Of a stretch of DNA of 64,000 bases, positions 1 to 64,000 are shown piece after piece. The translations under genes were made by a program, and so were the position numbers. Position 1 is the first letter of the stretch. Every line of letters starts with the position of its first letter. This stretch comes from Lachnospiraceae bacterium. Its GTDB lineage: Bacteria > Bacillota > Clostridia > Lachnospirales > Lachnospiraceae. Location: NCBI GenBank assembly GCA_030524705.1, contig JAUNGD010000007.1:1-64000 (forward strand). Reading direction: 5' to 3'. The notes beneath the pieces were generated by a model, which saw nothing but the letters and a program-made list of their open reading frames with translations, was not told the origin of the DNA and ran no database searches.

Positions 1-294
1 AGCATCCCGGAGCCAAACAGCGTATGTTTACTGCTGTTCTGAACAGTGAACTTCCCGCATGGAAAGTCCGCACGCCGAAAAAATGCCGCGCGCATTAATC
101 CCCTCCTGTTCAGGGAAAGCGTCCCCGAAGAGACGCATATGGCCGAAATTGTTTCCCAAAGCTCCGTTTTTCGGAACGCAAAAAACTCCACAATGGAAAA
201 CAGACCCTTGGTCTAACAATAAAGCACAAGCCGGAGTGTTTCATCCGGCTTGCCAATAGTCTTGTTCATTTTTTTGCACTGGGGTTAAGCCAAG
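1..294. other. gene-free left edge with one hairpin
   Basis: I recognise no gene here; the short open frames on both strands resemble nothing I know. A perfect 9-bp inverted repeat (227-235 and 244-252, arm CAAGCCGGA, 8-base loop) could be an old terminator, but the T run on the plus strand begins about 14 bases after the stem and the minus strand has no U-rich tail. The stretch follows the degraded Rpn-like gene and is probably eroded accessory DNA. Confidence 0.4.
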
Positions 295-818
295 CTATTT
301 CTTGATGACTTCCATAGGGTATTTTACGCCTTATGATATTTGCTCGATACTCAAGCCCATATCATATAAGTTCTTCGCCGTTTCCCTTTTAGCTTTCTTC
401 TCGCCTGCCGCGAGACCTCTATTCTCGGCCGCTCTCAGTCTGGAGTTCTCATTCAACTTCACGCTCAACAAATACTCATACCGGTCGCGAAGCTTCTGGT
501 CTGCATTGGCTCTATGGTAAAGGTCGTGAAATTATCCATTCCTGCCGTCCTTGTTTCCGGCATCTCCACATTATAAATTCTAATCTTGTCGGAAGCTATC
601 CGAACCGGTTCCTTTGTGTACATAAACTTGACCGGCTAACTGCGGATATTAGCTGCGCATATCTACGATTTCCGCGATGGGTGGATTTTCACTTCCGTCT
701 TCACGGGCGGGGCTGCCAAAGAGTTTGTTCACGCCGGGATATGTATTATCCAGGAGAGTGATCAGGTTTGCTTTAGCGGCAACCTTTTCATCCATGCCAA
801 TCTTTCGTTCCCGTTTAC
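295..818 (-). pseudogene. degraded Rpn/PD-(D/E)XK transposase-like gene
   Basis: Reading right to left, the minus strand encodes a recognisable C-terminal end: RDRYEYLLSVKLNENSR, then LAAGEKKAKRETAKNLYDMG and LSIEQIS, an in-frame TAA, and GVKYPMEVIKK. The alternating charged helix followed by KNLYDMGLSIEQI is the usual C-terminus of Rpn family (YhgA-like) recombination-promoting nucleases. Upstream the frame is broken repeatedly: an open piece beginning MDEKVAAKANL ends at a TAA near 650, and a fragment KIRIYNVEMPE lies in a different frame. No intact nuclease domain remains. It lies just beyond the flippase gene at the end of the polysaccharide locus. The family assignment rests mainly on the C-terminal tail; the upstream part could come from another gene. 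Confidence 0.55.
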
Positions 819-831
819 GAGGATATTATCA

Positions 832-2241
832 TTAAGCTTTTGAAAAATAAAAAATTATTTTTAAACTCTTGAACATTTTTAGTATACTTTCCCAATTTAT
901 AGCAAGCATAAATATAATTAGCAAAATTTGAATAATACAATTTAGCGAAAAAATGGCTGTCACGGATAGAATACATAGAATTCCCCAACTTAATAAAACC
1001 TTCCAATATGAATTTATTAATATTTTATCTCCAACTGCTTTTTTTCGTATCGCATATATAATATAACTAGAAATTGCTGTTGCTATAGTTGCTCCTTGTA
1101 TTCCTAACAAATATATTAACAAAATATTTAATATGATATTAAAAGCAGCTCCATATATAGCGGATTTTGCCATGCTCTTAGAATCTTTAACTGCCAAAAG
1201 TATTGGTCCCAAAAATCCTGATGCTGAATTTAAAACACTTGCAATTAATAAAAATGGTACATATTTCCATGCAACAAAAAAATCATTTGCGTAAAGAAAA
1301 TGAGCCAGAAATTTTGACGTTAGAATAAGCACCGAACAACTAAAGCACATTAAAAGGTTGAAATATACAAATGTTTCTCCATAAAACTCTTTAGTTCTTT
1401 TTCCGCCATATTCTTTAATTGCTGATATTTGCCATGCTTGAATGAATATCTGCTGAAGGGTATTTAGAATACTTGGAATTTTATAAGCTACGGATAAAAT
1501 TCCATTTGCAGCAGCCCCACAAATAAAGGCGACCGTATATCTATCCGATGTATTATTAATCCACCAACTCAGAGATGTGGTAATAAGAGGTAGACAATAT
1601 ATCAACATTTTTTTCTGCAATGACTTATTTATTTTTATCCATTTACAATAATTCCAAATTTTCAGTCTGATAGCATAATATAAACACGGAATTGCCTGTG
1701 ATAAAATATTAGCTATAAAAAATCCGTATAGGCCATTTTTAATTACAAGTAAAAAATATAAATTACTCGCAATCAAAACGATAGTCCCTAATACACCTGC
1801 AATTCCCATATCGGCAATTTTTTCTAATCCCTTTGCAAATTGTATGAAAAATTGATTTAACACATAAAAAGCATAATAAAGAAAAATAAGAATCTCATAT
1901 CCGGAAGTCTGTGGAAAAAGTCCTCCTTTTAAACAAATCAGCAAGAATAAAATTACTGGAAAAAAACTTCTTATAATATACCTTATTCCAATTGTAGCTA
2001 TCTCTTCAGTGGAATATGCTTTATCCATTGAAAAACGCATAACTGCATCAACAATATTTAAAGATAACAGAGGAAATAAAAGTTGTACCGTAGATACTAC
2101 GAGATCATACATTCCATATTCTGCAGTGGACAAAATACTTGTATATAATGGAACCAAAAGAAAAACTAAAATTTTGGAAGCAAAATTACTAACTGTTAAT
2201 ATTCCAACATTTTTTGCCAGATATTTAAATTTTCTGTTCAT
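832..2241 (-). CDS. Wzx-like oligosaccharide flippase
   Basis: A 469-residue, very hydrophobic protein with 12 or more predicted membrane segments. The N-terminus (AKNVGILTVSNFASKILVF, then LVPLYTSILSTAEYGMYDLV) has the layout of the polysaccharide transport family of the MATE/MOP superfamily. Such proteins flip undecaprenyl-diphosphate-linked repeat units across the membrane. It is the last gene of the AT-rich end of the polysaccharide locus and follows the iron-sulphur protein by 18 bases. With the Wzy-like polymerase at 4600-5760 it indicates Wzx/Wzy-dependent export. The substrate cannot be read from sequence. Codon use is clearly AT-rich compared with genes right of 7 kb, which suggests horizontal origin. 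Confidence 0.88.
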   Translation of the reverse strand: MNRKFKYLAKNVGILTVSNFASKILVFLLVPLYTSILSTAEYGMYDLVVSTVQLLFPLLSLNIVDAVMRFSMDKAYSTEEIATIGIRYIIRSFFPVILFLLICLKGGLFPQTSGYEILIFLYYAFYVLNQFFIQFAKGLEKIADMGIAGVLGTIVLIASNLYFLLVIKNGLYGFFIANILSQAIPCLYYAIRLKIWNYCKWIKINKSLQKKMLIYCLPLITTSLSWWINNTSDRYTVAFICGAAANGILSVAYKIPSILNTLQQIFIQAWQISAIKEYGGKRTKEFYGETFVYFNLLMCFSCSVLILTSKFLAHFLYANDFFVAWKYVPFLLIASVLNSASGFLGPILLAVKDSKSMAKSAIYGAAFNIILNILLIYLLGIQGATIATAISSYIIYAIRKKAVGDKILINSYWKVLLSWGILCILSVTAIFSLNCIIQILLIIFMLAINWESILKMFKSLKIIFYFSKA

Positions 2242-2259
2242 ATCCTATTGTACCTTCTA

Positions 2260-3462
2260 TTATTTATTAAAAATTCTCCACTTAAAGTTATAGAGTAAAG
2301 AATAAACCCTTATTTTATATAGTGCCTTTATATAAAAAGGCATCTTAACTCTTTTTTCCCATTTTATTTTATAATACTTTAATAAATCGAAGATATTTTC
2401 AGCTGTAACTCTTTCAAAAAATTCCTTCCTCCATTTATTTTCAATGTGATTTTTAGTGAGTACATGGTGGCTATCAATAATATCATCAATATTTCCCTCA
2501 TAACTTATCATTTTATCATCAATTTGGGAAAGTATATTTTTGCCCTTATCAGTCAAAATAATAACGGCAGAGGATCCTTTATTCCGGCTGTCTCTTAATC
2601 TATTTTTATTAATTCCCCAGTCATCACTTAACAAAATGTCTGCATTCACTTTGTTAAGCTTAAAGTTGCATTTCATACAACTCTCGTTTATAAATAATCC
2701 TTCACCAAAATTTACGCCATATAGATTTTCATGCAGTAAAACTTCCCGTATTTTTTTCCCATTCATAAATTCAACATATATCTCTGGCATAAGCCAGCCA
2801 TGTTTTTTATCTCGCATCTCAACTCTTTTTAATTTGCTGCTTTCTTTCTTCTCTAAAAAATTACGATAATACTCCCATATTTTAGGTGAAGGGATACCCC
2901 CACATACAACGGCACAACACACTAATAGATCATTTCCTTTTTCGCCAATATATTGTTTTAATGCTGTTGTCTGACATCCGGTCCCACAAAATAAGACCTT
3001 TCTTCCTGATAAGATATAATCTCTTATTTCTTTAAAACAGTTCTGCATATTACTTTGAACATATTTTGAACCACGCATTTTTTTCACTGTCTCAAGTTGT
3101 TCTGTACATACATGTTTCGCAACAAATGTATCATCCCAAATACATCCACATACAATTCCATTCTGTCTTAATATATATTCTGCTAAAGCATAAAAAACAC
3201 CACCAGAACAACTATTACTACGTTGATCAATATTTTTCACAAACATATATTTGCTTATGGAAGCATCTTTATCTCTTTCTATATTATTACTAAGTAAAGG
3301 ACAAACCTTCACACACCTTTTGCAATGTATACATTTATCAGCATCCACCACGGGTATATAGAAACCATAGTTATCAGCCCCCATAGTAATTGCTTTCTGG
3401 GAGCATATAGAATAACATGCAGAGCAGCCTACACATCCATTTTCTGGATTAACACTATTCAT
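2260..3462 (-). CDS. Fe-S protein, F420 hydrogenase beta-subunit family
   Basis: A 400-residue protein with an N-terminal bacterial ferredoxin domain. It has two four-cysteine clusters, at residues 10, 13, 16, 20 and 44, 47, 50, 54 (CVGCSACYSIC and CIHCKRCVKVCP), which suit two [4Fe-4S] centres. The remainder matches the coenzyme F420 hydrogenase/dehydrogenase beta-subunit fold (SNSCSGGVFYALAEYILR, KVLFCGTGCQTTAL, ILLSDDWGI). In Gram-positive exopolysaccharide clusters such proteins commonly sit next to a polysaccharide pyruvyl transferase, as here (3483-4580). Their exact role there is unknown; a redox step during sugar modification is a guess. The gene is AT-rich like its neighbours. Confidence 0.88.
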   Translation of the reverse strand: MNSVNPENGCVGCSACYSICSQKAITMGADNYGFYIPVVDADKCIHCKRCVKVCPLLSNNIERDKDASISKYMFVKNIDQRSNSCSGGVFYALAEYILRQNGIVCGCIWDDTFVAKHVCTEQLETVKKMRGSKYVQSNMQNCFKEIRDYILSGRKVLFCGTGCQTTALKQYIGEKGNDLLVCCAVVCGGIPSPKIWEYYRNFLEKKESSKLKRVEMRDKKHGWLMPEIYVEFMNGKKIREVLLHENLYGVNFGEGLFINESCMKCNFKLNKVNADILLSDDWGINKNRLRDSRNKGSSAVIILTDKGKNILSQIDDKMISYEGNIDDIIDSHHVLTKNHIENKWRKEFFERVTAENIFDLLKYYKIKWEKRVKMPFYIKALYKIRVYSLLYNFKWRIFNK

Positions 3463-3482
3463 TTTTTTCGATTCCTTTCATA

Positions 3483-4580
3483 TTAGCGCAATGCATTTAC
3501 TAGCCATTCCATTGAATCATTGCGTATTTCATTTAGTTTCTTGTTCACATTACTATATTCAATATCACTGTATTCATGCAGTCTTGCATCTTCTCTTTCT
3601 TGTAATCCTACACTTTCCAATAAGCTCTGAACTCGAACAGGATTAGTTTTATTTATTACTGCAACAAAATTTCTGTTAAGATTTATTGAAAATGCTGTTC
3701 CATGAAAGGAATCTGTTAAAATTACCCTTGCATTGGAAATATATGTAACCAGCTTTTCTGGCATAATATTGTAAATTGCCTTATTCACATGCTTGTATTT
3801 TTTTGAATGAGATTGAATATTATAAATTGGTAAATTTAACTGAGTAATATACTTTTCAATTCTGTCCCAATATAATTCAATATTTCCGCCGACAAAGTAT
3901 GTTAATATATATGGTGTGGAAGCATTAAAGGAACTCATTTCTTTCTCAAATTCTTTCCTCCATTGGTCTCCTGTTAGAAGTAGGGTTGGATCACAGACAA
4001 CTTTAATATTTGTTTTGCAACTACTTTGTAGTAAATTTGCAGCATACTTTTCACGAACACTAATACTATTAAATCTTTCCAACATTCTCTTATATGTATT
4101 AAGCTCTTCAGAAGAAAAAACATGACTTCCTACACTTGAGGCATATGAAACTCTCTTTTTAGGCGTACCAAAGTCTAAAAGAAAACCTCTATCAATCCCT
4201 CCTGTTACTTCTGGATTCCAAATCTGGTCTGACCCGGCAAGCAGAATTTCATAATCTGTGTTTTTTAACTCTTCTATAGTATTATATTTCTTCTTACTTA
4301 CATATTTATAAAAAGCATCAAGATTTTTCTTCTTTCTGACGGGATCCTTGCATCCTTTAAACAAAAACATTCGAACAATCCAATTTATAACCAAATAGAT
4401 TTTTTCTATAATATTTTGATGTTTTATTTTAAGTTCTGTTTGCTCATATTTGTTTTCATAATTGATAAGCTCGGCTTCTAATCCCATGTTTTCTAATACA
4501 CGTACAGTAGCATATGCCTGAAGAGCTGCACCATAACTATGTCTTGCATGATGAAATGTTATAATTCCTACTTTTCTCAT
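3483..4580 (-). CDS. polysaccharide pyruvyl transferase family protein
   Basis: A 365-residue protein of the CsaB/WcaK-type pyruvyl transferase family, which adds pyruvate ketals from phosphoenolpyruvate to sugars. Family marks are the N-terminal KVGIITFHHARHSYGAALQ, the motif GSDQIWNPE near residue 116, and DSFHGTAFSINL in the C-terminal half. The open frame extends 39 codons upstream to 4697, but I start at the ATG at 4580 because GAAGGAG lies just ahead and homology begins there; the upstream part would overlap the polymerase gene. It is probably coupled functionally to the adjacent iron-sulphur protein. If active, it would give the polymer negative charge. AT-rich composition. Confidence 0.88.
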   Translation of the reverse strand: MRKVGIITFHHARHSYGAALQAYATVRVLENMGLEAELINYENKYEQTELKIKHQNIIEKIYLVINWIVRMFLFKGCKDPVRKKKNLDAFYKYVSKKKYNTIEELKNTDYEILLAGSDQIWNPEVTGGIDRGFLLDFGTPKKRVSYASSVGSHVFSSEELNTYKRMLERFNSISVREKYAANLLQSSCKTNIKVVCDPTLLLTGDQWRKEFEKEMSSFNASTPYILTYFVGGNIELYWDRIEKYITQLNLPIYNIQSHSKKYKHVNKAIYNIMPEKLVTYISNARVILTDSFHGTAFSINLNRNFVAVINKTNPVRVQSLLESVGLQEREDARLHEYSDIEYSNVNKKLNEIRNDSMEWLVNALR

Positions 4581-4599
4581 TTCAATTATCTCCTTCACT

Positions 4600-5760
4600 T
4601 TAAAGCAACAGATTGCAAAAAGTATTTTGTTTACAATAGTCCGATGTGATTTTACATAACGCCATTGGCATCCAGAACGTTGCTGTTTCAAATCCATTTA
4701 TAAACATTAGGGGGACAAACAAAATCAATAGCATAGAAACTATAAACAGTATATTTTCCCTTCTAACTGTACAATAAACAATGTACTGCCATCCATACAA
4801 TATAGCACCTAAAATTCCTACACTTGTGATTAAATCTACAAAACAACTATGAGTATACCATCGGACATGCTGCTGCGCAAAATAAGTGCCTGATTGAATA
4901 CCACTACCAATCCAAGGTCTGCGCAAAAAGCCTTCTATTGCATATCCCCATATTGTTAATCTTATATTTTCAGTATATCCATCTACATCAGACATTCGTG
5001 AAAATAATGCAGATCCACTTAATCCCAAATATACAGCCAAAATAAGAATAACAATAGCAAATGATATCATAATTGAACGACCATTAATACCTGACATAAA
5101 AATGTATTTGACTATAATAAATGAAAAGCAACTCAACATCGCTACCAAGGCGCCCCTTGAACCTGTCATAAAAATCGCAATAAAAATTATTCCTGAGTAT
5201 ATCAAATATTTTTTCTTTTTACTTCCAAATAGAAAAGAAGTGAAAAAATAAAAAAAACCAAATACTATATATGAAGATAAATAATTTTCATCTTTCCGAA
5301 CTCCTAATATTGTTAAACTTACTCTTCCATTAACCAAATTATATGACAAAAAGATATTCACTAATAACCATAGAGCAAGCACTAAAGTAATATAGGCATA
5401 AAACTTTAGTATATTTTTAATATCATTAGCATTATAGTCTCTAATCGTTATAAGAATATATAATACTATAAATATAAAAAAAGAACTTGCTGCTGATCCC
5501 CACTCTACAACATCTGATAGAATTGTTGATATAATTGTAGAGAAACATATCAGTATTGTTACTAAATAGTTTTGCATTTTTTCTAAACTAAATTGCAATT
5601 TTATAAAGCATAAGCCGTATACCAAAACAACTGGATATAGTATAAATGCTATAGATGCATGATATTGATTCTTGTTAAATATAGTAACAGCTATCATAAT
5701 GTAATATGCTAATAGTGTTGGGCGAATTAACATTGGCTTATTTGTACTGCTTGTATTCAT
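4600..5760 (-). CDS. O-antigen polymerase/ligase-like protein (Wzy)
   Basis: A 386-residue multi-spanning membrane protein with about ten hydrophobic segments. A large loop near residues 240-300 contains SDVDGYTENIRLTIWGYA, then RPWIGSGIQSGTYF, the arrangement seen in O-antigen ligase/polymerase (Wzy_C) proteins. GSRGALVAMLSCFSFI is a further common mark. It should polymerise repeat units on the outer face of the membrane and would work with the flippase. Sequence conservation in this family is very low, so the call rests on topology, loop motif and neighbourhood. It lies 20 bases downstream of the glycosyltransferase gene and 19 bases upstream of the pyruvyl transferase start. AT-rich. Confidence 0.82.
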   Translation of the reverse strand: MNTSSTNKPMLIRPTLLAYYIMIAVTIFNKNQYHASIAFILYPVVLVYGLCFIKLQFSLEKMQNYLVTILICFSTIISTILSDVVEWGSAASSFFIFIVLYILITIRDYNANDIKNILKFYAYITLVLALWLLVNIFLSYNLVNGRVSLTILGVRKDENYLSSYIVFGFFYFFTSFLFGSKKKKYLIYSGIIFIAIFMTGSRGALVAMLSCFSFIIVKYIFMSGINGRSIMISFAIVILILAVYLGLSGSALFSRMSDVDGYTENIRLTIWGYAIEGFLRRPWIGSGIQSGTYFAQQHVRWYTHSCFVDLITSVGILGAILYGWQYIVYCTVRRENILFIVSMLLILFVPLMFINGFETATFWMPMALCKITSDYCKQNTFCNLLL

Positions 5761-5780
5761 TGATCTGTTCCTTTTTTACA

Positions 5781-6860
5781 TCAAGTGTAATTTTGTTTAC
5801 GGTTTAAAATGTTATATACATTTCTTAAAATCACTAATCCATAATATAAATGGTATTTTATTGCAATCGCTTTTATATAATGATTCCTCCTTAACTGTTT
5901 AATATCAATCTTCTTAAAAATATTTCTATACGGAAATTCCTTAAAATAATTTCCGCATTCTTTTTGTTTCTTTAAGAATGAATCAGGGTTATTGGCATTA
6001 AAAAATTTTTGTGTAATACAAATTTCCATTGATAAAAGTACAGTATAATAAACTGAATCTGTAAAATCCTGTTCTTTATGGAAATGATTAATGAACTTCC
6101 AAACTTGCTGAAGGTATAGCTTGTGTTCATAATCGGCATTAGGTCTATACATATTAACCATACTATTTTCCGTAGATCTGTAGTGATAAAATGGCTCGTA
6201 AATGTAAACTATTCTTTCTGCATATTCAGTAGTATATAAAAAGAATAAGCCATCTTCTCTATACGGAACATTTATAAACCTGATATTATTTTTGTCCAAA
6301 AATTTTACAGATACAAATCTCCAACACGCACTGTCCAAATTAATGGAATTGTCTGGCAAATTATTTTTAATAAACTCCATTGAGGTTTTCTGCAATTTAT
6401 TAATATCTTCTACGCCTCGAAACCATGTTTCATTATCAAATGCTGGTTCACTTATAACTTCTCTATCCGGATAGTTTTTACATCCGGAAAAAATTACCAT
6501 ATCTGGGTTTTCATTCCATTTATTCAAATAACTAACAAACTTTTCACAGCAATTTAAGTCCAGCCAATCGTCACTATCAACAAATGTAACCCATGTGCAG
6601 TCGACATCTAAGTGATTAATGCCTGTATTTCTCGCAGACGGAAGACCAAGATTTTTCTTATGATGAACTGCTTTTACTCTTTTATCTTTTTTAGCATATT
6701 CATCACATACTGCTCCACAATTATCCGGTGAACAGTCGTCAACCAAAATAATCTGTACATTTTGATATGTTTGCTTTAAAAGACTGTTTACACATATATC
6801 CAAAAAGTCTTTTTTTACCTTATAGACTGGCACAACTATCCCGATTTTAGGTAAAACCAT
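5781..6860 (-). CDS. family 2 glycosyltransferase
   Basis: A 359-residue GT-A fold enzyme. The N-terminus IGIVVPVYKVKKDFLDICV, the nucleotide-binding VQIILVDDCSPDNCG, the block KNLGLPSARNTGINHL and the metal-binding DSDDW are typical GT2 features. It transfers a sugar from a nucleotide-activated donor to the lipid-linked intermediate at the inner membrane face. It is the only glycosyltransferase in the window apart from the initiating PglC-like enzyme, so the repeat unit is very short, or other transferases are encoded elsewhere, or this one acts more than once. The start ATG follows a GAGGAG at 6870-6875. AT-rich. Confidence 0.92.
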   Translation of the reverse strand: MVLPKIGIVVPVYKVKKDFLDICVNSLLKQTYQNVQIILVDDCSPDNCGAVCDEYAKKDKRVKAVHHKKNLGLPSARNTGINHLDVDCTWVTFVDSDDWLDLNCCEKFVSYLNKWNENPDMVIFSGCKNYPDREVISEPAFDNETWFRGVEDINKLQKTSMEFIKNNLPDNSINLDSACWRFVSVKFLDKNNIRFINVPYREDGLFFLYTTEYAERIVYIYEPFYHYRSTENSMVNMYRPNADYEHKLYLQQVWKFINHFHKEQDFTDSVYYTVLLSMEICITQKFFNANNPDSFLKKQKECGNYFKEFPYRNIFKKIDIKQLRRNHYIKAIAIKYHLYYGLVILRNVYNILNRKQNYT

Positions 6861-6893
6861 ATTTTCTCCTCGCTATAAACAATATATTATTTA

Positions 6894-7073
6894 CTATATT
6901 TGCCATTCCCAAGACACAATCATTAATAAAAAATGGCTATTTCCAATTTTATAATATTTAACTTGCTCTTTTCTTAAAAAGCCAAGGAGCCCTTCCGTAG
7001 AACAATTTCCTGCTCCTCGTCCCATACCATTAATTGTAGAAACAGTGTTTTCATATTCTTTATTCATAGGCAT
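6894..7073 (-). pseudogene. fragment of a second aldolase copy (59-codon frame)
   Basis: A 59-codon frame opens with ATG inside the 3' end of the aldolase gene and runs to a TAG at 6894. Residues 12-31 (STINGMGRGAGNCSTEGLLG) closely match the neighbouring aldolase around ATAYGMGRGAGNCHLEALLG, and FLRKEQVKYYKI parallels YYNGKKYHVEPV. After that the similarity stops. I read it as the remains of a tandem or transferred second aldolase, left at the seam between the AT-rich and the GC-richer part of the locus. Expression as a small protein cannot be excluded, since the start overlaps the aldolase stop, but it lacks the catalytic barrel. Confidence 0.6.
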
Positions 7074-8022
7074 GATATCTATACTGTTCCCTGAAATTAT
7101 AATTCTTCACTTTGGTAGCCCCTATCGCATCCCGTGGATGCTGGTTCGTAAGCCCGGTCAACAGGTATGATGTGTTGTATCCCCATTCCAGTCCATCCCT
7201 TTTCCCCTGCTCCTTCAGATCAAGCATATACTTCTGCACCAGGTCAAGCACCGGTTCTACATGATATTTTTTTCCATTATAATATCCCAGTAGTGCCTCC
7301 AGATGGCAATTTCCTGCTCCCCTTCCCATGCCATATGCCGTCGCATCAAGGAGTCTTGCGCCCATGTCCTTGGCCTCCAGTGTGTTGGCAAATGCACACT
7401 GCTGGTTATTATGGGTATGCACACCAACCAGTTTTCCCGCCGGAGAGAGTTTATCCCTGAACAGGCGAGTGAGATGCCGGATCTGCTTTGGGTACATTGC
7501 ACCATAACTATCCACAATGTATACGCCCATCACCGGCGATTTGCAAAGAAGTTCCAGAGCCTTCGTAAGCTGATCATCTGTACAGGTGGACATTGCCATA
7601 ATATTGCATGTGGTCTCATATCCCATTGCATCCGCATATTCAATCATCTCAATTGCCTGCGGAATGGTATCTATATAAGTCGCAACTCTAACCAAATCCA
7701 CAGGACTTTCTGCTTTTTTGTGAATGTCCTTTCGATAATCACATCGTCCAACATCGCACATGACGGAAATCTTCATCTTTGTCCTGTTTTCACCTACAAT
7801 GGAACGAATGTCCTCATCCGAGGCAAATTTCCATTTCCCGAATTTCTCTGGATCAAATTGTTTCTTGTCTGCACGATATCCAAATTCCATGTAATCCACG
7901 CCCGCATCAAGGTTCGTTTCATAAACCGCCCTTACAAATTCATCCTTAAAATAAAAATCATTTACCAGACCTCCGTCCCTGATCGTTGCATCCACTATGC
8001 GGACTCCCTCTATAATTGCCAT
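7060..8022 (-). CDS. HMGL-like aldolase (DmpG-type TIM barrel)
   Basis: A 320-residue member of the HMG-CoA lyase-like/4-hydroxy-2-oxovalerate aldolase family. The strand-1 motif DATIRDGG (residues 11-18) carries the metal-binding Asp and catalytic Arg; VGVHTHNNQQCAFANTLEA supplies the HxH metal ligands; YGMGRGAGNCHLE matches the late-barrel loop. These enzymes make or break C-C bonds with pyruvate or acyl-CoA partners. In this operon, next to an acyl carrier protein and a ligase, it may build or cleave the acyl chain used for sugar N- or O-acylation. That role is inference. No partner acetaldehyde dehydrogenase is seen. It is 23 bases downstream of the oxidoreductase. Confidence 0.83.
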   Translation of the reverse strand: MAIIEGVRIVDATIRDGGLVNDFYFKDEFVRAVYETNLDAGVDYMEFGYRADKKQFDPEKFGKWKFASDEDIRSIVGENRTKMKISVMCDVGRCDYRKDIHKKAESPVDLVRVATYIDTIPQAIEMIEYADAMGYETTCNIMAMSTCTDDQLTKALELLCKSPVMGVYIVDSYGAMYPKQIRHLTRLFRDKLSPAGKLVGVHTHNNQQCAFANTLEAKDMGARLLDATAYGMGRGAGNCHLEALLGYYNGKKYHVEPVLDLVQKYMLDLKEQGKRDGLEWGYNTSYLLTGLTNQHPRDAIGATKVKNYNFREQYRYHAYE

Positions 8023-8045
8023 CTTATTATCCCCCAGTTATATTT

Positions 8046-9245
8046 TTAAGGTTCCACCGCCTGTCCAATTTCTGCGGACATATATGCGGCATAGATAATT
8101 TTTGCCGTGTCGTATGCCATGTCAAACCCAGACTTCGGCTCCCTGTCATACATGATGCACTGCATAAAATCCTTCATTTCATCTGTATAGCCACGCATGA
8201 CTTCATCCAACAGAAAAGGCTTGTTCCATCCAGTTTTGCTCGGCAGCATTTCAGAAAGATACACATCTCCCAGCCCATCCTCATCCAAAAAATATGTTTC
8301 CATCATGTCTGCCATTGTTAGAGTACAGTTGATCGCTGCATCATTACAATACAACTCCACATAATTCTTACTCCCACCAAGCAACGTGTCATTCGCCATA
8401 ATAACAGCTTTAGACTTATCTGAGAAAGTCAATATAACAGTTCCTGAATCCTCGACATCGTTTGGCCTGGCAGCAATATGCCTGTGTTCATATTTTGTTA
8501 ACGTGGGAGTCATTCTCCCCATATCAGCCAGGACGGTTTCTACTTTTATTTCCTTTCCCCTTGCCTGTGCCTCCTGCTGCTTGAGCCAAAGGATAGCGCT
8601 TAGAGGATGTGCCCCTGTTCGGATAAACGTCCCGCCTCCAGTCTTGCTCCACTCGCCCGCAACCGGGGAACTGGAACCTTTCAAGCTTTCCTCTCCCTTA
8701 GCAAAAAGAATCCTGCTCTTTTTCGCCTGAATAATCTCTGCTGCTTTGACGATGGAAGGAGCATAAATAAAGTTCTCGGCATACATAAATTTCTGTCTGG
8801 ATTCTTCCACTATCTTTTTCAGCCGTTCTAATGACTCCAAGACATGTTTGTACATATCGGTTTTTGATACTGTGAGACCAATCGGAGCCTCATCTTCCGG
8901 AAGTCCAAAATAGCCAGTGAGGGGCTTTTCACAAATGACATGTTTTCCTGCTTTCAGCGCCTTCTCTATCATTTCCTCATGTACATATGGCGGCGTACAG
9001 ATATCGATTACATTGATCTCTTCATCATTCAGCAGATCAGCAAAACGAAGTGAGGCGTTTTCAAAACCGTACCTGTCCTTCATCATATTCACCTGTTCTG
9101 GTCTCCGTGCCACAATCGTTTTATATCTGACCGGAAATTCGCTAAACCGTAGCAGAGCATTCATGTGTAACTCTGTTGCACGACCCGCGCCTGCCATTCC
9201 AATACATATCTGTTTATTGCCATCCCTGTTTTCCAACTTTTCCAT
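8046..9245 (-). CDS. Gfo/Idh/MocA family NAD(P)-dependent oxidoreductase
   Basis: A 399-residue sugar-type dehydrogenase. The N-terminal Rossmann fingerprint is CIGMAGAGRATELHMNAL, and the canonical lysine motif is VICEKPLTGYFG. The C-terminal alpha/beta domain has GGTFIRTGAHPLSAILWL, where the conserved His is typical. Such enzymes oxidise or reduce hydroxyl groups of nucleotide sugars or cyclitols. I place the start at the ATG at 9245, preceded by an ideal AGGAGGAAGCT, rather than at 9263. It sits between the acyl carrier protein and aldolase genes and probably acts in making the modified sugar or its acyl substituent. The substrate is unknown. Confidence 0.88.
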   Translation of the reverse strand: MEKLENRDGNKQICIGMAGAGRATELHMNALLRFSEFPVRYKTIVARRPEQVNMMKDRYGFENASLRFADLLNDEEINVIDICTPPYVHEEMIEKALKAGKHVICEKPLTGYFGLPEDEAPIGLTVSKTDMYKHVLESLERLKKIVEESRQKFMYAENFIYAPSIVKAAEIIQAKKSRILFAKGEESLKGSSSPVAGEWSKTGGGTFIRTGAHPLSAILWLKQQEAQARGKEIKVETVLADMGRMTPTLTKYEHRHIAARPNDVEDSGTVILTFSDKSKAVIMANDTLLGGSKNYVELYCNDAAINCTLTMADMMETYFLDEDGLGDVYLSEMLPSKTGWNKPFLLDEVMRGYTDEMKDFMQCIMYDREPKSGFDMAYDTAKIIYAAYMSAEIGQAVEP

Positions 9246-9309
9246 AGCTTCCTCCTGACCCATTATTTATATCCCTAGGTACATTTCACTCTACAAAGGC
9301 AACCTGGCT

Positions 9310-9552
9310 TTACTGTGCAATCTTCTTCTCTATGGTGCTAACAAGTCCACCTACAACCTTTATATTGGTGTCTTCTAGCTCATCATCCGTAAATTCTATC
9401 CCAAATTCATCCTCAATCGTTGCGATGAACTGCACAAGCCCCAGAGAATCCACATAGCCGGACTCCACATAGTTTAGAGTCATGATATCCACATCTTCTG
9501 GAACTGTATATTCCCTCTGTATGTATTCCGTAACAAAATCTTTTACACTCAT
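9310..9552 (-). CDS. acyl carrier protein
   Basis: An 80-residue acidic protein with the phosphopantetheine attachment site GYVDSLGLVQF, serine 36. The following EDEFGIEFTDDEL is the usual helix-3 region of carrier proteins. It lies directly downstream of an adenylate-forming ligase (9576-11108) and with a type II thioesterase in the same operon, so it is probably a dedicated carrier for one activated acyl group and not the fatty acid synthase ACP. The carried acyl group could then be passed to an amino or hydroxyl group of a sugar by the NeuD-like or the split acyltransferase. No phosphopantetheinyl transferase gene is seen in the window. Confidence 0.93.
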   Translation of the reverse strand: MSVKDFVTEYIQREYTVPEDVDIMTLNYVESGYVDSLGLVQFIATIEDEFGIEFTDDELEDTNIKVVGGLVSTIEKKIAQ

Positions 9553-9575
9553 TCTTTTACTCCTGTTCTAACGCT

Positions 9576-11108
9576 TTAATTGTCTAATCCCATTTCCTGT
9601 ATATATGGCAGGATATTCATACGTTGCAGCTTACCCATCGTATTTTTGGGCAACTTATCCACAATAAATATCTTGTGAGGCTGTTGAAAATCCGCCAAAT
9701 GCCTTGCACAGTATGTTTTCAGTGTTCTGAGTTTCAGATCTGCATCTTCCTTTGGCACCACTGCCAGAGCGACCACCTCACCCAGCCTATCATCCGGATA
9801 AGCGAAAGCAGCACATTCCTCAACCTCCGGAATGCTCACCACAACCACATCAATGTCATGCGGATAAACATTTACCGCACCGGTAATAATAATCTCCTTC
9901 TTGCGTCCTGCAAAATACAAGTATCCATCCCCGTCCAGATAGCCCAAATCGCCCGTCCTGAAATATCCTTCATGCGTAGCAGCCTCCATCATTGTATCCA
10001 GCTTATAATACCCTTTGCAGGTCAGGCTGGACTTGCAGGCAATCTCCCCAACTTCTCCAATATTCGCATCCGTATCATCATCCCGGAATATTCGAACCTT
10101 TGCTTCGTCAAAAGGCGTCCCTACAGATTTCTGTTTATGGGATGCTTTCTGGAAACATATTGTTGTCACAGTGGAGGTTTCCGATGTCCCGTACATCTCA
10201 TGGAACTCACAGGACAGCTTTTCAATCAGTGCTAGTTTCACATTTTCCTCCAGTAAAGCCGAAGAAGAAACAATTGCACGGAAGCTGTCGATCTGCGGCG
10301 CATCTGGCAGCTCAAGTAATTCCAAAATCTGTGCAAGCTGCGCGGAAACTGCTATGGTGAAAGTTACCTGCTGCTCTTTTACACAATTAAGCCACAGCGC
10401 AGGTGTAAAACGTGGAAGCAAAATGCTTGTAGCTCCCAGAATCAACGGAAGGATCACTAACCGTTCCGCCAAGGAATGGTACAGTGGGGTAGCCGCAAGA
10501 ATACGATCTTCCTTCGTAATGCTATATACACGGATATGCGCCATGGCGCGTTCGTACTTATTATTCTGGCTGATATCAATGGGCTTCGGATTGCCTGTAG
10601 ACCCTGATGTCATGGTGAGGATCAGGCTTTCATTTCCATTGATATTTTCCTTAATCTCCGGGCGTTCCGATGACATTTTTGCTATGTCTGAGAACGGGAT
10701 TGTCCCCTCAAATTCCCCATCTAGGCAGATGATCACACCAGGGACATCTATGCCACCGTTCCTACTGCTTTCGCTAAGGAAGGACTTCCTTGCAATAAGA
10801 TGTTTCATATCTCCTGAATCCATCGCCATACGAATGGCATTAAGAGGAAGCGTAGGGTTCAGCGGAACCAGGCATACTCCCATATCTGCCGCTGAAAAGA
10901 AAAGGGCCACAGATTCAATACTATTATTCATGGGTATTGCGATATGGTCACCGTAGGCCACTCCGTTAGCAATCAATAAGTTGGAATAGCGGCTAACAAG
11001 CTCCGCCATCTCTTTATATGTAGCGGTCTTCCCATCACACCAGATTGCCATTTTTTCCGGCATCTCATTAGCGTTTCGGTAAAGCATATCCGCCAGTCTG
11101 CTCCTCAT
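9576..11108 (-). CDS. AMP-dependent acyl synthetase/ligase
   Basis: A 510-residue class I adenylate-forming enzyme. The P-loop TSGSTGNPKP is at residues 167-176, the A5-type EMYGTSET precedes it in the second subdomain, the hinge region reads YFRTGDLGYLDGDGY, and the C-terminal lysine motif is PKNTMGKLQR. It activates a carboxylic acid as acyl-AMP and transfers it to a thiol, here probably the carrier protein encoded 23 bases downstream. It is a free-standing domain with no condensation or carrier domain fused. The start ATG follows GGGAGG. In a polysaccharide locus it suggests an unusual acyl decoration. The substrate is not predictable by eye. Confidence 0.9.
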   Translation of the reverse strand: MRSRLADMLYRNANEMPEKMAIWCDGKTATYKEMAELVSRYSNLLIANGVAYGDHIAIPMNNSIESVALFFSAADMGVCLVPLNPTLPLNAIRMAMDSGDMKHLIARKSFLSESSRNGGIDVPGVIICLDGEFEGTIPFSDIAKMSSERPEIKENINGNESLILTMTSGSTGNPKPIDISQNNKYERAMAHIRVYSITKEDRILAATPLYHSLAERLVILPLILGATSILLPRFTPALWLNCVKEQQVTFTIAVSAQLAQILELLELPDAPQIDSFRAIVSSSALLEENVKLALIEKLSCEFHEMYGTSETSTVTTICFQKASHKQKSVGTPFDEAKVRIFRDDDTDANIGEVGEIACKSSLTCKGYYKLDTMMEAATHEGYFRTGDLGYLDGDGYLYFAGRKKEIIITGAVNVYPHDIDVVVVSIPEVEECAAFAYPDDRLGEVVALAVVPKEDADLKLRTLKTYCARHLADFQQPHKIFIVDKLPKNTMGKLQRMNILPYIQEMGLDN

Positions 11109-11184
11109 TTTTTCATCCTCCCTTTTATGATCTTATTTCGATTTCCCTTAAAATAACTAACATTATATATCGTTCAGTAATCTC

Positions 11185-11823
11185 TTACTTTCCACCGGGG
11201 ACTGCCCTTGCAGGGTTGCCAAATACTTTTTTTCCTGGCTCAACATCTTTTAGAACCACGCTGCCAAGCCCCAGATAAGCTCCGTCCCCAACCTTTATAT
11301 CCTGTGCTATACAGACGCCTGCGGCGAGGAATACATCCTTCCCAATCTCCACATTTCTCACGATGTTGCATCCGCCGCTGATTACAGTATAATCTCCGAT
11401 CACATTGTCATGCCCTATTGGGGTAGATAAAAGTGTAACAAAATCTCCAACTGTGGAATTACAGGATAGTTTAGAATAAGGAAACATGATAAACCCTTCT
11501 CCATAATGAGCAAATTCACTCAAAAGAGCTGTTGGGTGGATAACCGTTGCAAACTTTGCCCCCTTTTCTTTAAGAATAGATACAATCTTCCTCTTCAATG
11601 CCGGAGAACCCATCGCAAGGGCGAATTCCTCGTCCTCCTTCGGCTTCCAGTCGCTAATCGTACCGATGACCGGATAGTCAATCTCCACACCATCCAAGGC
11701 GCTGGTATTATCATCGATAAAGCCAAGTATCTCCCATGTGGGAGCCACTTTGTTAATATCCTTAATCCATTGCAACAGTTCACGTCCAAAGCCGCCTGCG
11801 CCCACAATTATGATTTTTTTCAT
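11185..11823 (-). CDS. NeuD/PglD-like sugar acyltransferase
   Basis: A 212-residue protein with an N-terminal Rossmann-like nucleotide-sugar binding part (KKIIIVGAGGFGRELLQWI) followed by left-handed hexapeptide repeats (IGDYTVISGGCNIVRNVEIG, VFLAAGVCIAQDIKVGDGAY) and the closing VFGNPARAVPGG. This is the NeuD/PglD family, which transfers acetyl from acetyl-CoA to amino or hydroxyl groups of UDP-sugars. With the DegT-type aminotransferase and PglC-like transferase it fits a bacillosamine-like pathway. The carrier protein next door leaves open that the acyl donor is acyl-ACP. Its ATG overlaps the thioesterase stop (ATGA), so translation is coupled. The gap to the ligase gene is 76 bases. Confidence 0.9.
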   Translation of the reverse strand: MKKIIIVGAGGFGRELLQWIKDINKVAPTWEILGFIDDNTSALDGVEIDYPVIGTISDWKPKEDEEFALAMGSPALKRKIVSILKEKGAKFATVIHPTALLSEFAHYGEGFIMFPYSKLSCNSTVGDFVTLLSTPIGHDNVIGDYTVISGGCNIVRNVEIGKDVFLAAGVCIAQDIKVGDGAYLGLGSVVLKDVEPGKKVFGNPARAVPGGK

Positions 11824-12524
11824 CTTGCCCTCCTGATATTTTTCATCAATGTCTGGTTTATAATTTTTGCAATTTCCTCATAATGCTCCAATACGAAGAA
11901 ATGATTGTTTCCAAATTCAAAAAATTCTGTCTTTCCGGTTGTCAGCCTCTTCCATTTTCTCACAGTGTCAAAAGGCGTATCCTTTTCCGAATAGAGCACC
12001 GTACAGTCACAAAAAGGAAGTTCTCCTTTTTCAAACCGAAACTGCTTTGCGATATTATAATCATCCTTCAATGGATGAATAAACAGCCGGAATAATCGCT
12101 TATTCCGTGTCACCCTCTCGTCGAATCCACCCATAGTTTTTGCATGTTCAATAAACTCCTCATCCGACAGTTTCGGTAGCGACTCGTCAGCGATACAGGC
12201 TCTTGCTCCATAAAACAGATGAACCGGAGCTTCCCCAAGCAGATTCTGTGAAGCAATTTCATATGCCAGTGCTGCGCCCATACTGTAACCGAAAATTGCA
12301 TAGGGTTTATCCTTTTTTCTGTGTGATTTTATATATTCCACCACATCATTCCGAAATATTCCGTAGTCCGTGATATCCCCTTCATTCAGTCTTGAACCTC
12401 TTCCTGAATATTCCACAGTGACTGTTTGTATAAAACTATCCAAATGTTCCGTCATTTTCTGAAATGATGTGGCGTTCCCTCCCGCAAAAGGAAGAAGGAA
12501 TAATTGAACTGATGCCTGCTCCAT
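11820..12524 (-). CDS. type II thioesterase (alpha/beta hydrolase)
   Basis: A 234-residue thioesterase II of the GrsT/RifR type. It opens with VQLFLLPFAGGNATSFQ, has the nucleophile elbow IFGYSMGAALAYE (Ser in GYSMG), and a late NNHFFVLEHYEEI carrying the catalytic His. Such enzymes clear misloaded acyl groups from carrier proteins in NRPS and PKS systems, or release the product. Its presence together with a carrier protein and a free-standing ligase in a capsule locus argues for genuine carrier-bound acyl chemistry. Its stop overlaps the NeuD-like start. Upstream lies the frameshifted acyltransferase, 16 bases away. Confidence 0.9.
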   Translation of the reverse strand: MEQASVQLFLLPFAGGNATSFQKMTEHLDSFIQTVTVEYSGRGSRLNEGDITDYGIFRNDVVEYIKSHRKKDKPYAIFGYSMGAALAYEIASQNLLGEAPVHLFYGARACIADESLPKLSDEEFIEHAKTMGGFDERVTRNKRLFRLFIHPLKDDYNIAKQFRFEKGELPFCDCTVLYSEKDTPFDTVRKWKRLTTGKTEFFEFGNNHFFVLEHYEEIAKIINQTLMKNIRRAR

Positions 12525-12540
12525 ATGCTATTTCGTTCCT

Positions 12541-13145
12541 TTACTTTTTTCTTTGCATTTCAAATTCCGACCAGAAATACTCTTCCTGCTTCTTTGAGAC
12601 AATCTGTCCCGTTACTCCACTCTCATATCGCTTTTCCGTAAGCCTCTTCTGAACAAAATCATCAAATCTCCCAACTACCCTTGCTGGTACTCCTGCCACA
12701 ACACTATTGTCCGGCAAATCCCGGTTCACAAGGCTGCCCGCAGCCACAATGACGTTGCTCCCGATCCTGACATTGCCGAGAATAACCGTCCTGGAGCCGA
12801 TAAACACATTGTCCCGAATTTCAATACATCCAATCTTTTCAGGAATCAAATACCCCCCCCCCTAGTTTCACAGGCAGTCTTCACCTCCCGAAGATTATTC
12901 AGCATGACATGCGTGATATCATGTGTGATGAAATCCACTTTTGATGCAATGTGCACGTTATTGCCGATGCGGATCAGATTCGCATACAGCGGTACAGTTC
13001 TGTCCATAATGCTGCAGTTTTCGCCAATGGCTCCATAAACATGGTTTTTCCTTAAATAATCCGTCCGCCTGGCTGATCCTAATGTCAGCCAGAGGCGAAT
13101 AATATGTCTTAATCTGTTCTTTTCCATACAACAATACAGCCCCAA
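12541..13145 (-). pseudogene. hexapeptide O-acyltransferase, out of frame at a G10 tract
   Basis: Two frames together form one acyltransferase of about 200 residues. The upstream part (13145 or the ATG at 13127 to 12846) carries GENCSIMDRTVPLYANLIRI, then DFITHDITHVMLNNL with a likely catalytic His. The downstream part carries GCIEIRDNVFIGSRTVILGN, VRIGSNVIVAAGSLV and the end VVAGVPARVVG. They meet at ten consecutive G (coding strand). With G10 the upstream frame ends after ETRGGGI. With G11 or G8 it reads through GGGYLIPEKIG into the second half. So the gene is OFF as sequenced and one inserted G turns it ON. It probably acetylates the polysaccharide. A homopolymer sequencing error is the main alternative. 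Confidence 0.82.
12853..12862. repeat. G10/C10 homopolymer, candidate phase-variation tract
   Basis: Ten consecutive C on the plus strand (G10 on the coding strand) lie inside the acyltransferase gene. Runs of this length are prone to slipped-strand mispairing; poly-G tracts of 8-12 are the classical contingency-locus switch in Campylobacter and Neisseria. The tract sits exactly where the two halves of the gene change frame. Gain of one G, or loss of two, restores the full reading frame. I noticed no other G or C run of this length in the window. Confidence 0.8.
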
Positions 13146-13146
13146 T

Positions 13147-13803
13147 CTATTTAAATTTCATGTAGTTGCCTTCGGAATCCGTCACAAGGCTTTCTCTGTC
13201 TGCTATTCCTATAAACTCGCCACGGTTCTCACCGTCAGCGGCCGTCGCTCCCTTATGGCTCAATACGATGCCAACTGTATCTAGGACACTTTTGGCGTCC
13301 ACCAAGAAACTCACATGATCCACATACCAGACATCTCCTTCGAACTGCTGCTCCCAAGTCTGATCATTTCTCCCATTCACCGTGGATGGATTGGATAAAC
13401 CCGGCCTAACCTCATGCCGTCTCCGCTGTTCCGGCGTGTACCGATCCAGATAACGTGTGGGCAACGGCCTAGGACCAATGATACTCATGTCACCTTTGAT
13501 TATGTTCAGAAGACTGGGCAGCTCGTCGATAGACGTTGTGCGGATGAAACTCCCAAATTTCGTGATGCGTTCATTATCCGGGAGGAAGACGCCGTTTTCA
13601 TCCCGTTCATTTGTCATGGAACGAAATTTCCACATGAGGAATTCCTTATTGTCTTTTCCAATCCGGTGCTGTCCGAACAGAACGGGACTTCCAACATCCT
13701 TTCTCACCAGAGCCGCTACGATAAGCATCGGAATTCCGAGTACAAACAACGCGAACCCTGATAAGATTACATCGAGGATACGTTTTATATATTTTTTATA
13801 CAT
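13147..13803 (-). CDS. PglC-like initiating sugar-phosphate transferase
   Basis: A 218-residue bacterial sugar transferase of the small monotopic phosphoglycosyl transferase type. It has one N-terminal re-entrant membrane helix (RILDVILSGFALFVLGIPML), then GSPVLFGQHRIGK, WKFRSM, and the Asp-Glu catalytic dyad in TSIDELPSLLNIIKGDMS followed by IGPRPLP. It transfers a sugar phosphate, probably a bacillosamine-type diacylated sugar given its neighbours, from UDP to undecaprenyl phosphate and so starts each repeat unit. It is one base from the acyltransferase frame and 14 bases after the aminotransferase. Length is normal for the PglC class. Confidence 0.92.
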   Translation of the reverse strand: MYKKYIKRILDVILSGFALFVLGIPMLIVAALVRKDVGSPVLFGQHRIGKDNKEFLMWKFRSMTNERDENGVFLPDNERITKFGSFIRTTSIDELPSLLNIIKGDMSIIGPRPLPTRYLDRYTPEQRRRHEVRPGLSNPSTVNGRNDQTWEQQFEGDVWYVDHVSFLVDAKSVLDTVGIVLSHKGATAADGENRGEFIGIADRESLVTDSEGNYMKFK

Positions 13804-13817
13804 GTGACCAACTTCTC

Positions 13818-15065
13818 CTACTCAAAACACCCTCTGACAATTTCAATCACCATGTCAACCTGCTCATCCGTCATCTTATTGTCACTCGGCAAACACAATC
13901 CTCTATGAAATACATCCGCCCCGACATCCACGCATCCACCGGCTATGTACGCATTCGTCCGGCATCTGCCGCTGCCATCCACCGTGATAAACGCATGATT
14001 CCGGTACATCGGCTGCATGTGCATCGGCTTCCATATTGGGCGGCCTTCTGCGTTATACTTGCTAAGCCATTCCAATATCTCCGTAGGACAGCTTTTTCCA
14101 TGCTCTGCTATATAAAGGCTTTCATTATCCGACCTTACTTGCCTGCACATAGCGTCTTCATCTATCAACAAACAGCTGAGCCAGTAGTTCGGCGTGCTCC
14201 CTTCCATGATCGGATTCATGGACACAGGCAGATCTTTGAATCCCTCTCTGTAGCGTTCATAGATTCGTTTCTTATCTGCAATATGCTCCTCCAGATACCC
14301 ATACTGCCCACGGATGACTCCAGCGATTACATTGCTCATGCGGTAGTTATAGCCCACCTCTTCATGCTGGTACCAGGCTGCGTTTTCCCTGCTCTGGGTA
14401 GACCATTTTCTTGCCCGATTCGCATCTTCCAAAGAATTTGTCAGCAAACAGCCTCCAGAAGAACCTGTGATGATTTTATTGCCGTTATAGCTGATAGCCC
14501 CATAATCACCAAATGAGCCGGTCTGCTTCGCTGCTGTGACTCCATTCTCCACGACATTTATGGTAGCGCCCATAGACTCCGCTGCGTCCTCTATAATCAG
14601 AGCACCGTGCTTATCACAAATCTCTCGTATCTTCACGATATCTCCAGGGAAGCCGTACAGATGCGCCATCACCACAAGCTTCACATCCGGGTAGATTTCA
14701 AAAGCTCTCTCAAGCGCTGCCGGATCCATGTTCCATGTCTTTGGGTCTGTGTCGATAAATACCGGGATACCGCCCTCGTAAACAACAGGATTGAGAGTCG
14801 CATCAAATGTCATATCTGAACAGAATACCCGCTTGCCTTCCACTGCTCCATGCGATATGTCCGGCTTTCCATAGAGCCTCTCTCCAGCCAGCTTCACACA
14901 GAGATGGAGTGCTGCTGTGCAGCAAGATAATCCCACTGCGTATTTCACGCCGGCCTTTCCGGCGGCGATGCATTCGACTTCATTGATATTTTTACCTCCT
15001 ATTGTTACGGTAGGGACATAGTTTTTATGGTATTTGGGAGAGTTATTACCCGCGGGTATTGTCAT
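13818..15065 (-). CDS. DegT/DnrJ/EryC1/StrS sugar aminotransferase (PglE-like)
   Basis: A 415-residue PLP enzyme of the sugar aminotransferase family. GLSCCTAALHL forms the cofactor phosphate pocket, IIEDAAESMGA gives the Asp that contacts the pyridine ring, and SYNGNKIITGSSGG contains the Schiff-base lysine 197. It aminates a 4-keto sugar nucleotide, as PglE does in UDP-bacillosamine synthesis; the matching 4,6-dehydratase is not in this window. It is the first gene of the locus in transcription order. The ATG at 15065 has no Shine-Dalgarno sequence, and a strong terminator of the recombinase operon ends 15 to 25 bases upstream. Its native leader may therefore have been cut off by an insertion. 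Confidence 0.9.
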   Translation of the reverse strand: MTIPAGNNSPKYHKNYVPTVTIGGKNINEVECIAAGKAGVKYAVGLSCCTAALHLCVKLAGERLYGKPDISHGAVEGKRVFCSDMTFDATLNPVVYEGGIPVFIDTDPKTWNMDPAALERAFEIYPDVKLVVMAHLYGFPGDIVKIREICDKHGALIIEDAAESMGATINVVENGVTAAKQTGSFGDYGAISYNGNKIITGSSGGCLLTNSLEDANRARKWSTQSRENAAWYQHEEVGYNYRMSNVIAGVIRGQYGYLEEHIADKKRIYERYREGFKDLPVSMNPIMEGSTPNYWLSCLLIDEDAMCRQVRSDNESLYIAEHGKSCPTEILEWLSKYNAEGRPIWKPMHMQPMYRNHAFITVDGSGRCRTNAYIAGGCVDVGADVFHRGLCLPSDNKMTDEQVDMVIEIVRGCFE

Positions 15066-15088
15066 TAAGATTTAGAATAAAAAAGACG

Positions 15089-15133
15089 CAAAAAAGCTGC
15101 TCATCACAGATTTGTTAATCTGTGTGAACAGCT
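15089..15133 (-). terminator. rho-independent terminator of recombinase operon
   Basis: A long inverted repeat (arms 15095-15112 and 15117-15133, AGCTG..TCATCACAGATT with one unpaired base, 4-base loop) is followed on the minus strand by a T6 run and, after GCGTC, a second T run. It closes the recombinase operon read right to left and lies directly in front of the aminotransferase ATG. A weaker hairpin with a T-rich tail (15148-15187, arms ATAGCC/GGCTAT) may add to termination. Confidence 0.8.
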
Positions 15134-15206
15134 CTTGCAAGAAAACAATAGCCCGTCATACGTTTGATTTGCCACATGGCAGGCTATAAATAATATGAAA
15201 ACAGTC

Positions 15207-17144
15207 TCATTTAGGGGTTGAGATATGCACGCCGGCATCCCCACTACCTCCTGCATCCACCACAATCCCCTTCTTTTCGATATAATTCATCGCTCTTCGC
15301 CCCACATCTTCAAAATTGAAGGAAACCTCCACGGTCTCTTCATCGTAAATCTTAACCACATTGATGAACGCCTGCACCGTCTCCCGTGTGAGCAGCCTTT
15401 CCTTCTTTACATTCCCTTCCATCCTCTCCGCTTCCTTCCTTACACCCGAAAGCCCACGCAGGATGCCTTTCTCTTCTGATTCTGCTTCAAATGAGCACCT
15501 GAGCTTTTCTTCCAGACGTGCCGTCTTATCTGCAATTTCATCCCTTTTTTTCGTATATTCCTCTCGACTGATCACACCCTCCGCATATGCCTCATATTGC
15601 CTGACCTTCTCGGATTTCAGTACCTCCAGCTCGCTCTCCGTGCGCTTCTTAAGGATATAATAACTCCTATCCCCCTGCTTCCTTCGCTCAGCGCCGTAAC
15701 GTTCGATTGACAGTTCCAGAAATTTTAATATCTGAAGCTGTCTATGCAGTTCCCCTTCGACAATAGCTATGATCCATTTCGCATCGTGCCTCGTTTGACA
15801 GCAGGCGGAGGCTTTCCCCGCCGATTTGGAATGGCTGCAGTAGACCACCTGCTTCGCCGTATCATTGTATTCCATCATCAACCCGCAGTTCCCGCACCGC
15901 ACCTTCCCTTTCAGGCAGAAGTCAACTTCGTTCCGGTATGCAACCTTTGGCACAGTGTTGATTGCCGCCTGCGCCGCCTCCCATTCCTCAACGCTCACGA
16001 TTGGCTCATGCTCCCCGTCAAGAATATACCAGTCCTTCCGATCTGTATTACGCCGTTTCTTGCTTCCTACCGTCAGGCTCCGGAATTTCCCATGCACCAT
16101 CGCCCCTGTGTAAGAATAATTTTTTAAAACCTTGTGTACCTTTGAGATATCCCACAGCCATTCTTTATCGGATACCACCCTCCCCGCAGGGGCATAGCCT
16201 GTAGTCTGAAGCCTGTACGCCCCCGGCGTGGGAATCGCCTGTTCATTCAAGAGGTTCACAATCATCGGGCAGTTCCAGCCCCCGAGTGCCTTTTCAAAGA
16301 TCATCCGCACAGTCGGGGCCGTTACAGGATCAGGAACATATTTCCGGCCCACTCGTTTGTAACCGAAGGGCGCCATGCCGCTGGTCGAAATCCCCTGCCT
16401 CCAAAGCGTCTGCCGCGCACTGGTTATTTTCCGCGACAAATCCCGGCTATACTCAGTATTTACCAGGTTCATGATGCTGTTCTCGATGCCCATCGTGGTG
16501 TCGCGGTATTGGTTGCTGTCATAATTATTGTTGACTGCAATGAAGCGGATGTTGAGGAGGGGGAATATCTGCTCCATGTAGTCGCCGACATCAATGTAAT
16601 CTCTCCCGAGACGGGAGGTATCTTTTACGAGGATGGTATTGATCCGCCCGGCTTTTGCATCCTCAATCATTTTTCTGAATGATGGCCGGTCAAAATTCGT
16701 GCCGGAATAGCCATCGTCCACATACTCGGAAACTGATCCGAAGAAGTCCCGAAGGACGGGGTTTGCCTCTATGAGCAGGGATATGGCTGTGTCTTTCGAT
16801 ATCCCCGTATCCTTCTGCTCACCCTTTTCTTCCTTCACTGCCGAAATGTTCATACCCACAGGGCAGTCCTCCCGTTTTAATTTCTGGATTAAGAATTCCT
16901 GCAATAAAAGCCTCTGGTTCTCAATGCTGTTGCTCTCATCCTTTTTTCCCCTGCCCAGGTCGCCGTCCGCTACGGATAGTCTCAGGTAAAATGCAATCTG
17001 CCCATAACCGGGTAAGATTGTGTTTGTGTTGGCATTTCTGTTTTCTGCCTGTGTCGCTATATCGTACTGTGCTGCCATATCGAACTGTGTCGCTATCTGT
17101 GCCATTTTCCTATCACCTACACTTTCTTTTCTCTCTCCATTCAT
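15207..17144 (-). CDS. large serine recombinase (4th of quartet)
   Basis: A 645-residue recombinase. The resolvase domain starts near residue 48 with AFYLRLSVADGD, catalytic Ser about 57. It continues with DGYSGTNFDRPSFRKMIED and VKDTSRLGRDYIDVGDYME, which carry the conserved arginines. A recombinase domain, a zinc ribbon (KVRCGNCGLMMEY and later cysteines) and a long C-terminal coiled coil follow, as in TnpX/SpoIVCA-type integrases. I use the ATG at 17144, which overlaps the upstream stop as ATGA. An ATG at 17105 (MAQIATQ) is the alternative, and the extension to 17189 is unlikely. The low-complexity start (ATQFDMAAQYDIATQAENRN) is unusual. It is the last gene before the terminator. Confidence 0.9.
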   Translation of the reverse strand: MNGERKESVGDRKMAQIATQFDMAAQYDIATQAENRNANTNTILPGYGQIAFYLRLSVADGDLGRGKKDESNSIENQRLLLQEFLIQKLKREDCPVGMNISAVKEEKGEQKDTGISKDTAISLLIEANPVLRDFFGSVSEYVDDGYSGTNFDRPSFRKMIEDAKAGRINTILVKDTSRLGRDYIDVGDYMEQIFPLLNIRFIAVNNNYDSNQYRDTTMGIENSIMNLVNTEYSRDLSRKITSARQTLWRQGISTSGMAPFGYKRVGRKYVPDPVTAPTVRMIFEKALGGWNCPMIVNLLNEQAIPTPGAYRLQTTGYAPAGRVVSDKEWLWDISKVHKVLKNYSYTGAMVHGKFRSLTVGSKKRRNTDRKDWYILDGEHEPIVSVEEWEAAQAAINTVPKVAYRNEVDFCLKGKVRCGNCGLMMEYNDTAKQVVYCSHSKSAGKASACCQTRHDAKWIIAIVEGELHRQLQILKFLELSIERYGAERRKQGDRSYYILKKRTESELEVLKSEKVRQYEAYAEGVISREEYTKKRDEIADKTARLEEKLRCSFEAESEEKGILRGLSGVRKEAERMEGNVKKERLLTRETVQAFINVVKIYDEETVEVSFNFEDVGRRAMNYIEKKGIVVDAGGSGDAGVHISTPK

Positions 17145-18898
17145 CCCTCGCCGAGAATGTCCTTCACATCGTCCAACACGTTCTGGCATTTAAACTCCAC
17201 CTCGGCCACATTGCCGCCATCTGCGCCTGTACCGACTCCGATGGATTCGATCAGCTCATCAAAGAGCGTTTGCCGAACTGTCCAATCATCCTGCAGATCT
17301 TCCATTTCTCCGTCTAATCTTTCCAGTTTCATTGTCCATTCAAGAAAGCTGTCCAGTCTTTTTTCCGCCCTGAGGATTTCCCCTTGCACCGTCTGCAACA
17401 CCTGTTTGATCTCCTGCCCCTCGCTGATGTAGTGCTCCTTCATCTCCGCATAATCCTCTGCCGTGAGCACATTTTCCGCATAATCCTGGTAAAGCCTTTC
17501 TAGGCGTTCCTTGTTTGTCCACAATCGGTTTTCCAGGACATAAAGCTCCCGCTTCATGCGCCCGAGTTTTCCGTTGCTTCCATTCTTCGCCTTGCCCACC
17601 GTTTGCTTCATGTCACAGAAGTTTCGAATCAGCGTCTGCACCGCATCCAGCGCGGTGATCTTCACAAAATCCTCGTGTACCTTGTGCCTGCATTTCCATT
17701 CTGAACCGTCTGCTCTTCGTACCGTCCAGTGACACTGGTAATATGCCCCATAGTATCTGCTTTCATCTCCGCCTACATATTTTCTCCGGTAGCCCATGTT
17801 ATTGCCGCAGTCGAGGCACCGCACCTTGCCAGTGAAGCAGTCCTTCGTGCGTCCCTTCCTGTCTGGCTTCTCGTGGCGTATCCTTTTCAACTGTTCGGAG
17901 TGATCCTGGAGCTTTTCCTGCGCCCTCTCAAACCACGGACGTGGGATGATTGCCTCGTGGGTGTCCGGATGAATGACCCACTCGGAAGGATCAGTTCTAT
18001 GCGGCTTGATATTCTTATAAAGTGCGGAGCGTACTCTCCCTAAAACCCGATCGCCGCAGTAGGCTGGCCTTGTGATGATTGTCCGTATCTGGGCGTCCTT
18101 CCAGGTGTTGTCCTTATCATTCCTCCCCCATTTCCCCTTCTCCACCTTATATGCAGATGGGCTTAGGATATCCAGCCGATTCAGCCTCTCCGCAATTCGG
18201 CAAATCGGTACCCCGGATATGAACCAGTAGAAAACCATCTGCACGACCGGCGTCGTCTCTGCTTCCGGGAAAAGCACCGTGCCGTCCTCGCCTCTTACAT
18301 AACCATACGGGGCTTGGCGGATTTTCACGTCTCCTATCCGGCTGTGCTGCTCAAAATAAGCCGTCTGCCTTTTGGAAAATTCCTTCGCATACATGGCGTT
18401 TATCATGTTCTTGACCGGGACAGCGATGCTGCTGCGGTCTTCCGCGCGGCTGCTGTCAAAACGGTCGGTCACCGCGATAAAGCGCACATCCAGTTTCGGG
18501 AAAATATTTTCTATGTAATTTCCCGTCTCAATCAGGTTACGCCCAAATCTGGAGAGATCCTTTACAACAATGCATTGTATCACGCCGCTGTATACATCCT
18601 GCATGAGCCTGTTAAAATCAGGGCGGTCGAAGTTTGTGCCGGAATAGCCGTTGTCCACGTAGGTATTCTCCAGCGTAAGATCCGGGCTGTCACGGATAAA
18701 CCGGTGCAGCAGGGAGATCTGCGTCTGTATTGTGCCATCATCATTTTTTTCTGCGGAAAGCCTTGCATAGGCCGCCGTCCTCAGCCTTGGGAACGTGGGG
18801 TGGGGTGTTGCAGGTTGTGATTTTTGCTGTGATACTGTGGGTGTATTTACCACATCTGCGCCGCCAGCACCGTTCATTCTCTTGCTTTTTCTTGCCAT
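17141..18898 (-). CDS. large serine recombinase (3rd of quartet)
   Basis: A 585-residue recombinase. A proline- and glutamine-rich leader of about 40 residues precedes the catalytic domain TAAYARLSAEKNDDG (Ser 48), NGYSGTNFDRPDFNRLMQD and VKDLSRFGRNLIETGNYIE. The recombinase domain, the zinc ribbon (KVRCLDCGNNMGYRRKY with further Cys and His) and the coiled coil are complete. The closest match among its neighbours is general architecture, not near identity, so the four genes are old paralogues and not a recent duplication. The start follows GGGGGGACAGG. The stop overlaps the next recombinase start. It probably acts together with the flanking recombinases on shared sites. Confidence 0.92.
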   Translation of the reverse strand: MARKSKRMNGAGGADVVNTPTVSQQKSQPATPHPTFPRLRTAAYARLSAEKNDDGTIQTQISLLHRFIRDSPDLTLENTYVDNGYSGTNFDRPDFNRLMQDVYSGVIQCIVVKDLSRFGRNLIETGNYIENIFPKLDVRFIAVTDRFDSSRAEDRSSIAVPVKNMINAMYAKEFSKRQTAYFEQHSRIGDVKIRQAPYGYVRGEDGTVLFPEAETTPVVQMVFYWFISGVPICRIAERLNRLDILSPSAYKVEKGKWGRNDKDNTWKDAQIRTIITRPAYCGDRVLGRVRSALYKNIKPHRTDPSEWVIHPDTHEAIIPRPWFERAQEKLQDHSEQLKRIRHEKPDRKGRTKDCFTGKVRCLDCGNNMGYRRKYVGGDESRYYGAYYQCHWTVRRADGSEWKCRHKVHEDFVKITALDAVQTLIRNFCDMKQTVGKAKNGSNGKLGRMKRELYVLENRLWTNKERLERLYQDYAENVLTAEDYAEMKEHYISEGQEIKQVLQTVQGEILRAEKRLDSFLEWTMKLERLDGEMEDLQDDWTVRQTLFDELIESIGVGTGADGGNVAEVEFKCQNVLDDVKDILGEG

Positions 18899-18956
18899 TT
18901 TCCTGTCCCCCCTTTCTGTAGTCTTCTTCTACCGATACCTACAGTGTTTTCCGCAG

Positions 18957-20119
18957 TTATCCCACCGTTCGCTCATCTCTTCCTCCCATAAAACATATGT
19001 CGGGAAGCTCGTCCCGCCATTCTTCATATACGAATACGACTGAGACGACTTTTTCTCCATCCATGATATACTTGTCCACCCAGTTCGTGAATGGCGGCCC
19101 GCCAGCCCTTTTCCCATTCTTTGAATTTGTGAATATATTCAGCTTTTCCAGAATCGCCGGGTCTGTGAACTTTTCCAGCCACGGATTCTGGCTGCTGAAT
19201 GCTTTTTCGATCCGCTCCATTCGACGCTCACACTGTACAAACAGCTCCTCCAGATTTTCCATGCGAGCATCGATTTCCGCACGCTTTTTTCATATTCCGG
19301 GGATGCTGTCTTCCCTGAAATGTAGGTATTGTAAAGCGGCATCGTTTCTGCATTCACTACTGTCATTTCCAAAAAGATGCGCTTCATTTCTTCCCGGCAC
19401 GCTATAAGCCTGCGCCTCTTTTCTACTTTAGTTTCTGCAGACTTAAGCATCATGGAAGCGTAGGCTGCCAGTCTATGCTCCTCAACGATTGCGTTTTCTA
19501 CAAATTCCCGGTTTTCCGGATGCTCGCTCCACCGCATCCACCGTGACTTCTTTAGCGCGCCAGAAGCCGTACCGGTTTTGTCGATTTCGTTTGTATTATT
19601 TGTTTCGCTGGTTTTGTCAGTTCGGCCTGTATTCTTTGCCCTCCTCCGCATAGTCAGGAGCGCCCTTCGGCTCCGGTACCAATTTGACGATTTGCGGAAA
19701 TATTGTTCCATTTCTTCGGGCGTTTTCTCCCTGGAATCAAATCCTTCCGCCAACGAAATGAAATGGATGCCTGCCGGGTAGAATCCGCGCACAAGCACCT
19801 CCAGCGCAAGGTACACCATTGGCCCAAAACAGTATGTATTATCCAATACAATCAGATCATAGCTTCTGCCGATACCAGCTGAGCGCATCCGCTCAAAAGC
19901 ATGATTCTCTGAATAATAATCTTCCGTTGCGGTATCCGACACGGTATTCTCCCGGTAAATCTCCAGAAGCTCCATCCTGTTCTCCTCGCAATACGCCCGG
20001 ATATTTGCCTCCTGTACCGCAATGTCTACAGCGGGGGTTCTGCTCTTTTCAGGGAGGCAGTCCACATTTTCCATAGACTTCACATAGCCCACGCATTTTA
20101 TTTTTTTACCGTCACTCAT
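18957..20119 (-). pseudogene. degenerate serine recombinase homologue, frameshifted
   Basis: Two frames (20119 to about 19285, then to 18957) join if the A6 run at 19285-19290 gains one base; the protein would then read PEYEKKRAEIDARMENLEEL and be about 387 residues. The N-terminal half keeps the resolvase outline (KCVGYVKSMENVDC, YDLIVLDNTYCFGPMVYLAL, AGIHFISLAEGFDSRE). The catalytic RLS serine motif and the arginines of SRLGRN are lost, and no recombinase domain or zinc ribbon follows, only a coiled coil and a short tail. So it was catalytically dead before the frameshift. Its ATG overlaps the upstream recombinase stop, so it was kept in the operon. It may have been a regulatory or scaffold subunit. 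Sequencing error in A6 is possible. Confidence 0.75.
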
Positions 20120-21804
20120 ACCGCTGCCTCCGCTTCTGTATTACCTGTGTTTCCTACGCTTTCCTGCGTAAGCGCCACATAATTTGCCATCTCATCGGCA
20201 TATCGGAAAACCACCTCGATATTCTCCTTGTCGTGGACGATTACCTTATTAATCAGCGTGATGACCGTATTCCGGTCCAGCTCAATGACATCCCGCGCCG
20301 CCTTAAAATTTGACAGCCACTGGGGTTCGTCTGAGCACCTGGTAAGCGCCGTCTGACGGATCTCTTCAAGCCTTTTCTTCTTTGCTCTTGCTGCTTCTGC
20401 CTTTTCAGAAAACCGCCCCGACATGTCCACGTATTCCTCGCAGCTTACAATCCCGTCCCGCATATCCTGGTACAGACGTGTTTTAAGGTCAAGATACCTG
20501 CGCTCTTCTGCTTCCGCCTCTCCAATCTGGTTGTCATAGATATGGACGCTGCTCCTGCACGCCGAGAGGCGGCTGATTTCTTCCAGCACCCCCTCCGCCT
20601 CCAGCAGGACGGATGTCTGCTCCTGCACGGCTTTCAGGACGATTGGCCCGATGATTCTTTCCGGGATGCTGTGTGGAGAGCAGCCTTTGGTATACTTATA
20701 AGTAGAGCAGGTGTACCAATGTACCATTTCTCCATCAGCCCGTCGGTAAGCGTTCCTCCTGATCAAGTTCTCCCCGCAGCCGCCGCATTTGATGATGCCG
20801 CTGAATGGGTATATTTTATTTTGCATTGGCGGCGTTCTCGTGTCGAGTCGCCCGGCCTCCTGCACGGCATCATAAATCGCCCTCGGGATAATCGCTTCAT
20901 GCGTCCCTTCCACCCGGATCCAGTCAGTCGGGGGAACCTCTCTGCATTCCTTGATCTTGTAATTGATCTTTTTCATTTTATTCTGCACCATCGTCCCTGT
21001 GTAGATTTCATTGGAAAGTATCCGCAGGACCGACGTTGCGCTCCATTTGGGGGATTTCCCGGATCGGAAGCCGCCGTTAAAGTTCTGACCGCAGCTGCGC
21101 TTGTATTCCAGGGGTGTCAGTGCCCCCAGCTCATTCAGTTTCTCTGCAATGCGCCGCGCGTTGAATCCGTTGAGCTTTAGCTTGAAGATATGCTGCACGA
21201 TCTCCGCCGGATATTCATCGACCAACAAGCGGTTCTTGTTCTCCGGATCCTTCTTGTAGCCATAAGCCGCAAAGCTCCCGATGAACTGTCCATTCCTTCG
21301 CTTCACGTCCAATTGGCTTCGTATCTTCATAGATATATCGCGGCAATAGCCGTCATTGAAGATGTTCTTGAATGCCAGCAGGAGCTGCCCTGACTCGTCA
21401 TCCTTTGCAGAATCGTAATTGTCCAGAATGGCGATGAACCTCACGCCCATCATGGGGAATACCTTCTCCAGATACCGCCCTGACTCAATATAATTCCTCC
21501 CGAGCCTGGAAAGATCCTTGACGACGATGCAGTTGATCCTATGCGCTTTGGCTGCCTCAATCATCCGCTGGAATGCCGGGCGGTCGAAGCTCGTGCCGGA
21601 ATACCCGTCATCTGCAAATTCCTCGGTGATGACCATATCCGTCTTGCCTTTTAAAAATTCAGCAATCAGTGTCCTCTGGTTTGCAATGGAATCGCTCTCC
21701 GCCTTATCTCCGTCCTCCCGGGACAGCCGCAGGTAAGATGCAACCCTATAAGATGCGGCCCCACTGCTACTATTTAAGGTGCTGCGGTTATTCTGATAAT
21801 CCAT
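20116..21804 (-). CDS. large serine recombinase (1st of quartet)
   Basis: A 562-residue recombinase with all family parts: catalytic domain VASYLRLSREDGDK (Ser 28), DDGYSGTSFDRPAFQRMIE, VKDLSRLGRNYIESGRYLE; recombinase domain with helix NARRIAEKLNELGALTPLEY; zinc ribbon IIKCGGCGENLIRR and YTCSTYKYTKGC; then a coiled coil and the C-terminal VIELDRNTVITLINKVIVHD typical of clostridial large serine integrases. It is preceded by the DUF6870 gene (22 bases) and followed by the degenerate homologue with an ATGA overlap. It would cut and rejoin DNA at att-like sites through a phosphoserine intermediate. No excisionase is obvious unless the DUF6870 protein serves that purpose. Confidence 0.93.
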   Translation of the reverse strand: MDYQNNRSTLNSSSGAASYRVASYLRLSREDGDKAESDSIANQRTLIAEFLKGKTDMVITEEFADDGYSGTSFDRPAFQRMIEAAKAHRINCIVVKDLSRLGRNYIESGRYLEKVFPMMGVRFIAILDNYDSAKDDESGQLLLAFKNIFNDGYCRDISMKIRSQLDVKRRNGQFIGSFAAYGYKKDPENKNRLLVDEYPAEIVQHIFKLKLNGFNARRIAEKLNELGALTPLEYKRSCGQNFNGGFRSGKSPKWSATSVLRILSNEIYTGTMVQNKMKKINYKIKECREVPPTDWIRVEGTHEAIIPRAIYDAVQEAGRLDTRTPPMQNKIYPFSGIIKCGGCGENLIRRNAYRRADGEMVHWYTCSTYKYTKGCSPHSIPERIIGPIVLKAVQEQTSVLLEAEGVLEEISRLSACRSSVHIYDNQIGEAEAEERRYLDLKTRLYQDMRDGIVSCEEYVDMSGRFSEKAEAARAKKKRLEEIRQTALTRCSDEPQWLSNFKAARDVIELDRNTVITLINKVIVHDKENIEVVFRYADEMANYVALTQESVGNTGNTEAEAAV

Positions 21805-21826
21805 ATGCTCTTCTCCTTTCTATTAC

Positions 21827-22078
21827 TCATATCGCCTGGCTGATACAGCGTTTTATACAGTCTTCCAGACTCTCCTTATCCGCAAAGCTGATCTTGACCA
21901 CCACCCCGTTTTGGAGATAACAGTACGGGTTTTTTACCTGGCGGATATAAGCTTCAATGCGCTCTTTTTTCGGAAGGCTTTGGTCAATTTTAACGGTGTC
22001 GATATCCACAAGCGTGGAGCGGTCTACTGTGCGCGGGTCTACACTGCGCATCTCTTCCAATTCTTTACGCGTGATCAT
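21827..22078 (-). CDS. DUF6870 small protein
   Basis: An 83-residue protein starting at the ATG at 22078 behind AAGGAGGATTTTCACT; a longer open frame to 22318 is not used, because homology and the ribosome site both begin here. It has the DUF6870 hallmarks RSVDPRTVDRSTLVDIDTVK, KKERIEAYIRQVKNPYCY and NGVVVKISFADKESLEDC. These small proteins are found beside serine recombinases in clostridial mobile elements; their function is unknown. Being first in the recombinase operon, it is a candidate directionality or accessory factor. That is inference only. Confidence 0.85.
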   Translation of the reverse strand: MITRKELEEMRSVDPRTVDRSTLVDIDTVKIDQSLPKKERIEAYIRQVKNPYCYLQNGVVVKISFADKESLEDCIKRCISQAI

Positions 22079-22411
22079 AGTGAAAATCCTCCTTATAAAT
22101 CCTGTACCTAATGCCCCGCCTGCCATACTAATGGCATGGCAGGGACAATAAAGGGTAAAAAAATACAGCGGAAAAAAAACATCACGGAGAACAGAAAAAA
22201 TTATTTTTTCATTTTCCGCGATAATTCCCTTCCGCTTACGTTTTAAGCAACACCTCTTTGGGTTTCCCGGACGAGACAGCACCGCCACAAACCTATCCCT
22301 CGGTAAATTACCCCGCATGCTCCGGGAGGCTCTACGGTTGCTGCAGAGATTACTGTGACCGTGTGGGTTTTATCCACCACAGGATACTGCTTTTGCCCAG
22401 TTCTGTAATAT
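22079..22411. other. leader of recombinase operon, no certain gene
   Basis: No confident gene. A hairpin (22119-22126 and 22136-22143, CCTGCCAT/ATGGCAGG) lies in the probable mRNA leader of the DUF6870 gene. An AT palindrome occurs near 22195-22212. A minus-strand open frame (GTG at 22380 to TAA at 22243, 45 codons, beginning VVDKTHTVTVISAATVEPPG) reads like protein but I cannot place it; it may be the remnant of a gene disrupted by the element. One end of the recombinase element probably lies here, but I could not find a convincing pair of terminal repeats or att sites. Confidence 0.4.
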
Positions 22412-22413
22412 TA

Positions 22414-22440
22414 TAGGGGGAGGCTGTAAACCTCCCCCTA
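22414..22440 (-). terminator. rho-independent terminator after rluD
   Basis: A perfect 10-bp stem (22414-22423 TAGGGGGAGG and 22431-22440 CCTCCCCCTA) with a 7-base loop lies eight bases after the rluD stop on the minus strand. The tail is AT-rich but not a clean T run. It separates the housekeeping operon from the recombinase operon. Confidence 0.75.
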
Positions 22441-22448
22441 TTGTGAAA

Positions 22449-23378
22449 TCAAACCTTCGTTGTGTATGACAGCTTTTTCAATAACTCATTAAAATATTCA
22501 GGAAGCGGCGCCTCCACCTCAAGATATTCCCCGGTAGACGGATGGATAAAACCGATCGTCATAGCATGCAGCGTCTGTCCCTGGAGCCCTGGGAACGGAC
22601 ATTTTGCAGGACCGTATACGTCGTCTCCCAGAATCGGGTGCCCGATGCTTTTCATATGGACACGGATCTGATGGGTGCGCCCTGTCTCCAATTGACATTC
22701 AATATACGTAAATTTATCAAACACCTCAAGAACATGGTAATGAGTCACTGCATCCTTTCCGTTCGGCACATTGACGGCCATTTCCTTCCGCCGCTGTGGA
22801 TGCCGCCCTATGGATGCCCGCACCGTACCATCCTCCGTCAACCTTCCGTGAACGATTGCCCGGTACTTCCGGGTAATGGAATGTACCTGGAGTTGTTCTG
22901 CCACCGCCTGATGAGCAGCGTCATTTTTGCAGACGATCAACGAGCCTGTGGTATTCTGGTCTATTCTGTGTACGATTCCGGGCCTCAGCTCCCCGTTGAT
23001 ACCGGACAGGCTGTCCTTACAGTGGTACATGAGGGCGTTGACCAGGGTGCCGCTGTAATGTCCCGCAGCCGGATGAACCACCATCCCCTTTGGTTTATTG
23101 ACAATAATCAAATCCTGATCCTCATAGAGGATATCCAGGGGAATATTTTCCGGCTCTATCTGTACATCAGCAGCCTCCGGAAATAATACTTCAATTTTAT
23201 CCCGGCATGCCGGCCTTGCACTGGCCTTTGTAGTTTTACCATTCAATAGAACATTGCCGTCCCGAACCAGCTTCTGGAAATAGGATCTGGTCACATCTTC
23301 ATAGCGCTTTGCCAGAATCTGGTCAAGTCTCAGGTCTGCCTCCTCCGGTGAGACAAAGAATTCCTGCCTACTGCTCAT
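22449..23378 (-). CDS. rluD: RluA/RluD family 23S rRNA pseudouridine synthase
   Basis: A 309-residue pseudouridine synthase. An N-terminal S4 domain (ADLRLDQILAKRYEDVTRSY) is followed by the catalytic core with GIVHRIDQNTTGSLIV, whose Asp is the nucleophile, and by ETGRTHQIRVHMKSIGHP. It isomerises uridines in 23S rRNA, classically in helix 69. The start ATG lies within the end of lspA, an 11-base overlap, the usual lspA-rluD pairing in Firmicutes. Exact target specificity between RluA-type paralogues cannot be set by eye. Confidence 0.93.
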   Translation of the reverse strand: MSSRQEFFVSPEEADLRLDQILAKRYEDVTRSYFQKLVRDGNVLLNGKTTKASARPACRDKIEVLFPEAADVQIEPENIPLDILYEDQDLIIVNKPKGMVVHPAAGHYSGTLVNALMYHCKDSLSGINGELRPGIVHRIDQNTTGSLIVCKNDAAHQAVAEQLQVHSITRKYRAIVHGRLTEDGTVRASIGRHPQRRKEMAVNVPNGKDAVTHYHVLEVFDKFTYIECQLETGRTHQIRVHMKSIGHPILGDDVYGPAKCPFPGLQGQTLHAMTIGFIHPSTGEYLEVEAPLPEYFNELLKKLSYTTKV

Positions 23379-23982
23379 TCGGGTAATCCTCCCGTTTCTT
23401 TTTCCCTGGCTCCCCTTTTTGAGTCATCCGAATCCGCCTGTTTGCATCGCCGAGGATAGATCCGTCTGACGGATGCGTCTGCCTCTTCGCCGGAAAAAGA
23501 AATTGAAAATCATCTTCCCGGTACAAGGTAAAGACAGCAAGGATTCCCAGCGCCGCACCGACACAGACGTAACAGTCGGCAAGGTTGAACACAGGGAAAT
23601 CAATCAGCGAAACATACAGAAAATCAATCACATAACTGTGAAGGATGCGGTCAAGCATATTTCCGACAGCTCCTGCGGCGATCAGGACACATACTGCCCT
23701 TAGAAAATGATAATGCTTCTCCAGCGGTAATTTGAAATACACGTATCCCGCAGCCAGCATCATAATGAATGCAACGATGATAAAGAACCATTGCCGGTCT
23801 GCCATCATGCCAAAGGCTGCACCCCGGTTCTCCAGATAAAACAGCTGGAATACGCCGGGAATCACATCGGCTCCCCGGCTGCCCGGAAGATACCTTTGCG
23901 CAAGATATTTTGTTATCTGGTCCAACGCCAGAAGCAGTAATGTAAACAAAAGCCCTGACCAGAGTACCTTTCTTTTCTTCAT
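23368..23982 (-). CDS. lspA: lipoprotein signal peptidase II
   Basis: A 204-residue membrane protease that removes signal peptides from diacylglyceryl-modified prolipoproteins. Four membrane segments are visible. The catalytic aspartates are in GNMLDRILHSYVIDFL and FPVFNLADCYVCVG, and the family motif ENRGAAFGM is present. It is longer than typical (about 150-165 residues) because of a charged cytosolic tail of about 45 residues (KRQTHPSDGS, RRIRMTQKGEPGKKKRED), part of which is encoded over the rluD start. The Shine-Dalgarno region (AAAGGTAG) is weak. Confidence 0.94.
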   Translation of the reverse strand: MKKRKVLWSGLLFTLLLLALDQITKYLAQRYLPGSRGADVIPGVFQLFYLENRGAAFGMMADRQWFFIIVAFIMMLAAGYVYFKLPLEKHYHFLRAVCVLIAAGAVGNMLDRILHSYVIDFLYVSLIDFPVFNLADCYVCVGAALGILAVFTLYREDDFQFLFPAKRQTHPSDGSILGDANRRIRMTQKGEPGKKKREDYPNEQ

Positions 23983-24089
23983 AGCAAAATCTACCTTTAT
24001 ACAGATTCAAATAAGCTGAAACATGAATATTACTTGTCCAAAAGCATCCGGCACAGTATTTCGGATACAGAACGAAGAAGCAGGCTCAA

Positions 24090-25238
24090 TCAGAACGCCC
24101 GGATAATCGGCTGCTCCGAAACTTCGCTGACATCCTCCGCATTGATATAGTTTACGGCCTGCAGAATTTCCTCGTCCGTCACACTGCGGTCCACGCAGGC
24201 CCGGCCCAGCTTTTTCAGCAGGACGAATTTGATCTTTCCGGCGTCCATTTTTTTGTCCTTTTTCGTAGCCTCCAGAACCGCCTGGGAGGAAAGCCCGTCG
24301 AAGGTGATGGGAAGGCCGAAGGCAACATTCATATCACGGATCTCATAGAATTCGTTCTCGTCGATCATGCCCCTCATCCAGGAAATATACGCTGCAGCCA
24401 CCATTCCCAGGGATACGCATTCCCCGTGCAGCATCTGGAAATCCTTGAGCTTTTCGATGGCGTGGCCGATGGTATGGCCGAAATTGAGCAGCGCCCGGTC
24501 TCCCTTTTCCTCGGGGTCCTTTTCAACGATGTACTGCTTGAGCTGGCAGGATCTGGCCACCATTGCAGTCAACGTATCAATATCGCGATCCTCTATTTCG
24601 CTCATATGCTCAATCGTCCACTCATAAAAGTCATCGTCGAAAATAATTCCGTGCTTCAGAAGCTCGGCCATGCCGTTGGAAAACTGCTCATCTGGAAGGG
24701 ATTTGAGCACTCCGATGTTCATATAGACCAGGGAAGGCTGATGGAATGCCCCCACCATATTTTTGTACTGGTCAAAATCAACGCCGGTCTTGCCGCCGAT
24801 GCTGCTGTCCACCTGTGCCAGCAGCGTGGTCGGCACCTGGATAAAACGGATGCCCCGCAGGAACGTTGCAGCCGCATAGCCGGTCATATCTCCTGTCACG
24901 CCGCCTCCCAAGGCTAGCAGATAGTCCTTCCGGTCAAAGCCAGAAAGGATCAGCTTTTCGTACAGAAGCTGGATGGTAGCCAGTGTCTTGCTGCGCTCTC
25001 CGGCCGGAAATTCAAAAACCTCTACCTGACTGCATGCCTTCTTCACAAGGGCCGTTACCTCGTCAAGGTACAGCGGAGCCACGGTGGAGTCCGTAACGAT
25101 GCAGACGCGGTGTCCCGGGCAGCCCAGCTTTTCAAGGGCGTTCGGAAGCTCTTCAAAGGACTTCCGCAGAAGAATATCGTAGGGCTCGTTTCCCTGAGTT
25201 TTTACTGTGATTTGTGATATGGATTTGTAATTTTTCAT
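24090..25238 (-). CDS. aroB: 3-dehydroquinate synthase
   Basis: A 382-residue NAD- and metal-dependent enzyme that converts DAHP to 3-dehydroquinate, step two of the shikimate pathway. Visible are the NAD-binding AGERSKTLATIQLLYEKL, LALGGGVTGDMTGYAAATFL, PTTLLAQVDSSIGGKTGVD, the metal ligand His in AELLKHGIIFD and the HxxxH-like GHTIGHAIEKL with GECVSLGM. Length is standard. No other shikimate genes are nearby. It is 30 bases downstream of ylmH and probably co-transcribed; 107 bases without a gene separate it from lspA. Confidence 0.96.
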   Translation of the reverse strand: MKNYKSISQITVKTQGNEPYDILLRKSFEELPNALEKLGCPGHRVCIVTDSTVAPLYLDEVTALVKKACSQVEVFEFPAGERSKTLATIQLLYEKLILSGFDRKDYLLALGGGVTGDMTGYAAATFLRGIRFIQVPTTLLAQVDSSIGGKTGVDFDQYKNMVGAFHQPSLVYMNIGVLKSLPDEQFSNGMAELLKHGIIFDDDFYEWTIEHMSEIEDRDIDTLTAMVARSCQLKQYIVEKDPEEKGDRALLNFGHTIGHAIEKLKDFQMLHGECVSLGMVAAAYISWMRGMIDENEFYEIRDMNVAFGLPITFDGLSSQAVLEATKKDKKMDAGKIKFVLLKKLGRACVDRSVTDEEILQAVNYINAEDVSEVSEQPIIRAF

Positions 25239-25268
25239 AGTTCCTCCCTCTGTGCATTTACACAGGAT

Positions 25269-26021
25269 CTAGATATATTTCTCAATTTCAACCATGCACC
25301 GGCCCTTTTTGGTCTGGCCCAGTACGCCCGTATAGCGAAAGCGCCCCATCCCCCTGACAGAGACAATATCCATCTCCTTCAGCGTATAAGCGTTTGTGGT
25401 AATCAGCTTGCCGTTGACAAATACCCTGGCGTCCTCAATCAGGGACAGCAGGCTGCTTCTGGAGGACTGAAAGGCCAGAGCCATCACTGCATCCAGCCGG
25501 ACGGAGGCCACACTGCCGCGGAACTGTTTCGTCTCCGGGGTATAGGAAAAGTCCTCCTGGCTGCAGATTTCACAGTACACGGAGGTGTGACGGATCCTCG
25601 TCAGCTCCCGGCAGATCAGATCTGCCATGGAATCGCAGCAAAACAGGAAAAATTCGTCCTGACAGACGGCAATATCTCCGGTCTTGTCCCGTTCGATCCC
25701 CAGATGCATCAAGGCGCCGAGAATATCCCGGTGACTCAGCTCCTCGGCGAACTTCGCATTCAGGGGACGGATCCTGATACAGGAGATCGGATACTTCCAC
25801 TCATAATAAATATCCCCGGGTACGAAGGCGGCTATCTGACGTTCAGCACCCTCATAACCGCCAAAAGTTTCCCCTTTGATCCAGGAAAACTTTTGTAATG
25901 TCTGATGCAGAATATTCTGTTCGTTCAGATTGAGGAAATCTGTAAATGTGACGCAGCCTCTGCGGTCCGCCTGTTTTGCCAGCTCCTGAATCCGTTTGAT
26001 AAATAAGTCCTCTCCGGCCAT
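25269..26021 (-). CDS. ylmH: YlmH family S4-domain RNA-binding protein
   Basis: A 250-residue protein with the YlmH layout: N-terminal AGEDLFIKRIQELAKQA, a middle domain (ISCIRIRPLNAKFAEELSHR, RDILGALMHLGIERDKTGDI) and a C-terminal S4 RNA-binding domain (RSSLLSLIEDARVFVNGKLI). In Gram-positives it is linked to division through its place beside sepF, and to ribosome rescue and quality control. I use the ATG at 26021, right behind the sepF stop, where homology begins; an ATG at 26051 inside sepF is the alternative. No clear ribosome site precedes 26021, which hints at coupling to sepF translation. Confidence 0.9.
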   Translation of the reverse strand: MAGEDLFIKRIQELAKQADRRGCVTFTDFLNLNEQNILHQTLQKFSWIKGETFGGYEGAERQIAAFVPGDIYYEWKYPISCIRIRPLNAKFAEELSHRDILGALMHLGIERDKTGDIAVCQDEFFLFCCDSMADLICRELTRIRHTSVYCEICSQEDFSYTPETKQFRGSVASVRLDAVMALAFQSSRSSLLSLIEDARVFVNGKLITTNAYTLKEMDIVSVRGMGRFRYTGVLGQTKKGRCMVEIEKYI

Positions 26022-26022
26022 A

Positions 26023-26592
26023 TCAGAATCTCGTGCCGAAGGACGGAACATCAAATGCCCCTGTCAGTATCTCCTGAAAATCCCCGGAAATATCGACGCT
26101 TTCAGGCGTAATAATAAAAATGTAATTGCTGATCTTTTGGAGATTGCCGTGAATCGCATAGCAGGAGCCGGAGGCAAAGTCAATAATCCGCTGTGCAACG
26201 TCAAGATCCAGTCCCTCCATATTCAGAACCACGGTACATTCCTCAAGCAGGGTTTCCGTAATCTCCCGGGCATCCTCCATGCTCTTCGGCCGGATCACGC
26301 ATACTTCCATTCCGGTACCTCTTTTACTGCTGCGCATCGGAGAAATCTTTGAATTTTTGTTTGACTTGGTTTTCTGCTTTGCCGGTGCTGCACCCGTCAC
26401 CGGCGCTGCCGGGGCATTTGCCTTTACCGGAATATCTTCTGATTCCTCCTCATATTTGTTTAAAATCCGTTTTTTCGGTCTTTCTTCTTCAAAGTCGTCA
26501 TAGTCATCATATTCATCATCAAGGTAATCGTCGTCGAATCCTTCGTCGTCATTCATCTTCATTGCGTTTAAAAACTTATCTAAAACTCCCAT
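26023..26592 (-). CDS. sepF: cell division protein SepF
   Basis: A 189-residue FtsZ-associated protein. The start MGVLDKFLNAMKMND is the amphipathic membrane-binding helix; the ATG at 26592 follows AGGAG. A very acidic linker (residues 15-40, mostly Asp and Glu) and a lysine-rich stretch lead to the C-terminal SepF ring domain (VCVIRPKSMEDAREITETL, CTVVLNMEGLDLDVAQRIID, FASGSCYAIHG, FIITPESVDIS). It tethers and aligns FtsZ filaments at the septum. It follows the yggS gene by 10 bases, the conserved yggS-sepF-ylmH order. Confidence 0.95.
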   Translation of the reverse strand: MGVLDKFLNAMKMNDDEGFDDDYLDDEYDDYDDFEEERPKKRILNKYEEESEDIPVKANAPAAPVTGAAPAKQKTKSNKNSKISPMRSSKRGTGMEVCVIRPKSMEDAREITETLLEECTVVLNMEGLDLDVAQRIIDFASGSCYAIHGNLQKISNYIFIITPESVDISGDFQEILTGAFDVPSFGTRF

Positions 26593-26602
26593 AAAAAGTC
26601 TC

Positions 26603-27307
26603 CTATCTGCTCTGTGAAGAGCCGTAAAATCTTTCACCAAAAATGCCTGTTCCTACTCTTACCATCGTAGCCCCTTCTTCTATCGCAACTTCGTAGTCGC
26701 CGGTCATTCCCATGCTAAGATTACACATATTCACATTATCAATGTTTTTGGCTTTTATGTCAACATATAATTTCTTCAAATTGCGGAAGTGAACACGGTT
26801 GTCCTCAGCATTTTCTGTAAACGGAGCGATAGTCATAAGGCCCTGTACACAAATATGCTGCAGCGTACTAAGCTGTCTGATAAAAGCCTCTGTCTCCTCC
26901 GGCATGATCCCATACTTGGATTCTTCCTTTGCAACATTGACCTCCACCAGCACCGGCATGACAATTCCGTGCTTTGCCGCTTCCTCGTCAATCGCCTCTG
27001 CCAGACGAAGGGAATCCACCGAATGGATCATGCATACTTTGTCGATGATGTATTTGATTTTGTTTCTCTGCAGATGCCCGATCATATGCCATTTTATATC
27101 TTGGGGAAGCTGCGGATATTTTTCTTTGATCTCCTGGGGTTTATTTTCGCCGAAATCCCGGACGCCTTCTCCATATACCTCCTGCAGCATCTCTACGGGC
27201 TTCGTCTTGCTCACAGCCACCAGAAAGACCTCGCTGCGGCTTCGTCCGCATCGTCTGCAAGCGGCTTCAATCCTCTGCTCAACTTCATTTAAATTTTCTC
27301 TTAACAT
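26603..27307 (-). CDS. YggS/PLPBP pyridoxal phosphate homeostasis protein
   Basis: A 234-residue PLP-binding protein of the YggS (YlmE) family. The Schiff-base lysine is in FLVAVSKTKPVEMLQ; the other marks are WHMIGHLQRNKIKYI, VEVNVAKEESKYG and NLSMGMTGDYEVAIEEGATM with the phosphate-binding residues. It buffers PLP and has no established catalytic activity. The start is ATG with a ribosome site in the preceding spacer. It precedes sepF and follows a HlyD-like gene by 46 bases. Confidence 0.94.
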   Translation of the reverse strand: MLRENLNEVEQRIEAACRRCGRSRSEVFLVAVSKTKPVEMLQEVYGEGVRDFGENKPQEIKEKYPQLPQDIKWHMIGHLQRNKIKYIIDKVCMIHSVDSLRLAEAIDEEAAKHGIVMPVLVEVNVAKEESKYGIMPEETEAFIRQLSTLQHICVQGLMTIAPFTENAEDNRVHFRNLKKLYVDIKAKNIDNVNMCNLSMGMTGDYEVAIEEGATMVRVGTGIFGERFYGSSQSR

Positions 27308-27353
27308 GCTTACACTCCTCGCTGTAATCTATCTGTCATTGATAAGCTTCCTT

Positions 27354-28718
27354 CTAGTAAACAATCTGCTCCTCTGCTACCTGAGATGCATCCAGCACAA
27401 TATAATCATAGGCCGCAAGGCCGTAAGTGTTGTTGCTTTCTACGATGCAGTACTCTTCGTTTTCGTCGATGACCGTGATCTCCCGGAAAACGGCGTACCC
27501 TTTATTGATATTGTACACACCATGAAGAGTTTCTTTGTTTTTTTCCTGGATCTGTATCCGTTTGGCGGAATCTTCCAGCTGGATATAGTCTCCCTCAGAA
27601 AGAAGGTTCTGATCCACCAGATACTCACCGTCTTCATAGCTGTATACATTTGCCGCAACGTATTTTACGGAGGAAGAGCCGTCCTCTCCAAAGCTCTCTA
27701 CCTTCAGGACAATTTCTTTGTTCGTATCTGCGTTTTTGATCACATACTCTTCAGGAATCCGGTAAAAGGATCTGTCGACAATTGCAGTAGAGGGAATCTT
27801 CAGACCGCTTCGCTTATTCATCACAAGTTCTATCTCAAGAAAACGGTCTGACGCATAACGCACCAGAGAATTATCAAGTGAAATTTTCCCGAAATACTCT
27901 CCTCCATTCTGAATGACGGAGAACGGAGCGGAAAATGTCTGATTATCCTTCAGAAAGCGGAAACGGATCTTTTGTATGTCATTCAGCTCCGTAAGGAGTT
28001 TCTGATCAATCGGGAAATAAAGCGCCCAGGATTCGTCCGTGATCAGCTTGTACAGTGGATTGCCAGCACTTACATTTTTCTGATTCCTTAAATTTGTCGG
28101 ATGGTAATTGGTCTGGTCAAACAAATCGGAAGTGATCTCCTCCTCCGTCAATGTTTCCATACCGTCTATATTGTAGATCACGAAACCGGAGGTCGATGCT
28201 GTACACTGATTCCTCATACTGACATATCCTGTAGAATTTTCTTCAACGATCTCAGAAATCGTTCCCTCCATACCGGACTTCAGATCATACGTCTTCTGGA
28301 AAGCGCTTCCCGAATAATTGATGGTAAAACTGGACATCGTATCCCGCAGTCTGGAAGCCTCCTCCGTATCCAGTACAAAATCACGAATGGCAACCGGCTC
28401 CATAGAGCCTGTCTCGTTGATAGCACAGATCACGCTTCCGGCAGAAGCTTTGCTTCCCTCACGCTCATAGTACCGGATGCTTCCTGAATGGGAGGCTGTC
28501 GCTACTTCTTCCGTCCGCAGAGAAAGTGCATGGAACCTGTAGTTTCCGGTAATCGTACCCTTCATCACCTCATAAGCCGTCACATGCGTCTCTGTCAGAT
28601 ACATGAACATGGATATGATCATATAAATGAACAGTGTGCCAAACAAAAGCGTTCCTATATTAAAAAATGAATGTTTTTTATATTTTGTAATTTTTTTCCT
28701 TCGCTTGTTTCTGCTCAA
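27354..28718 (-). CDS. HlyD-like membrane fusion/adaptor protein
   Basis: A 454-residue protein with a very basic N-terminus, one membrane helix (about residues 17-42, FFNIGTLLFGTLFIYMI), and an extracytoplasmic part with a split barrel-sandwich pattern (GSIRYYEREGSKASAGSVIC in the front half, YLVDQNLLSEGDYIQLEDS near the end). This matches HlyD/DUF3694-type adaptors common in Lachnospiraceae beside yggS-sepF. There is no export ATPase or transporter next to it, so its partner is unknown; a role at the division site is a guess from context. Translation appears to start at TTG (28718) behind GGAGGAACC. A sigma-A-like promoter lies at 28760-28788. Confidence 0.75.
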   Translation of the reverse strand: MSRNKRRKKITKYKKHSFFNIGTLLFGTLFIYMIISMFMYLTETHVTAYEVMKGTITGNYRFHALSLRTEEVATASHSGSIRYYEREGSKASAGSVICAINETGSMEPVAIRDFVLDTEEASRLRDTMSSFTINYSGSAFQKTYDLKSGMEGTISEIVEENSTGYVSMRNQCTASTSGFVIYNIDGMETLTEEEITSDLFDQTNYHPTNLRNQKNVSAGNPLYKLITDESWALYFPIDQKLLTELNDIQKIRFRFLKDNQTFSAPFSVIQNGGEYFGKISLDNSLVRYASDRFLEIELVMNKRSGLKIPSTAIVDRSFYRIPEEYVIKNADTNKEIVLKVESFGEDGSSSVKYVAANVYSYEDGEYLVDQNLLSEGDYIQLEDSAKRIQIQEKNKETLHGVYNINKGYAVFREITVIDENEEYCIVESNNTYGLAAYDYIVLDASQVAEEQIVY

Positions 28719-28759
28719 GAAAGGTTCCTCCTGCCCTGTCTATAAAAGTCTTACAGAAT

Positions 28760-28788
28760 ATTTTAACATGATACTACGCATGATACAA
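28760..28788 (-). promoter_or_regulatory. sigma-A-like promoter for HlyD-yggS-sepF-ylmH
   Basis: On the minus strand TTGTAT, 17 bases, TAAAAT stands 42 bases ahead of the TTG start of the HlyD-like gene. Both hexamers are near consensus and the spacing is ideal. It would drive the HlyD-like gene, yggS, sepF, ylmH and perhaps aroB. Confidence 0.6.
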
Positions 28789-28854
28789 CCTTTGTTCTGA
28801 ATAAAAACCAATTTTCAGGATAAACTAACAGTATTCTGAAAAGGAGGGAAAAAC

Positions 28855-29064
28855 ATGGGAAAAGGAATTGACTATACAGCATTGACTCTGGTTATTATCG
28901 GAGCCGTAAACTGGGGCCTGATTGGTTTTTTCAAACTGGATCTTGTAAATCTTCTGTTCGGAAACATGACCTGGATTTCAAGGATTATTTATGCCCTGGT
29001 TGGCTTGTCCGGCCTGTATCTGCTGAGCCTGTACGGCAGAGTGAAAGAGATGGGAAAAGAATAA
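28855..29064 (+). CDS. DUF378 small membrane protein
   Basis: A 69-residue protein with two membrane helices. GIDYTALTLVIIGAVNWGLI and ISRIIYALVGLSGLYLLSLY are the DUF378 hallmarks (the first helix ends in NWGL). Function is unknown. The ATG follows AAGGAGGGAAAAAC. It is one of only two plus-strand genes in the window, transcribed alone and convergent with the P-loop gene, with a shared terminator between them. Confidence 0.9.
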   Translation: MGKGIDYTALTLVIIGAVNWGLIGFFKLDLVNLLFGNMTWISRIIYALVGLSGLYLLSLYGRVKEMGKE

Positions 29065-29074
29065 GCATCAGGAA

Positions 29075-29117
29075 AAACGCCTGAGCCTTCGGGTCTCCCG
29101 AAAGCATTCAGGCGTTT
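29075..29117. terminator. bidirectional terminator between convergent genes
   Basis: A perfect 10-bp inverted repeat (29075-29084 AAACGCCTGA and 29108-29117 TCAGGCGTTT) with an inner CTTCGGG/CCCGAAAG pairing lies between the DUF378 gene and the convergent P-loop gene. The A- and T-rich ends of the stem suit termination on both strands. Confidence 0.75.
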
Positions 29118-29127
29118 ATATGTATTC

Positions 29128-29547
29128 CTATAATTCCGCAATAATATTTTCTTTGAACTTTTCGCTGAGCGCATCGACGCCGACTGAGATACTGATAACG
29201 AATGTTACATTAAATTTTTCACCAATCTCAGCAAGCTTTTCAAGTAATGCATTTGCACTTGCTTCATCTGTCATGGAAATCTTTAAGAAACTGTCAAGAT
29301 ACATCTGCTCGAGATCATGATCCTGTGAAAGGATGCCATAAATAAAACCGACAAATTCGCCGCTGGACGCCAGATCAAATCCTGAAACATCAATCAGACG
29401 AACCTTATTATTAAGCTCGTACATATGCTTCGTGCTCTTGTCCAGATAAACGATACTTCCGTGAGCTGTCTTCACTTCTGTATTTACTTTATCAAGTAAA
29501 ACTTTTGTCTTGCCTTTTCCTTTTTCACCTACGATTAACTGTATCAT
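29128..29547 (-). CDS. small P-loop protein of unknown function
   Basis: A 139-residue protein beginning MIQLIVGEKGKGKTKVLLDK, where GEKGKGKT is a Walker A motif. A later hydrophobic strand KVRLIDVSGFDL could serve as Walker B, and FNVTFVISISVG resembles a further NTPase core strand. It is far shorter than a full AAA or PilT ATPase, though homologues in Lachnospiraceae are often labelled PilT-like. I chose the ATG at 29547, eight bases behind AGGAGG; an ATG two codons upstream is too close. It has its own strong promoter and a terminator, so it is a single-gene unit. Confidence 0.7.
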   Translation of the reverse strand: MIQLIVGEKGKGKTKVLLDKVNTEVKTAHGSIVYLDKSTKHMYELNNKVRLIDVSGFDLASSGEFVGFIYGILSQDHDLEQMYLDSFLKISMTDEASANALLEKLAEIGEKFNVTFVISISVGVDALSEKFKENIIAEL

Positions 29548-29590
29548 GGTCATCTCCTCCTTATAGTAGCGGATAAATATTCATGGATTA

Positions 29591-29619
29591 ATTATAGTCT
29601 ATCTACACAGAAATTACAA
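29591..29619 (-). promoter_or_regulatory. strong sigma-A-like promoter for P-loop gene
   Basis: On the minus strand TTGTAA, 17 bases, TATAAT lies 43 bases ahead of the ATG at 29547. The -10 box is the exact consensus and the spacing optimal. This indicates high, probably constitutive expression of the small P-loop protein. Confidence 0.75.
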
Positions 29620-29665
29620 CACCTAAATCAAATTTCATGGACTATTTACACATAATTATTGGATT

Positions 29666-30757
29666 CTAGCTTTCAATTAGAGACAATAACTGATTCATTT
29701 CAACATAGAGAGAATCTTTTGATCCAGCATGCAAAATGATTGATAAATACGGATTGCCATACAGATCCTTCGCCAGCAGGGCCAGGCAGGCCCCTGCGTC
29801 ATCCGTTGTACCGGTTTTGCCGCCATAAACAACAACATCCTCCGGTGCATCCGCTTCATTCGTAAAATAGTGGTTCGTGGACTCCCAGGTCACTGCTACG
29901 GGAGAACCGTCTACCCTGGAATATTCTGCATAGTAATTTTTTCTGCTTATGATATCCTGAAAGACATCGTATTTCAACGCCTCATTCATCATAAGATAGA
30001 TGTCATATACCGTAGTATAGTGTTCCGAATCTGTAAGTCCATGAGGATTTGTAAAATGTGTATTTGTCGCTCCGATTCGGGCCGCTTCCTCATTCATCAT
30101 GCTGACAAAATTGTCAACAGACCCCCCGATATGCTCCGCAATCATCATGGCCGCATCATTACCGGAAGCGATTATCATACCGTAAAGAAGTTGACGCAGG
30201 GACAACACGTCACCTTCCTTGATATCACAAACAGAAGAACCGTATTCAATATCCTTTACGGTTGGCGTTACAGTAACGATATCGTCAAGATTCCCATATT
30301 TCATTGTCACCAGCGCTGTCATGATCTTCGTAATACTTGCCGGTGAACGTTTTGTGAATATATCCTTGGCATAAACCGTTTCAGTGTTGTTGAGATCAAA
30401 AAGCCCGGCAGAATATGCTTCCATTGCCAGAGATGATATATTAACTTCACCATTTGCCACACACAGATCTCCCGCAAAGGGTTCCGCTACATTTCCGGAG
30501 GTCAGCGTACTGCCGACGCCCAATACGGCATCTGTTTTATTATATTGCTGTGTTAATGTGTAATCATGGGAACGCAGGACAAAATAGTATACCATAAATG
30601 TCATGACGGCAGCAATCAGCAGCAGAATCACAGCCGCTAGTATCAGATGCCTCTGCCGCTGTATTTCTCTTCGCTCTTTTGCCTGAATCCTCGCCCATTC
30701 CCTCTCTGTATAGGCAGACCTCTGCCCAGTATTATCTGTACATTTCACGCCACTCAA
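29666..30757 (-). CDS. D-alanyl-D-alanine carboxypeptidase (peptidase S11)
   Basis: A 363-residue DacA/DacF-type penicillin-binding protein that trims the terminal D-Ala of peptidoglycan stem peptides. An N-terminal cytoplasmic basic segment and a membrane helix (38-61) anchor it. The active-site motifs are SITK (141-144), IIASGNDAAMMIAEH (SxN) and VYGGKTGTTDDAGAC (KTG). The start is a TTG behind GAGGGGACC that overlaps the end of methylglyoxal synthase by 26 bases. It is the last gene of the mreB-to-dac block, consistent with wall maturation alongside RodA and PBP2. Confidence 0.9.
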   Translation of the reverse strand: MSGVKCTDNTGQRSAYTEREWARIQAKERREIQRQRHLILAAVILLLIAAVMTFMVYYFVLRSHDYTLTQQYNKTDAVLGVGSTLTSGNVAEPFAGDLCVANGEVNISSLAMEAYSAGLFDLNNTETVYAKDIFTKRSPASITKIMTALVTMKYGNLDDIVTVTPTVKDIEYGSSVCDIKEGDVLSLRQLLYGMIIASGNDAAMMIAEHIGGSVDNFVSMMNEEAARIGATNTHFTNPHGLTDSEHYTTVYDIYLMMNEALKYDVFQDIISRKNYYAEYSRVDGSPVAVTWESTNHYFTNEADAPEDVVVYGGKTGTTDDAGACLALLAKDLYGNPYLSIILHAGSKDSLYVEMNQLLSLIES

Positions 30758-31127
30758 GGTCCCCTCTATCCAATGATTTCAACAGCATTTCGGCAGATGC
30801 GATATTCGTAGCTAATGGAACATTATGCATATCGCACATACGAATCACCTTATTGATATCCAATTCACTGCTGGGCAGGCCGGAGGGATCCCGGAAAAAG
30901 ATAACCAGGTCGATCTGATTCTGCTCGATCATTGCCCCTATCTGCTCTTCACCGCCAATGTGCCCGGCAAGGGTCTTATGGATATTCAGTCCGGTAACCT
31001 CTTCGATGAGCCTTCCCGTAGTACCGGTGGCATACAATGTATGCTTCGCAAGTATGTTCCGGTATGCAATACAAAGATTCTGCATCAGTTTTTTCTTTGT
31101 ATTCTGAGCAATAAATGCTACTTTCAT
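30732..31127 (-). CDS. mgsA: methylglyoxal synthase
   Basis: A 131-residue enzyme that turns dihydroxyacetone phosphate into methylglyoxal plus phosphate. FIAQNTKKKLMQNLCIAYR, LYATGTTGRLIEEVTGL (phosphate site), LAGHIGGEEQIGAMI and LVIFFRDPSGLP (with the catalytic Asp) fit the family. The start follows AAGGAGGTACGGATTC. Its place between rodA and a D,D-carboxypeptidase inside the elongation and division block recurs in Clostridia; the metabolic link is not obvious. Confidence 0.94.
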   Translation of the reverse strand: MKVAFIAQNTKKKLMQNLCIAYRNILAKHTLYATGTTGRLIEEVTGLNIHKTLAGHIGGEEQIGAMIEQNQIDLVIFFRDPSGLPSSELDINKVIRMCDMHNVPLATNIASAEMLLKSLDRGDLEWREMYR

Positions 31128-31141
31128 GAATCCGTACCTCC

Positions 31142-32242
31142 TTAATATTTTCTTGACTGAAGCCCGACGTTCAGTACCAGCCCGATTCCGATACAGAAGC
31201 TGATAAGAGAGGTCAGGCCATAGCTCACAAAGGGAAGTGTAATACCTGTATTTGGCATTAATCCGGTGGCCACTGATATATTAACAAAACTCTGGAAAAA
31301 AATCAATGAGGCCATGCCGGTACATATCAGTGTTCCCGACAGCACTTTGGCCCTCCTTCCGATCATAAGGCATTCCAGTGCAATCAGAAATTCGAGAAGC
31401 ACGATGATGCAGCAGCCAATAAAGCCCAACTCCTCTCCGGCAACCGCAAAGATAAAGTCTGTCTGGGGTTCCGCTATGAAATTACCGTTTTTTACCGAAC
31501 CAACGTCATCGTTATTCAGTCCTTTTCCATAAAGCTGTCCAGAGCCGATCGCCTTGATAGAATTCTGCTGCTGGTACGCATCCTGCGGATACTCCTCCGG
31601 ACGAAGCCAAGCATAGACTCGCTTCATCTGATATTCGTTAATCAGCTTTTGATCCGGCTGCATCAGTATACTCATCATAATGACTGCCAGAGGAATACAT
31701 ACGATAAGAATTCCACCGACAATTTTATAGCTGAGTCCCGCCATAAAAATCAGGACACAGAACACCAGAGCCACAACGATCGTAGTGGAAAGATCCGGCT
31801 CTGCTTCGATCAGAACGAGCTGGATTCCGATCAGCATCAGGGAAAAAATAATTACCTTCAATTGACTGACCCGATCCTCCCGCACTTCAAAAAACTTTGC
31901 AAAGAACATGATCAGCATGATCTTCACGATATCTGAGGGCTGAAACTGAAAGCCGATGTTGATCCATCGGGTAGCGCCGTTAACCTCTTTTCCCACCAGA
32001 AGCACCGCAATCAGAAGCGCGGTGGCAACGATATAAATGATCCAGTAAAAATTAAGTATCCACGTATAATCAAACAAAGAAATGATTATCATGATGACAA
32101 TTCCCACAATCAGTCCCTGGGTCTGTTTCATCTGGTAGTCAGCGTTTGCACTGCCGATAATCAGGATTCCCAGCACGGAAAGCACCACAACCCACAGCAC
32201 CAGGCGAAATCGGTAATCACTTAATTTGTATTGTCTTAACAT
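31142..32242 (-). CDS. rodA: RodA/FtsW-type SEDS glycosyltransferase
   Basis: A 366-residue polytopic SEDS protein with about ten membrane helices that polymerises lipid II. It has NGATRWINIGFQFQPSDIVK, the catalytic-loop AEPDLSTTIVVALVF, and the C-terminal PNTGITLPFVSYGLTSLISF. Linkage to mreBCD, PBP2 and minCDE favours RodA (elongation) over FtsW. Its start overlaps the end of minE by 26 bases. It would work as a polymerase with the PBP2 encoded at 34009-36936. Confidence 0.93.
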   Translation of the reverse strand: MLRQYKLSDYRFRLVLWVVVLSVLGILIIGSANADYQMKQTQGLIVGIVIMIIISLFDYTWILNFYWIIYIVATALLIAVLLVGKEVNGATRWINIGFQFQPSDIVKIMLIMFFAKFFEVREDRVSQLKVIIFSLMLIGIQLVLIEAEPDLSTTIVVALVFCVLIFMAGLSYKIVGGILIVCIPLAVIMMSILMQPDQKLINEYQMKRVYAWLRPEEYPQDAYQQQNSIKAIGSGQLYGKGLNNDDVGSVKNGNFIAEPQTDFIFAVAGEELGFIGCCIIVLLEFLIALECLMIGRRAKVLSGTLICTGMASLIFFQSFVNISVATGLMPNTGITLPFVSYGLTSLISFCIGIGLVLNVGLQSRKY

Positions 32243-32462
32243 CCTGTACTCCTCGTTCTGTCTCGTAGACTATGTCCATACGTATCTTAAAAAAGCTTTT
32301 ATCTAAATCCATGTATTTCGAAAGGACATCTATGACTTCTCTCTGCATCTGCCGCATTTCATCCTGATTGCAGGCAAGTCTGTCCGATGCAATCGTTAAT
32401 TTTACTCTTTCTCTCGCAATTTTCCCTGAAGTCTGCAAAAAATCCTTTTGAAAAACCTTCAT
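32217..32462 (-). CDS. minE: cell division topological factor MinE
   Basis: An 81-residue protein with ARERVKLTIASDRLACNQDE, the MinD-contact helix of MinE, and VIDVLSKYMDLDKSFFKIRM, the dimerisation part. It stimulates MinD ATPase and drives pole-to-pole oscillation of MinCD. It is 9 bases downstream of minD and overlaps rodA. MinE together with SepF is common in Clostridia, while bacilli use DivIVA and MinJ. Confidence 0.94.
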   Translation of the reverse strand: MKVFQKDFLQTSGKIARERVKLTIASDRLACNQDEMRQMQREVIDVLSKYMDLDKSFFKIRMDIVYETERGVQDVKTIQIK

Positions 32463-32471
32463 GCCGCCCTC

Positions 32472-33263
32472 CTATTTCTTTTTAAAGAGGGAAGCTACAC
32501 GATGCAGCAGTGAAGTGCCGGACTCCAGATCCATAAGAGGAACCGTCTCCCCGAGTACGCGTCTCGCTATATTCATATATGCCTGTCCGGAAACGGTGTC
32601 GCTGCCTACCACAGGCTCTCCATGATTGGCTGCAATCACAACACTTTCTTCATCAGGAATTGCACCGATAAGATTGACGGCCAGAATATCAATCACATCC
32701 TCTACCGACATCATTTCACCACGTTTTACCATATCCATCCGTATTCTGTTGATAACGAGATCAATTTTTTTGATCCCGGCCCCCTCCAGGAGGCCGATAA
32801 TACGATCCGCATCCCGGATAGCCGAAACCTCCGGTGTGGTAATAACGATGGCCCTTCCTGCCGCTGCAATGGCATTTCGGAAGCCCTGCTCGATACCAGC
32901 AGGACAATCAAGAATCACATAATCAAAAATTTCTTTGAGGCTGTCTGCCAGCTTTATCATCTGTTCCGGCGTAACTGCGCTTTTGTCTCTTGTCTGTGCC
33001 GAGGGAAGCAGATACAGGCTGGGGTAATGCTTGTCCTTTATCAAAGCCTGCTTCACACGGCAGTTTCCCTCCACAACATCTACGAGGTTATAGATGATCC
33101 TGTTTTCCAGTCCCATGACAACATCCAGATTTCTAAGTCCGATATCGGTGTCCACAAGCACTACTTTCTTGTTCATACGAGCCAGACCGGCACCAATGTT
33201 GGCCGTAGATGTTGTCTTTCCGACACCGCCTTTTCCTGAAGTAACGACAATTATTTCACTCAT
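32472..33263 (-). CDS. minD: septum site-determining ATPase MinD
   Basis: A 263-residue deviant Walker A ATPase: VVTSGKGGVGKTTSTANIG, VLVDTDIGLRNLDVVMGLE, YVILDCPAGIEQGFRNAI. The C-terminal amphipathic helix SLLHRVASLFKKK is the membrane-targeting sequence. It binds the membrane in the ATP form and recruits MinC, and MinE releases it. It follows minC by 32 bases; order minC-minD-minE. Confidence 0.97.
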   Translation of the reverse strand: MSEIIVVTSGKGGVGKTTSTANIGAGLARMNKKVVLVDTDIGLRNLDVVMGLENRIIYNLVDVVEGNCRVKQALIKDKHYPSLYLLPSAQTRDKSAVTPEQMIKLADSLKEIFDYVILDCPAGIEQGFRNAIAAAGRAIVITTPEVSAIRDADRIIGLLEGAGIKKIDLVINRIRMDMVKRGEMMSVEDVIDILAVNLIGAIPDEESVVIAANHGEPVVGSDTVSGQAYMNIARRVLGETVPLMDLESGTSLLHRVASLFKKK

Positions 33264-33295
33264 AATATTCCTCCTGCCTTTTCCTTAAATGAATA

Positions 33296-33979
33296 TCATT
33301 CGTATGTAAAATAATCATTCAGTGTTTCGTTCGTGATCGGCTTTATCTGAAGGTGTTCATCTTTAATATAGATGATCTTTGGGTCTACCGGATACTCGCC
33401 GGTATCGGTTTTTTTGACGATGGCACTGCGGGCTGTCTTATCAGCAATGCGCACCTGCATCGGCTTCATGGTCAATGCCGCCGCGAAGCAGCCTGCATCA
33501 CCGGAGGCGCCGGCATAGATATTACCCATACAGCAGCCGAGTATCACAATATTTCCCTTTGAGATCACCTGGGCGCCCGGATTGACGTCACCGATAATGA
33601 CGACGCTGGATTCTGTTTCCAGCACCTGCCCGGAACGCAGGGTGCCACGGTAAAACTGTCCGTCCTCCTGCTTTCGCTTCTCCAGGGCGTGAGTCACAGC
33701 TTTTTTGTAATACTCCTCCGTCTCCTTTGATTCGTCTACCACACAGATTACGTGTATCCCGGAGTTCTGAACGATCTCTTCGATCAGCAGGGACTCCTGC
33801 TCATTCGTAAGAACCCTTCCGCGAAAGGTAAGGGCAAGGCTGGCTTTCTTGAAGAACTTTGCGGATTTGCGGAATTTCTCAGCCACCGCCTCCCGCAGCT
33901 CTTCAAACGGCATTTCAGAATCCAGTATCAAAACCAGCCCATAAGGATTGCTTTTAATGATAACTGCATTTGGCCCCAT
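33296..33979 (-). CDS. minC: septum formation inhibitor MinC
   Basis: A 227-residue FtsZ polymerisation inhibitor. An N-terminal FtsZ-binding domain (AVIIKSNPYGLVLILDSEM) precedes the beta-helical MinD-binding domain (RSGQVLETESSVVIIGDVNP, GAQVISKGNIVILGC, GNIYAGASGDAGCFAAAL). I start at the ATG at 33979, preceded by GGGAGAG; a TTG six codons upstream would overlap that site. It lies 29 bases downstream of the PBP2 gene. Confidence 0.95.
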   Translation of the reverse strand: MGPNAVIIKSNPYGLVLILDSEMPFEELREAVAEKFRKSAKFFKKASLALTFRGRVLTNEQESLLIEEIVQNSGIHVICVVDESKETEEYYKKAVTHALEKRKQEDGQFYRGTLRSGQVLETESSVVIIGDVNPGAQVISKGNIVILGCCMGNIYAGASGDAGCFAAALTMKPMQVRIADKTARSAIVKKTDTGEYPVDPKIIYIKDEHLQIKPITNETLNDYFTYE

Positions 33980-34008
33980 AACAATTCTCTCTCCCAAATG
34001 TTAATTCG

Positions 34009-36936
34009 TTAATCGTTGACATCATTGCTTCTGTAAGGCGTAGAAGCATAACCAGTAATGATCTCTTCCTCCGGCTCAAGATCATAATAATAAGAAAGCA
34101 TATCTCTGGCTACAAGAGCAGCATTTGTAGAGGAATAACCATTTGCAATACGTACAGCTATGGCAATTTCAGGTTCACTGGAATTCACTGCGTTTGCATA
34201 ACCGACAAATACACCGTGATTTGGAATATCTGTGGCAATCTGCGCCGTACCTGTCTTTCCGGCCACCGTCACACGATTGAAATCAAAGCCCTCGAAACCG
34301 GCGTTGTTTCTCGCCACGCCACGCATACCTGCATAGATCGTATTCCAGAGCTCCTGCGGAAGTTCAACCGTATTGCGCACTCTTGTCTCATTTTCTTCCA
34401 GAACGCTTCCGGCAGAATCCGTAACGGAATCCACCAGTGTCAGATAATAACATGTGCCACCGTTGGCCACAGTACCTACATAGCGTGCCAGCTGCGTTGT
34501 GGTAAAAAGGTTGTCTGCCTGTCCCATAGCCGTACGCACTGCGTCCATTTGGGAAATATTCGGCGCCGATTCCGGAACCTCCACGCCCGATTTTTCGTCC
34601 AGTCCGAACTGAGAAGCATATTTTGTCAGTGTTGCCAGGCCGGTATCATCGTCATACTCACCGCTCACAGAAGCAAGCCGATAACCAATCGTATTGAAAA
34701 AGTAGTTACAGGATTCCGTAATAGCTGTCTCCAGAGTCAGAACACCATGACCTGATTTATTCCAGCAATTGATAGGCTCACCGGCCACAAGATCGAATTT
34801 ACCGGTACATCCGATTCCTTCTCCGAGATTTACTACGCCTTCCATAACGCCCGCCACCGCGGTTACCATCTTAAAGGTCGAACCAGGAGCAATAGCCTCC
34901 TGAGTAGCACGGCTGTAGAAAGGTGAGGATTTATCCATGTTCAGCTTGTTGAAATATTCTGTATCCATTTCATTCGCCAGACGGTTATTATCATAGCCGG
35001 GATACGTTACGCAGGCAAGTACATCCCCGGAATTCGGGTCGGTCAGGACAAGGGAGCCGGAGCACGGCGTCACTGCCAGCTGCGCAGGCGTGATCTCCAG
35101 GTTAGCAATCTTCTCAATCATGAAATTATAACCGCTCAGAGTGCCGCTTTGCAGATTTTCATAGTCGGAAGTATCCATCTCCAGGACACCTTGGTCAAAC
35201 AGCAGCAGGCAGATCTCTGAACCGGAAATACGTCCTTCCTGCAGCATATAACGGTAAACCTGTTTGCAGAAGTTATCATCTTCGTACAAATAATCTGCGA
35301 TATAATCTGCCAGAGCAGTAAACATCTCCCGGGTATCCATATATTCTGTATCACTGGCGATCTTGGTAATATCGATCCAGTTTTTAGAAATAGCATAGGT
35401 CAGATATTCCTGAAGGCTGATATTCTCTTCCTCTGTCCAGGCAAGATACATCGGATCTGTTTTGTCAATGGCAGATTCATTCAGAATTCCGGTGTCGTTC
35501 ATCAGCATATCATTTACAATATACGACATATAAACCTGATACTGCTCTCCAAGTACGTACGCATTCTCCAGATCCTTATAGGATGTCGGGGAATCCGATA
35601 AAAGCTCATTTTTTATCGTGCTGAATATCTCAGCTGCCTTCGTCTGGAACACTGCATAGACCTGCTTTTCATTTTCCGACGCATCCTTTGCCTTCAGATG
35701 GCTGACATCCAGGACATTGTTCTCAAACAACGCGTAATAAATATCAAAAATAGGAATGTACACCTGGTCAGCAGAGGTGATCAGATCCGAATCAAAGGTT
35801 TCCGCCGGCAGCGTCCTGTCGCAGACAATACCTGCAATATACTGCTCCAGAATATTATAGGCAGCCCGCTGCAGATCCATATCAATCGTCAGATAGACAT
35901 CGTTTCCTGCCTGGGGCTCCACCCGTGAGTCCACATCCAGCAGGCGGCCAAGGTTGTCTACGAAGATAACCTCAGAGCCCTTGTCGCCCTGCAGCGTCGT
36001 CTCCAAAACACTTTCCAGGCCCGTCTTTCCGACTATATCATTCGCAGTGTAGCTGTCATCTTCTTTTTTCAGTTCTTCCAGTTCCTCAGCTGATATTTTT
36101 CCGGTATAACCGATCAGGGGGGCCAGATATTCCGCATCCGTATAGACTCTGCGGTACTCCTCGGAAATGTCGATGCCCGGAAAGTCCGCGATGTTTTCCA
36201 GAATCCGGGACATGGTCTGTTCACTTACGTCCCGGGCAATGGTCACCGCCTGATAACGCTGAAAGCTGTAGGCAGCAATTGCAGACCGCAGGGATACAAG
36301 CTGAAGTATTTCCGTATCGGTATAGGAATCCGGAAGCCCGTATTCTTCCCTCTCGCCGGCGGTAATCTCTTTGTCCAGAATACCGTAATACTTTTCTCCG
36401 CAAAGAAGCTCCACCAGATCGGGAGCCGTAATGTTGAGCTGCTCCTCCTTCAGATTTTCAATATATGCTTCACCAAACAGGTCGGCCTTGAAACGGTTCA
36501 GAGTAAAACCGGAGGCATTATACTCAAAGGTTCCGTCCTCCGTCAGACTCACCTTGAAATCATTTACAATAGAATCTCCCTGCTCTTCGATCATCTTGAT
36601 CACACGGTATAAAATACTGTTGACCGTCAGATTTTTGATGTGCGTGCTGGAATAGGTGCCGCTGTCCTCGAAAGTTACGCAGTAGGACAGTTCATTGTAG
36701 GCGATGGGCTTTCCGTTCCGGTCGTAGATATTGCCCCGGGAGCTGTTCAGTGTACGCTCCTTCATAATAGAAAGCGAAAAATTATTCTGGTACGCTTCGC
36801 CGGAGACGATCTGCAGATGAAACAGCCGCTGCACCAGCAATGCAGCCATCAATACGATTACCACCAGCAGGATAATAATTCTTGAGTTAATCGCTCTCTT
36901 AATACTTTTTCTCATTTCGTCAAACAAAGCTGTCAA
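34009..36936 (-). CDS. mrdA: penicillin-binding protein 2, elongation transpeptidase
   Basis: A 975-residue class B PBP that crosslinks side-wall peptidoglycan with RodA. It has one membrane helix (about 20-38), a dimerisation domain with LNSSRGNIYDRNGKPIAY near 63-80, and a transpeptidase domain with STFK (Ser 686), SCN (742-744) and KTG (894-896). It is about 250-300 residues longer than Bacillus or E. coli PBP2: residues about 375-620, between the conserved DMDLQRAAYNILEQ helix and the domain core, form an acidic helical insert. The start overlaps the mreD stop by 17 bases. Confidence 0.95.
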   Translation of the reverse strand: MTALFDEMRKSIKRAINSRIIILLVVIVLMAALLVQRLFHLQIVSGEAYQNNFSLSIMKERTLNSSRGNIYDRNGKPIAYNELSYCVTFEDSGTYSSTHIKNLTVNSILYRVIKMIEEQGDSIVNDFKVSLTEDGTFEYNASGFTLNRFKADLFGEAYIENLKEEQLNITAPDLVELLCGEKYYGILDKEITAGEREEYGLPDSYTDTEILQLVSLRSAIAAYSFQRYQAVTIARDVSEQTMSRILENIADFPGIDISEEYRRVYTDAEYLAPLIGYTGKISAEELEELKKEDDSYTANDIVGKTGLESVLETTLQGDKGSEVIFVDNLGRLLDVDSRVEPQAGNDVYLTIDMDLQRAAYNILEQYIAGIVCDRTLPAETFDSDLITSADQVYIPIFDIYYALFENNVLDVSHLKAKDASENEKQVYAVFQTKAAEIFSTIKNELLSDSPTSYKDLENAYVLGEQYQVYMSYIVNDMLMNDTGILNESAIDKTDPMYLAWTEEENISLQEYLTYAISKNWIDITKIASDTEYMDTREMFTALADYIADYLYEDDNFCKQVYRYMLQEGRISGSEICLLLFDQGVLEMDTSDYENLQSGTLSGYNFMIEKIANLEITPAQLAVTPCSGSLVLTDPNSGDVLACVTYPGYDNNRLANEMDTEYFNKLNMDKSSPFYSRATQEAIAPGSTFKMVTAVAGVMEGVVNLGEGIGCTGKFDLVAGEPINCWNKSGHGVLTLETAITESCNYFFNTIGYRLASVSGEYDDDTGLATLTKYASQFGLDEKSGVEVPESAPNISQMDAVRTAMGQADNLFTTTQLARYVGTVANGGTCYYLTLVDSVTDSAGSVLEENETRVRNTVELPQELWNTIYAGMRGVARNNAGFEGFDFNRVTVAGKTGTAQIATDIPNHGVFVGYANAVNSSEPEIAIAVRIANGYSSTNAALVARDMLSYYYDLEPEEEIITGYASTPYRSNDVND

Positions 36937-37438
36937 TTCCTCCCTTATCGGCTATCGTCAGTTTGCGGTTGATAAAGTAAAGAACCCTGTAGCAGATGAT
37001 CGTCAGGATCAATGTATAAAACATTTCAGGCAGAATAATCCTGCCCAGATAATAGAAGAAATCAATCCTTCCTCTTAAAAGGAAACGAAAGCCATACTGA
37101 ATAATTCCGTAGGCCACATCGCTGACGGAAATCAGGAACAGAGGCGTCTTAATATCGTCATCGTAAAAAATGCGGTAAAAATAGCCGCTGAAATAACCAA
37201 CCCACAGATAAATAATCGCATTAAAGCCCAAAACGCTCTCAAAGAACAGATCTGTCAGCAATCCGCACAGAAAGCCGATGATCATTCCGGCTCTTTTCCC
37301 CCGCATAAGACCGAAGGAAACGATGAGTATAATCAGAAGGTTCGGCTTTATGGAAGCGATGGAAATCATCTGGCAGACGGTGGACTGAAGAAGGATAGAT
37401 ACCAGAATCAATATCCCTGTAATAACCTTGCGTCTCAT
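36920..37438 (-). CDS. mreD: rod shape-determining protein MreD
   Basis: A 172-residue membrane protein with five or six helices. Family-like features are the start RRKVITGILILVSILLQSTV, PNLLIILIVSFGLMRGKRAG, GFLCGLLTDLFF and GFNAIIYLWVGYFSGYF. It belongs to the elongasome with MreB, MreC, RodA and PBP2. It lies 18 bases downstream of mreC and overlaps the PBP2 gene. Sequence conservation is low, but position and topology make the call safe. Confidence 0.92.
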   Translation of the reverse strand: MRRKVITGILILVSILLQSTVCQMISIASIKPNLLIILIVSFGLMRGKRAGMIIGFLCGLLTDLFFESVLGFNAIIYLWVGYFSGYFYRIFYDDDIKTPLFLISVSDVAYGIIQYGFRFLLRGRIDFFYYLGRIILPEMFYTLILTIICYRVLYFINRKLTIADKGGIDSFV

Positions 37439-37456
37439 AAAAATCTCCTTTCGGCG

Positions 37457-38413
37457 CTACTGTGCCGTATCTGTCTCGCTTTCCGTCTCTGCTTCGCTCT
37501 GAGGCTCTGCCCCTTCGCCGGCTCCGCCGTCCTGCTGGAACGTCCCGGTGGAAACGGAATCAGAAGGCACATATTCCTTAAGCTCAAGAATCACCAACAC
37601 CTCCTGGAGATGGCGGAAATCCACCACCGGCGTGATATATCCCGACTTGGTCAGGTTGTTTGCGTCATTGCCTAACTCGCTGATATATCCGATCAAAATA
37701 CCCGGCAGGAATTTTTCGCTGATGTAGGAGGTCACTACCTTATCTCCGACGTGAACCTTATTGTCGGCATCCGTCAGCTTCACGAGATTGAGGGAGCCCT
37801 CATCGATCAGCCTCAGGTCCCCGGCAATGATACACTGATCCGAGGTGGTGGACACCATCGCGCTCACATTGCTGTTGTCGTCAATGATGGAGCGGACCGT
37901 GGCCCAGTTCGGACCGGTCTCGGTCACGATACCCACAAGACCGCCGCCGGAAATGACATTCATGTCTGGTTTGATCCCGTCGTTGGAGCCCTTGTCGATG
38001 GTAAAGAGCTGGAACCAGTTCCCGCTCTCCTTTGCAATGACCCGGGCGCCCACCTTCTCATACTCATCGTACTGCTCGTCCAGCTCAAACAGCTCCCGGA
38101 GCCGCCGAAGCTCTTCCCGGTCCTGGATCAGCTGGCTGTTTTCCTCGGTCAGTGTATCCACTCTGGCCTGCAGCTCCACATTTTCCTTACGGAGCGTCTC
38201 GGCATCCTCGAAGTTATCCGTCAGCCCGGACAGCCAGCTTCCGAAGCCGTTGATTCCCTTCTGTACCGGCGTGATCAGGAATCCGCTGACCTGCTTCACC
38301 GGCGCCACCGCGCTGCTTTCAATAAATGATACGACGATCAGTAAAATACAAACGACGCTGAGCACAGCAAGAAGATATTTGTTTTTTAAATTGTCATTTG
38401 TTGTTTTTTTCAT
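37457..38413 (-). CDS. mreC: rod shape-determining protein MreC
   Basis: A 318-residue bitopic protein: a membrane helix near residues 12-30, a coiled coil (about 65-110), then the extracytoplasmic beta domain (VGARVIAKESGNWFQLFTID, GSNDGIKPDMNVISGGGLVG, VTETGPNWATVRSIIDDNS). The last 35 residues are a Glu/Ser/Thr-rich low-complexity tail. MreC binds PBP2 and activates RodA-PBP2. Gap to mreB is 13 bases. Confidence 0.94.
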   Translation of the reverse strand: MKKTTNDNLKNKYLLAVLSVVCILLIVVSFIESSAVAPVKQVSGFLITPVQKGINGFGSWLSGLTDNFEDAETLRKENVELQARVDTLTEENSQLIQDREELRRLRELFELDEQYDEYEKVGARVIAKESGNWFQLFTIDKGSNDGIKPDMNVISGGGLVGIVTETGPNWATVRSIIDDNSNVSAMVSTTSDQCIIAGDLRLIDEGSLNLVKLTDADNKVHVGDKVVTSYISEKFLPGILIGYISELGNDANNLTKSGYITPVVDFRHLQEVLVILELKEYVPSDSVSTGTFQQDGGAGEGAEPQSEAETESETDTAQ

Positions 38414-38426
38414 AATAGCCCTGCCT

Positions 38427-39446
38427 TTATCTCATTCCTGTCAGATCATTCAGCGAATACGTAAACTGCCTTAAATCTTTATTGTTTAAAATTTCCACCA
38501 GTCCGCGGATCGTACTGTTCTTGGGATCCTGAATATGGTGAAGCGGAATACCGATCTCCCTGCGGATATACTCTGGAAGATTCAGTATCATCGACACGCC
38601 GCCGGTGAGATAAATGCCCTCCCGGGTAATATCCTTCATGAGCTGCGGCGGAACGCGGTTGTAGATAGCCTTAATATTTTCGATAATATAATCAATGGAA
38701 TCAATAATCGCCACACTCACAGCCAGAGAGGGGATCATATCAGACTTCGGAAGCCCGGACAGCGTGTGGATGCCGAAAACCTTCTGCTCCAGTCTCGGTC
38801 CGTTGATCATAAACGCAAGATTGTTTTTCAAGGCTTCCGCGGTCTTCTGCCCAATACTGAGGTTGAATTTCCGCCGGACCATCGTTGCGATGTCCTCGTC
38901 CAGACGGCGGCCCCCCACCTTCAGAGTCTGGCTCAGAATGACCTTGCCCGAAGCGATCACCGCGATCTCCGTGGTGTCCGCACCGATATTTACCACCATA
39001 TGTCCCCGGGAGGACAGAACAGGAAGGCCCGCGCTGACCGCATCCGCGATCCCTTTGTCGATCAGACGGATACTGCCGGCATTGATCTTTCCGTGCATTA
39101 CCATAAAAAATGCTCGTTTTTCAACCTGGGTAATATCACTGGGCACAGCAATGCATAAAGAGGCTCCGGTATGTCCGATACCGGCAAAGCTCTTCAGAAG
39201 ATGTGAGAGAACGATCTCCATCTCTGTCAGATTTGCGATCACGCCGCCGGCCATCGGCCAGACAACCCTGACATTTTCCGGATTCTTCTCATAGATTTCG
39301 TATGCGGCGTCGCCGATGGCAAGCACCTGGCCGTTCTGCCGCATGGCAAGTAAATTCTTGCTGTATAGAAAGCGTTTTCCGCTTTTATCTTTTAACTTTA
39401 TCGTGTCTGTGCCTAGATCAATCCCACAAACCTTTTGAAATAACAT
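38427..39446 (-). CDS. mreB: MreB-like rod-shape actin homologue
   Basis: A 339-residue actin-fold protein. CGIDLGTDTIKLKDK is the first phosphate loop, MVVNIGADTTEIAVIASGKV the second, and GIYLTGGVSMILNLPEYIR the adenosine region. It is more divergent than standard MreB: the usual GIDLGTANTLVYV and VDIGGGTTEVAVIS signatures are altered. A second, canonical MreB or Mbl may therefore exist elsewhere. Position ahead of mreC-mreD supports a morphogenetic role. It is 12 bases downstream of radC. Confidence 0.9.
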   Translation of the reverse strand: MLFQKVCGIDLGTDTIKLKDKSGKRFLYSKNLLAMRQNGQVLAIGDAAYEIYEKNPENVRVVWPMAGGVIANLTEMEIVLSHLLKSFAGIGHTGASLCIAVPSDITQVEKRAFFMVMHGKINAGSIRLIDKGIADAVSAGLPVLSSRGHMVVNIGADTTEIAVIASGKVILSQTLKVGGRRLDEDIATMVRRKFNLSIGQKTAEALKNNLAFMINGPRLEQKVFGIHTLSGLPKSDMIPSLAVSVAIIDSIDYIIENIKAIYNRVPPQLMKDITREGIYLTGGVSMILNLPEYIRREIGIPLHHIQDPKNSTIRGLVEILNNKDLRQFTYSLNDLTGMR

Positions 39447-39458
39447 TTCATATTCCCC

Positions 39459-40196
39459 TTACTTCCGCCAGAAGCCTTGCTCCCTCATGCTGACCGCCTG
39501 GCAGTCACCTATTATAATATGATCTAAAAGCTCAATGCCCAAAAGCTTCCCCGCTTCCCGGATACGTTCCGTCAGCAGAATATCATCGCCGCTGGGATCA
39601 GGCACACCGCTGGGGTGGTTGTGCAGCAAAATGATACTGACTGCCTGGTGACGCACCGCTTCAATAAATATCTCTCTGGGAGAGATCAAAGAGGAACGGA
39701 CTGTTCCCTTGGATATGACCATATCCCTGATCAGGCGCCCTTTGCTGTTCAGCATCGCAAGAATCAGGACCTCCTGCTCCTGATGCCGCAGCTCTTCCAT
39801 ATAATATCTCGCCACTGCCGCCGGATCCTTAAAAGATACCCCGTCCGAAAATGTCCGCCGGGCAATACGCTTTGACAGCTCGGCAACGCACTTAAGCTGA
39901 ACCGCCTTCACCTTGCCGAGCCCTTTTACCCTTGTTAAATCAGAAATCGACATGTGATAAATGCCCAGGAGTCCATTTCCTTCCCCATGCTGAGCAAGTA
40001 TCTTCCTTGACAGTTCCAATGCCGATTCACCCTTCGACCCTGTACGAAGTATCACTGCAAGGAGCTCCGCATCACTGAGACTATCGGCTCCCTTTGCAAG
40101 ACACTTTTCATAAGGCCGCTCTTCTTTTGGGATACTCTTCATAGTTCTTGAAGATGTATCGTATTCATGTTTCAAAGATTCCTGTGTATCGCTCAT
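39459..40196 (-). CDS. radC: RadC family JAB-domain protein
   Basis: A 245-residue protein with an N-terminal helix-hairpin-helix part (SISDLTRVKGLGKVKAVQLK) and a C-terminal JAMM/MPN domain with the metal-binding motif LLHNHPSGVPDPSGDD. Despite the name, a DNA repair role is not supported in most bacteria; a metallopeptidase-like activity is predicted. It is first in the chain leading to mreBCD, the order also seen in Bacillus, and probably shares their transcript. I found no clear promoter in the 60 bases upstream. Confidence 0.93.
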   Translation of the reverse strand: MSDTQESLKHEYDTSSRTMKSIPKEERPYEKCLAKGADSLSDAELLAVILRTGSKGESALELSRKILAQHGEGNGLLGIYHMSISDLTRVKGLGKVKAVQLKCVAELSKRIARRTFSDGVSFKDPAAVARYYMEELRHQEQEVLILAMLNSKGRLIRDMVISKGTVRSSLISPREIFIEAVRHQAVSIILLHNHPSGVPDPSGDDILLTERIREAGKLLGIELLDHIIIGDCQAVSMREQGFWRK

Positions 40197-40292
40197 AAAA
40201 ATACCGATACTCTCTTCCCCGTCTATGAACCATTAAATTATTCTATCACAACTTTTTACCAAAGTATAGCCTCAGAGTATTAAATTTTTCAT

Positions 40293-40465
40293 AACAGTTC
40301 AGCCAGACAGCAAAATAGGAAGGCAGACCGGGCAGATTTATCTGCAAAGGGCTGCATTTCTATTTTGGTGGTGGGCGGAACGCCCGCAAAGCCACAGACA
40401 AAAGCTGCGCCAGCAGCGAAAAGCCTGCGGAGCAGACGGTCTGTGGCCTGTCTGGCTGAACTGTT
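40293..40465. repeat. 173-bp element with 18-bp terminal inverted repeats
   Basis: Perfect 18-bp inverted repeats, 40293-40310 (AACAGTTCAGCCAGACAG) and 40448-40465, bound a segment with a further inner pairing (GCCACAGAC near 40391, GTCTGTGGC near 40439). No gene lies inside. It looks like a small non-autonomous transposable element or a large folded RNA, in the 323-base spacer between radC and the flavoprotein. No target-site duplication is obvious. Confidence 0.6.
40310..40383. repeat. direct repeat copy A (74 bp)
   Basis: The segment GCAAAATAGGAAGGCAGACC to GGCGGAACGC occurs again at 40492-40589 with a few substitutions and a 24-bp expansion. Copy A starts at the inner end of the left inverted repeat arm. 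Both copies contain CAGATTTATCTG, a near palindrome. Confidence 0.7.
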
Positions 40466-40491
40466 GTTTGCTAACCTGTGTCAATGGAATC

Positions 40492-40589
40492 GCAAAATAG
40501 GAAGACAGACCGAGCAGATTTATCTGCAAAGGGCTGCATTTCTATTTTGATGGTGGGCTGTATTTCTATTTTGATGGCAGGCGGAACGC
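40492..40589. repeat. direct repeat copy B with 24-bp tandem duplication
   Basis: Second copy of the 74-bp repeat, lengthened by an internal tandem duplication of a 24-bp unit (40531-40554 and 40555-40578, GGGCTGCATTTCTATTTTGA start). It forms the 3' end of the flavoprotein gene: the last 20 or so codons and the TAA lie inside it, giving the octapeptide repeats HQNRNTAH and HQNRNAAL. Gain or loss of a 24-bp unit would keep the frame. Confidence 0.75.
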
Positions 40590-42202
40590 ACCACCTCCTC
40601 CGCCACCCGTATCCCGTCCACCGCCGCAGACGTGATCCCTCCGGCGTATCCTGCGCCCTCTCCGCAGGGATAGATCCCCGGAAAGATCGTCTGATACTCC
40701 TCATTCCGCAGAATCCGTACCGGGGAGGAGGTTCTGCTTTCCACACCCAGAAGCAGCGCGTCCGGGTCGTCAAAGCCCCGGATTTTACGGCCAAAGCCCC
40801 GGATTCCTTCTATAATAGATTCATTCAGCTCGCCGGTCAGGATCGTATTCAGGTCCGCGAAGCGGAACTGTCCCTTACACCTCGGTTCAACGCTTCCCAG
40901 CTTTTCGGTCACCCGATGTTCGCAGAAATCCTCAAAACGCTGCAGCGGTATCCTGCCCCTGCCGCAGGCATAGGCCGCCCGCTCCAGCTTTCTTTGAAAT
41001 TCGATGCCGGAAAGGGGATGATCTGCCTGATAATCCTCGGGATTGACGGTGACTACAATGGCGCTGTTGGCATTTGCGCTGTCCCGGCCGCTGTAGCTCA
41101 TTCCGTTCACCGCCGTCATTCCCTCCTCAGAAGATGCATTTACAACATATCCGCCGGGACACATACAAAAGGAATAGACCCCGCGGCCATTTTCGCATTT
41201 GTATGTCACCTTATAGGGAGCCGCACCCATATCGTAGGGGCAGTCCTTCCCATACATAGCGTCGTCTATCATCTTCTGTCGGTGCTCCATACGAAAGCCC
41301 ACCGCAAAGGATTTGGCCTGCATCGGAAGCCCCATATCATACAGCATCGAAAACGTATCCCGGGCGCTGTGTCCCAGAGCGAGCACCAGCTGGTTCGTCC
41401 GCAGGGCATCCCGTTTCCCATTGACAGTCAGGCGGTATCTGGCCTGCTCCCAGACGTCCCGCATTGCCCTGGCATCATCACTATTCATCTCAATCCCAGT
41501 GAGACGGCTTCCAAAGTGAAATTCACCTCCGAGAGAAATGATTTCGGTTCGTACTTTTTTTACAACATCTACAAGGACGTCCGTACCGATATGTGGTTTG
41601 TGGTGATACAGGATCGACTCGTCGGCTCCTGCCTTTACAAATTCCTTCAGTACAAAACGGATTTTTCCTTCCGGGTCCTTGATGGTGGTGTTCAGCTTTC
41701 CGTCAGAAAAGGTTCCGGCGCCGCCCTCCCCGAACTGCACATTTGACTCTGGGTTCAGCTCACCGGTCTGCCAGAAATGCTCCACTGTCTGAACGCGCTG
41801 CTCCACCGCCTCGCCGCGTTCCAGAACAATGGGCCGCAGTCCGCTTCTGGCCAGCATCAGGGCGCAGAAAAGGCCCGCCGGCCCGCTGCCTACAATGACA
41901 GGCGGAAGCTGCGCGACGGCATTGCCGCACTTTCCGGCAGACGGGAATCTATATTCCTTTTTTTCCACCAGGGAGACTTTTTTATTTCTGAGCTTTTTCA
42001 TATATTTTTCTGGATTCCTGACCTTTACATCCACAGTATAGACGTAAAACAGCTCCGGTTTTTTCCGGGCGTCAATGGACTGGCGCAGAATTTCATATTC
42101 CAGTGTCCCTTCCTTCATGGAAAGAGATTTTCTAATCTCGCGTTCCAGATCCGCCGCGCTGTGATCCGGCCGCAGCTTTAATTCGCTGATTCTAAGTACC
42201 AT
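40520..42202 (-). CDS. FAD-dependent dehydrogenase (COG2509-type)
   Basis: A 560-residue flavoprotein of the uncharacterised FAD-dependent dehydrogenase group. A small N-terminal domain (MVLRISELKLRPDHSAADLE) precedes the dinucleotide fold PPVIVGSGPAGLFCALMLA, then NVQFGEGGAGTFSDGKLNT and FPGIYPCGEGAGYAGGITSA. The start is the ATG at 42202 behind AAAGGAAAAAGC; the open frame beyond it overlaps the next gene and is not used. The natural C-terminus should end shortly after VDGIRVAEEVV. Here the last 21 residues come from an intergenic repeat, so the original end was probably replaced. Substrate unknown. Confidence 0.88.
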   Translation of the reverse strand: MVLRISELKLRPDHSAADLEREIRKSLSMKEGTLEYEILRQSIDARKKPELFYVYTVDVKVRNPEKYMKKLRNKKVSLVEKKEYRFPSAGKCGNAVAQLPPVIVGSGPAGLFCALMLARSGLRPIVLERGEAVEQRVQTVEHFWQTGELNPESNVQFGEGGAGTFSDGKLNTTIKDPEGKIRFVLKEFVKAGADESILYHHKPHIGTDVLVDVVKKVRTEIISLGGEFHFGSRLTGIEMNSDDARAMRDVWEQARYRLTVNGKRDALRTNQLVLALGHSARDTFSMLYDMGLPMQAKSFAVGFRMEHRQKMIDDAMYGKDCPYDMGAAPYKVTYKCENGRGVYSFCMCPGGYVVNASSEEGMTAVNGMSYSGRDSANANSAIVVTVNPEDYQADHPLSGIEFQRKLERAAYACGRGRIPLQRFEDFCEHRVTEKLGSVEPRCKGQFRFADLNTILTGELNESIIEGIRGFGRKIRGFDDPDALLLGVESRTSSPVRILRNEEYQTIFPGIYPCGEGAGYAGGITSAAVDGIRVAEEVVRSACHQNRNTAHHQNRNAALCR

Positions 42203-42218
42203 GCTTTTTCCTTTGATC

Positions 42219-43472
42219 TCATTTTCCGAAGTTTCCATTTTCCGTTGTTGCTGCTGATCCTGCCGTATATCCGCTGGACCAGGCCCATTGCAGGTTGTAA
42301 CCTCCGCAGGGGCCGTCCACATCCAGGAGCTCTCCCGCAAAAAACAAGCCGTCATGCTTTAACGACTGAAGACTTTCCGCTGAAACCTCACGGCAGTCAA
42401 CGCCGCCGGAACACACCTGGCAGACATCGAAGGATTTCGTCTCCTTTACCTCAAGGCAGAAATGCTTTGATACATCTGCAAGCTTCAAAATCTGACCGTC
42501 ACTTAAGTCTCCGCATACAGCTTTTACGGAGATTCCGGCGGCCTTCAATACAACAGGAATCAGCTTTTCGTGAAGAAATCCTGACAGAACCGAAGCCGTC
42601 CGCTCCTTTGGAAGCCGTGCCGCCTGTCTGTGCAGCAGGGCCTTCAGATAATCCTCGTCAAAATCCGGCAGCAGGTCAATTTCCAGATACAGTCCGCCAT
42701 CGTTTTCATTTTCGGAAACAAAGCGGGACAGCTGAAAAACGACAATGCCGGACACGCCGTACTTTGTCCATTGAAGCTCCCCGGTATCCTGTTTCAGAAG
42801 AAGCTTCTGACCGCCCTTTTTCTGAAACAGAGAGACGGTGCCGCGGCACCTCACTCCGGCAAGCTGAGAAAATACATTGCCCCGGCATACGAGGGGCGCC
42901 AGAGCAGGTCTCGGCGGAAGCACCGTATGTCCCAGCATGTTCGCCAGAGTGTACCCGCTTCCGTCGGAGCCTGTGCCCGGAGCGGCCTTAGAACCGCAGG
43001 CGAGAATCAGAGCCTGTGCAGTATAGCGCCAGGTCGCCGTTTTTACCTGCCATTCTCCGTTTTTCTTTTCCGCTGATTCTATTTTTTCACCGAATTTTAA
43101 CTTTACCTTCAAACGGCGAAGCTCTGTGAGAAGTACCTCAAGGACGGCTCCTGCCTGGGCGGAATACGGATACACATATCCGTTCTTTTCCTGGGTCAGA
43201 AGTCCCAGCTCTTCAAAAAAAGAAAGGGTCTGAAAGGTACCAAAGCCCCGGATCACCTGCTCCGCCAGCGTCGCTCCCGTCCCATAATATTTTCCCGGAA
43301 GCTCTGGATCGAGGTTTGTCAGATTGCAGCGGCCGTTCCCGGTCAGCAAAAGCTTTTTTCCGCAGCGCTCCATTCCCTCCAGCACAGTCACTTCTGCGCC
43401 TGCTCTTGCGGCAGCGATGGCCGCCATAAGGCCGGAGGCGCCACCCCCGGCCACAATTACTGTTCTTCCCAT
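42219..43472 (-). CDS. BaiN/YhiN-like NAD(P)/FAD oxidoreductase (HI0933 family)
   Basis: A 417-residue flavoprotein: GRTVIVAGGGASGLMAAIAA binds FAD, CGKKLLLTGNGRCNLTN is the HI0933 family signature, and LFFAGELLDVDGPCGGYNLQ is the C-terminal signature. Family members include BaiN, linked to bile acid 7-dehydroxylation chemistry, but most are uncharacterised, so no specific substrate is claimed. It overlaps the upstream lyase gene by 16 bases and is 16 bases from the next flavoprotein start, so the two flavoproteins are probably co-expressed. Confidence 0.9.
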   Translation of the reverse strand: MGRTVIVAGGGASGLMAAIAAARAGAEVTVLEGMERCGKKLLLTGNGRCNLTNLDPELPGKYYGTGATLAEQVIRGFGTFQTLSFFEELGLLTQEKNGYVYPYSAQAGAVLEVLLTELRRLKVKLKFGEKIESAEKKNGEWQVKTATWRYTAQALILACGSKAAPGTGSDGSGYTLANMLGHTVLPPRPALAPLVCRGNVFSQLAGVRCRGTVSLFQKKGGQKLLLKQDTGELQWTKYGVSGIVVFQLSRFVSENENDGGLYLEIDLLPDFDEDYLKALLHRQAARLPKERTASVLSGFLHEKLIPVVLKAAGISVKAVCGDLSDGQILKLADVSKHFCLEVKETKSFDVCQVCSGGVDCREVSAESLQSLKHDGLFFAGELLDVDGPCGGYNLQWAWSSGYTAGSAATTENGNFGK

Positions 43473-44740
43473 TTCACAAGTCCTTTTTCATATAACCTCT
43501 GCAGGGATTTCATGATTCCCAGCTTTGCGTGGGGCCATGTAAGCCCGCCCTGGAAATATACCGCGTAGGGCGGCTTGATGGGCCCGTCTGCACTCAGCTC
43601 GATGGAGGAGCCCTGTACAAAGGCCCCCGCTGCCATGATCACGTCGCTGTCATAGCCCGGCATCGCCCAGGGCTCCGGCGTCACGTAGCTGTCCACCGGG
43701 GCCGCAGACTGAATGCCCTCGCAGAATGCGATGACGCCCTCCGGTATTCCGAACTCAACAGCCTGAATAATATCGTACCGCTCTTCACTGCCTCCGGGTA
43801 TCACCTTAAAGCCCAGGGCCTCATAAAGATTTGCGGCAAAAATGGCTCCCTTCAGGGCCGCCGCCGTCACGGTGGGCGCCAGGAAAAGTCCCTGATAAAA
43901 GGACTGCATCACCCCCAGCGTCGCTCCCACCTCTTTACCCAGGCCCGGAGAGGTCAGACGGTACGCAGCCCGCTCTACGCAGGTCTTCGTCCCGGCGATA
44001 TAACCGCCCACAGGGGCAAGACCACCTCCGGGATTTTTGATCAGAGATCCTACTACCATATCTGCCCCGAAGTCGCTGGGCTCTGTTCTCTGCACAAATT
44101 CTCCGTAGCAGTTGTCCACCATGCAGATGATCTCTGGATTTATACTTTTCACGAAGGCAATCGCCTCCCCGATCTGCTCCACGGAGAGCGTCGGCCTCGT
44201 CAAATATCCTTTGGAACGCTGGATTTCCACAAGCCTTGTTTTTTCTCCGATGGCAGAACGGATTCCTTCAAAATCAAAGCCCCCGTCCGCCAGCAGCTCC
44301 ACCTGCTTATAGGTCACGCCGTATTCTGCCAGGGAACCGCAGGAGGGGCGGATACCGATTACCTCCTCCAAAGTGTCATAGGGCTTCCCAGAAATGGAGA
44401 TCATCTCATCGCCGGGCCGCAGGTTAGCGGACAACGCCAGCGCCAGGGCGTGAGTGCCGCAGGTAATTTGAGGTCTGACCAGGGCGTCCTCCGTGTGAAA
44501 TACGTTTGCGTAGACCTGCTCCAGAGTTTCTCTTCCCAGATCATTATATCCGTAACCTGTGGTCGCCTGAAAGCACTCTGCGCTGACCCGGGCATCCTGC
44601 ATTGCCTTAATCACCTTGAGCTGATTGTATTCCGCAGTTTCATCAATTTTTTTAAAACGATCCTCCAGACCCGCTAAGATTTTTTCCGAATACGCCGCCA
44701 CCTGGCTGCTGATGCCAAGGGATTTATACAGTTTTTCCAT
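43457..44740 (-). CDS. methionine gamma-lyase-like PLP enzyme (YnbB family)
   Basis: A 427-residue PLP enzyme of the group historically called aluminium resistance protein. Family marks are TTGYGYNDLGRETLEQVYA, QITCGTHALALALSANLRPG, VDNCYGEFVQRTEPSDFGAD and the Schiff-base region GSLIKNPGGGLAPVGGYIAG. The start is the ATG at 44740 after AGAGGAATCACTT, 17 bases inside the end of miaA. In Firmicutes the miaA-ynbB neighbourhood is conserved, often with hfq. True substrate uncertain. Confidence 0.92.
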   Translation of the reverse strand: MEKLYKSLGISSQVAAYSEKILAGLEDRFKKIDETAEYNQLKVIKAMQDARVSAECFQATTGYGYNDLGRETLEQVYANVFHTEDALVRPQITCGTHALALALSANLRPGDEMISISGKPYDTLEEVIGIRPSCGSLAEYGVTYKQVELLADGGFDFEGIRSAIGEKTRLVEIQRSKGYLTRPTLSVEQIGEAIAFVKSINPEIICMVDNCYGEFVQRTEPSDFGADMVVGSLIKNPGGGLAPVGGYIAGTKTCVERAAYRLTSPGLGKEVGATLGVMQSFYQGLFLAPTVTAAALKGAIFAANLYEALGFKVIPGGSEERYDIIQAVEFGIPEGVIAFCEGIQSAAPVDSYVTPEPWAMPGYDSDVIMAAGAFVQGSSIELSADGPIKPPYAVYFQGGLTWPHAKLGIMKSLQRLYEKGLVKWEEQ

Positions 44741-45695
44741 AAGTGATTCCTCTTTCATTCAGTTCTTTTTTCATATAAGCAAGAATCCGGCTATCCTCAT
44801 AACCGAATTTATATTTATCTACCCATATCACATCGCGCTCCCGGCGGAACCATGTGAGCTGCCGCTTGGCAAAATGCCGGGTGTCGCGCTTCAAAATGCG
44901 TACCGCTTCCTCCAGCGAATACATTCCGTCCATATAGTCGAGAATCTCTTTGTACCCGAGTCCCTGCATGGAAACCATATCCCGGGTACAGCCCTTCTCC
45001 CTAAGGGCCTTCACCTCTTCCAAAAGCCCCTGCTCCATCATAAGGTCCACCCGCAGGTCGATGTTCCGGTAAATTTTTTCCCGCTCGTCATTTAAAACAA
45101 AATATGCGAAATTGTAGGGGGACTCCTTCTGACGCTCGGCCTCATTGTGCTCCGAGATTTTCTCGCCAGTCTCATGAAAATACTCCAGCGCCCGGATGAC
45201 ACGTTTGACATTGTTGGCGTGAATGGCCCCGGCCGAAGCAGGATCTACACTGCGGAGCAGGCTGTGGAGCTTTTCGACTCCCTCTTCCCGGGCCAGATTT
45301 TGCAGATAGATCCGGTAGCCCGGATCAGAACCGTTTTCCGTAAAATCAATGTCGTACAGCACTGCCTGTATATAAAAGCCTGTGCCGCCTGCCAGGATCG
45401 GTACCTTCTCCCTTTGACAGATCTGCCGGATGTATTTTTTTGCATATTCCTGGAACCGGACGACGTGAAATTCCTCCTCCGGATCAAACTCGTCAATCAG
45501 ATAATGCGGAATCCCCTGCCTCTCCTCTGCGGTCACTTTGGCCGAACCGATGTCCATACCGCGGTACACCTGCATGGAATCCGCCGATATGATCTCGCCG
45601 CCGATCTGCCGGGCCAGCTCTACAGACAGCTTCGTTTTTCCCACGGCGGTGGGCCCCGTCAGAATCACCAGGGGCAGTTTTGTATTTGTTGTCAT
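44724..45695 (-). CDS. miaA: tRNA dimethylallyltransferase
   Basis: A 323-residue enzyme that adds dimethylallyl to N6 of A37 in tRNAs reading UNN codons. The P-loop LTGPTAVGKTKLSVELA, GGEIISADSMQVYRGMDIGS, VPILAGGTGFYIQAVLYDID and the C-terminal TRHFAKRQLTWFRRERDVIW are all present. It supplies the substrate for MiaB, encoded at 50460-51956 in the same cluster. It is 2 bases downstream of mutL. Confidence 0.97.
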   Translation of the reverse strand: MTTNTKLPLVILTGPTAVGKTKLSVELARQIGGEIISADSMQVYRGMDIGSAKVTAEERQGIPHYLIDEFDPEEEFHVVRFQEYAKKYIRQICQREKVPILAGGTGFYIQAVLYDIDFTENGSDPGYRIYLQNLAREEGVEKLHSLLRSVDPASAGAIHANNVKRVIRALEYFHETGEKISEHNEAERQKESPYNFAYFVLNDEREKIYRNIDLRVDLMMEQGLLEEVKALREKGCTRDMVSMQGLGYKEILDYMDGMYSLEEAVRILKRDTRHFAKRQLTWFRRERDVIWVDKYKFGYEDSRILAYMKKELNERGITYGKTV

Positions 45696-45697
45696 TT

Positions 45698-47713
45698 TTA
45701 TACGATCCTTTTGAATTTTTTCTCCAGCTCATATTTCGTCATGGAAATAATCGTCGGACGTCCATGGGGACAGTTATAGGGATTTTCCAGCGTCAAAAGC
45801 TCCGCAATCAGCGCGTCGGCCTCCTGCACGGAGAGTCTGTTGTTTCCCTTTACCGCTGCCTTGCAGGACATGGAGGCAATCTTCTCCAATATCGTCTGGT
45901 CGGAATATTTTCCAGATACGTCGGTCAGACCATCCAGCATTTCCGTAAATAACGTTTTGTCGGCGATACCGTAAAGATTCCCGGGAACGCCGCTGATGGA
46001 ATAATCCCTGCCGCCGAAGTGCCCGATCACAAAGCCCACCGCCTCGAAATGCTTCATGTTCTCCTTCAGCACCGTTTCCTCCTGCAGGCTGAGGGTCACG
46101 ATGATCGGCGGCGTGATCATCTGGGAGGTCTGCTGCTTTGACCTGTATTTCTCCATAAAACGCTCGTACAGAACCTTTTCATGAGCTGCATGCTGGTCAA
46201 TGATGAACAGCTTTCCGTCAAATTCCACAAGCCAGTATGTGTCAAAAAGCTGGCCGATTAGCTTATGCTTTTTCAGATTCTTTTCATCCAGTAGCTTGTC
46301 CTCAAAAAGCTCCATCTGCACCGGGGCCGCCGTATCCTCCGACGCCGCGGCAGACTCAGGAATAACCGCAGATTCAGGAGTCATTGCAGACTTAGAAAAA
46401 GCTACGGACTCAGAAGCAGGCGGACACTCAAATCCAGATGCATTTCCAGCAGACATACGGCCGGAACCTGCTGCACTTCCAGGCCCATCAGGTGTATGCC
46501 CGGTCCCCGTCACATTTCCCGTCACCGGACGGAAGCTTCCCTCACGCCGGGGATATTTCGGTTCGTAGGGGCTGTTCGCCTCTGCGATCAGCTGGCTTCG
46601 GATTTTCTCAAATGGCTCCGGGTACGTGAATTTTTTCTTTTCTGGCTTCGCCTCTGTTTCACCCTTTGTTTCTGGAGTTTTTTTCATCTTTGGAGAATCC
46701 ACGGTAAATTCCGGTATGAGCTCCCGGCCCGCCAGGGCGTCCTTGACGGTCTGATAAACGGTATCGTACACCCTGCTCTGATCGGCAAAGCGCACCTCCA
46801 TCTTGGTGGGATGTACATTGACGTCCACCTGCCCGCTGTCGATCTGCAGCATCAGGGCGGTAAAGGGGTAGCGGTGATTCATCATAAAGGGCTTGTAGGC
46901 GTCCTCTATGGCCCGGGCCACAATGGCGCTTTTCACGTATCTTCCGTTCACAAAATAGTTCTCATAGTTCCGGTTTCCCCTTGAAATTACCGGCTTTCCG
47001 ATAAAACCGGTGATTTTGATACCGTCTTCCCGGGCGTCATCAATTTTCACCACATTGGAGGCGATTTCCCGGCCGTAAACGCCGTATATGATATCCTTCA
47101 GATTGCAGTTCCCGGAGGTGTGCAGCTTCGTGTCGTTGTTGTTAATAAATTTAAATGAAATCTCCGGGTGCGAAAGAGCCATTCGTTCCATGAGGTCGCT
47201 GACATAGCCGGCTTCTGTGGCCGCTGTCTTCAGAAATTTTTTTCGGGCCGGCGTATGATAAAACAGGTTCCGCACAAGAAAGGTGGTGCCCTCCGGGGCG
47301 CCGATCTCCTCCAGGGATTTTTCTGCGCCGCCTTCAATGACGTAGCGCACACCGGTAATGCTCCCGGCGGTTTTGGTGATCATTTCTACCTGACACACAG
47401 CGGCGATGCTGGAAAGCGCCTCACCCCGGAAACCCAGAGTGCCGGAGGTCAGCAGATCCTCCACAGTTCGGATCTTGCTGGTGGCATGGCGCAAAAACGC
47501 CACCTGTACCTGCTCCTTCGGAATACCGCTTCCGTTGTCTGTAATGCGGATCAGAGAAATGCCGCCGTCCTTAATCTCTACCGTGACGGCATTTGCTCCC
47601 GCGTCCACGGCATTTTCTACAAGCTCCTTTACAATAGAAGCAGGACGCTCTACCACCTCTCCCGCCGCTATCTTGTCGATTGTGTCCTGGCTTAAAAGTG
47701 TAATCTGGTTCAT
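45698..47713 (-). CDS. mutL: DNA mismatch repair protein MutL
   Basis: A 671-residue GHKL ATPase: IDKIAAGEVVERPASIVKEL, DAGANAVTVEIKDGGISLIR, TSGTLGFRGEALSSIAAV. The C-terminal domain has the nicking-endonuclease motif IDQHAAHEKVLYE (DQHAxxExxxxE), as expected in bacteria lacking MutH. The linker (about residues 365-500) is low-complexity and rich in Ala, Glu, Ser and Pro. I start at the ATG at 47713 behind GGAGGAG, not the TTG at 47725. It acts with MutS, encoded 71 bases upstream. Confidence 0.97.
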   Translation of the reverse strand: MNQITLLSQDTIDKIAAGEVVERPASIVKELVENAVDAGANAVTVEIKDGGISLIRITDNGSGIPKEQVQVAFLRHATSKIRTVEDLLTSGTLGFRGEALSSIAAVCQVEMITKTAGSITGVRYVIEGGAEKSLEEIGAPEGTTFLVRNLFYHTPARKKFLKTAATEAGYVSDLMERMALSHPEISFKFINNNDTKLHTSGNCNLKDIIYGVYGREIASNVVKIDDAREDGIKITGFIGKPVISRGNRNYENYFVNGRYVKSAIVARAIEDAYKPFMMNHRYPFTALMLQIDSGQVDVNVHPTKMEVRFADQSRVYDTVYQTVKDALAGRELIPEFTVDSPKMKKTPETKGETEAKPEKKKFTYPEPFEKIRSQLIAEANSPYEPKYPRREGSFRPVTGNVTGTGHTPDGPGSAAGSGRMSAGNASGFECPPASESVAFSKSAMTPESAVIPESAAASEDTAAPVQMELFEDKLLDEKNLKKHKLIGQLFDTYWLVEFDGKLFIIDQHAAHEKVLYERFMEKYRSKQQTSQMITPPIIVTLSLQEETVLKENMKHFEAVGFVIGHFGGRDYSISGVPGNLYGIADKTLFTEMLDGLTDVSGKYSDQTILEKIASMSCKAAVKGNNRLSVQEADALIAELLTLENPYNCPHGRPTIISMTKYELEKKFKRIV

Positions 47714-47784
47714 GATCTCCTCCAAATATTGCCGATTGCCCGTCAGATTCTCCCGGACTGTATTTCAACCACTGCGCCTGCGGC

Positions 47785-50433
47785 CTACCACCGGTTCTTC
47801 AGCTTATTCTGAAGATGGTAGATTGTATTGAGGGCGTCAATGGGCGTCAGATTCGACACGTCGATCTCCTGCAGCTCCTTTAATACATCCGAATCGCTGA
47901 CGGTATCAAACAATGACATCTGATCCATATCAACGGGATCCAGCTTTTTGGCCCTGGGCCGTTTTGCCTTCTGGGCTTCATTGCCGATTTCCTGCACCTT
48001 TACGGTAATGTCAGCGCTGGTCAGCTCCTCCGCCAGCTCTTTCGCCCGTTCAATCACACTGTCCGGTACCCCCGCCAGCTTAGCAACCTGGATTCCATAG
48101 CTCTTATCAGCGCCGCCCTTGATGATCTTGCGAAGGAAAACAATGTCGTCGCCTTTTTCCTTAACGGCGATGCAGTAATTATTTACTCCGGTGAGCTTCC
48201 CTTCCAGCTCGGTCAGCTCATGATAATGCGTGGCAAATAGTGTTTTGGCTCCTAGAAGCTTTGTATTGCTGATATGCTCCACCACGGCCCAGGCGATGCT
48301 AAGTCCGTCGAAGGTGCTCGTCCCGCGGCCGATCTCATCCAGAATCAGCAGGCTGTTTTTCGTTGCATTGCGAAGAATATTGGCCACCTCCGTCATTTCC
48401 ACCATAAAGGTACTCTGGCCGCTGGCAAGGTCATCTGATGCGCCGACCCTTGTGAAAATGCGGTCCACCAGTCCGATCCGGGCGCTTTGGGCCGGAACAA
48501 AGCTTCCAAGCTGCGCCATCAGAACGATAAGGGCTGTCTGGCGCATGTAAGTGGACTTTCCGGCCATATTGGGTCCCGTAATAATGGAAATGCGGCTTTT
48601 CGCATTGTCCAGGTACGTATCGTTGGCAATAAACATATCATTGGGAATCATTTTTTCCACAACGGGATGCCTGCCGTTTTTGATGTCAATGATCCCTTTT
48701 TCATTTATCGACGGCTTGACGTAGTTGTTGCGCTCTGCTACCAGGGCCAGGGAAGAAAATACGTCAATGCCCGCTACGGCCCTGGCCGTCTGCTGGATGC
48801 GGAGGATCTCATCGGCTACCTGGTTGCGGATGTCCACATAGAGGCCGTATTCCAGGGAAAAAAGCTTGTCCTCCGCCCCCAGAATCATATCCTCCAGTTC
48901 CTTCAGCTCCGGCGTAATATAACGCTCCGCGTTTGCCAGAGTCTGCTTCCGGGTATAATAATCCGGCACCAGGTCCTTGTAAGAATTTGTGACCTCGAGA
49001 TAATAACCAAAAACTTTATTAAACTTGATTTTCAGATTTTTAATCCCGGTTTTTTCTCGTTCCTTTGCTTCCAGCTCCGCCAGCCAGTTCTTGCCCTCCG
49101 TCTTGGCATTGCGGAGCCGGTCTACCTCCTCGTGAAAGCCCTCCCGGATGATCCCGCCGTCCCGGATGCCGATGGGCGGCTCCTCTACAATGGAGGCGTC
49201 AATCAACTGGTGCAGGTCTGCCAGCTCGTCCAGCTCCTCCTCCAGCTCCTTCAAGAGCGGGGCATTCAGACTTTTCATCAGGTATTTGATGTGGGGAAGC
49301 ATGGAAAGGGAAGTCTTGAAGGCGATCATATCCCTGGGATTGGCCGTCTGGTAGCTGATCCGGCTGATCAAACGCTCCAGATCATATACCGGGTTCAGGT
49401 ATTCCCGCAGCTCTTCCCGGGTGATGGCATTATTCTTCAGCTCTTCCACGGCGTCCAGCCTGTCCAGGATCGCCTGCTTTTCAATCAGGGGCTGCTCCAC
49501 ATACTTGCGGAGCAGCCGGGCTCCCATGGCGGTTTTCGTCTTGTCCAGCACCCACAGCAGAGAGCCTCTTTTATTTTTCTCCCGAAGCGTTTCGCACAGC
49601 TCGAGATTTCTTCTTGTTGAGCTGTCCAGGATCATATATTTTCCGATGGAATACGGCGTAAGGCCCGTCAGATTCGCGATGGAGGTTTTCTGCGTTTCCA
49701 TCAGATATTTGAGCAGGGCCCCCGAGGCGATCACACCGCAGCTGTAATCCGAGATCCCCAGCCCCTCCAGGGCGGATACGTGAAAATGCTCCATCAGCAC
49801 CCGGGCGCACATCGCATCGTCAAAATACCAGGAATCCAGCGCGTAGATGGAGATTCCCAGCCGTTCCTTCATATCTTCAATATCAATCCCGCTCACATAA
49901 AAAGAATGATTGCAGATGATCTCCGAGGGCGAAAACTTTGTGATCTCGTCGAGAAGCTTCCGCTCACTGTCAAGCTCCGTCACCAGGTATTCTCCCGTGG
50001 TAATATCCGCCACAGAGATACCGTACCGGTCTGCCGTGTACACAATACACATCAAATAGTTGTTTTTCGTCTCATCCAGAGCCTGGGTGTTCAGATTGGT
50101 TCCCGGCGTTACAATGCGAATAACCTCCCGCTTTACGATTCCCTTCGCCTGCTTCGGATCCTCCACCTGCTCGCAGATCGCCACCTTGTAGCCCTTGGCT
50201 ACCAGCTTGTTCAGATATCCGTCCACCGCGTGGTAGGGCACTCCGCACATCGGGGCCCGTTCCTCCTGCCCGCAGTCCTTTCCCGTAAGCGTAATCTCAA
50301 GTTCCTTTGACGCAGTCAGCGCATCCTCAAAAAACATTTCATAGAAATCGCCAAGACGATAAAACAGAATACAGTCCTTGTACTGTTCCTTCGTCTGCAT
50401 GTATTGCTGCATCATTGGGGTTAATTGTGCCAT
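47785..50433 (-). CDS. mutS: DNA mismatch repair protein MutS
   Basis: An 882-residue mismatch sensor. The N-terminal motif PMMQQYMQTKEQYKDCILFY is followed by RLGDFYEMFFEDA, where the Phe of the FYE motif wedges into mispairs. The C-terminal ATPase has Walker A ITGPNMAGKSTYMRQTALIV, LILDEIGRGTSTFDGLSIAW and ATHYHELTELE. The tail DQMSLFD resembles a beta-clamp binding motif. It sits between miaB and mutL, the common clostridial arrangement. Confidence 0.98.
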   Translation of the reverse strand: MAQLTPMMQQYMQTKEQYKDCILFYRLGDFYEMFFEDALTASKELEITLTGKDCGQEERAPMCGVPYHAVDGYLNKLVAKGYKVAICEQVEDPKQAKGIVKREVIRIVTPGTNLNTQALDETKNNYLMCIVYTADRYGISVADITTGEYLVTELDSERKLLDEITKFSPSEIICNHSFYVSGIDIEDMKERLGISIYALDSWYFDDAMCARVLMEHFHVSALEGLGISDYSCGVIASGALLKYLMETQKTSIANLTGLTPYSIGKYMILDSSTRRNLELCETLREKNKRGSLLWVLDKTKTAMGARLLRKYVEQPLIEKQAILDRLDAVEELKNNAITREELREYLNPVYDLERLISRISYQTANPRDMIAFKTSLSMLPHIKYLMKSLNAPLLKELEEELDELADLHQLIDASIVEEPPIGIRDGGIIREGFHEEVDRLRNAKTEGKNWLAELEAKEREKTGIKNLKIKFNKVFGYYLEVTNSYKDLVPDYYTRKQTLANAERYITPELKELEDMILGAEDKLFSLEYGLYVDIRNQVADEILRIQQTARAVAGIDVFSSLALVAERNNYVKPSINEKGIIDIKNGRHPVVEKMIPNDMFIANDTYLDNAKSRISIITGPNMAGKSTYMRQTALIVLMAQLGSFVPAQSARIGLVDRIFTRVGASDDLASGQSTFMVEMTEVANILRNATKNSLLILDEIGRGTSTFDGLSIAWAVVEHISNTKLLGAKTLFATHYHELTELEGKLTGVNNYCIAVKEKGDDIVFLRKIIKGGADKSYGIQVAKLAGVPDSVIERAKELAEELTSADITVKVQEIGNEAQKAKRPRAKKLDPVDMDQMSLFDTVSDSDVLKELQEIDVSNLTPIDALNTIYHLQNKLKNRW

Positions 50434-50459
50434 GCTTTTATCCTTCTCTTCCGTCTGTT

Positions 50460-51956
50460 TTATCGTGCCGAAGCCTCATCGCTTCCGCTCCGGCTGCCTT
50501 CCCCGGCATCGGGTACATATTCGCCGATATAATAAAATCCCTTGCATTCTTTTAAATATACATTGACAATTTTTCCGATCAGCTCCCTGCCTCCCGGAAA
50601 ATGCACCAGAAGGTTATTGCTGAGGCGTCCCGTCACAAGGGCGGAATCCTGCTCATTGACAGACTCCACCAGAACAGGGAGCGTCTGCCCCTGTACCTTC
50701 AGCGACATCTCCTTTGAAATATCCTGCACCAGTGCAAGAAGGCGGTTGAAACGATCCTTGACCACATCCTCCGGCACCTGGTTTTCCATCACGGCGGCAG
50801 GGGTGCCGGTACGCCTGGAATAGATAAAGGTAAACGCACTGTCGTAGCGCACCCTTCTTACCACATCCAGAGTCTCCTGGAAGTCCTCTTCCGTCTCCCC
50901 GGGAAATCCGACAATAATATCCGTAGTAATGGCAATATCCGGCATCGCCTCCCGGATCCGGGCCGCCAGGTCAAGATACTGCTCCTTCGTATATCTCCGG
51001 TTCATTTTTTTCAGGATCGGCGTACTTCCCGACTGCAAAGGCAGATGCAGATGGCGGCATATCTTTTTTGACTGCCTCATAACCTTGATCAGCTCCTCCG
51101 AAAGGTCCTTCGGATGGGAGGTCATGAAACGGATCCGCTCAAGGCCTTCGATCTGCTCCACCTGTCGAAGAAGCTGGGCGAAGGTGATGGGCTCCTCCAG
51201 GTTCTTTCCGTAGGAATTCACATTCTGTCCCAGCAGCATGACCTCCACAACGCCGTCCTTTACAAGATCCTTTATTTCCCGAATAATGTCCTCGGGCTTC
51301 CGGCTCCGCTCCCGGCCCCTGACATACGGGACAATACAGTAGCTGCAGAAATTGTTGCAGCCGAACATGATATTCACGCCTGATTTGAAGGAGTACGTCC
51401 GGTCCGTAGGAAGATCCTCCACGATCTTGTCTGTATCCTTCCACAGATCCACCACCATTCGCGAAGACTCCAGCGAAGTCACCAGAAGCTCTGCAAATTT
51501 GAAAATATTATGCGTACCGAAAACAAGATCCACAAAGCGGTAGCTCTTCTGGATCTTGTCTACCACCTCTGCCTCCTGCATCATGCAGCCGCAGAGTGCA
51601 ATGATCATCTGCGGGTTCTTTTTCTTCAGCCCGGACAGATAACCCAAATGTCCGTATACCTTGAGGTTTGCGTTTTCTCGCACGGTACAGGTGTTGTAGA
51701 GGACAAAATCTGCCTCCTCTGATTCGCTGTGCTCGTATCCGATCATTTCCAGAATCCCCCGGAGCTTTTCGGAATCCCTGGCATTCATCTGACAGCCGAA
51801 GGTCTTGATGCACGCCGTCAGAGGACGTCCCGTCTGACGGCTCCTCTCCCGGATCAATTCTCTGGCCTTTGCTATAAAATAATACTGCCGCTGCGGTTCC
51901 TCCGCCGGAGCATTCTGCGTTAAATCTATTTTTGTCAAATCAATATCGTTATACAT
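50460..51956 (-). CDS. miaB: tRNA-2-methylthio-N6-dimethylallyladenosine synthase
   Basis: A 498-residue radical SAM methylthiotransferase. The UPF0004 domain has Cys in CIKTFGCQMNARDSEKLRG, VLYNTCTVRENANLKVYG and ALCGCMMQE. The radical SAM cluster is CNNFCSYCIVPYVRGRERSR, and a C-terminal TRAM domain precedes a serine- and glycine-rich tail. It adds methylthio to C2 of the A37 made by MiaA. It is first in the miaB-mutS-mutL-miaA transcript, with a good promoter upstream. Confidence 0.97.
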   Translation of the reverse strand: MYNDIDLTKIDLTQNAPAEEPQRQYYFIAKARELIRERSRQTGRPLTACIKTFGCQMNARDSEKLRGILEMIGYEHSESEEADFVLYNTCTVRENANLKVYGHLGYLSGLKKKNPQMIIALCGCMMQEAEVVDKIQKSYRFVDLVFGTHNIFKFAELLVTSLESSRMVVDLWKDTDKIVEDLPTDRTYSFKSGVNIMFGCNNFCSYCIVPYVRGRERSRKPEDIIREIKDLVKDGVVEVMLLGQNVNSYGKNLEEPITFAQLLRQVEQIEGLERIRFMTSHPKDLSEELIKVMRQSKKICRHLHLPLQSGSTPILKKMNRRYTKEQYLDLAARIREAMPDIAITTDIIVGFPGETEEDFQETLDVVRRVRYDSAFTFIYSRRTGTPAAVMENQVPEDVVKDRFNRLLALVQDISKEMSLKVQGQTLPVLVESVNEQDSALVTGRLSNNLLVHFPGGRELIGKIVNVYLKECKGFYYIGEYVPDAGEGSRSGSDEASAR

Positions 51957-52002
51957 CGCGTTGTCCTTCCGTTCTTTTCTTTCTGTCCGGTTTTACCACA
52001 AT

Positions 52003-52031
52003 AGTTTAAACGACAATCTGTCAGAAATCAA
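52003..52031 (-). promoter_or_regulatory. sigma-A-like promoter for miaB-mutS-mutL operon
   Basis: Minus strand TTGATT, 17 bases, TAAACT, about 47 bases ahead of the miaB ATG. It lies between the terminator of the proBA transcript (52086-52126) and miaB, as expected for a new transcription unit. Confidence 0.6.
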
Positions 52032-52085
52032 GAACAAAAGTGTGCAATATGCCTGCGCAGCAGGGCATGCGGCAGATCCGGCTGC

Positions 52086-52126
52086 GTAAAAAAGGTGAAA
52101 ATCCGCCGGGAAGCGAATTTTCACCT
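52086..52126 (-). terminator. rho-independent terminator after proA
   Basis: Perfect 10-bp stem (52117-52126 and 52093-52102, AGGTGAAAAT/ATTTTCACCT) with a GC-rich 14-base loop, followed on the minus strand by a T6 run. It ends the transcript that carries proB, the DUF896 gene and the cyclo-ligase/ProA fusion. Confidence 0.88.
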
Positions 52127-52131
52127 GATCG

Positions 52132-53928
52132 TTACGGTCTTACCTGACCATCCCCGAAAATGATAAACTTCGTTGTCGTAAGAGCTTCCAGTCCCATGGG
52201 CCCTCTCGCATGCAGCTTCTGGGTGCTGATGCCGATTTCTGCTCCGAAGCCGAACTCAAAGCCGTCCGTAAAGCGCGTGGAAGCGTTTACGTATACCGCC
52301 GCTGCGTCGATTTCATCCAGGAACCGCAGGGCATTTGCGTAATCCCTGGTAATGATGGACTCTGAGTGGCCGGTATTGTATTTATTGATATGTGCGATCG
52401 CCTCATCCAGGGAGGACACCGTCTTGACAGAAAGAATATAGTCCAGATACTCTCTGCCCCAGTCCTCCTCAGAAGCAGGAACTGCCTCTGGAATACAGGA
52501 AAGAGCCTGCTCGTCGCACCGCATCTCCACCTTATGCTCATCGAGACGCTTTTTCAGCGCGCTTAAAAGCTGCTTTTCCACCTTTTCATGGACAACAATG
52601 GATTCACAGGCGTTGCACACGCCGATGCGCTGAGTCTTGGCGTTGTTGATAATATCAATGGCCATGTCAAGATCCGCTGTCTCGTCCACGTAGATATGAC
52701 AGTTGCCGGTGCCTGTCTCGATCACCGGGATTGTACTGTTGTTCACGACAGCCCGGATCAGTCCCGCCCCGCCCCGGGGGATCAGGACATCCACATACTG
52801 CTTCAGCTTCATGAAGCGGGAGGTGGTCTCCCGGTCTGTCACCTGGATCAGCTGCAGAGCGGTTTTTGGTATCCTGCAGTCCTCCAAAGCCCGGCAAATG
52901 ACCTTGACAATTGCCGTGTTGGAATGGATCGCATCACTGCCGCCCTTCAAAATGACTGCATTTCCGGTCTTAAAGCAAAGTCCGAAGGCGTCCGCCGTCA
53001 CGTTCGGCCTTGACTCATAAATAATGCCGATAACCCCCAGGGGAACACGCTTCCGGCCAATCATCAGGCCGTTGGGCCGCTTTTTCATCTCAGAAACCTC
53101 GCCGATGGGATCGTCCAGCCGGGCGATCTGACGCAGCCCTTCGCTCATTCCTGCAATCCGGCCGGTATTTAGCATCAGCCGGTCCACCAGTCCCTCCGGC
53201 ATCTGGTTCTTCCGGGCTTCTTCTATATCCTTCGCGTTCGCTTCCAGTATATCCTCTGCATACTGCTCCAGATAGTCCGCCGCCTTCAAAAGCGCCTCGT
53301 TTTTACTGGCCGTAGATAATTTGCGGAGTACCGGCTCCGTTTCTTTGGCACTGCGTCCGATGCTCTCCAGCAGCACATCAGGATCTGCAAAGAACCGCTC
53401 CTCCGTAACCAGATACTGCGGAAGGATGTCATACTCTGTACTCATTACCTCATCCATCATCTGAAGCTCAAAGGCCACGGCTGCCGTTGTATGCTTCGTA
53501 TGCTGAGAGAGATAGCGATCATAAAAGCCCTTTCCGTAGCCGCAGCGGTGACGCTTTGCATCAAAGCCCACTCCCGGGACAATCAGCAGCGCATCCTCAT
53601 CCTCTGCTTCCAGTCCCGTCACAGGCTCAGGAATATCGTAATAGCCTGGCGCCACGTCCTCATAGGAGGAAATATAATAATATGTCATTTCATCCCCGTG
53701 TACCTTCGGCGCGGCTACCTTTTTGCCCAGCCTCCAGGCCGCCTCGATCAGCGGCTTCGTGGAAACCTCTCCCTTGCAGTCCATATATACATAGACTGCT
53801 TCTGCCTTCTGAAATTCCTCCATCTGAAGAATTGTATCGCAGATGATACGGCTCTTCCGTTCCAATTCCTCTGACGACAGTTCCTTTCTTCTGGAAAATA
53901 CCAGCTTCCTAATGTCCTTTTTTTCCAT
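52132..53928 (-). CDS. proA: fused 5-formyl-THF cyclo-ligase / glutamate-5-semialdehyde dehydrogenase
   Basis: One 598-residue frame holds two enzymes. Residues about 1-180 are a 5-formyltetrahydrofolate cyclo-ligase: [56 protein letters not shown]. From about 195 on it is ProA (gamma-glutamyl phosphate reductase): [39 protein letters not shown], and [18 protein letters not shown] with the catalytic Cys. No stop or frameshift separates them and the linker is short ([20 protein letters not shown]). The start is the ATG at 53928 after GGGTGA, inside the DUF896 gene end. ProA completes the ProB pathway to proline; the folate enzyme has no obvious link to it. Confidence 0.92.
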
Positions 53929-54127
53929 ATTTTTCACCCAGATTCTCAATCTTTCCGTCTTTGTTGACTACGTCTATGTTGTTTAACTGTCCCCGCAGGT
54001 TTGCTCTGACAGCCGCAATGTACTCGGCCCGAAGCTCTGCCTGCTCCTGCCGCTCGGACTCTGTCAGGCCCTCCGCTTTGGATTTGCGCGCCAGCTCGTT
54101 GATTCTGGCTAATTTCTTGTCATCCAT
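53909..54127 (-). CDS. DUF896 small protein (YnzC-like)
   Basis: A 72-residue DUF896 protein: [40 protein letters not shown] and [11 protein letters not shown], two long helices as in Bacillus YnzC. Function is unknown. I start at the ATG at 54127 behind GAGGAGAAGGGT. It lies 10 bases after proB, and its end overlaps the fusion-gene start by 20 bases, so all three genes are translationally linked. Confidence 0.93.
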
Positions 54128-54137
54128 ACCCTTCTCC

Positions 54138-54983
54138 TCACCCGGCATCATTTTCCAGTATATCAATCAAATAAAAATCCTCGTTCGGCCTTCCCTTAAA
54201 GAGCGTGCCGACGTTTGCTCCCTGTAAAATATGGTGGATGATATGAAAATCATCCCCGTTGGCAATGATCATGTCTGCGCCGGAGGCAGTGGCGATCTTT
54301 GCCGCCGACAGCTTCGTAGCCATACCGCCGGTGCCTACGTCGCTTCCGCTGCCTTTTCCCATGCTCATCAGATGATCATCCAGACCCTCCACGAGATCAA
54401 TAAACTCTGCCTGGGGATTTTTCCGCGGATCATCCGTATACAATCCGTCAATATCGGAGAGTAAAATCAGCATATCCGCCCCCACCAGAGCCGCCACAAT
54501 TGCAGAAAGCGTATCGTTGTCGCCGAACTGGATTTCGTAGGTGGCCACCGTATCGTTTTCATTTACGATGGGAATTGCCCCCAGCGCCAGAAGCTCGGCA
54601 AAGGTATTGGAGGCATTTTTCCGGCTCAGGTTGTCCAGCATTGTATTTTTGGTCATGAGAACCTGAGCCGCCTGATGACCGTATTCGCTGAACAGCTTTT
54701 GATAGATCATCATGAGCTGTGCCTGGCCGATGGCGGCACAAGCCTGCTTTTCCGCTACATTTTTGGGCCTGTGATGAAATCCGATGGCCTGCCGGCCCAC
54801 CGCGATGGCGCCGGAGGACACGAGGATCACATCCTTCCCCATATTTTTGATATCACAAAGCTCCCGCACCAGAATTTCAAGCTTTGTGAGATTCAGCGCG
54901 CCCGTGGCGCTGTGTGTGATAGAGGAGCTGCCGATTTTTATGACAATCCTCTTTTTATCCTTGAGTTTTTCTCTGTAGTCCAT
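54138..54983 (-). CDS. proB: glutamate 5-kinase, form without PUA domain
   Basis: A 281-residue amino acid kinase: KKRIVIKIGSSSITHSATGA, ISSGAIAVGRQAIGF-like VLVSSGAIAVGRQAIGFHH, NENDTVATYEIQFGDND and GTGGMATKLSAAKIATASGA. It phosphorylates glutamate, the first and feedback-controlled step of proline synthesis. It ends about 85 residues earlier than the E. coli enzyme because the C-terminal PUA domain is absent, which also occurs in other Firmicutes. The product passes to ProA, encoded as part of the fusion downstream. Confidence 0.95.
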   Translation of the reverse strand: MDYREKLKDKKRIVIKIGSSSITHSATGALNLTKLEILVRELCDIKNMGKDVILVSSGAIAVGRQAIGFHHRPKNVAEKQACAAIGQAQLMMIYQKLFSEYGHQAAQVLMTKNTMLDNLSRKNASNTFAELLALGAIPIVNENDTVATYEIQFGDNDTLSAIVAALVGADMLILLSDIDGLYTDDPRKNPQAEFIDLVEGLDDHLMSMGKGSGSDVGTGGMATKLSAAKIATASGADMIIANGDDFHIIHHILQGANVGTLFKGRPNEDFYLIDILENDAG

Positions 54984-55015
54984 AATTTCTCCTCAAACAG
55001 ATTTATGATATCTGT

Positions 55016-56674
55016 TTATCTGACCAGCCCCAGTTTCCGAAGCAGACGGATCAGCAAATGTCCTTTCGGAAAAGTAGATATTTCTTCAATCGTAATCCCT
55101 CTAAATGAGACAAGCCCGATGGCATATACCACTACTCCCACAACAATGGAAATAATCGTGGAGATCGTGTTTCCCGCAAATACATGAAATGCTGAATAGA
55201 CAATATACACTGCAGCCGCCATAATGATGGATGACAGCCCGGGCACAATAAAGGTCTTATACCACTCCTGCTTGTAATTGATATAACGCCGGATAGACAG
55301 CGCATTTAAAACACATACGACCAATGCAAAGAATATGTTGGAGTATACAACAGCATAAATATTCAGGTTTGCCGTGGTCAGAAGGAAATACAGCATGATA
55401 AAATGAAGCACAAGAGCAATACTGCAATTGATCAAAGGCTTCTGCAATTGTCCAAGTCCCTGCAAAATACCTGTAGTGAGGGTAGACAGGGAATAAAAAA
55501 TGATCATCAGCGCACCGATCTGCATAATTCCGGTGGAAAGCGCCACTCCTGTCTCCTGATGGAACAGCATCGTGATGATCGGCTTTGCCAGAGCAGCCAT
55601 ACCCGCAGCGCACGGAATCGTCAGAAGCATCGTAAACCGGATAGACATTCTGATCTTCTGTCTTGCTTCTCCCCGGTTGCGGTTCGCCATAGCCGCCGTA
55701 AGGCTTGGGACAATGGAAGGCGACATACTGGAAGCCAGAGCCAGAGGAACATTCATCAGTACCCGGAACTGTCCGGAATAAATTCCCCAGATGGCGCCAT
55801 ACTGTGCATCCGTATATCCCTGCCCCTGAAGTACCTTGTTGAAGATACCCTGATCTGCCACATTACTGATATTGTAAATTACCGTACTCAAAATAACCGG
55901 AAGAATGGTCAGGATCAGCTGCCTGTAAATCATGTATTCAGACTCCGGTCTGGAATTCTGGTCCCGGCGCATATTCCTGCGCAGTGTCTTCTTCTGAGCA
56001 GTGTAGACGATCATCATAAAGATAAGCGCTACTGTAATACTAACTACCGTACCAAAGGTGCCTCCGGCCGCTCCCCATGCGGGCCCCAGTGAAGGATTTC
56101 CCTCCTGAACAGCCAGTGACTCTCCATAGCTGAACATGATATTTGCACATATCAGCGTCACCGCAGCATTTACAATCTGTTCAATAACCTGGGACACCGC
56201 CGTGGGAACCATCGTGGAATATCCCTGAAAATATCCACGGAATGTCCCTATGATGGCAGATATAAAAATGGCCGGAGCCAGAACGCGGAGCCCATATACC
56301 GCCAGCTCAAAGGACATCAGATACTTCGTAATCACACCAGCAAAGATGTATGTAAAAAGTGCCAGTGCTCCGCCGACAACAAGAGCAAACCGCACTGCAC
56401 ACAGAAAGACCCTGTGTGCGTTGCGGTATTCCCCCCGATGTACCCGTTCCGATACCAGTTTGGAAACTGCCAGGGGCAGGTTGAAGCAGGATATCATAAG
56501 AACAATTGCATAAATCTCATTCGCTGTAGAATAATAACCGTTTCCTTCATTTCCAAGAATGTTCTGCAGCGGAAAACGATAAATCATTCCAATGATCTTG
56601 GCAATGATCGCTGCCGCAGCCAGAATGGAACCCTGGACTAAAAAGTTATTTCCACTTTTCTTTTTCTCTTTCAC
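55016..56674 (-). CDS. SpoVB/MurJ-like lipid flippase family protein
   Basis: A 552-residue polytopic protein of the MOP/polysaccharide transporter superfamily with about 14 helices. FLVQGSILAAAAIIAKIIGM, IYRFPLQNILGNEGNGYYST and FRGYFQGYSTMVPTAVSQVI match the SpoVB/YtgP group. These flip lipid-linked wall precursors; SpoVB acts in spore cortex synthesis. It is not near the capsule cluster and lies with sporulation-linked genes (yqfD, yqfC), so a wall or cortex role is likelier than capsule export. The start appears to be GTG behind AAGAGG. Confidence 0.88.
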   Translation of the reverse strand: MKEKKKSGNNFLVQGSILAAAAIIAKIIGMIYRFPLQNILGNEGNGYYSTANEIYAIVLMISCFNLPLAVSKLVSERVHRGEYRNAHRVFLCAVRFALVVGGALALFTYIFAGVITKYLMSFELAVYGLRVLAPAIFISAIIGTFRGYFQGYSTMVPTAVSQVIEQIVNAAVTLICANIMFSYGESLAVQEGNPSLGPAWGAAGGTFGTVVSITVALIFMMIVYTAQKKTLRRNMRRDQNSRPESEYMIYRQLILTILPVILSTVIYNISNVADQGIFNKVLQGQGYTDAQYGAIWGIYSGQFRVLMNVPLALASSMSPSIVPSLTAAMANRNRGEARQKIRMSIRFTMLLTIPCAAGMAALAKPIITMLFHQETGVALSTGIMQIGALMIIFYSLSTLTTGILQGLGQLQKPLINCSIALVLHFIMLYFLLTTANLNIYAVVYSNIFFALVVCVLNALSIRRYINYKQEWYKTFIVPGLSSIIMAAAVYIVYSAFHVFAGNTISTIISIVVGVVVYAIGLVSFRGITIEEISTFPKGHLLIRLLRKLGLVR

Positions 56675-56727
56675 GTCAGACCTCTTAAGAAATTAATTCA
56701 AACTTCCTGTATAAGATGTATCAGGGC

Positions 56728-57804
56728 TTAATAGAGCTGGACACCGTCGCTGTTCGTGTCAAGCACAATGCAGACCCAGGTCTTGCCCTGATTCAATGTG
56801 ATCTGCTCTCCGTTTGCATCATAGTAACGGGTGGGGGTAAAGTTGCCCTCTGCAAAGGGATCCTCTGTGGTAGCCCCGTCCTTGCTCCAGGTAACGTCAA
56901 TCGCTTTTCCTCTTGTGATGTACTTTCCGGAACCTCCCGTCAGGACGTTAATGTCCAGATAGGAATCGGAATCCACCTGCGGCTGCCAGGAGCAGTACTG
57001 GATCAGAATATTGTCGTAGGTCAGTGCATTTCCCGTCATCTTGTCGATCTGCGGATCACCGAACTGGTATCTCGTATACTTTCCGGTCTGCTCATCATAC
57101 ACGAAAGCTGCGTTGTTGTAATCGTATCCAATTTCTACCGTAGAAGCTGCCTGTCCATTTTCCAGAAGCACCGGAGCATCATCCGCCGCAAACTGATAAT
57201 GTCCGTTCTGATTCAGGTAGTTATCGGAATAATTCCGGGAGTATCCCTTGAAATCAATACCCTGCTGGATCATGTCATAGTTCGTGAATACATTGTGAGG
57301 CGCCGGGAAATCATCGCCTCTGTAATAGGTCACATCTCCCTCTCCGTCTCCCGCATCCTCAAGTCCGGAAAGATTCAGTGTATCATCACGCCACAGCAGC
57401 TCCAGGGCATACCAAGCTTGTCCAAAATGCAAATAGAAGGAGTCAAATTCTCTTGCAAAATAAACGTAATACTCACGGCTGCTTCGCACAGAGCCAATAC
57501 GCTCTATATCCTGATAGTCCTCAAAAATACCCATCAGACGTGTAATACCGCCCTCCACCGGAGCTTCATACACAACCTCAGCATTGGCAATTCCCGACTG
57601 CGGAAGCGCATCGTAAATATTGTTGAGCATAACCGAAATCGGCCTCGTTCTTCCGATGGATTCCGGGACAAGCTTTCCGGTCAGAAAGCTGCGCACCATA
57701 CCATTATTTTCTTCAGCAGAAACTGTCATGCCGCCGGCCATACATCCCATCAGCATCGCCGCCGCAGAAATTCCCGCAACAAGTTTTTTAAATCGTCTTT
57801 TCAT
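56728..57804 (-). CDS. DUF3048 (YerB-like) lipoprotein
   Basis: A 358-residue secreted protein. The signal peptide KKLVAGISAAAMLMGC ends in a plausible lipobox with Cys 21. The body has DUF3048 marks: RPISVMLNNIYDALPQSGIA, VVYEAPVEGGITRLMGIFED, IGSVRSSREYYVYFAREFDS, and a C-terminal part with ITRGKAIDVTWSKDG and NQGKTWVCIV. B. subtilis YerB is of unknown function. It lies between ybeY (14 bases) and the flippase gene (53 bases). Confidence 0.9.
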   Translation of the reverse strand: MKRRFKKLVAGISAAAMLMGCMAGGMTVSAEENNGMVRSFLTGKLVPESIGRTRPISVMLNNIYDALPQSGIANAEVVYEAPVEGGITRLMGIFEDYQDIERIGSVRSSREYYVYFAREFDSFYLHFGQAWYALELLWRDDTLNLSGLEDAGDGEGDVTYYRGDDFPAPHNVFTNYDMIQQGIDFKGYSRNYSDNYLNQNGHYQFAADDAPVLLENGQAASTVEIGYDYNNAAFVYDEQTGKYTRYQFGDPQIDKMTGNALTYDNILIQYCSWQPQVDSDSYLDINVLTGGSGKYITRGKAIDVTWSKDGATTEDPFAEGNFTPTRYYDANGEQITLNQGKTWVCIVLDTNSDGVQLY

Positions 57805-57818
57805 GATCTGTTCCTCCC

Positions 57819-58316
57819 TTATCTTAAGATGTTCAATTTCGTTAATATTTCTTCCTGAAGACGCTCCATCTCCCGGGCCTCGTCCTCCGTCATATGGTCA
57901 TATCCCATCAGATGAAGCATGCTGTGGGTGATCAGAAATGCATATTCCCGCTCCACAGAATGGCCATACTCCTCTGCCTGCTCCAGCACCTTATCCGCGG
58001 AAATCACAATATCCCCCAGCATCAGCTCCCCGGTATCCGGCTCAAAGCAGTCCGTGCCATCCTCCTCAAGAATGCTGAAATCTCCCGGCATCTCATAATT
58101 GACCATCGGAAAAGACAAAACATCCGTGGGACGGTCGATCTGCCTGTGCTCCAGATTCATTTTGTGGATCTCGTCATTATCTGTGACAAGCAGGCTGACT
58201 TGCGCTTCATAGGGACAGTCCATATAGTCAAGAGCACAGGCGATCACGCGCTGAGCGGTCTCGTACAGCCCGATCCCCAGATCCTTACTGCTCTCGTTTT
58301 CAAAATCAACAGTCAT
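57819..58316 (-). CDS. ybeY: endoribonuclease YbeY (rRNA maturation)
   Basis: A 165-residue metal-dependent RNase. The zinc-binding motif is FLITHSMLHLMGYDHMTEDE, close to the usual HGxLHLxGYDH with Ser for Gly. NRPTDVLSFPM-like RQIDRPTDVLSFPMVNYEM and LMLGDIVISADKVLEQAEEY are also diagnostic. It processes 16S rRNA 3' ends and takes part in ribosome quality control. It follows phoH by 57 bases, the conserved phoH-ybeY order, although the membrane phosphodiesterase gene (yqfF) often between them is missing. Confidence 0.95.
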   Translation of the reverse strand: MTVDFENESSKDLGIGLYETAQRVIACALDYMDCPYEAQVSLLVTDNDEIHKMNLEHRQIDRPTDVLSFPMVNYEMPGDFSILEEDGTDCFEPDTGELMLGDIVISADKVLEQAEEYGHSVEREYAFLITHSMLHLMGYDHMTEDEAREMERLQEEILTKLNILR

Positions 58317-58373
58317 AAAATACCTCCTGCCGCCGGCGTATCATCTGCTGCAAATCCTTCAGATAATCAACGC

Positions 58374-59357
58374 CTAGCGCCTTTTTGCATCTCTCCGCTT
58401 TTCCTTCTTCTCATACTCCTCATAAGCATTGACGATCTTTTGCACCAGAGGATGGCGCACGACATCCAGGCTTGTCATCTGACAGAAGCTGATGTCATCT
58501 ACCTTTCCCAGCACCTTCATGGCCGTATCCAGCCCGGAGGGCGCCCCGGTGGGCAGATCCTTTTGCGTCAGATCTCCGGTCACTACGACCTTGGAACCAA
58601 AACCGATACGGGTCAGGAACATTTTCATCTGTGCCGGAGAGGTATTCTGTGCCTCGTCAAGAATGATAAAAGCATTGTCCAGCGTCCGGCCGCGCATATA
58701 TGCAAGAGGGGCGACTTCGATCAGCCCCTTTTCCATATTTTTCAGGAAGCTGTCCGGCCCCATGATCTGATACAGCGCGTCATAAAGCGGCCGCAGATAG
58801 GGGTCTACCTTGCTCTGCAGATCGCCCGGAAGAAAGCCAAGCTTTTCTCCGGCTTCAATCGCCGGTCTTGTCAGAATGATCCGTCCCACCTCGTCGTTTT
58901 TGAAAGCTGTAATAGCCATTGCCATAGCCAGGTACGTCTTTCCCGTACCTGCCGGTCCTGTCCCGAATACGATCATTTTCTTTCGGATGGCGTCGACGTA
59001 CGCTTTCTGCCCCAGGGTTTTGGGCTTGATCGGCTTGCCGTTGATCGTGTGACAGATACAGTCACTGTCCATCTCCACCAGTGAAGACTCCCTCTCCTCC
59101 ATGGACAGAGCAATGGAGTAATCCACGTTCTGCTCCGTAATGGCTGTGCCTCTCATGGAAAGCTCATATAAGCTTTCAAGAATCTTTTTTGCTCTGACTG
59201 CTCCCACAGGGCTGCCCAGAATCTTTATCTCTCCGTCACGGTTCAGTATCGTAACCTGGAACGCCCGTTCTATTTTTTTGACGTATTGATCGAACTGGCC
59301 AAATATGTTCTGTATGTGCTCCGCTGGAATGCTTAAGGACATTTCAATCAGACTCAT
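58374..59357 (-). CDS. PhoH family ATPase
   Basis: A 327-residue PhoH-like protein: an N-terminal KH-like part (VTILNRDGEIKILGSPVGAV), Walker A VFGTGPAGTGKTYLAMAMAI (134-141), VGRIILTRPAIEAGEKLGFL, the Walker B region RTLDNAFIILDEAQNTSPAQ and KMFLTRIGFGSKVVVTGDLT. Probably an RNA-linked ATPase working with YbeY. It overlaps yqfD by 14 bases and ends in a Lys/Arg-rich tail. Confidence 0.94.
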   Translation of the reverse strand: MSLIEMSLSIPAEHIQNIFGQFDQYVKKIERAFQVTILNRDGEIKILGSPVGAVRAKKILESLYELSMRGTAITEQNVDYSIALSMEERESSLVEMDSDCICHTINGKPIKPKTLGQKAYVDAIRKKMIVFGTGPAGTGKTYLAMAMAITAFKNDEVGRIILTRPAIEAGEKLGFLPGDLQSKVDPYLRPLYDALYQIMGPDSFLKNMEKGLIEVAPLAYMRGRTLDNAFIILDEAQNTSPAQMKMFLTRIGFGSKVVVTGDLTQKDLPTGAPSGLDTAMKVLGKVDDISFCQMTSLDVVRHPLVQKIVNAYEEYEKKEKRRDAKRR

Positions 59358-60576
59358 AGCTTTGTAATTCCTCCTCCATGCTGTCTACGTTCACACGGCT
59401 GACTGCACTCTCCCCAGTCGTCAGAACCCCGGACGCAATGGCAGACTTCTCATTCCATTCTATTTTAACATCATTTTCAAATATTTGAACCCCTTTTTCC
59501 TCTAAATTTTTTACAAAATACTGATAATTTGCGTTGAGAATTTCTCTGATTTGTTCTTTTGTGTATATGATTTCCTTTTTATCATATTCTTTCGCTGTAA
59601 ATTTTTGTATATAGATTGGAAGATAAAAATAATCCGACAACCGCATCTGGGTAAGCTCCGATACCAGATCATACTGTTTCAGACTTCCAAAGGAATCCGG
59701 AAATGCAAAAGGAATCCCGCCAATCCGAAATAAATAACGGTTCTTTTCTTTCCCGGTATATTCCTTTTTTTCAGTTTTCAGTTGTACAGAATCCCGATAA
59801 ACACGCTTTCTGCGGATTACAATATCCGCATCTGCCGAAACATACTGATAAGTGGAAATCTCCTGGCTGTCATTGTAGACGGGAAGTGCTCCGGATACGA
59901 GAAGCGTTCCCTTTTCCACAGTATCTCCAGCCTGTACCATAGGCCTCCCCTTCCGCACATAGATAGATTCGACTGTTCCTGCACAGGAGGCCGCGAGGCT
60001 GGAAGGCTCCTGGGAAATATCCTGTTCTCCATCTTCCCCGGAAATCCCCTCTTTTACATGAATGACAAGCCGGGTTCCCTTAAGTTCAGCCGCGACCCAG
60101 GCAAATTGCGTAAAATAATTGCGGATATCGGCAGCCAGAGCCTTACAATCCACGTTGGATTTCCACATCCCATGATAGATCCCGGAATGGTCCAGATACT
60201 CAAAAATTACATCATCTGTCTGAGACAGGTTTCCTTCAATAGAAATATTCCAGACGTGGGCAGACAGCCAGATCATAAAGATCATGGCCGCTGCGATCCC
60301 GGCGACGTAAACCTTTCTTTTCCTGTTTTTATGTATAAAAAAAGGAAGGCCATGCCGTTCTTTGATGACAACGGCTGCATGGCTCTTCTTTACGATCGTT
60401 TTCAGTTTTTTAAAATCCCTGCGTGCTACGAACGCTTCATATTCTTCTCCGACCGGACAAAGATTCCACAGCCTGATTCCATGAAATGCACACAGGTTCA
60501 GAAATCTGTCATAACTGTTCCCAATAATCCTTATCCTGACGTAGCCCTGTATAAAATCAAGAAAACGTTTTTCCAT
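59344..60576 (-). CDS. yqfD: sporulation protein YqfD
   Basis: A 410-residue protein with one membrane helix (about 80-97, KVYVAGIAAAMIFMIWLSAH). FIQGYVRIRIIGNSYDRFLN, SIEGNLSQTDDVIFEYLDHS, IRNYFTQFAWVAAELKGTRL and VIHVKEGI match the YqfD/SpoIV family, made in the mother cell under SigE in Bacillus. The start is the ATG at 60576 behind GGGAGGAGTTC; the frame to 60609 is an extension. Its presence is evidence that the organism can sporulate or recently could. Confidence 0.93.
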   Translation of the reverse strand: MEKRFLDFIQGYVRIRIIGNSYDRFLNLCAFHGIRLWNLCPVGEEYEAFVARRDFKKLKTIVKKSHAAVVIKERHGLPFFIHKNRKRKVYVAGIAAAMIFMIWLSAHVWNISIEGNLSQTDDVIFEYLDHSGIYHGMWKSNVDCKALAADIRNYFTQFAWVAAELKGTRLVIHVKEGISGEDGEQDISQEPSSLAASCAGTVESIYVRKGRPMVQAGDTVEKGTLLVSGALPVYNDSQEISTYQYVSADADIVIRRKRVYRDSVQLKTEKKEYTGKEKNRYLFRIGGIPFAFPDSFGSLKQYDLVSELTQMRLSDYFYLPIYIQKFTAKEYDKKEIIYTKEQIREILNANYQYFVKNLEEKGVQIFENDVKIEWNEKSAIASGVLTTGESAVSRVNVDSMEEELQSYESD

Positions 60577-60676
60577 GAACTCCTCCCTGACTGAAACTAT
60601 ACAAAACACAACACATTACATCTGCCCCAGCTTGTTGATCACCGTATTTAATACATATCTCTTTTGATCTGTTTGA

Positions 60677-60973
60677 TCACAGATATTCCAGCTTATCAAT
60701 AAGTCCCGTAATCTCAATTTCCTCTTTCGTATAACTTTCCACCATCAATTTTTTCCCGGTAATACAGATTTTTTTCCTCTTTGTGATAAGCCTGATCTCC
60801 TCCTCCGTATAAAGAGAGATGCCTTTAAAATTTTCTATTATGATCCGCTCCTGTCCCTGCATAGTCACAAGAATATTCCCTCTCGTAAAGTCCTCCGGAA
60901 TCTGCAGGGTTCTGGCAAGGCCGGCAATTTTGAATCCGTCATGCTGCTCTTTTTTCTGCTCTTTTCTGAACAT
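60677..60973 (-). CDS. yqfC: YabP/YqfC family sporulation protein
   Basis: A 98-residue protein with the YabP/YqfC pattern: GLARTLQIPEDFTRGNILVT, GQERIIIENFKGISLYTEEE and KICITGKKLMVESYTKEEIE. In Bacillus yqfC is part of the SigE regulon and precedes yqfD, as here (100 bases apart). The N-terminal 12 residues are charged and variable. The start ATG follows GGGGCGGGAA. Confidence 0.92.
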   Translation of the reverse strand: MFRKEQKKEQHDGFKIAGLARTLQIPEDFTRGNILVTMQGQERIIIENFKGISLYTEEEIRLITKRKKICITGKKLMVESYTKEEIEITGLIDKLEYL

Positions 60974-61006
60974 TTCCCGCCCCGCTTTCCGATTCTTTTA
61001 CGATAA

Positions 61007-61035
61007 AACATATGTACTTTTCCATATTTTTATGA
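61007..61035 (-). promoter_or_regulatory. possible SigE-type promoter of yqfC-yqfD
   Basis: On the minus strand TCATAAA, 14 bases, CATATGTT resembles the SigE pattern (-35 kcATAtt, -10 CATAcaaT), about 34 bases ahead of the yqfC ATG. Bacillus yqfC is SigE-controlled, which supports the reading, but the -10 match is imperfect. Confidence 0.35.
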
Positions 61036-61058
61036 TAAAATCTCCGTTAAAGCTACGA

Positions 61059-61189
61059 GCCGTGCCAGATTTCATAGATGAAGCGGGAGCGCGAGACCAC
61101 TCGCAGCGAGCGCTGCATTTGTGAAATCTGATAGGGCGACAGCCCGCGAACGAGAAAATGCAAAGCATTTTCGAGGTGCGCTGCACGGC
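61059..61189. ncRNA. multi-helix structured element upstream of serA
   Basis: A 131-base region folds on paper into a closed, branched shape. The outer stem is GCCGTGC (61059-61065) with GCACGGC (61183-61189); next to it CAGATTTCA (61066-61074) pairs with TGAAATCTG (61122-61130). Further hairpins are GCAGCG/CGCTGC (about 61103-61116), GGGC/GCCC (about 61134-61144) and GAAAATGC/GCATTTTC (61153-61172). No long open frame covers it. It lies in the leader of serA and between divergent genes. It may be a cis-regulatory RNA, a small RNA or a dispersed palindromic repeat; it matches no riboswitch class I know. Confidence 0.5.
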
Positions 61190-61227
61190 AATTAAAAAAA
61201 GAATCTAAAAATGAGGAGTTACTATTT

Positions 61228-62394
61228 ATGACAAAAATTCATTGCCTGAATCCCATATCTGAGGTGGGAACTCAAAACTTTACTGATGAATATGAAATGA
61301 CAGACCAGCTTTGTGATGCAGATGCGGTTCTGGTCCGCAGTGCAAATATGCATGAAATGGAGCTTCCCGAGAAGCTTGTTGCAGTTGCAAGAGCCGGCGC
61401 CGGTGTCAACAATATTCCTCTGGACAAATGCACTGATCAGGGAATCGTGGTTTTCAATACGCCGGGAGCCAATGCCAACGGCGTAAAGGAGCTTGTTCTT
61501 GCCGGTATGCTGCTGGCGGCCAGAGACATCGACGGCGGTATCCACTGGGTTCGGGAAAACAAGGATGACAAAAATATTTCCAAGGATATGGAAAAGAGCA
61601 AAAAAAATTTTGCAGGAACTGAGATCAAAGGAAAAACGCTGGGCGTGATCGGTCTCGGCGCCATCGGTATCGAAGTAGCCAACGCTGCCGACGCCCTGGG
61701 GATGCAGGTATACGGATACGACCCGTTTCTTTCCGTAAACGGAGCGCTCCGTCTCTCCCGTAATGTAAAGATCGTGGATCAGACCAACAAAATATTTGAA
61801 GTCTGCGACTATATTACACTGCACGTTCCGCTTCTCGATTCGACCCGCGGCATGATCAATAAAGAATCCCTGTCTATCATGAAAGACGGTGTGGTTGTTC
61901 TCAACTACGCCCGGGATCTGTTGGTGAATGATGATGACATGGCCGAGGCGCTGGAAAACGGCAAGGTCAAACGGTATATGACCGATTTCCCAAACGAAAA
62001 AACGGGGCAGATGATCAATGTCATCGCTACCCCTCATCTTGGAGCCTCCACCGCAGAGTCCGAGGATAACTGTGCAGTGATGGCCGTGGATGAGCTGCGG
62101 GACTTCCTGGAGACAGGCCGTATCCGCAACTCTGTAAACTACCCGAGCTGTTCCCTGCCGCCGGAAAAATGTGCCTGCCGGATCTGTATTATGAATGTGA
62201 ACCGGCCGAACATGATCGTACGTTTATCCGCCGTCCTTTCCGATGCCGGTATCAATATTCCGAACATGACAAACAAGAGCCGCGGTGATGCCGCCTATAC
62301 TCTGATTGACTGCGATACCCTTCCTTCCGAGGAGCTGATCAATAAAATCCGGGCAGTCAACGGCGTTAAAAAGGTTCGTGTTATTTACTATTGA
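61228..62394 (+). CDS. serA: D-3-phosphoglycerate dehydrogenase with ACT domain
   Basis: A 388-residue enzyme that oxidises 3-phosphoglycerate to 3-phosphohydroxypyruvate, the first step of serine synthesis. NAD-binding GKTLGVIGLGAIGIEVANAA, the catalytic-site regions VAVARAGAGVNNIPLDKCTD and VIATPHLGASTAESEDNCAV, and a C-terminal ACT domain (NVNRPNMIVRLSAVLSDAGI) for feedback by serine are visible. The ATG follows GAGGAGTTACTATTT. The structured element at 61059-61189 lies in its leader. No serC is adjacent. It is monocistronic, ended by a terminator at 62442-62490. Confidence 0.94.
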   Translation: MTKIHCLNPISEVGTQNFTDEYEMTDQLCDADAVLVRSANMHEMELPEKLVAVARAGAGVNNIPLDKCTDQGIVVFNTPGANANGVKELVLAGMLLAARDIDGGIHWVRENKDDKNISKDMEKSKKNFAGTEIKGKTLGVIGLGAIGIEVANAADALGMQVYGYDPFLSVNGALRLSRNVKIVDQTNKIFEVCDYITLHVPLLDSTRGMINKESLSIMKDGVVVLNYARDLLVNDDDMAEALENGKVKRYMTDFPNEKTGQMINVIATPHLGASTAESEDNCAVMAVDELRDFLETGRIRNSVNYPSCSLPPEKCACRICIMNVNRPNMIVRLSAVLSDAGINIPNMTNKSRGDAAYTLIDCDTLPSEELINKIRAVNGVKKVRVIYY

Positions 62395-62441
62395 TCGTTT
62401 TGCCCGCCTACATATAAAGTAATCTAAAATAGAACAGACAT

Positions 62442-62490
62442 CAGCCGGAGCCGTACGTTCCAAATCAGGTTCGTACAGCCCCGGCTGTTA
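62442..62490. terminator. terminator between serA and degV
   Basis: Stem CAGCCGG (62442-62448) with CCGGCTG (62481-62487) and an inner GTACG/CGTAC pair (62453-62457 and 62472-62476), followed on the plus strand by TTATTTC. serA and degV converge here, so it probably serves both strands. Confidence 0.7.
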
Positions 62491-62492
62491 TT

Positions 62493-63344
62493 TCAAATTT
62501 CCGCGATAAACAAAACTCCCAATGTCCCCGGGCCGCAGTGGCTGGATATGACTCCTCCGGCCCTGGTGATCAGGATTTCCTCAAAAACCGTTAAGCTCTT
62601 CAGGTAGTCTCGTATCATCTCGATGGTTTCATTGCTGCATCCCGAATGCGTGATGAACACCCGGTCTTTTTTCGCATGCTTCAGATCCTTTTCCATCTCC
62701 CGAACATAATCCATGAGGACCTTGCTCATCCTGCCGCGGTATTTTTTAGAGGGATTCATTTTGCCGCCCTCGACTACGATTTTGGGATGAAGCTTCAGTG
62801 CCCCGCCGGCCATGGCAGCCAGGCCGCTGCAGCGTCCTCCACGGTGAAGATAGACTAACGTGTCTACCACGAAGCTTGCCCGGACAAAGGGCTTTAATTC
62901 CTCTATCCGCGCAGCAATCTCACCGGCCTTCTTTCCTTCCTGAGCCATAATGGCAGCTTCAATGACCAAAAGGCCGATGCCAGTGGAAAGATTTGCAGAA
63001 TTGATAACGGTAACCAGATGGCTTCCCTCCAGCTCCTCTGCCGCTAAGCGGATCACATTTGCTGACGACGACATGGTCTCTGAAATGGCAAAGCATACGA
63101 CCTCTGTGCCAGCCTCCACATAGGGCCGCAGCAGCTCAATCGTCCGGTCCAATGCCGGAGCGGAGGTTTTGGGCGTGGTCTTATGCTCGTCTGACCACCG
63201 GTAGATCTCGTCCGGCGTAATATCCAGGCCGTCTTCGCACTCTTTGTCACCTAAAATAATGTGTAAGGGTAAAATTGATATTTCATATCGTTCCAACAAT
63301 TCCTCCGATAAATCGCAGGTACTGTCTGAAATAATTTTTACCAT
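62493..63344 (-). CDS. DegV family fatty-acid-binding protein
   Basis: A 283-residue DegV protein (FakB-like): VKIISDSTCDLSEELLERYE, ISILPLHIILGDKECEDGLD, KTTPKTSAPALDRTIELLRP and FVVDTLVYLHRGGRCSGLAA. DegV/FakB proteins bind one fatty acid and present it to the FakA kinase for phosphorylation into phospholipid synthesis. No fakA is in the window. It is convergent with serA, and 82 bases separate it from rlmH. Confidence 0.93.
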   Translation of the reverse strand: MVKIISDSTCDLSEELLERYEISILPLHIILGDKECEDGLDITPDEIYRWSDEHKTTPKTSAPALDRTIELLRPYVEAGTEVVCFAISETMSSSANVIRLAAEELEGSHLVTVINSANLSTGIGLLVIEAAIMAQEGKKAGEIAARIEELKPFVRASFVVDTLVYLHRGGRCSGLAAMAGGALKLHPKIVVEGGKMNPSKKYRGRMSKVLMDYVREMEKDLKHAKKDRVFITHSGCSNETIEMIRDYLKSLTVFEEILITRAGGVISSHCGPGTLGVLFIAEI

Positions 63345-63426
63345 CTATTCTCCATCCTTTCTGTTCTGTTTAAGCTTAACATATCGCCAAGCACTGTGAA
63401 TGCCTGTGCCTTTTCAGAACACGTAT

Positions 63427-63906
63427 CTACTTATGATACGGCTCTCCCTGCATGATCCGGTAGCTCCTGTATATCTGCTCCAGAAGCACCATCCGCATAA
63501 GCTGGTGCGGAAACGTCATCCTAGAAAAGCTGAGCTTATAATCTGCGCGGCCAAGAACCGCGTCCGAAAGCCCAAGCGATCCGCCGATCACAAACACAAT
63601 ACTGCTGTGGCCCTGGATTCCCAGCTTTTCTATTTTTTCGGACAATTCCACAGAATCCAGCATTTTTCCGTCAATGGCCAGTGCGATCACATAATCATTT
63701 TCTCTGATGCACCGCAGCAGCCGCTCTCCCTCTGTATTTTTTATCTGCGCTTCCTCTGCCGCAGAAGCCCTATCCGGCGTTTTTTCATCCGGGACTTCGA
63801 CAATATCCAGTCTGCAGTATCTTCCAAGACGCTTTACGTATTCGGCGATCCCGTCCCGCAGATATTTCTCTTTTATTTTTCCAACCGTCAGCAATGTGAT
63901 CTTCAT
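63427..63906 (-). CDS. rlmH: 23S rRNA (pseudouridine-1915-N3)-methyltransferase
   Basis: A 159-residue SPOUT methyltransferase: [60 protein letters not shown] (the knot region that binds SAM) and the C-terminal [20 protein letters not shown] with MQGEPYHK. It methylates pseudouridine 1915 of 23S rRNA, in the helix modified by RluD-type enzymes. The start is the ATG at 63906 behind GGGAG; the longer frame to 63993 is an extension. Length is normal and the C-terminus complete. Confidence 0.96.
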
Positions 63907-64000
63907 TTTTTCTCCCGTAAATACGCCGCACTCCGTCCATCTGAGCATCTGCGAAGGGCTGTTTTTTATACAGCCTTGCAAGCCCGATCTCAACTTTTTT
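63907..64000. other. upstream region of rlmH, no gene seen
   Basis: The last 94 bases hold no gene that I recognise. A short hairpin GGCTGT/ACAGCC (about 63958-63976) with a T-rich loop may be part of the rlmH leader or a terminator of a gene beyond the window. Confidence 0.3.

Follow-up and report, generated by a model that had tools for sequence, protein, structure and literature searches.

A poly-G tract at the frame change of an acyltransferase gene as a likely phase-variation site in a polysaccharide locus of a Lachnospiraceae bacterium

Results

Ten consecutive guanines lie exactly at the change of frame of a hexapeptide acyltransferase gene in a surface-polysaccharide locus, and this tract is likely to be a slippage-prone contingency site at which the gene is subject to phase variation. 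What was observed is the tract, a change of frame at it, two otherwise conserved halves of the gene and the same arrangement in related genes. Comparative signs, namely tracts in the same loop of related genes, in-frame and broken versions, a capsule locus with several tracts and tracts in promoters, suggest that such tracts are contingency loci. The first-pass annotation had proposed that an acyl group is switched ON and OFF; the tract, the frame change, the locus, the intact halves and the comparative signs all favour that proposal, and the switching itself is what we infer from sequence. The closest named relative is Lachnospiraceae bacterium RGIG2635 from goat omasum (53%); on it are based both the assignment to Lachnospiraceae and the view that the source organism is probably a gut bacterium.

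A G10 tract separates two halves of one gene

The window, that is the whole 64,000-nucleotide stretch of DNA analysed, carries ten consecutive C on the plus strand, which read as G10 on the coding (minus) strand and are directly followed 3' by TAT on that strand. As the first-pass annotation had claimed, the sequence and the open reading frames place the tract precisely between the two frames of the acyltransferase:

12853..12862, minus strand: G10 tract, the proposed slippage site (window sequence, run counts)
12846..13145, minus strand: N-terminal half of the acyltransferase, ending just past the tract (open reading frame; 48% to homolog L020 over 75 aa)
12541..12849, minus strand: C-terminal half, with hexapeptide repeats and the C terminus, in the other frame (open reading frame; Pfam Hexapep PF00132, E 1.1e-9; 57% to L020 over 96 aa)
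12846..12849, minus strand: TTGA, the N-frame stop codon sharing bases with a TTG in the C frame, a possible site of reinitiation (open reading frames, sequence)

The N half comprises 99 aa from a TTG, or 93 aa from the likelier ATG at 13127-13125, and terminates in ...CETRGGGI-stop, just as had been predicted for translation through G10 (a stop after ETRGGGI). The 102-aa C half opens with LIPEKIG, and the frame arithmetic by which G11 or G8 would give GGGYLIPEKIG and a complete protein is right. A single intact homolog, L020, matches both halves; the alignment covers the N half up to the loop and the C half to near the C terminus, so the gene is otherwise intact, and no second lesion was seen in the alignments of either half to L020. 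The Hexapep match of the C half is above its cut-off. No Pfam or NCBIfam model matched the N half. For the C half, 25 of 42 NCBIfam matches were listed, all of them below their cut-offs. Among the PDB relatives are maltose, galactoside and serine acetyltransferases. A single-sequence model of the homolog L009 was unusable (pLDDT 33).

The gene lies among polysaccharide genes

The placement of the acyltransferase in a surface-polysaccharide setting is borne out by its neighbours, which are polysaccharide genes with an acyl ligase, a carrier protein and a thioesterase among them:

13818..15065, minus strand: DegT/DnrJ aminotransferase, LegC-like (PF01041; TIGR04181 below cut-off)
13147..13803, minus strand: initiating sugar transferase (Bac_transf), the gene before (PF02397, E 3.6e-55; NCBIfam)
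11820..12524, minus strand: thioesterase-fold protein, the gene after (PF00975, E 8.6e-29)
11185..11823, minus strand: NeuD/PglB/VioB-type sugar acetyltransferase, a second hexapeptide enzyme, in an open frame (open reading frame, Pfam, TIGR03570 above cut-off)
9576..11108, minus strand: AMP-forming acyl ligase (PF00501, E 3.3e-61)
9310..9552, minus strand: acyl carrier protein (PP-binding, PF00550)
7060..8022, minus strand: HMGL-like aldolase/synthase (Pfam, NCBIfam)
5781..6860, minus strand: family 2 glycosyltransferase (Pfam)
4600..5760, minus strand: Wzy/O-antigen ligase-like polymerase (PF04932)
3483..4697, minus strand: polysaccharide pyruvyl transferase (PF04230)
832..2241, minus strand: polysaccharide flippase (PF01943)

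Three large serine recombinase genes (window 15207-21804) adjoin the locus. Only weak inverted repeats, imperfect or short pairs, were found near them, and no link was found between these recombinases and the G10 tract.

The tract is longer than chance allows

G/C runs in the window numbered 36 of length 5, 5 of length 6, 0 of length 7-9 and 1 of length 10, the G10 tract being the only run of 7 or more. In the genome (88% complete) exact G/C runs were found at G7 (4), G8 (2), G9 (4) and G10 (1), a spectrum without the steep fall expected by chance. Extrapolated geometrically from the G5 and G6 counts of the window, 0.94 runs of length 9 and above would be expected versus 5 seen (Poisson P 0.003); starting from the four G7 runs of the genome, the expectation is 0.09 versus 5 (P 4e-8). 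The tract is thus longer than chance allows in its own genome.

Two of the four G9 runs (L001:1501-1509 and L006:1501-1509; C3 and C75 of the same genome) form the 3' part of a promoter spacer. They stand immediately before TATACT, with TTGACA at 19 bp or TTGCCA at 18 bp upstream, and both promoters precede genes with a signal-peptide-like start. The remaining two G9 runs lie, without breaking the frame, in a PfpI-like and a LacI-like gene (named by eye); these are less typical contingency genes and count against the contingency reading.

Tracts recur in homologous acyltransferase genes

The C half was searched in 397 family genomes, of which 164 matched at E 1e-10, its own included, and we examined 49 homolog loci (29 returned by the search plus 20 further places of its table). 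G tracts of at least 8 were found inside the gene envelope at 5 of the 49, all on the coding strand. All five carriers are among the 29 search-returned loci and none of the 20 further loci has a tract, which counts against the contingency reading. Two tracts fall in the same loop as that of the window gene, one being G10 and broken at the tract (L037, genome G267) and the other G8 and in frame (L038, genome G277). The remaining three are at other positions: L026 and L035 (both G8, broken at the tract) and L041 (G9, in frame). The tract-bearing homologs belong to other genera, span G8-G10 and include both in-frame and broken states. Tract density was higher in the gene envelopes than in their flanks (5 in 31.0 kb versus 2 in 104.3 kb, P 0.009). 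The loop common to L037, L038 and the window gene separates the HD motif from the next hexapeptide coil, and the residue at which the tract falls in it differs among them. The loop tolerates length change, having 19-30 residues in 14 homologs.

A DNA search of 47 genus genomes found no second genome of the same species. It returned the gene itself and, among the 46 congeners, one weak 89-base match, so the genus sample holds no orthologous allele of the tract gene. A distant DNA search of the gene against a plasmid collection gave no match. Length variation between congeners was seen at another gene, in different species: three congeners (G001, G002 and G030; L049, L050 and L073) carry an orthologous poly-G tract of 9, 11 and 9 with conserved flanks, where a ribosome-binding site would stand, 10 nt ahead of the start of a helix-turn-helix gene. 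The flank motif of this tract was absent, by the pattern used, from twelve other matching congeners.

Capsule loci of two relatives hold several tracts

The genome G277 is a single contig, and within one capsule locus a tract is found in each of three acyltransferase genes (L240, positions 8197, 14987 and 19573): a G10 at which the gene is broken with Pfam pieces on both sides, a G8 in frame and a G8 with a frame change. The G267 locus, where two of the gene names were assigned by eye, has tracts of G9, G10, G7 and G9, two of the four in acyltransferases that change frame there. The first G9 is at the end of an iron-sulfur protein frame, the G10 is in the broken hexapeptide gene, the G7 marks where an OafA-like gene changes frame, and the last G9 is in frame in a glycosyltransferase-like frame.

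G10 tracts across the family and the phylum

Exact G10 runs were present in 67 of 250 family genomes, very unevenly (23 in G106, 19 in G192, none in most), and in 92 of 299 sampled phylum genomes (31%). G10 runs as such are therefore not special, which counts against the contingency reading. The high counts of G106 and G192 may reflect biology or artefact. G192 (68% complete) has G10 runs in housekeeping genes too; those in Hsp90, glutamine amidotransferase and GlgC-like genes of this MAG count against the contingency reading. Runs of at least 25 G in two other genomes, one at a contig end (G008:C172:1-25 and G014:C105 from 11479), are probably sequencing artefacts. A list of G9 runs in the genus was dropped as a count of contingency loci, since overlaps between windows and very long G runs make it too high.

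We sampled 90 G10 loci of the family (30 returned by the run search and 60 retrieved in addition), 89 of them distinct. By the rule used, 24 tracts were in frame, 8 were frame-changed and 57 were unassigned; only 7 of the 89 were promoter-like (at most 2 mismatches in total). The large unassigned share and the small promoter-like one count against the contingency reading. Acyl_transf_3 genes hold 5 of the 89, two frame-changed (L109, L180), one with Pfam halves in different frames (L127) and two in frame (L134, L210). About 0.15 would be expected from the 29 Acyl_transf_3 genes in 17.7 Mb of six genomes, a rough figure because the six were chosen for having tracts or homologs. Other hosts are Big, BspA/LRR and GLUG proteins, a sulfatase, YfhO, a radical SAM protein and a histidine kinase, as well as two glycosyltransferases, a hexapeptide protein (L123) and regulators. 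At L177, a G10 with a frame change lies just past a DNA methylase domain; nothing in Pfam matched the piece after the tract, and L177 is therefore no more than a possible phase-variable methylase.

A promoter-spacer class and a shared TA end

The pattern GGGGGGGGTATAMT (G8 followed by TATAMT) occurs at 30 sites in 23 of 299 family genomes, versus 1 for the reversed control. TA bias partly confounds this control, and weight was therefore put on a separate test of the -35 box: TTGACA (at most 1 mismatch, 16-20 bp) is upstream at 19 of the 30 sites versus 3.5% of random positions (P 7e-21). The N terminus encoded by the first downstream gene resembles a signal peptide in 18 of 27 cases versus 37 of 195 controls (P 9e-7), three of the 30 sites having no gene by the rule used.

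Long G runs of the family share their 3' end. After runs of 9 or more (n = 99) the next base is T in 77% and the next two are TA in 56%, versus 10-24% and 5-10% for runs of 3-6; of the 7 runs of at least 8 in the window's own genome, 6 have TA directly after them. Outside the family, T follows 43 of 149 G10 runs among the matches listed (counted by eye). Among the 89 family tracts TA comes after 13 of the 25 in clear coding-strand frames and after 37 of the other 64. An origin of the TA end from promoters alone was rejected, as tracts inside clear coding frames show it too. The shared end hints at a common way of forming or keeping long G runs.

Alternatives to a contingency site

An ordinary recent frameshift, in which a chance homopolymer slipped once and left a young pseudogene with no adaptive switching, would fit an observation made in a single genome, the 20 further homologs without a tract and the 31% of phylum genomes that have G10 runs. 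It fits poorly with the other homologs that carry tracts, two of them in the same loop and some in frame, some broken, with the several acyltransferase tracts inside one capsule locus and with a run spectrum that does not decay, and we regard it as unlikely. An error of sequencing or assembly in the tract length, the gene being whole in the cells, is very unlikely. Reading through G tracts is difficult, an effect termed 'G's end' having been reported (PMC9187656), and sister MAGs contain G runs of tens of bases, one of them at a contig end. The window tract, however, is internal to a 93.7 kb contig and has coherent sequence to either side of it, frame changes at tracts are found also in the one-contig genome G277, and a tract of about G10 would be slippage-prone even if its length were misread. 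A third reading is that the frame change is not OFF, because the ribosome or RNA polymerase slips on G10 in a programmed way or because the two halves are translated separately across the TTGA overlap just past the tract. Runs of G can slip in translation, and the N-frame stop does overlap a C-frame TTG, but homologs differ in where the tract lies and how long it is, and some alleles are in frame, which makes this reading highly improbable.

Discussion

If the G10 tract is a contingency site, copying slips would alter its length at a high rate, and cells with the tract in the other frame class would make the whole enzyme. The assembled sequence would then represent an OFF allele, and the population would be mixed for one acyl decoration of the polysaccharide. 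Judging by the gene neighbourhood, the ligase, carrier protein and thioesterase encoded nearby may supply the acyl donor. The tract would be one of several in the genome, two others of which probably switch secreted proteins through promoter spacing. A wider proposal is tentative and slightly less likely than not: commensal Clostridia of this family may carry a scattered poly-G phasome, made up of acyltransferase capsule loci with multiple tracts, for combinatorial acyl decoration, and of promoter-spacer switches for secreted proteins.

The slippage mechanism is already known, and coding homopolymers have been treated as a general mechanism in prokaryotes (PMC2831843); the interest lies in how far it extends among commensal Clostridia. 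Among the matches listed from the open-access literature no paper dealt with poly-G phase variation in Lachnospiraceae, in agreement with the first-pass remark that such loci are little described in gut Clostridia. A capsule promoter of Mediterraneibacter gnavus, a promoter and not a coding tract, was reported not to be bimodal (PMC13121745). A 2025 review names as a major question why genomes with many phase-variable loci are apparently restricted to pathogens, and suspects that database bias towards pathogens and commensals may contribute (PMC11868660). Should probable gut Clostridia prove to have poly-G switches in capsule enzymes and in promoters of secreted proteins, the finding would speak directly to this question, and such bacteria would have a means of varying, with no need of recombinases, the surface that phages, host and neighbours encounter.

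The sortase-pilus genes of Bifidobacterium breve UCC2003 undergo intragenic G-tract slippage, with G10/G11 splitting a surface gene into two frames, and the heterogeneity in tract length was measured by maximum depth sequencing (PMC9187656). As in that strain, a G tract here splits a surface gene of what is probably a Gram-positive gut commensal; there the genes are actinobacterial pilus genes and slippage was measured, whereas here we infer it. Clostridioides difficile has recombinase-driven invertible promoters (PMC11868660). That system and the one proposed here both concern phase variation in Clostridia, but the mechanism in C. difficile is inversion. In Campylobacter and Neisseria, poly-G contingency genes with tracts in surface-structure genes are turned ON and OFF by frame; unlike those Gram-negative systems, the present one involves a polysaccharide locus of Firmicutes and few tracts per genome. 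Neisseria porA and opc and Bordetella fim are switched by a homopolymer in the promoter spacer between the -35 and -10 boxes. The promoter tracts described here likewise lie between these boxes, at a spacing of 16-20; they differ in that they adjoin TATAMT and precede, in the family, genes of secreted proteins and lipoproteins.
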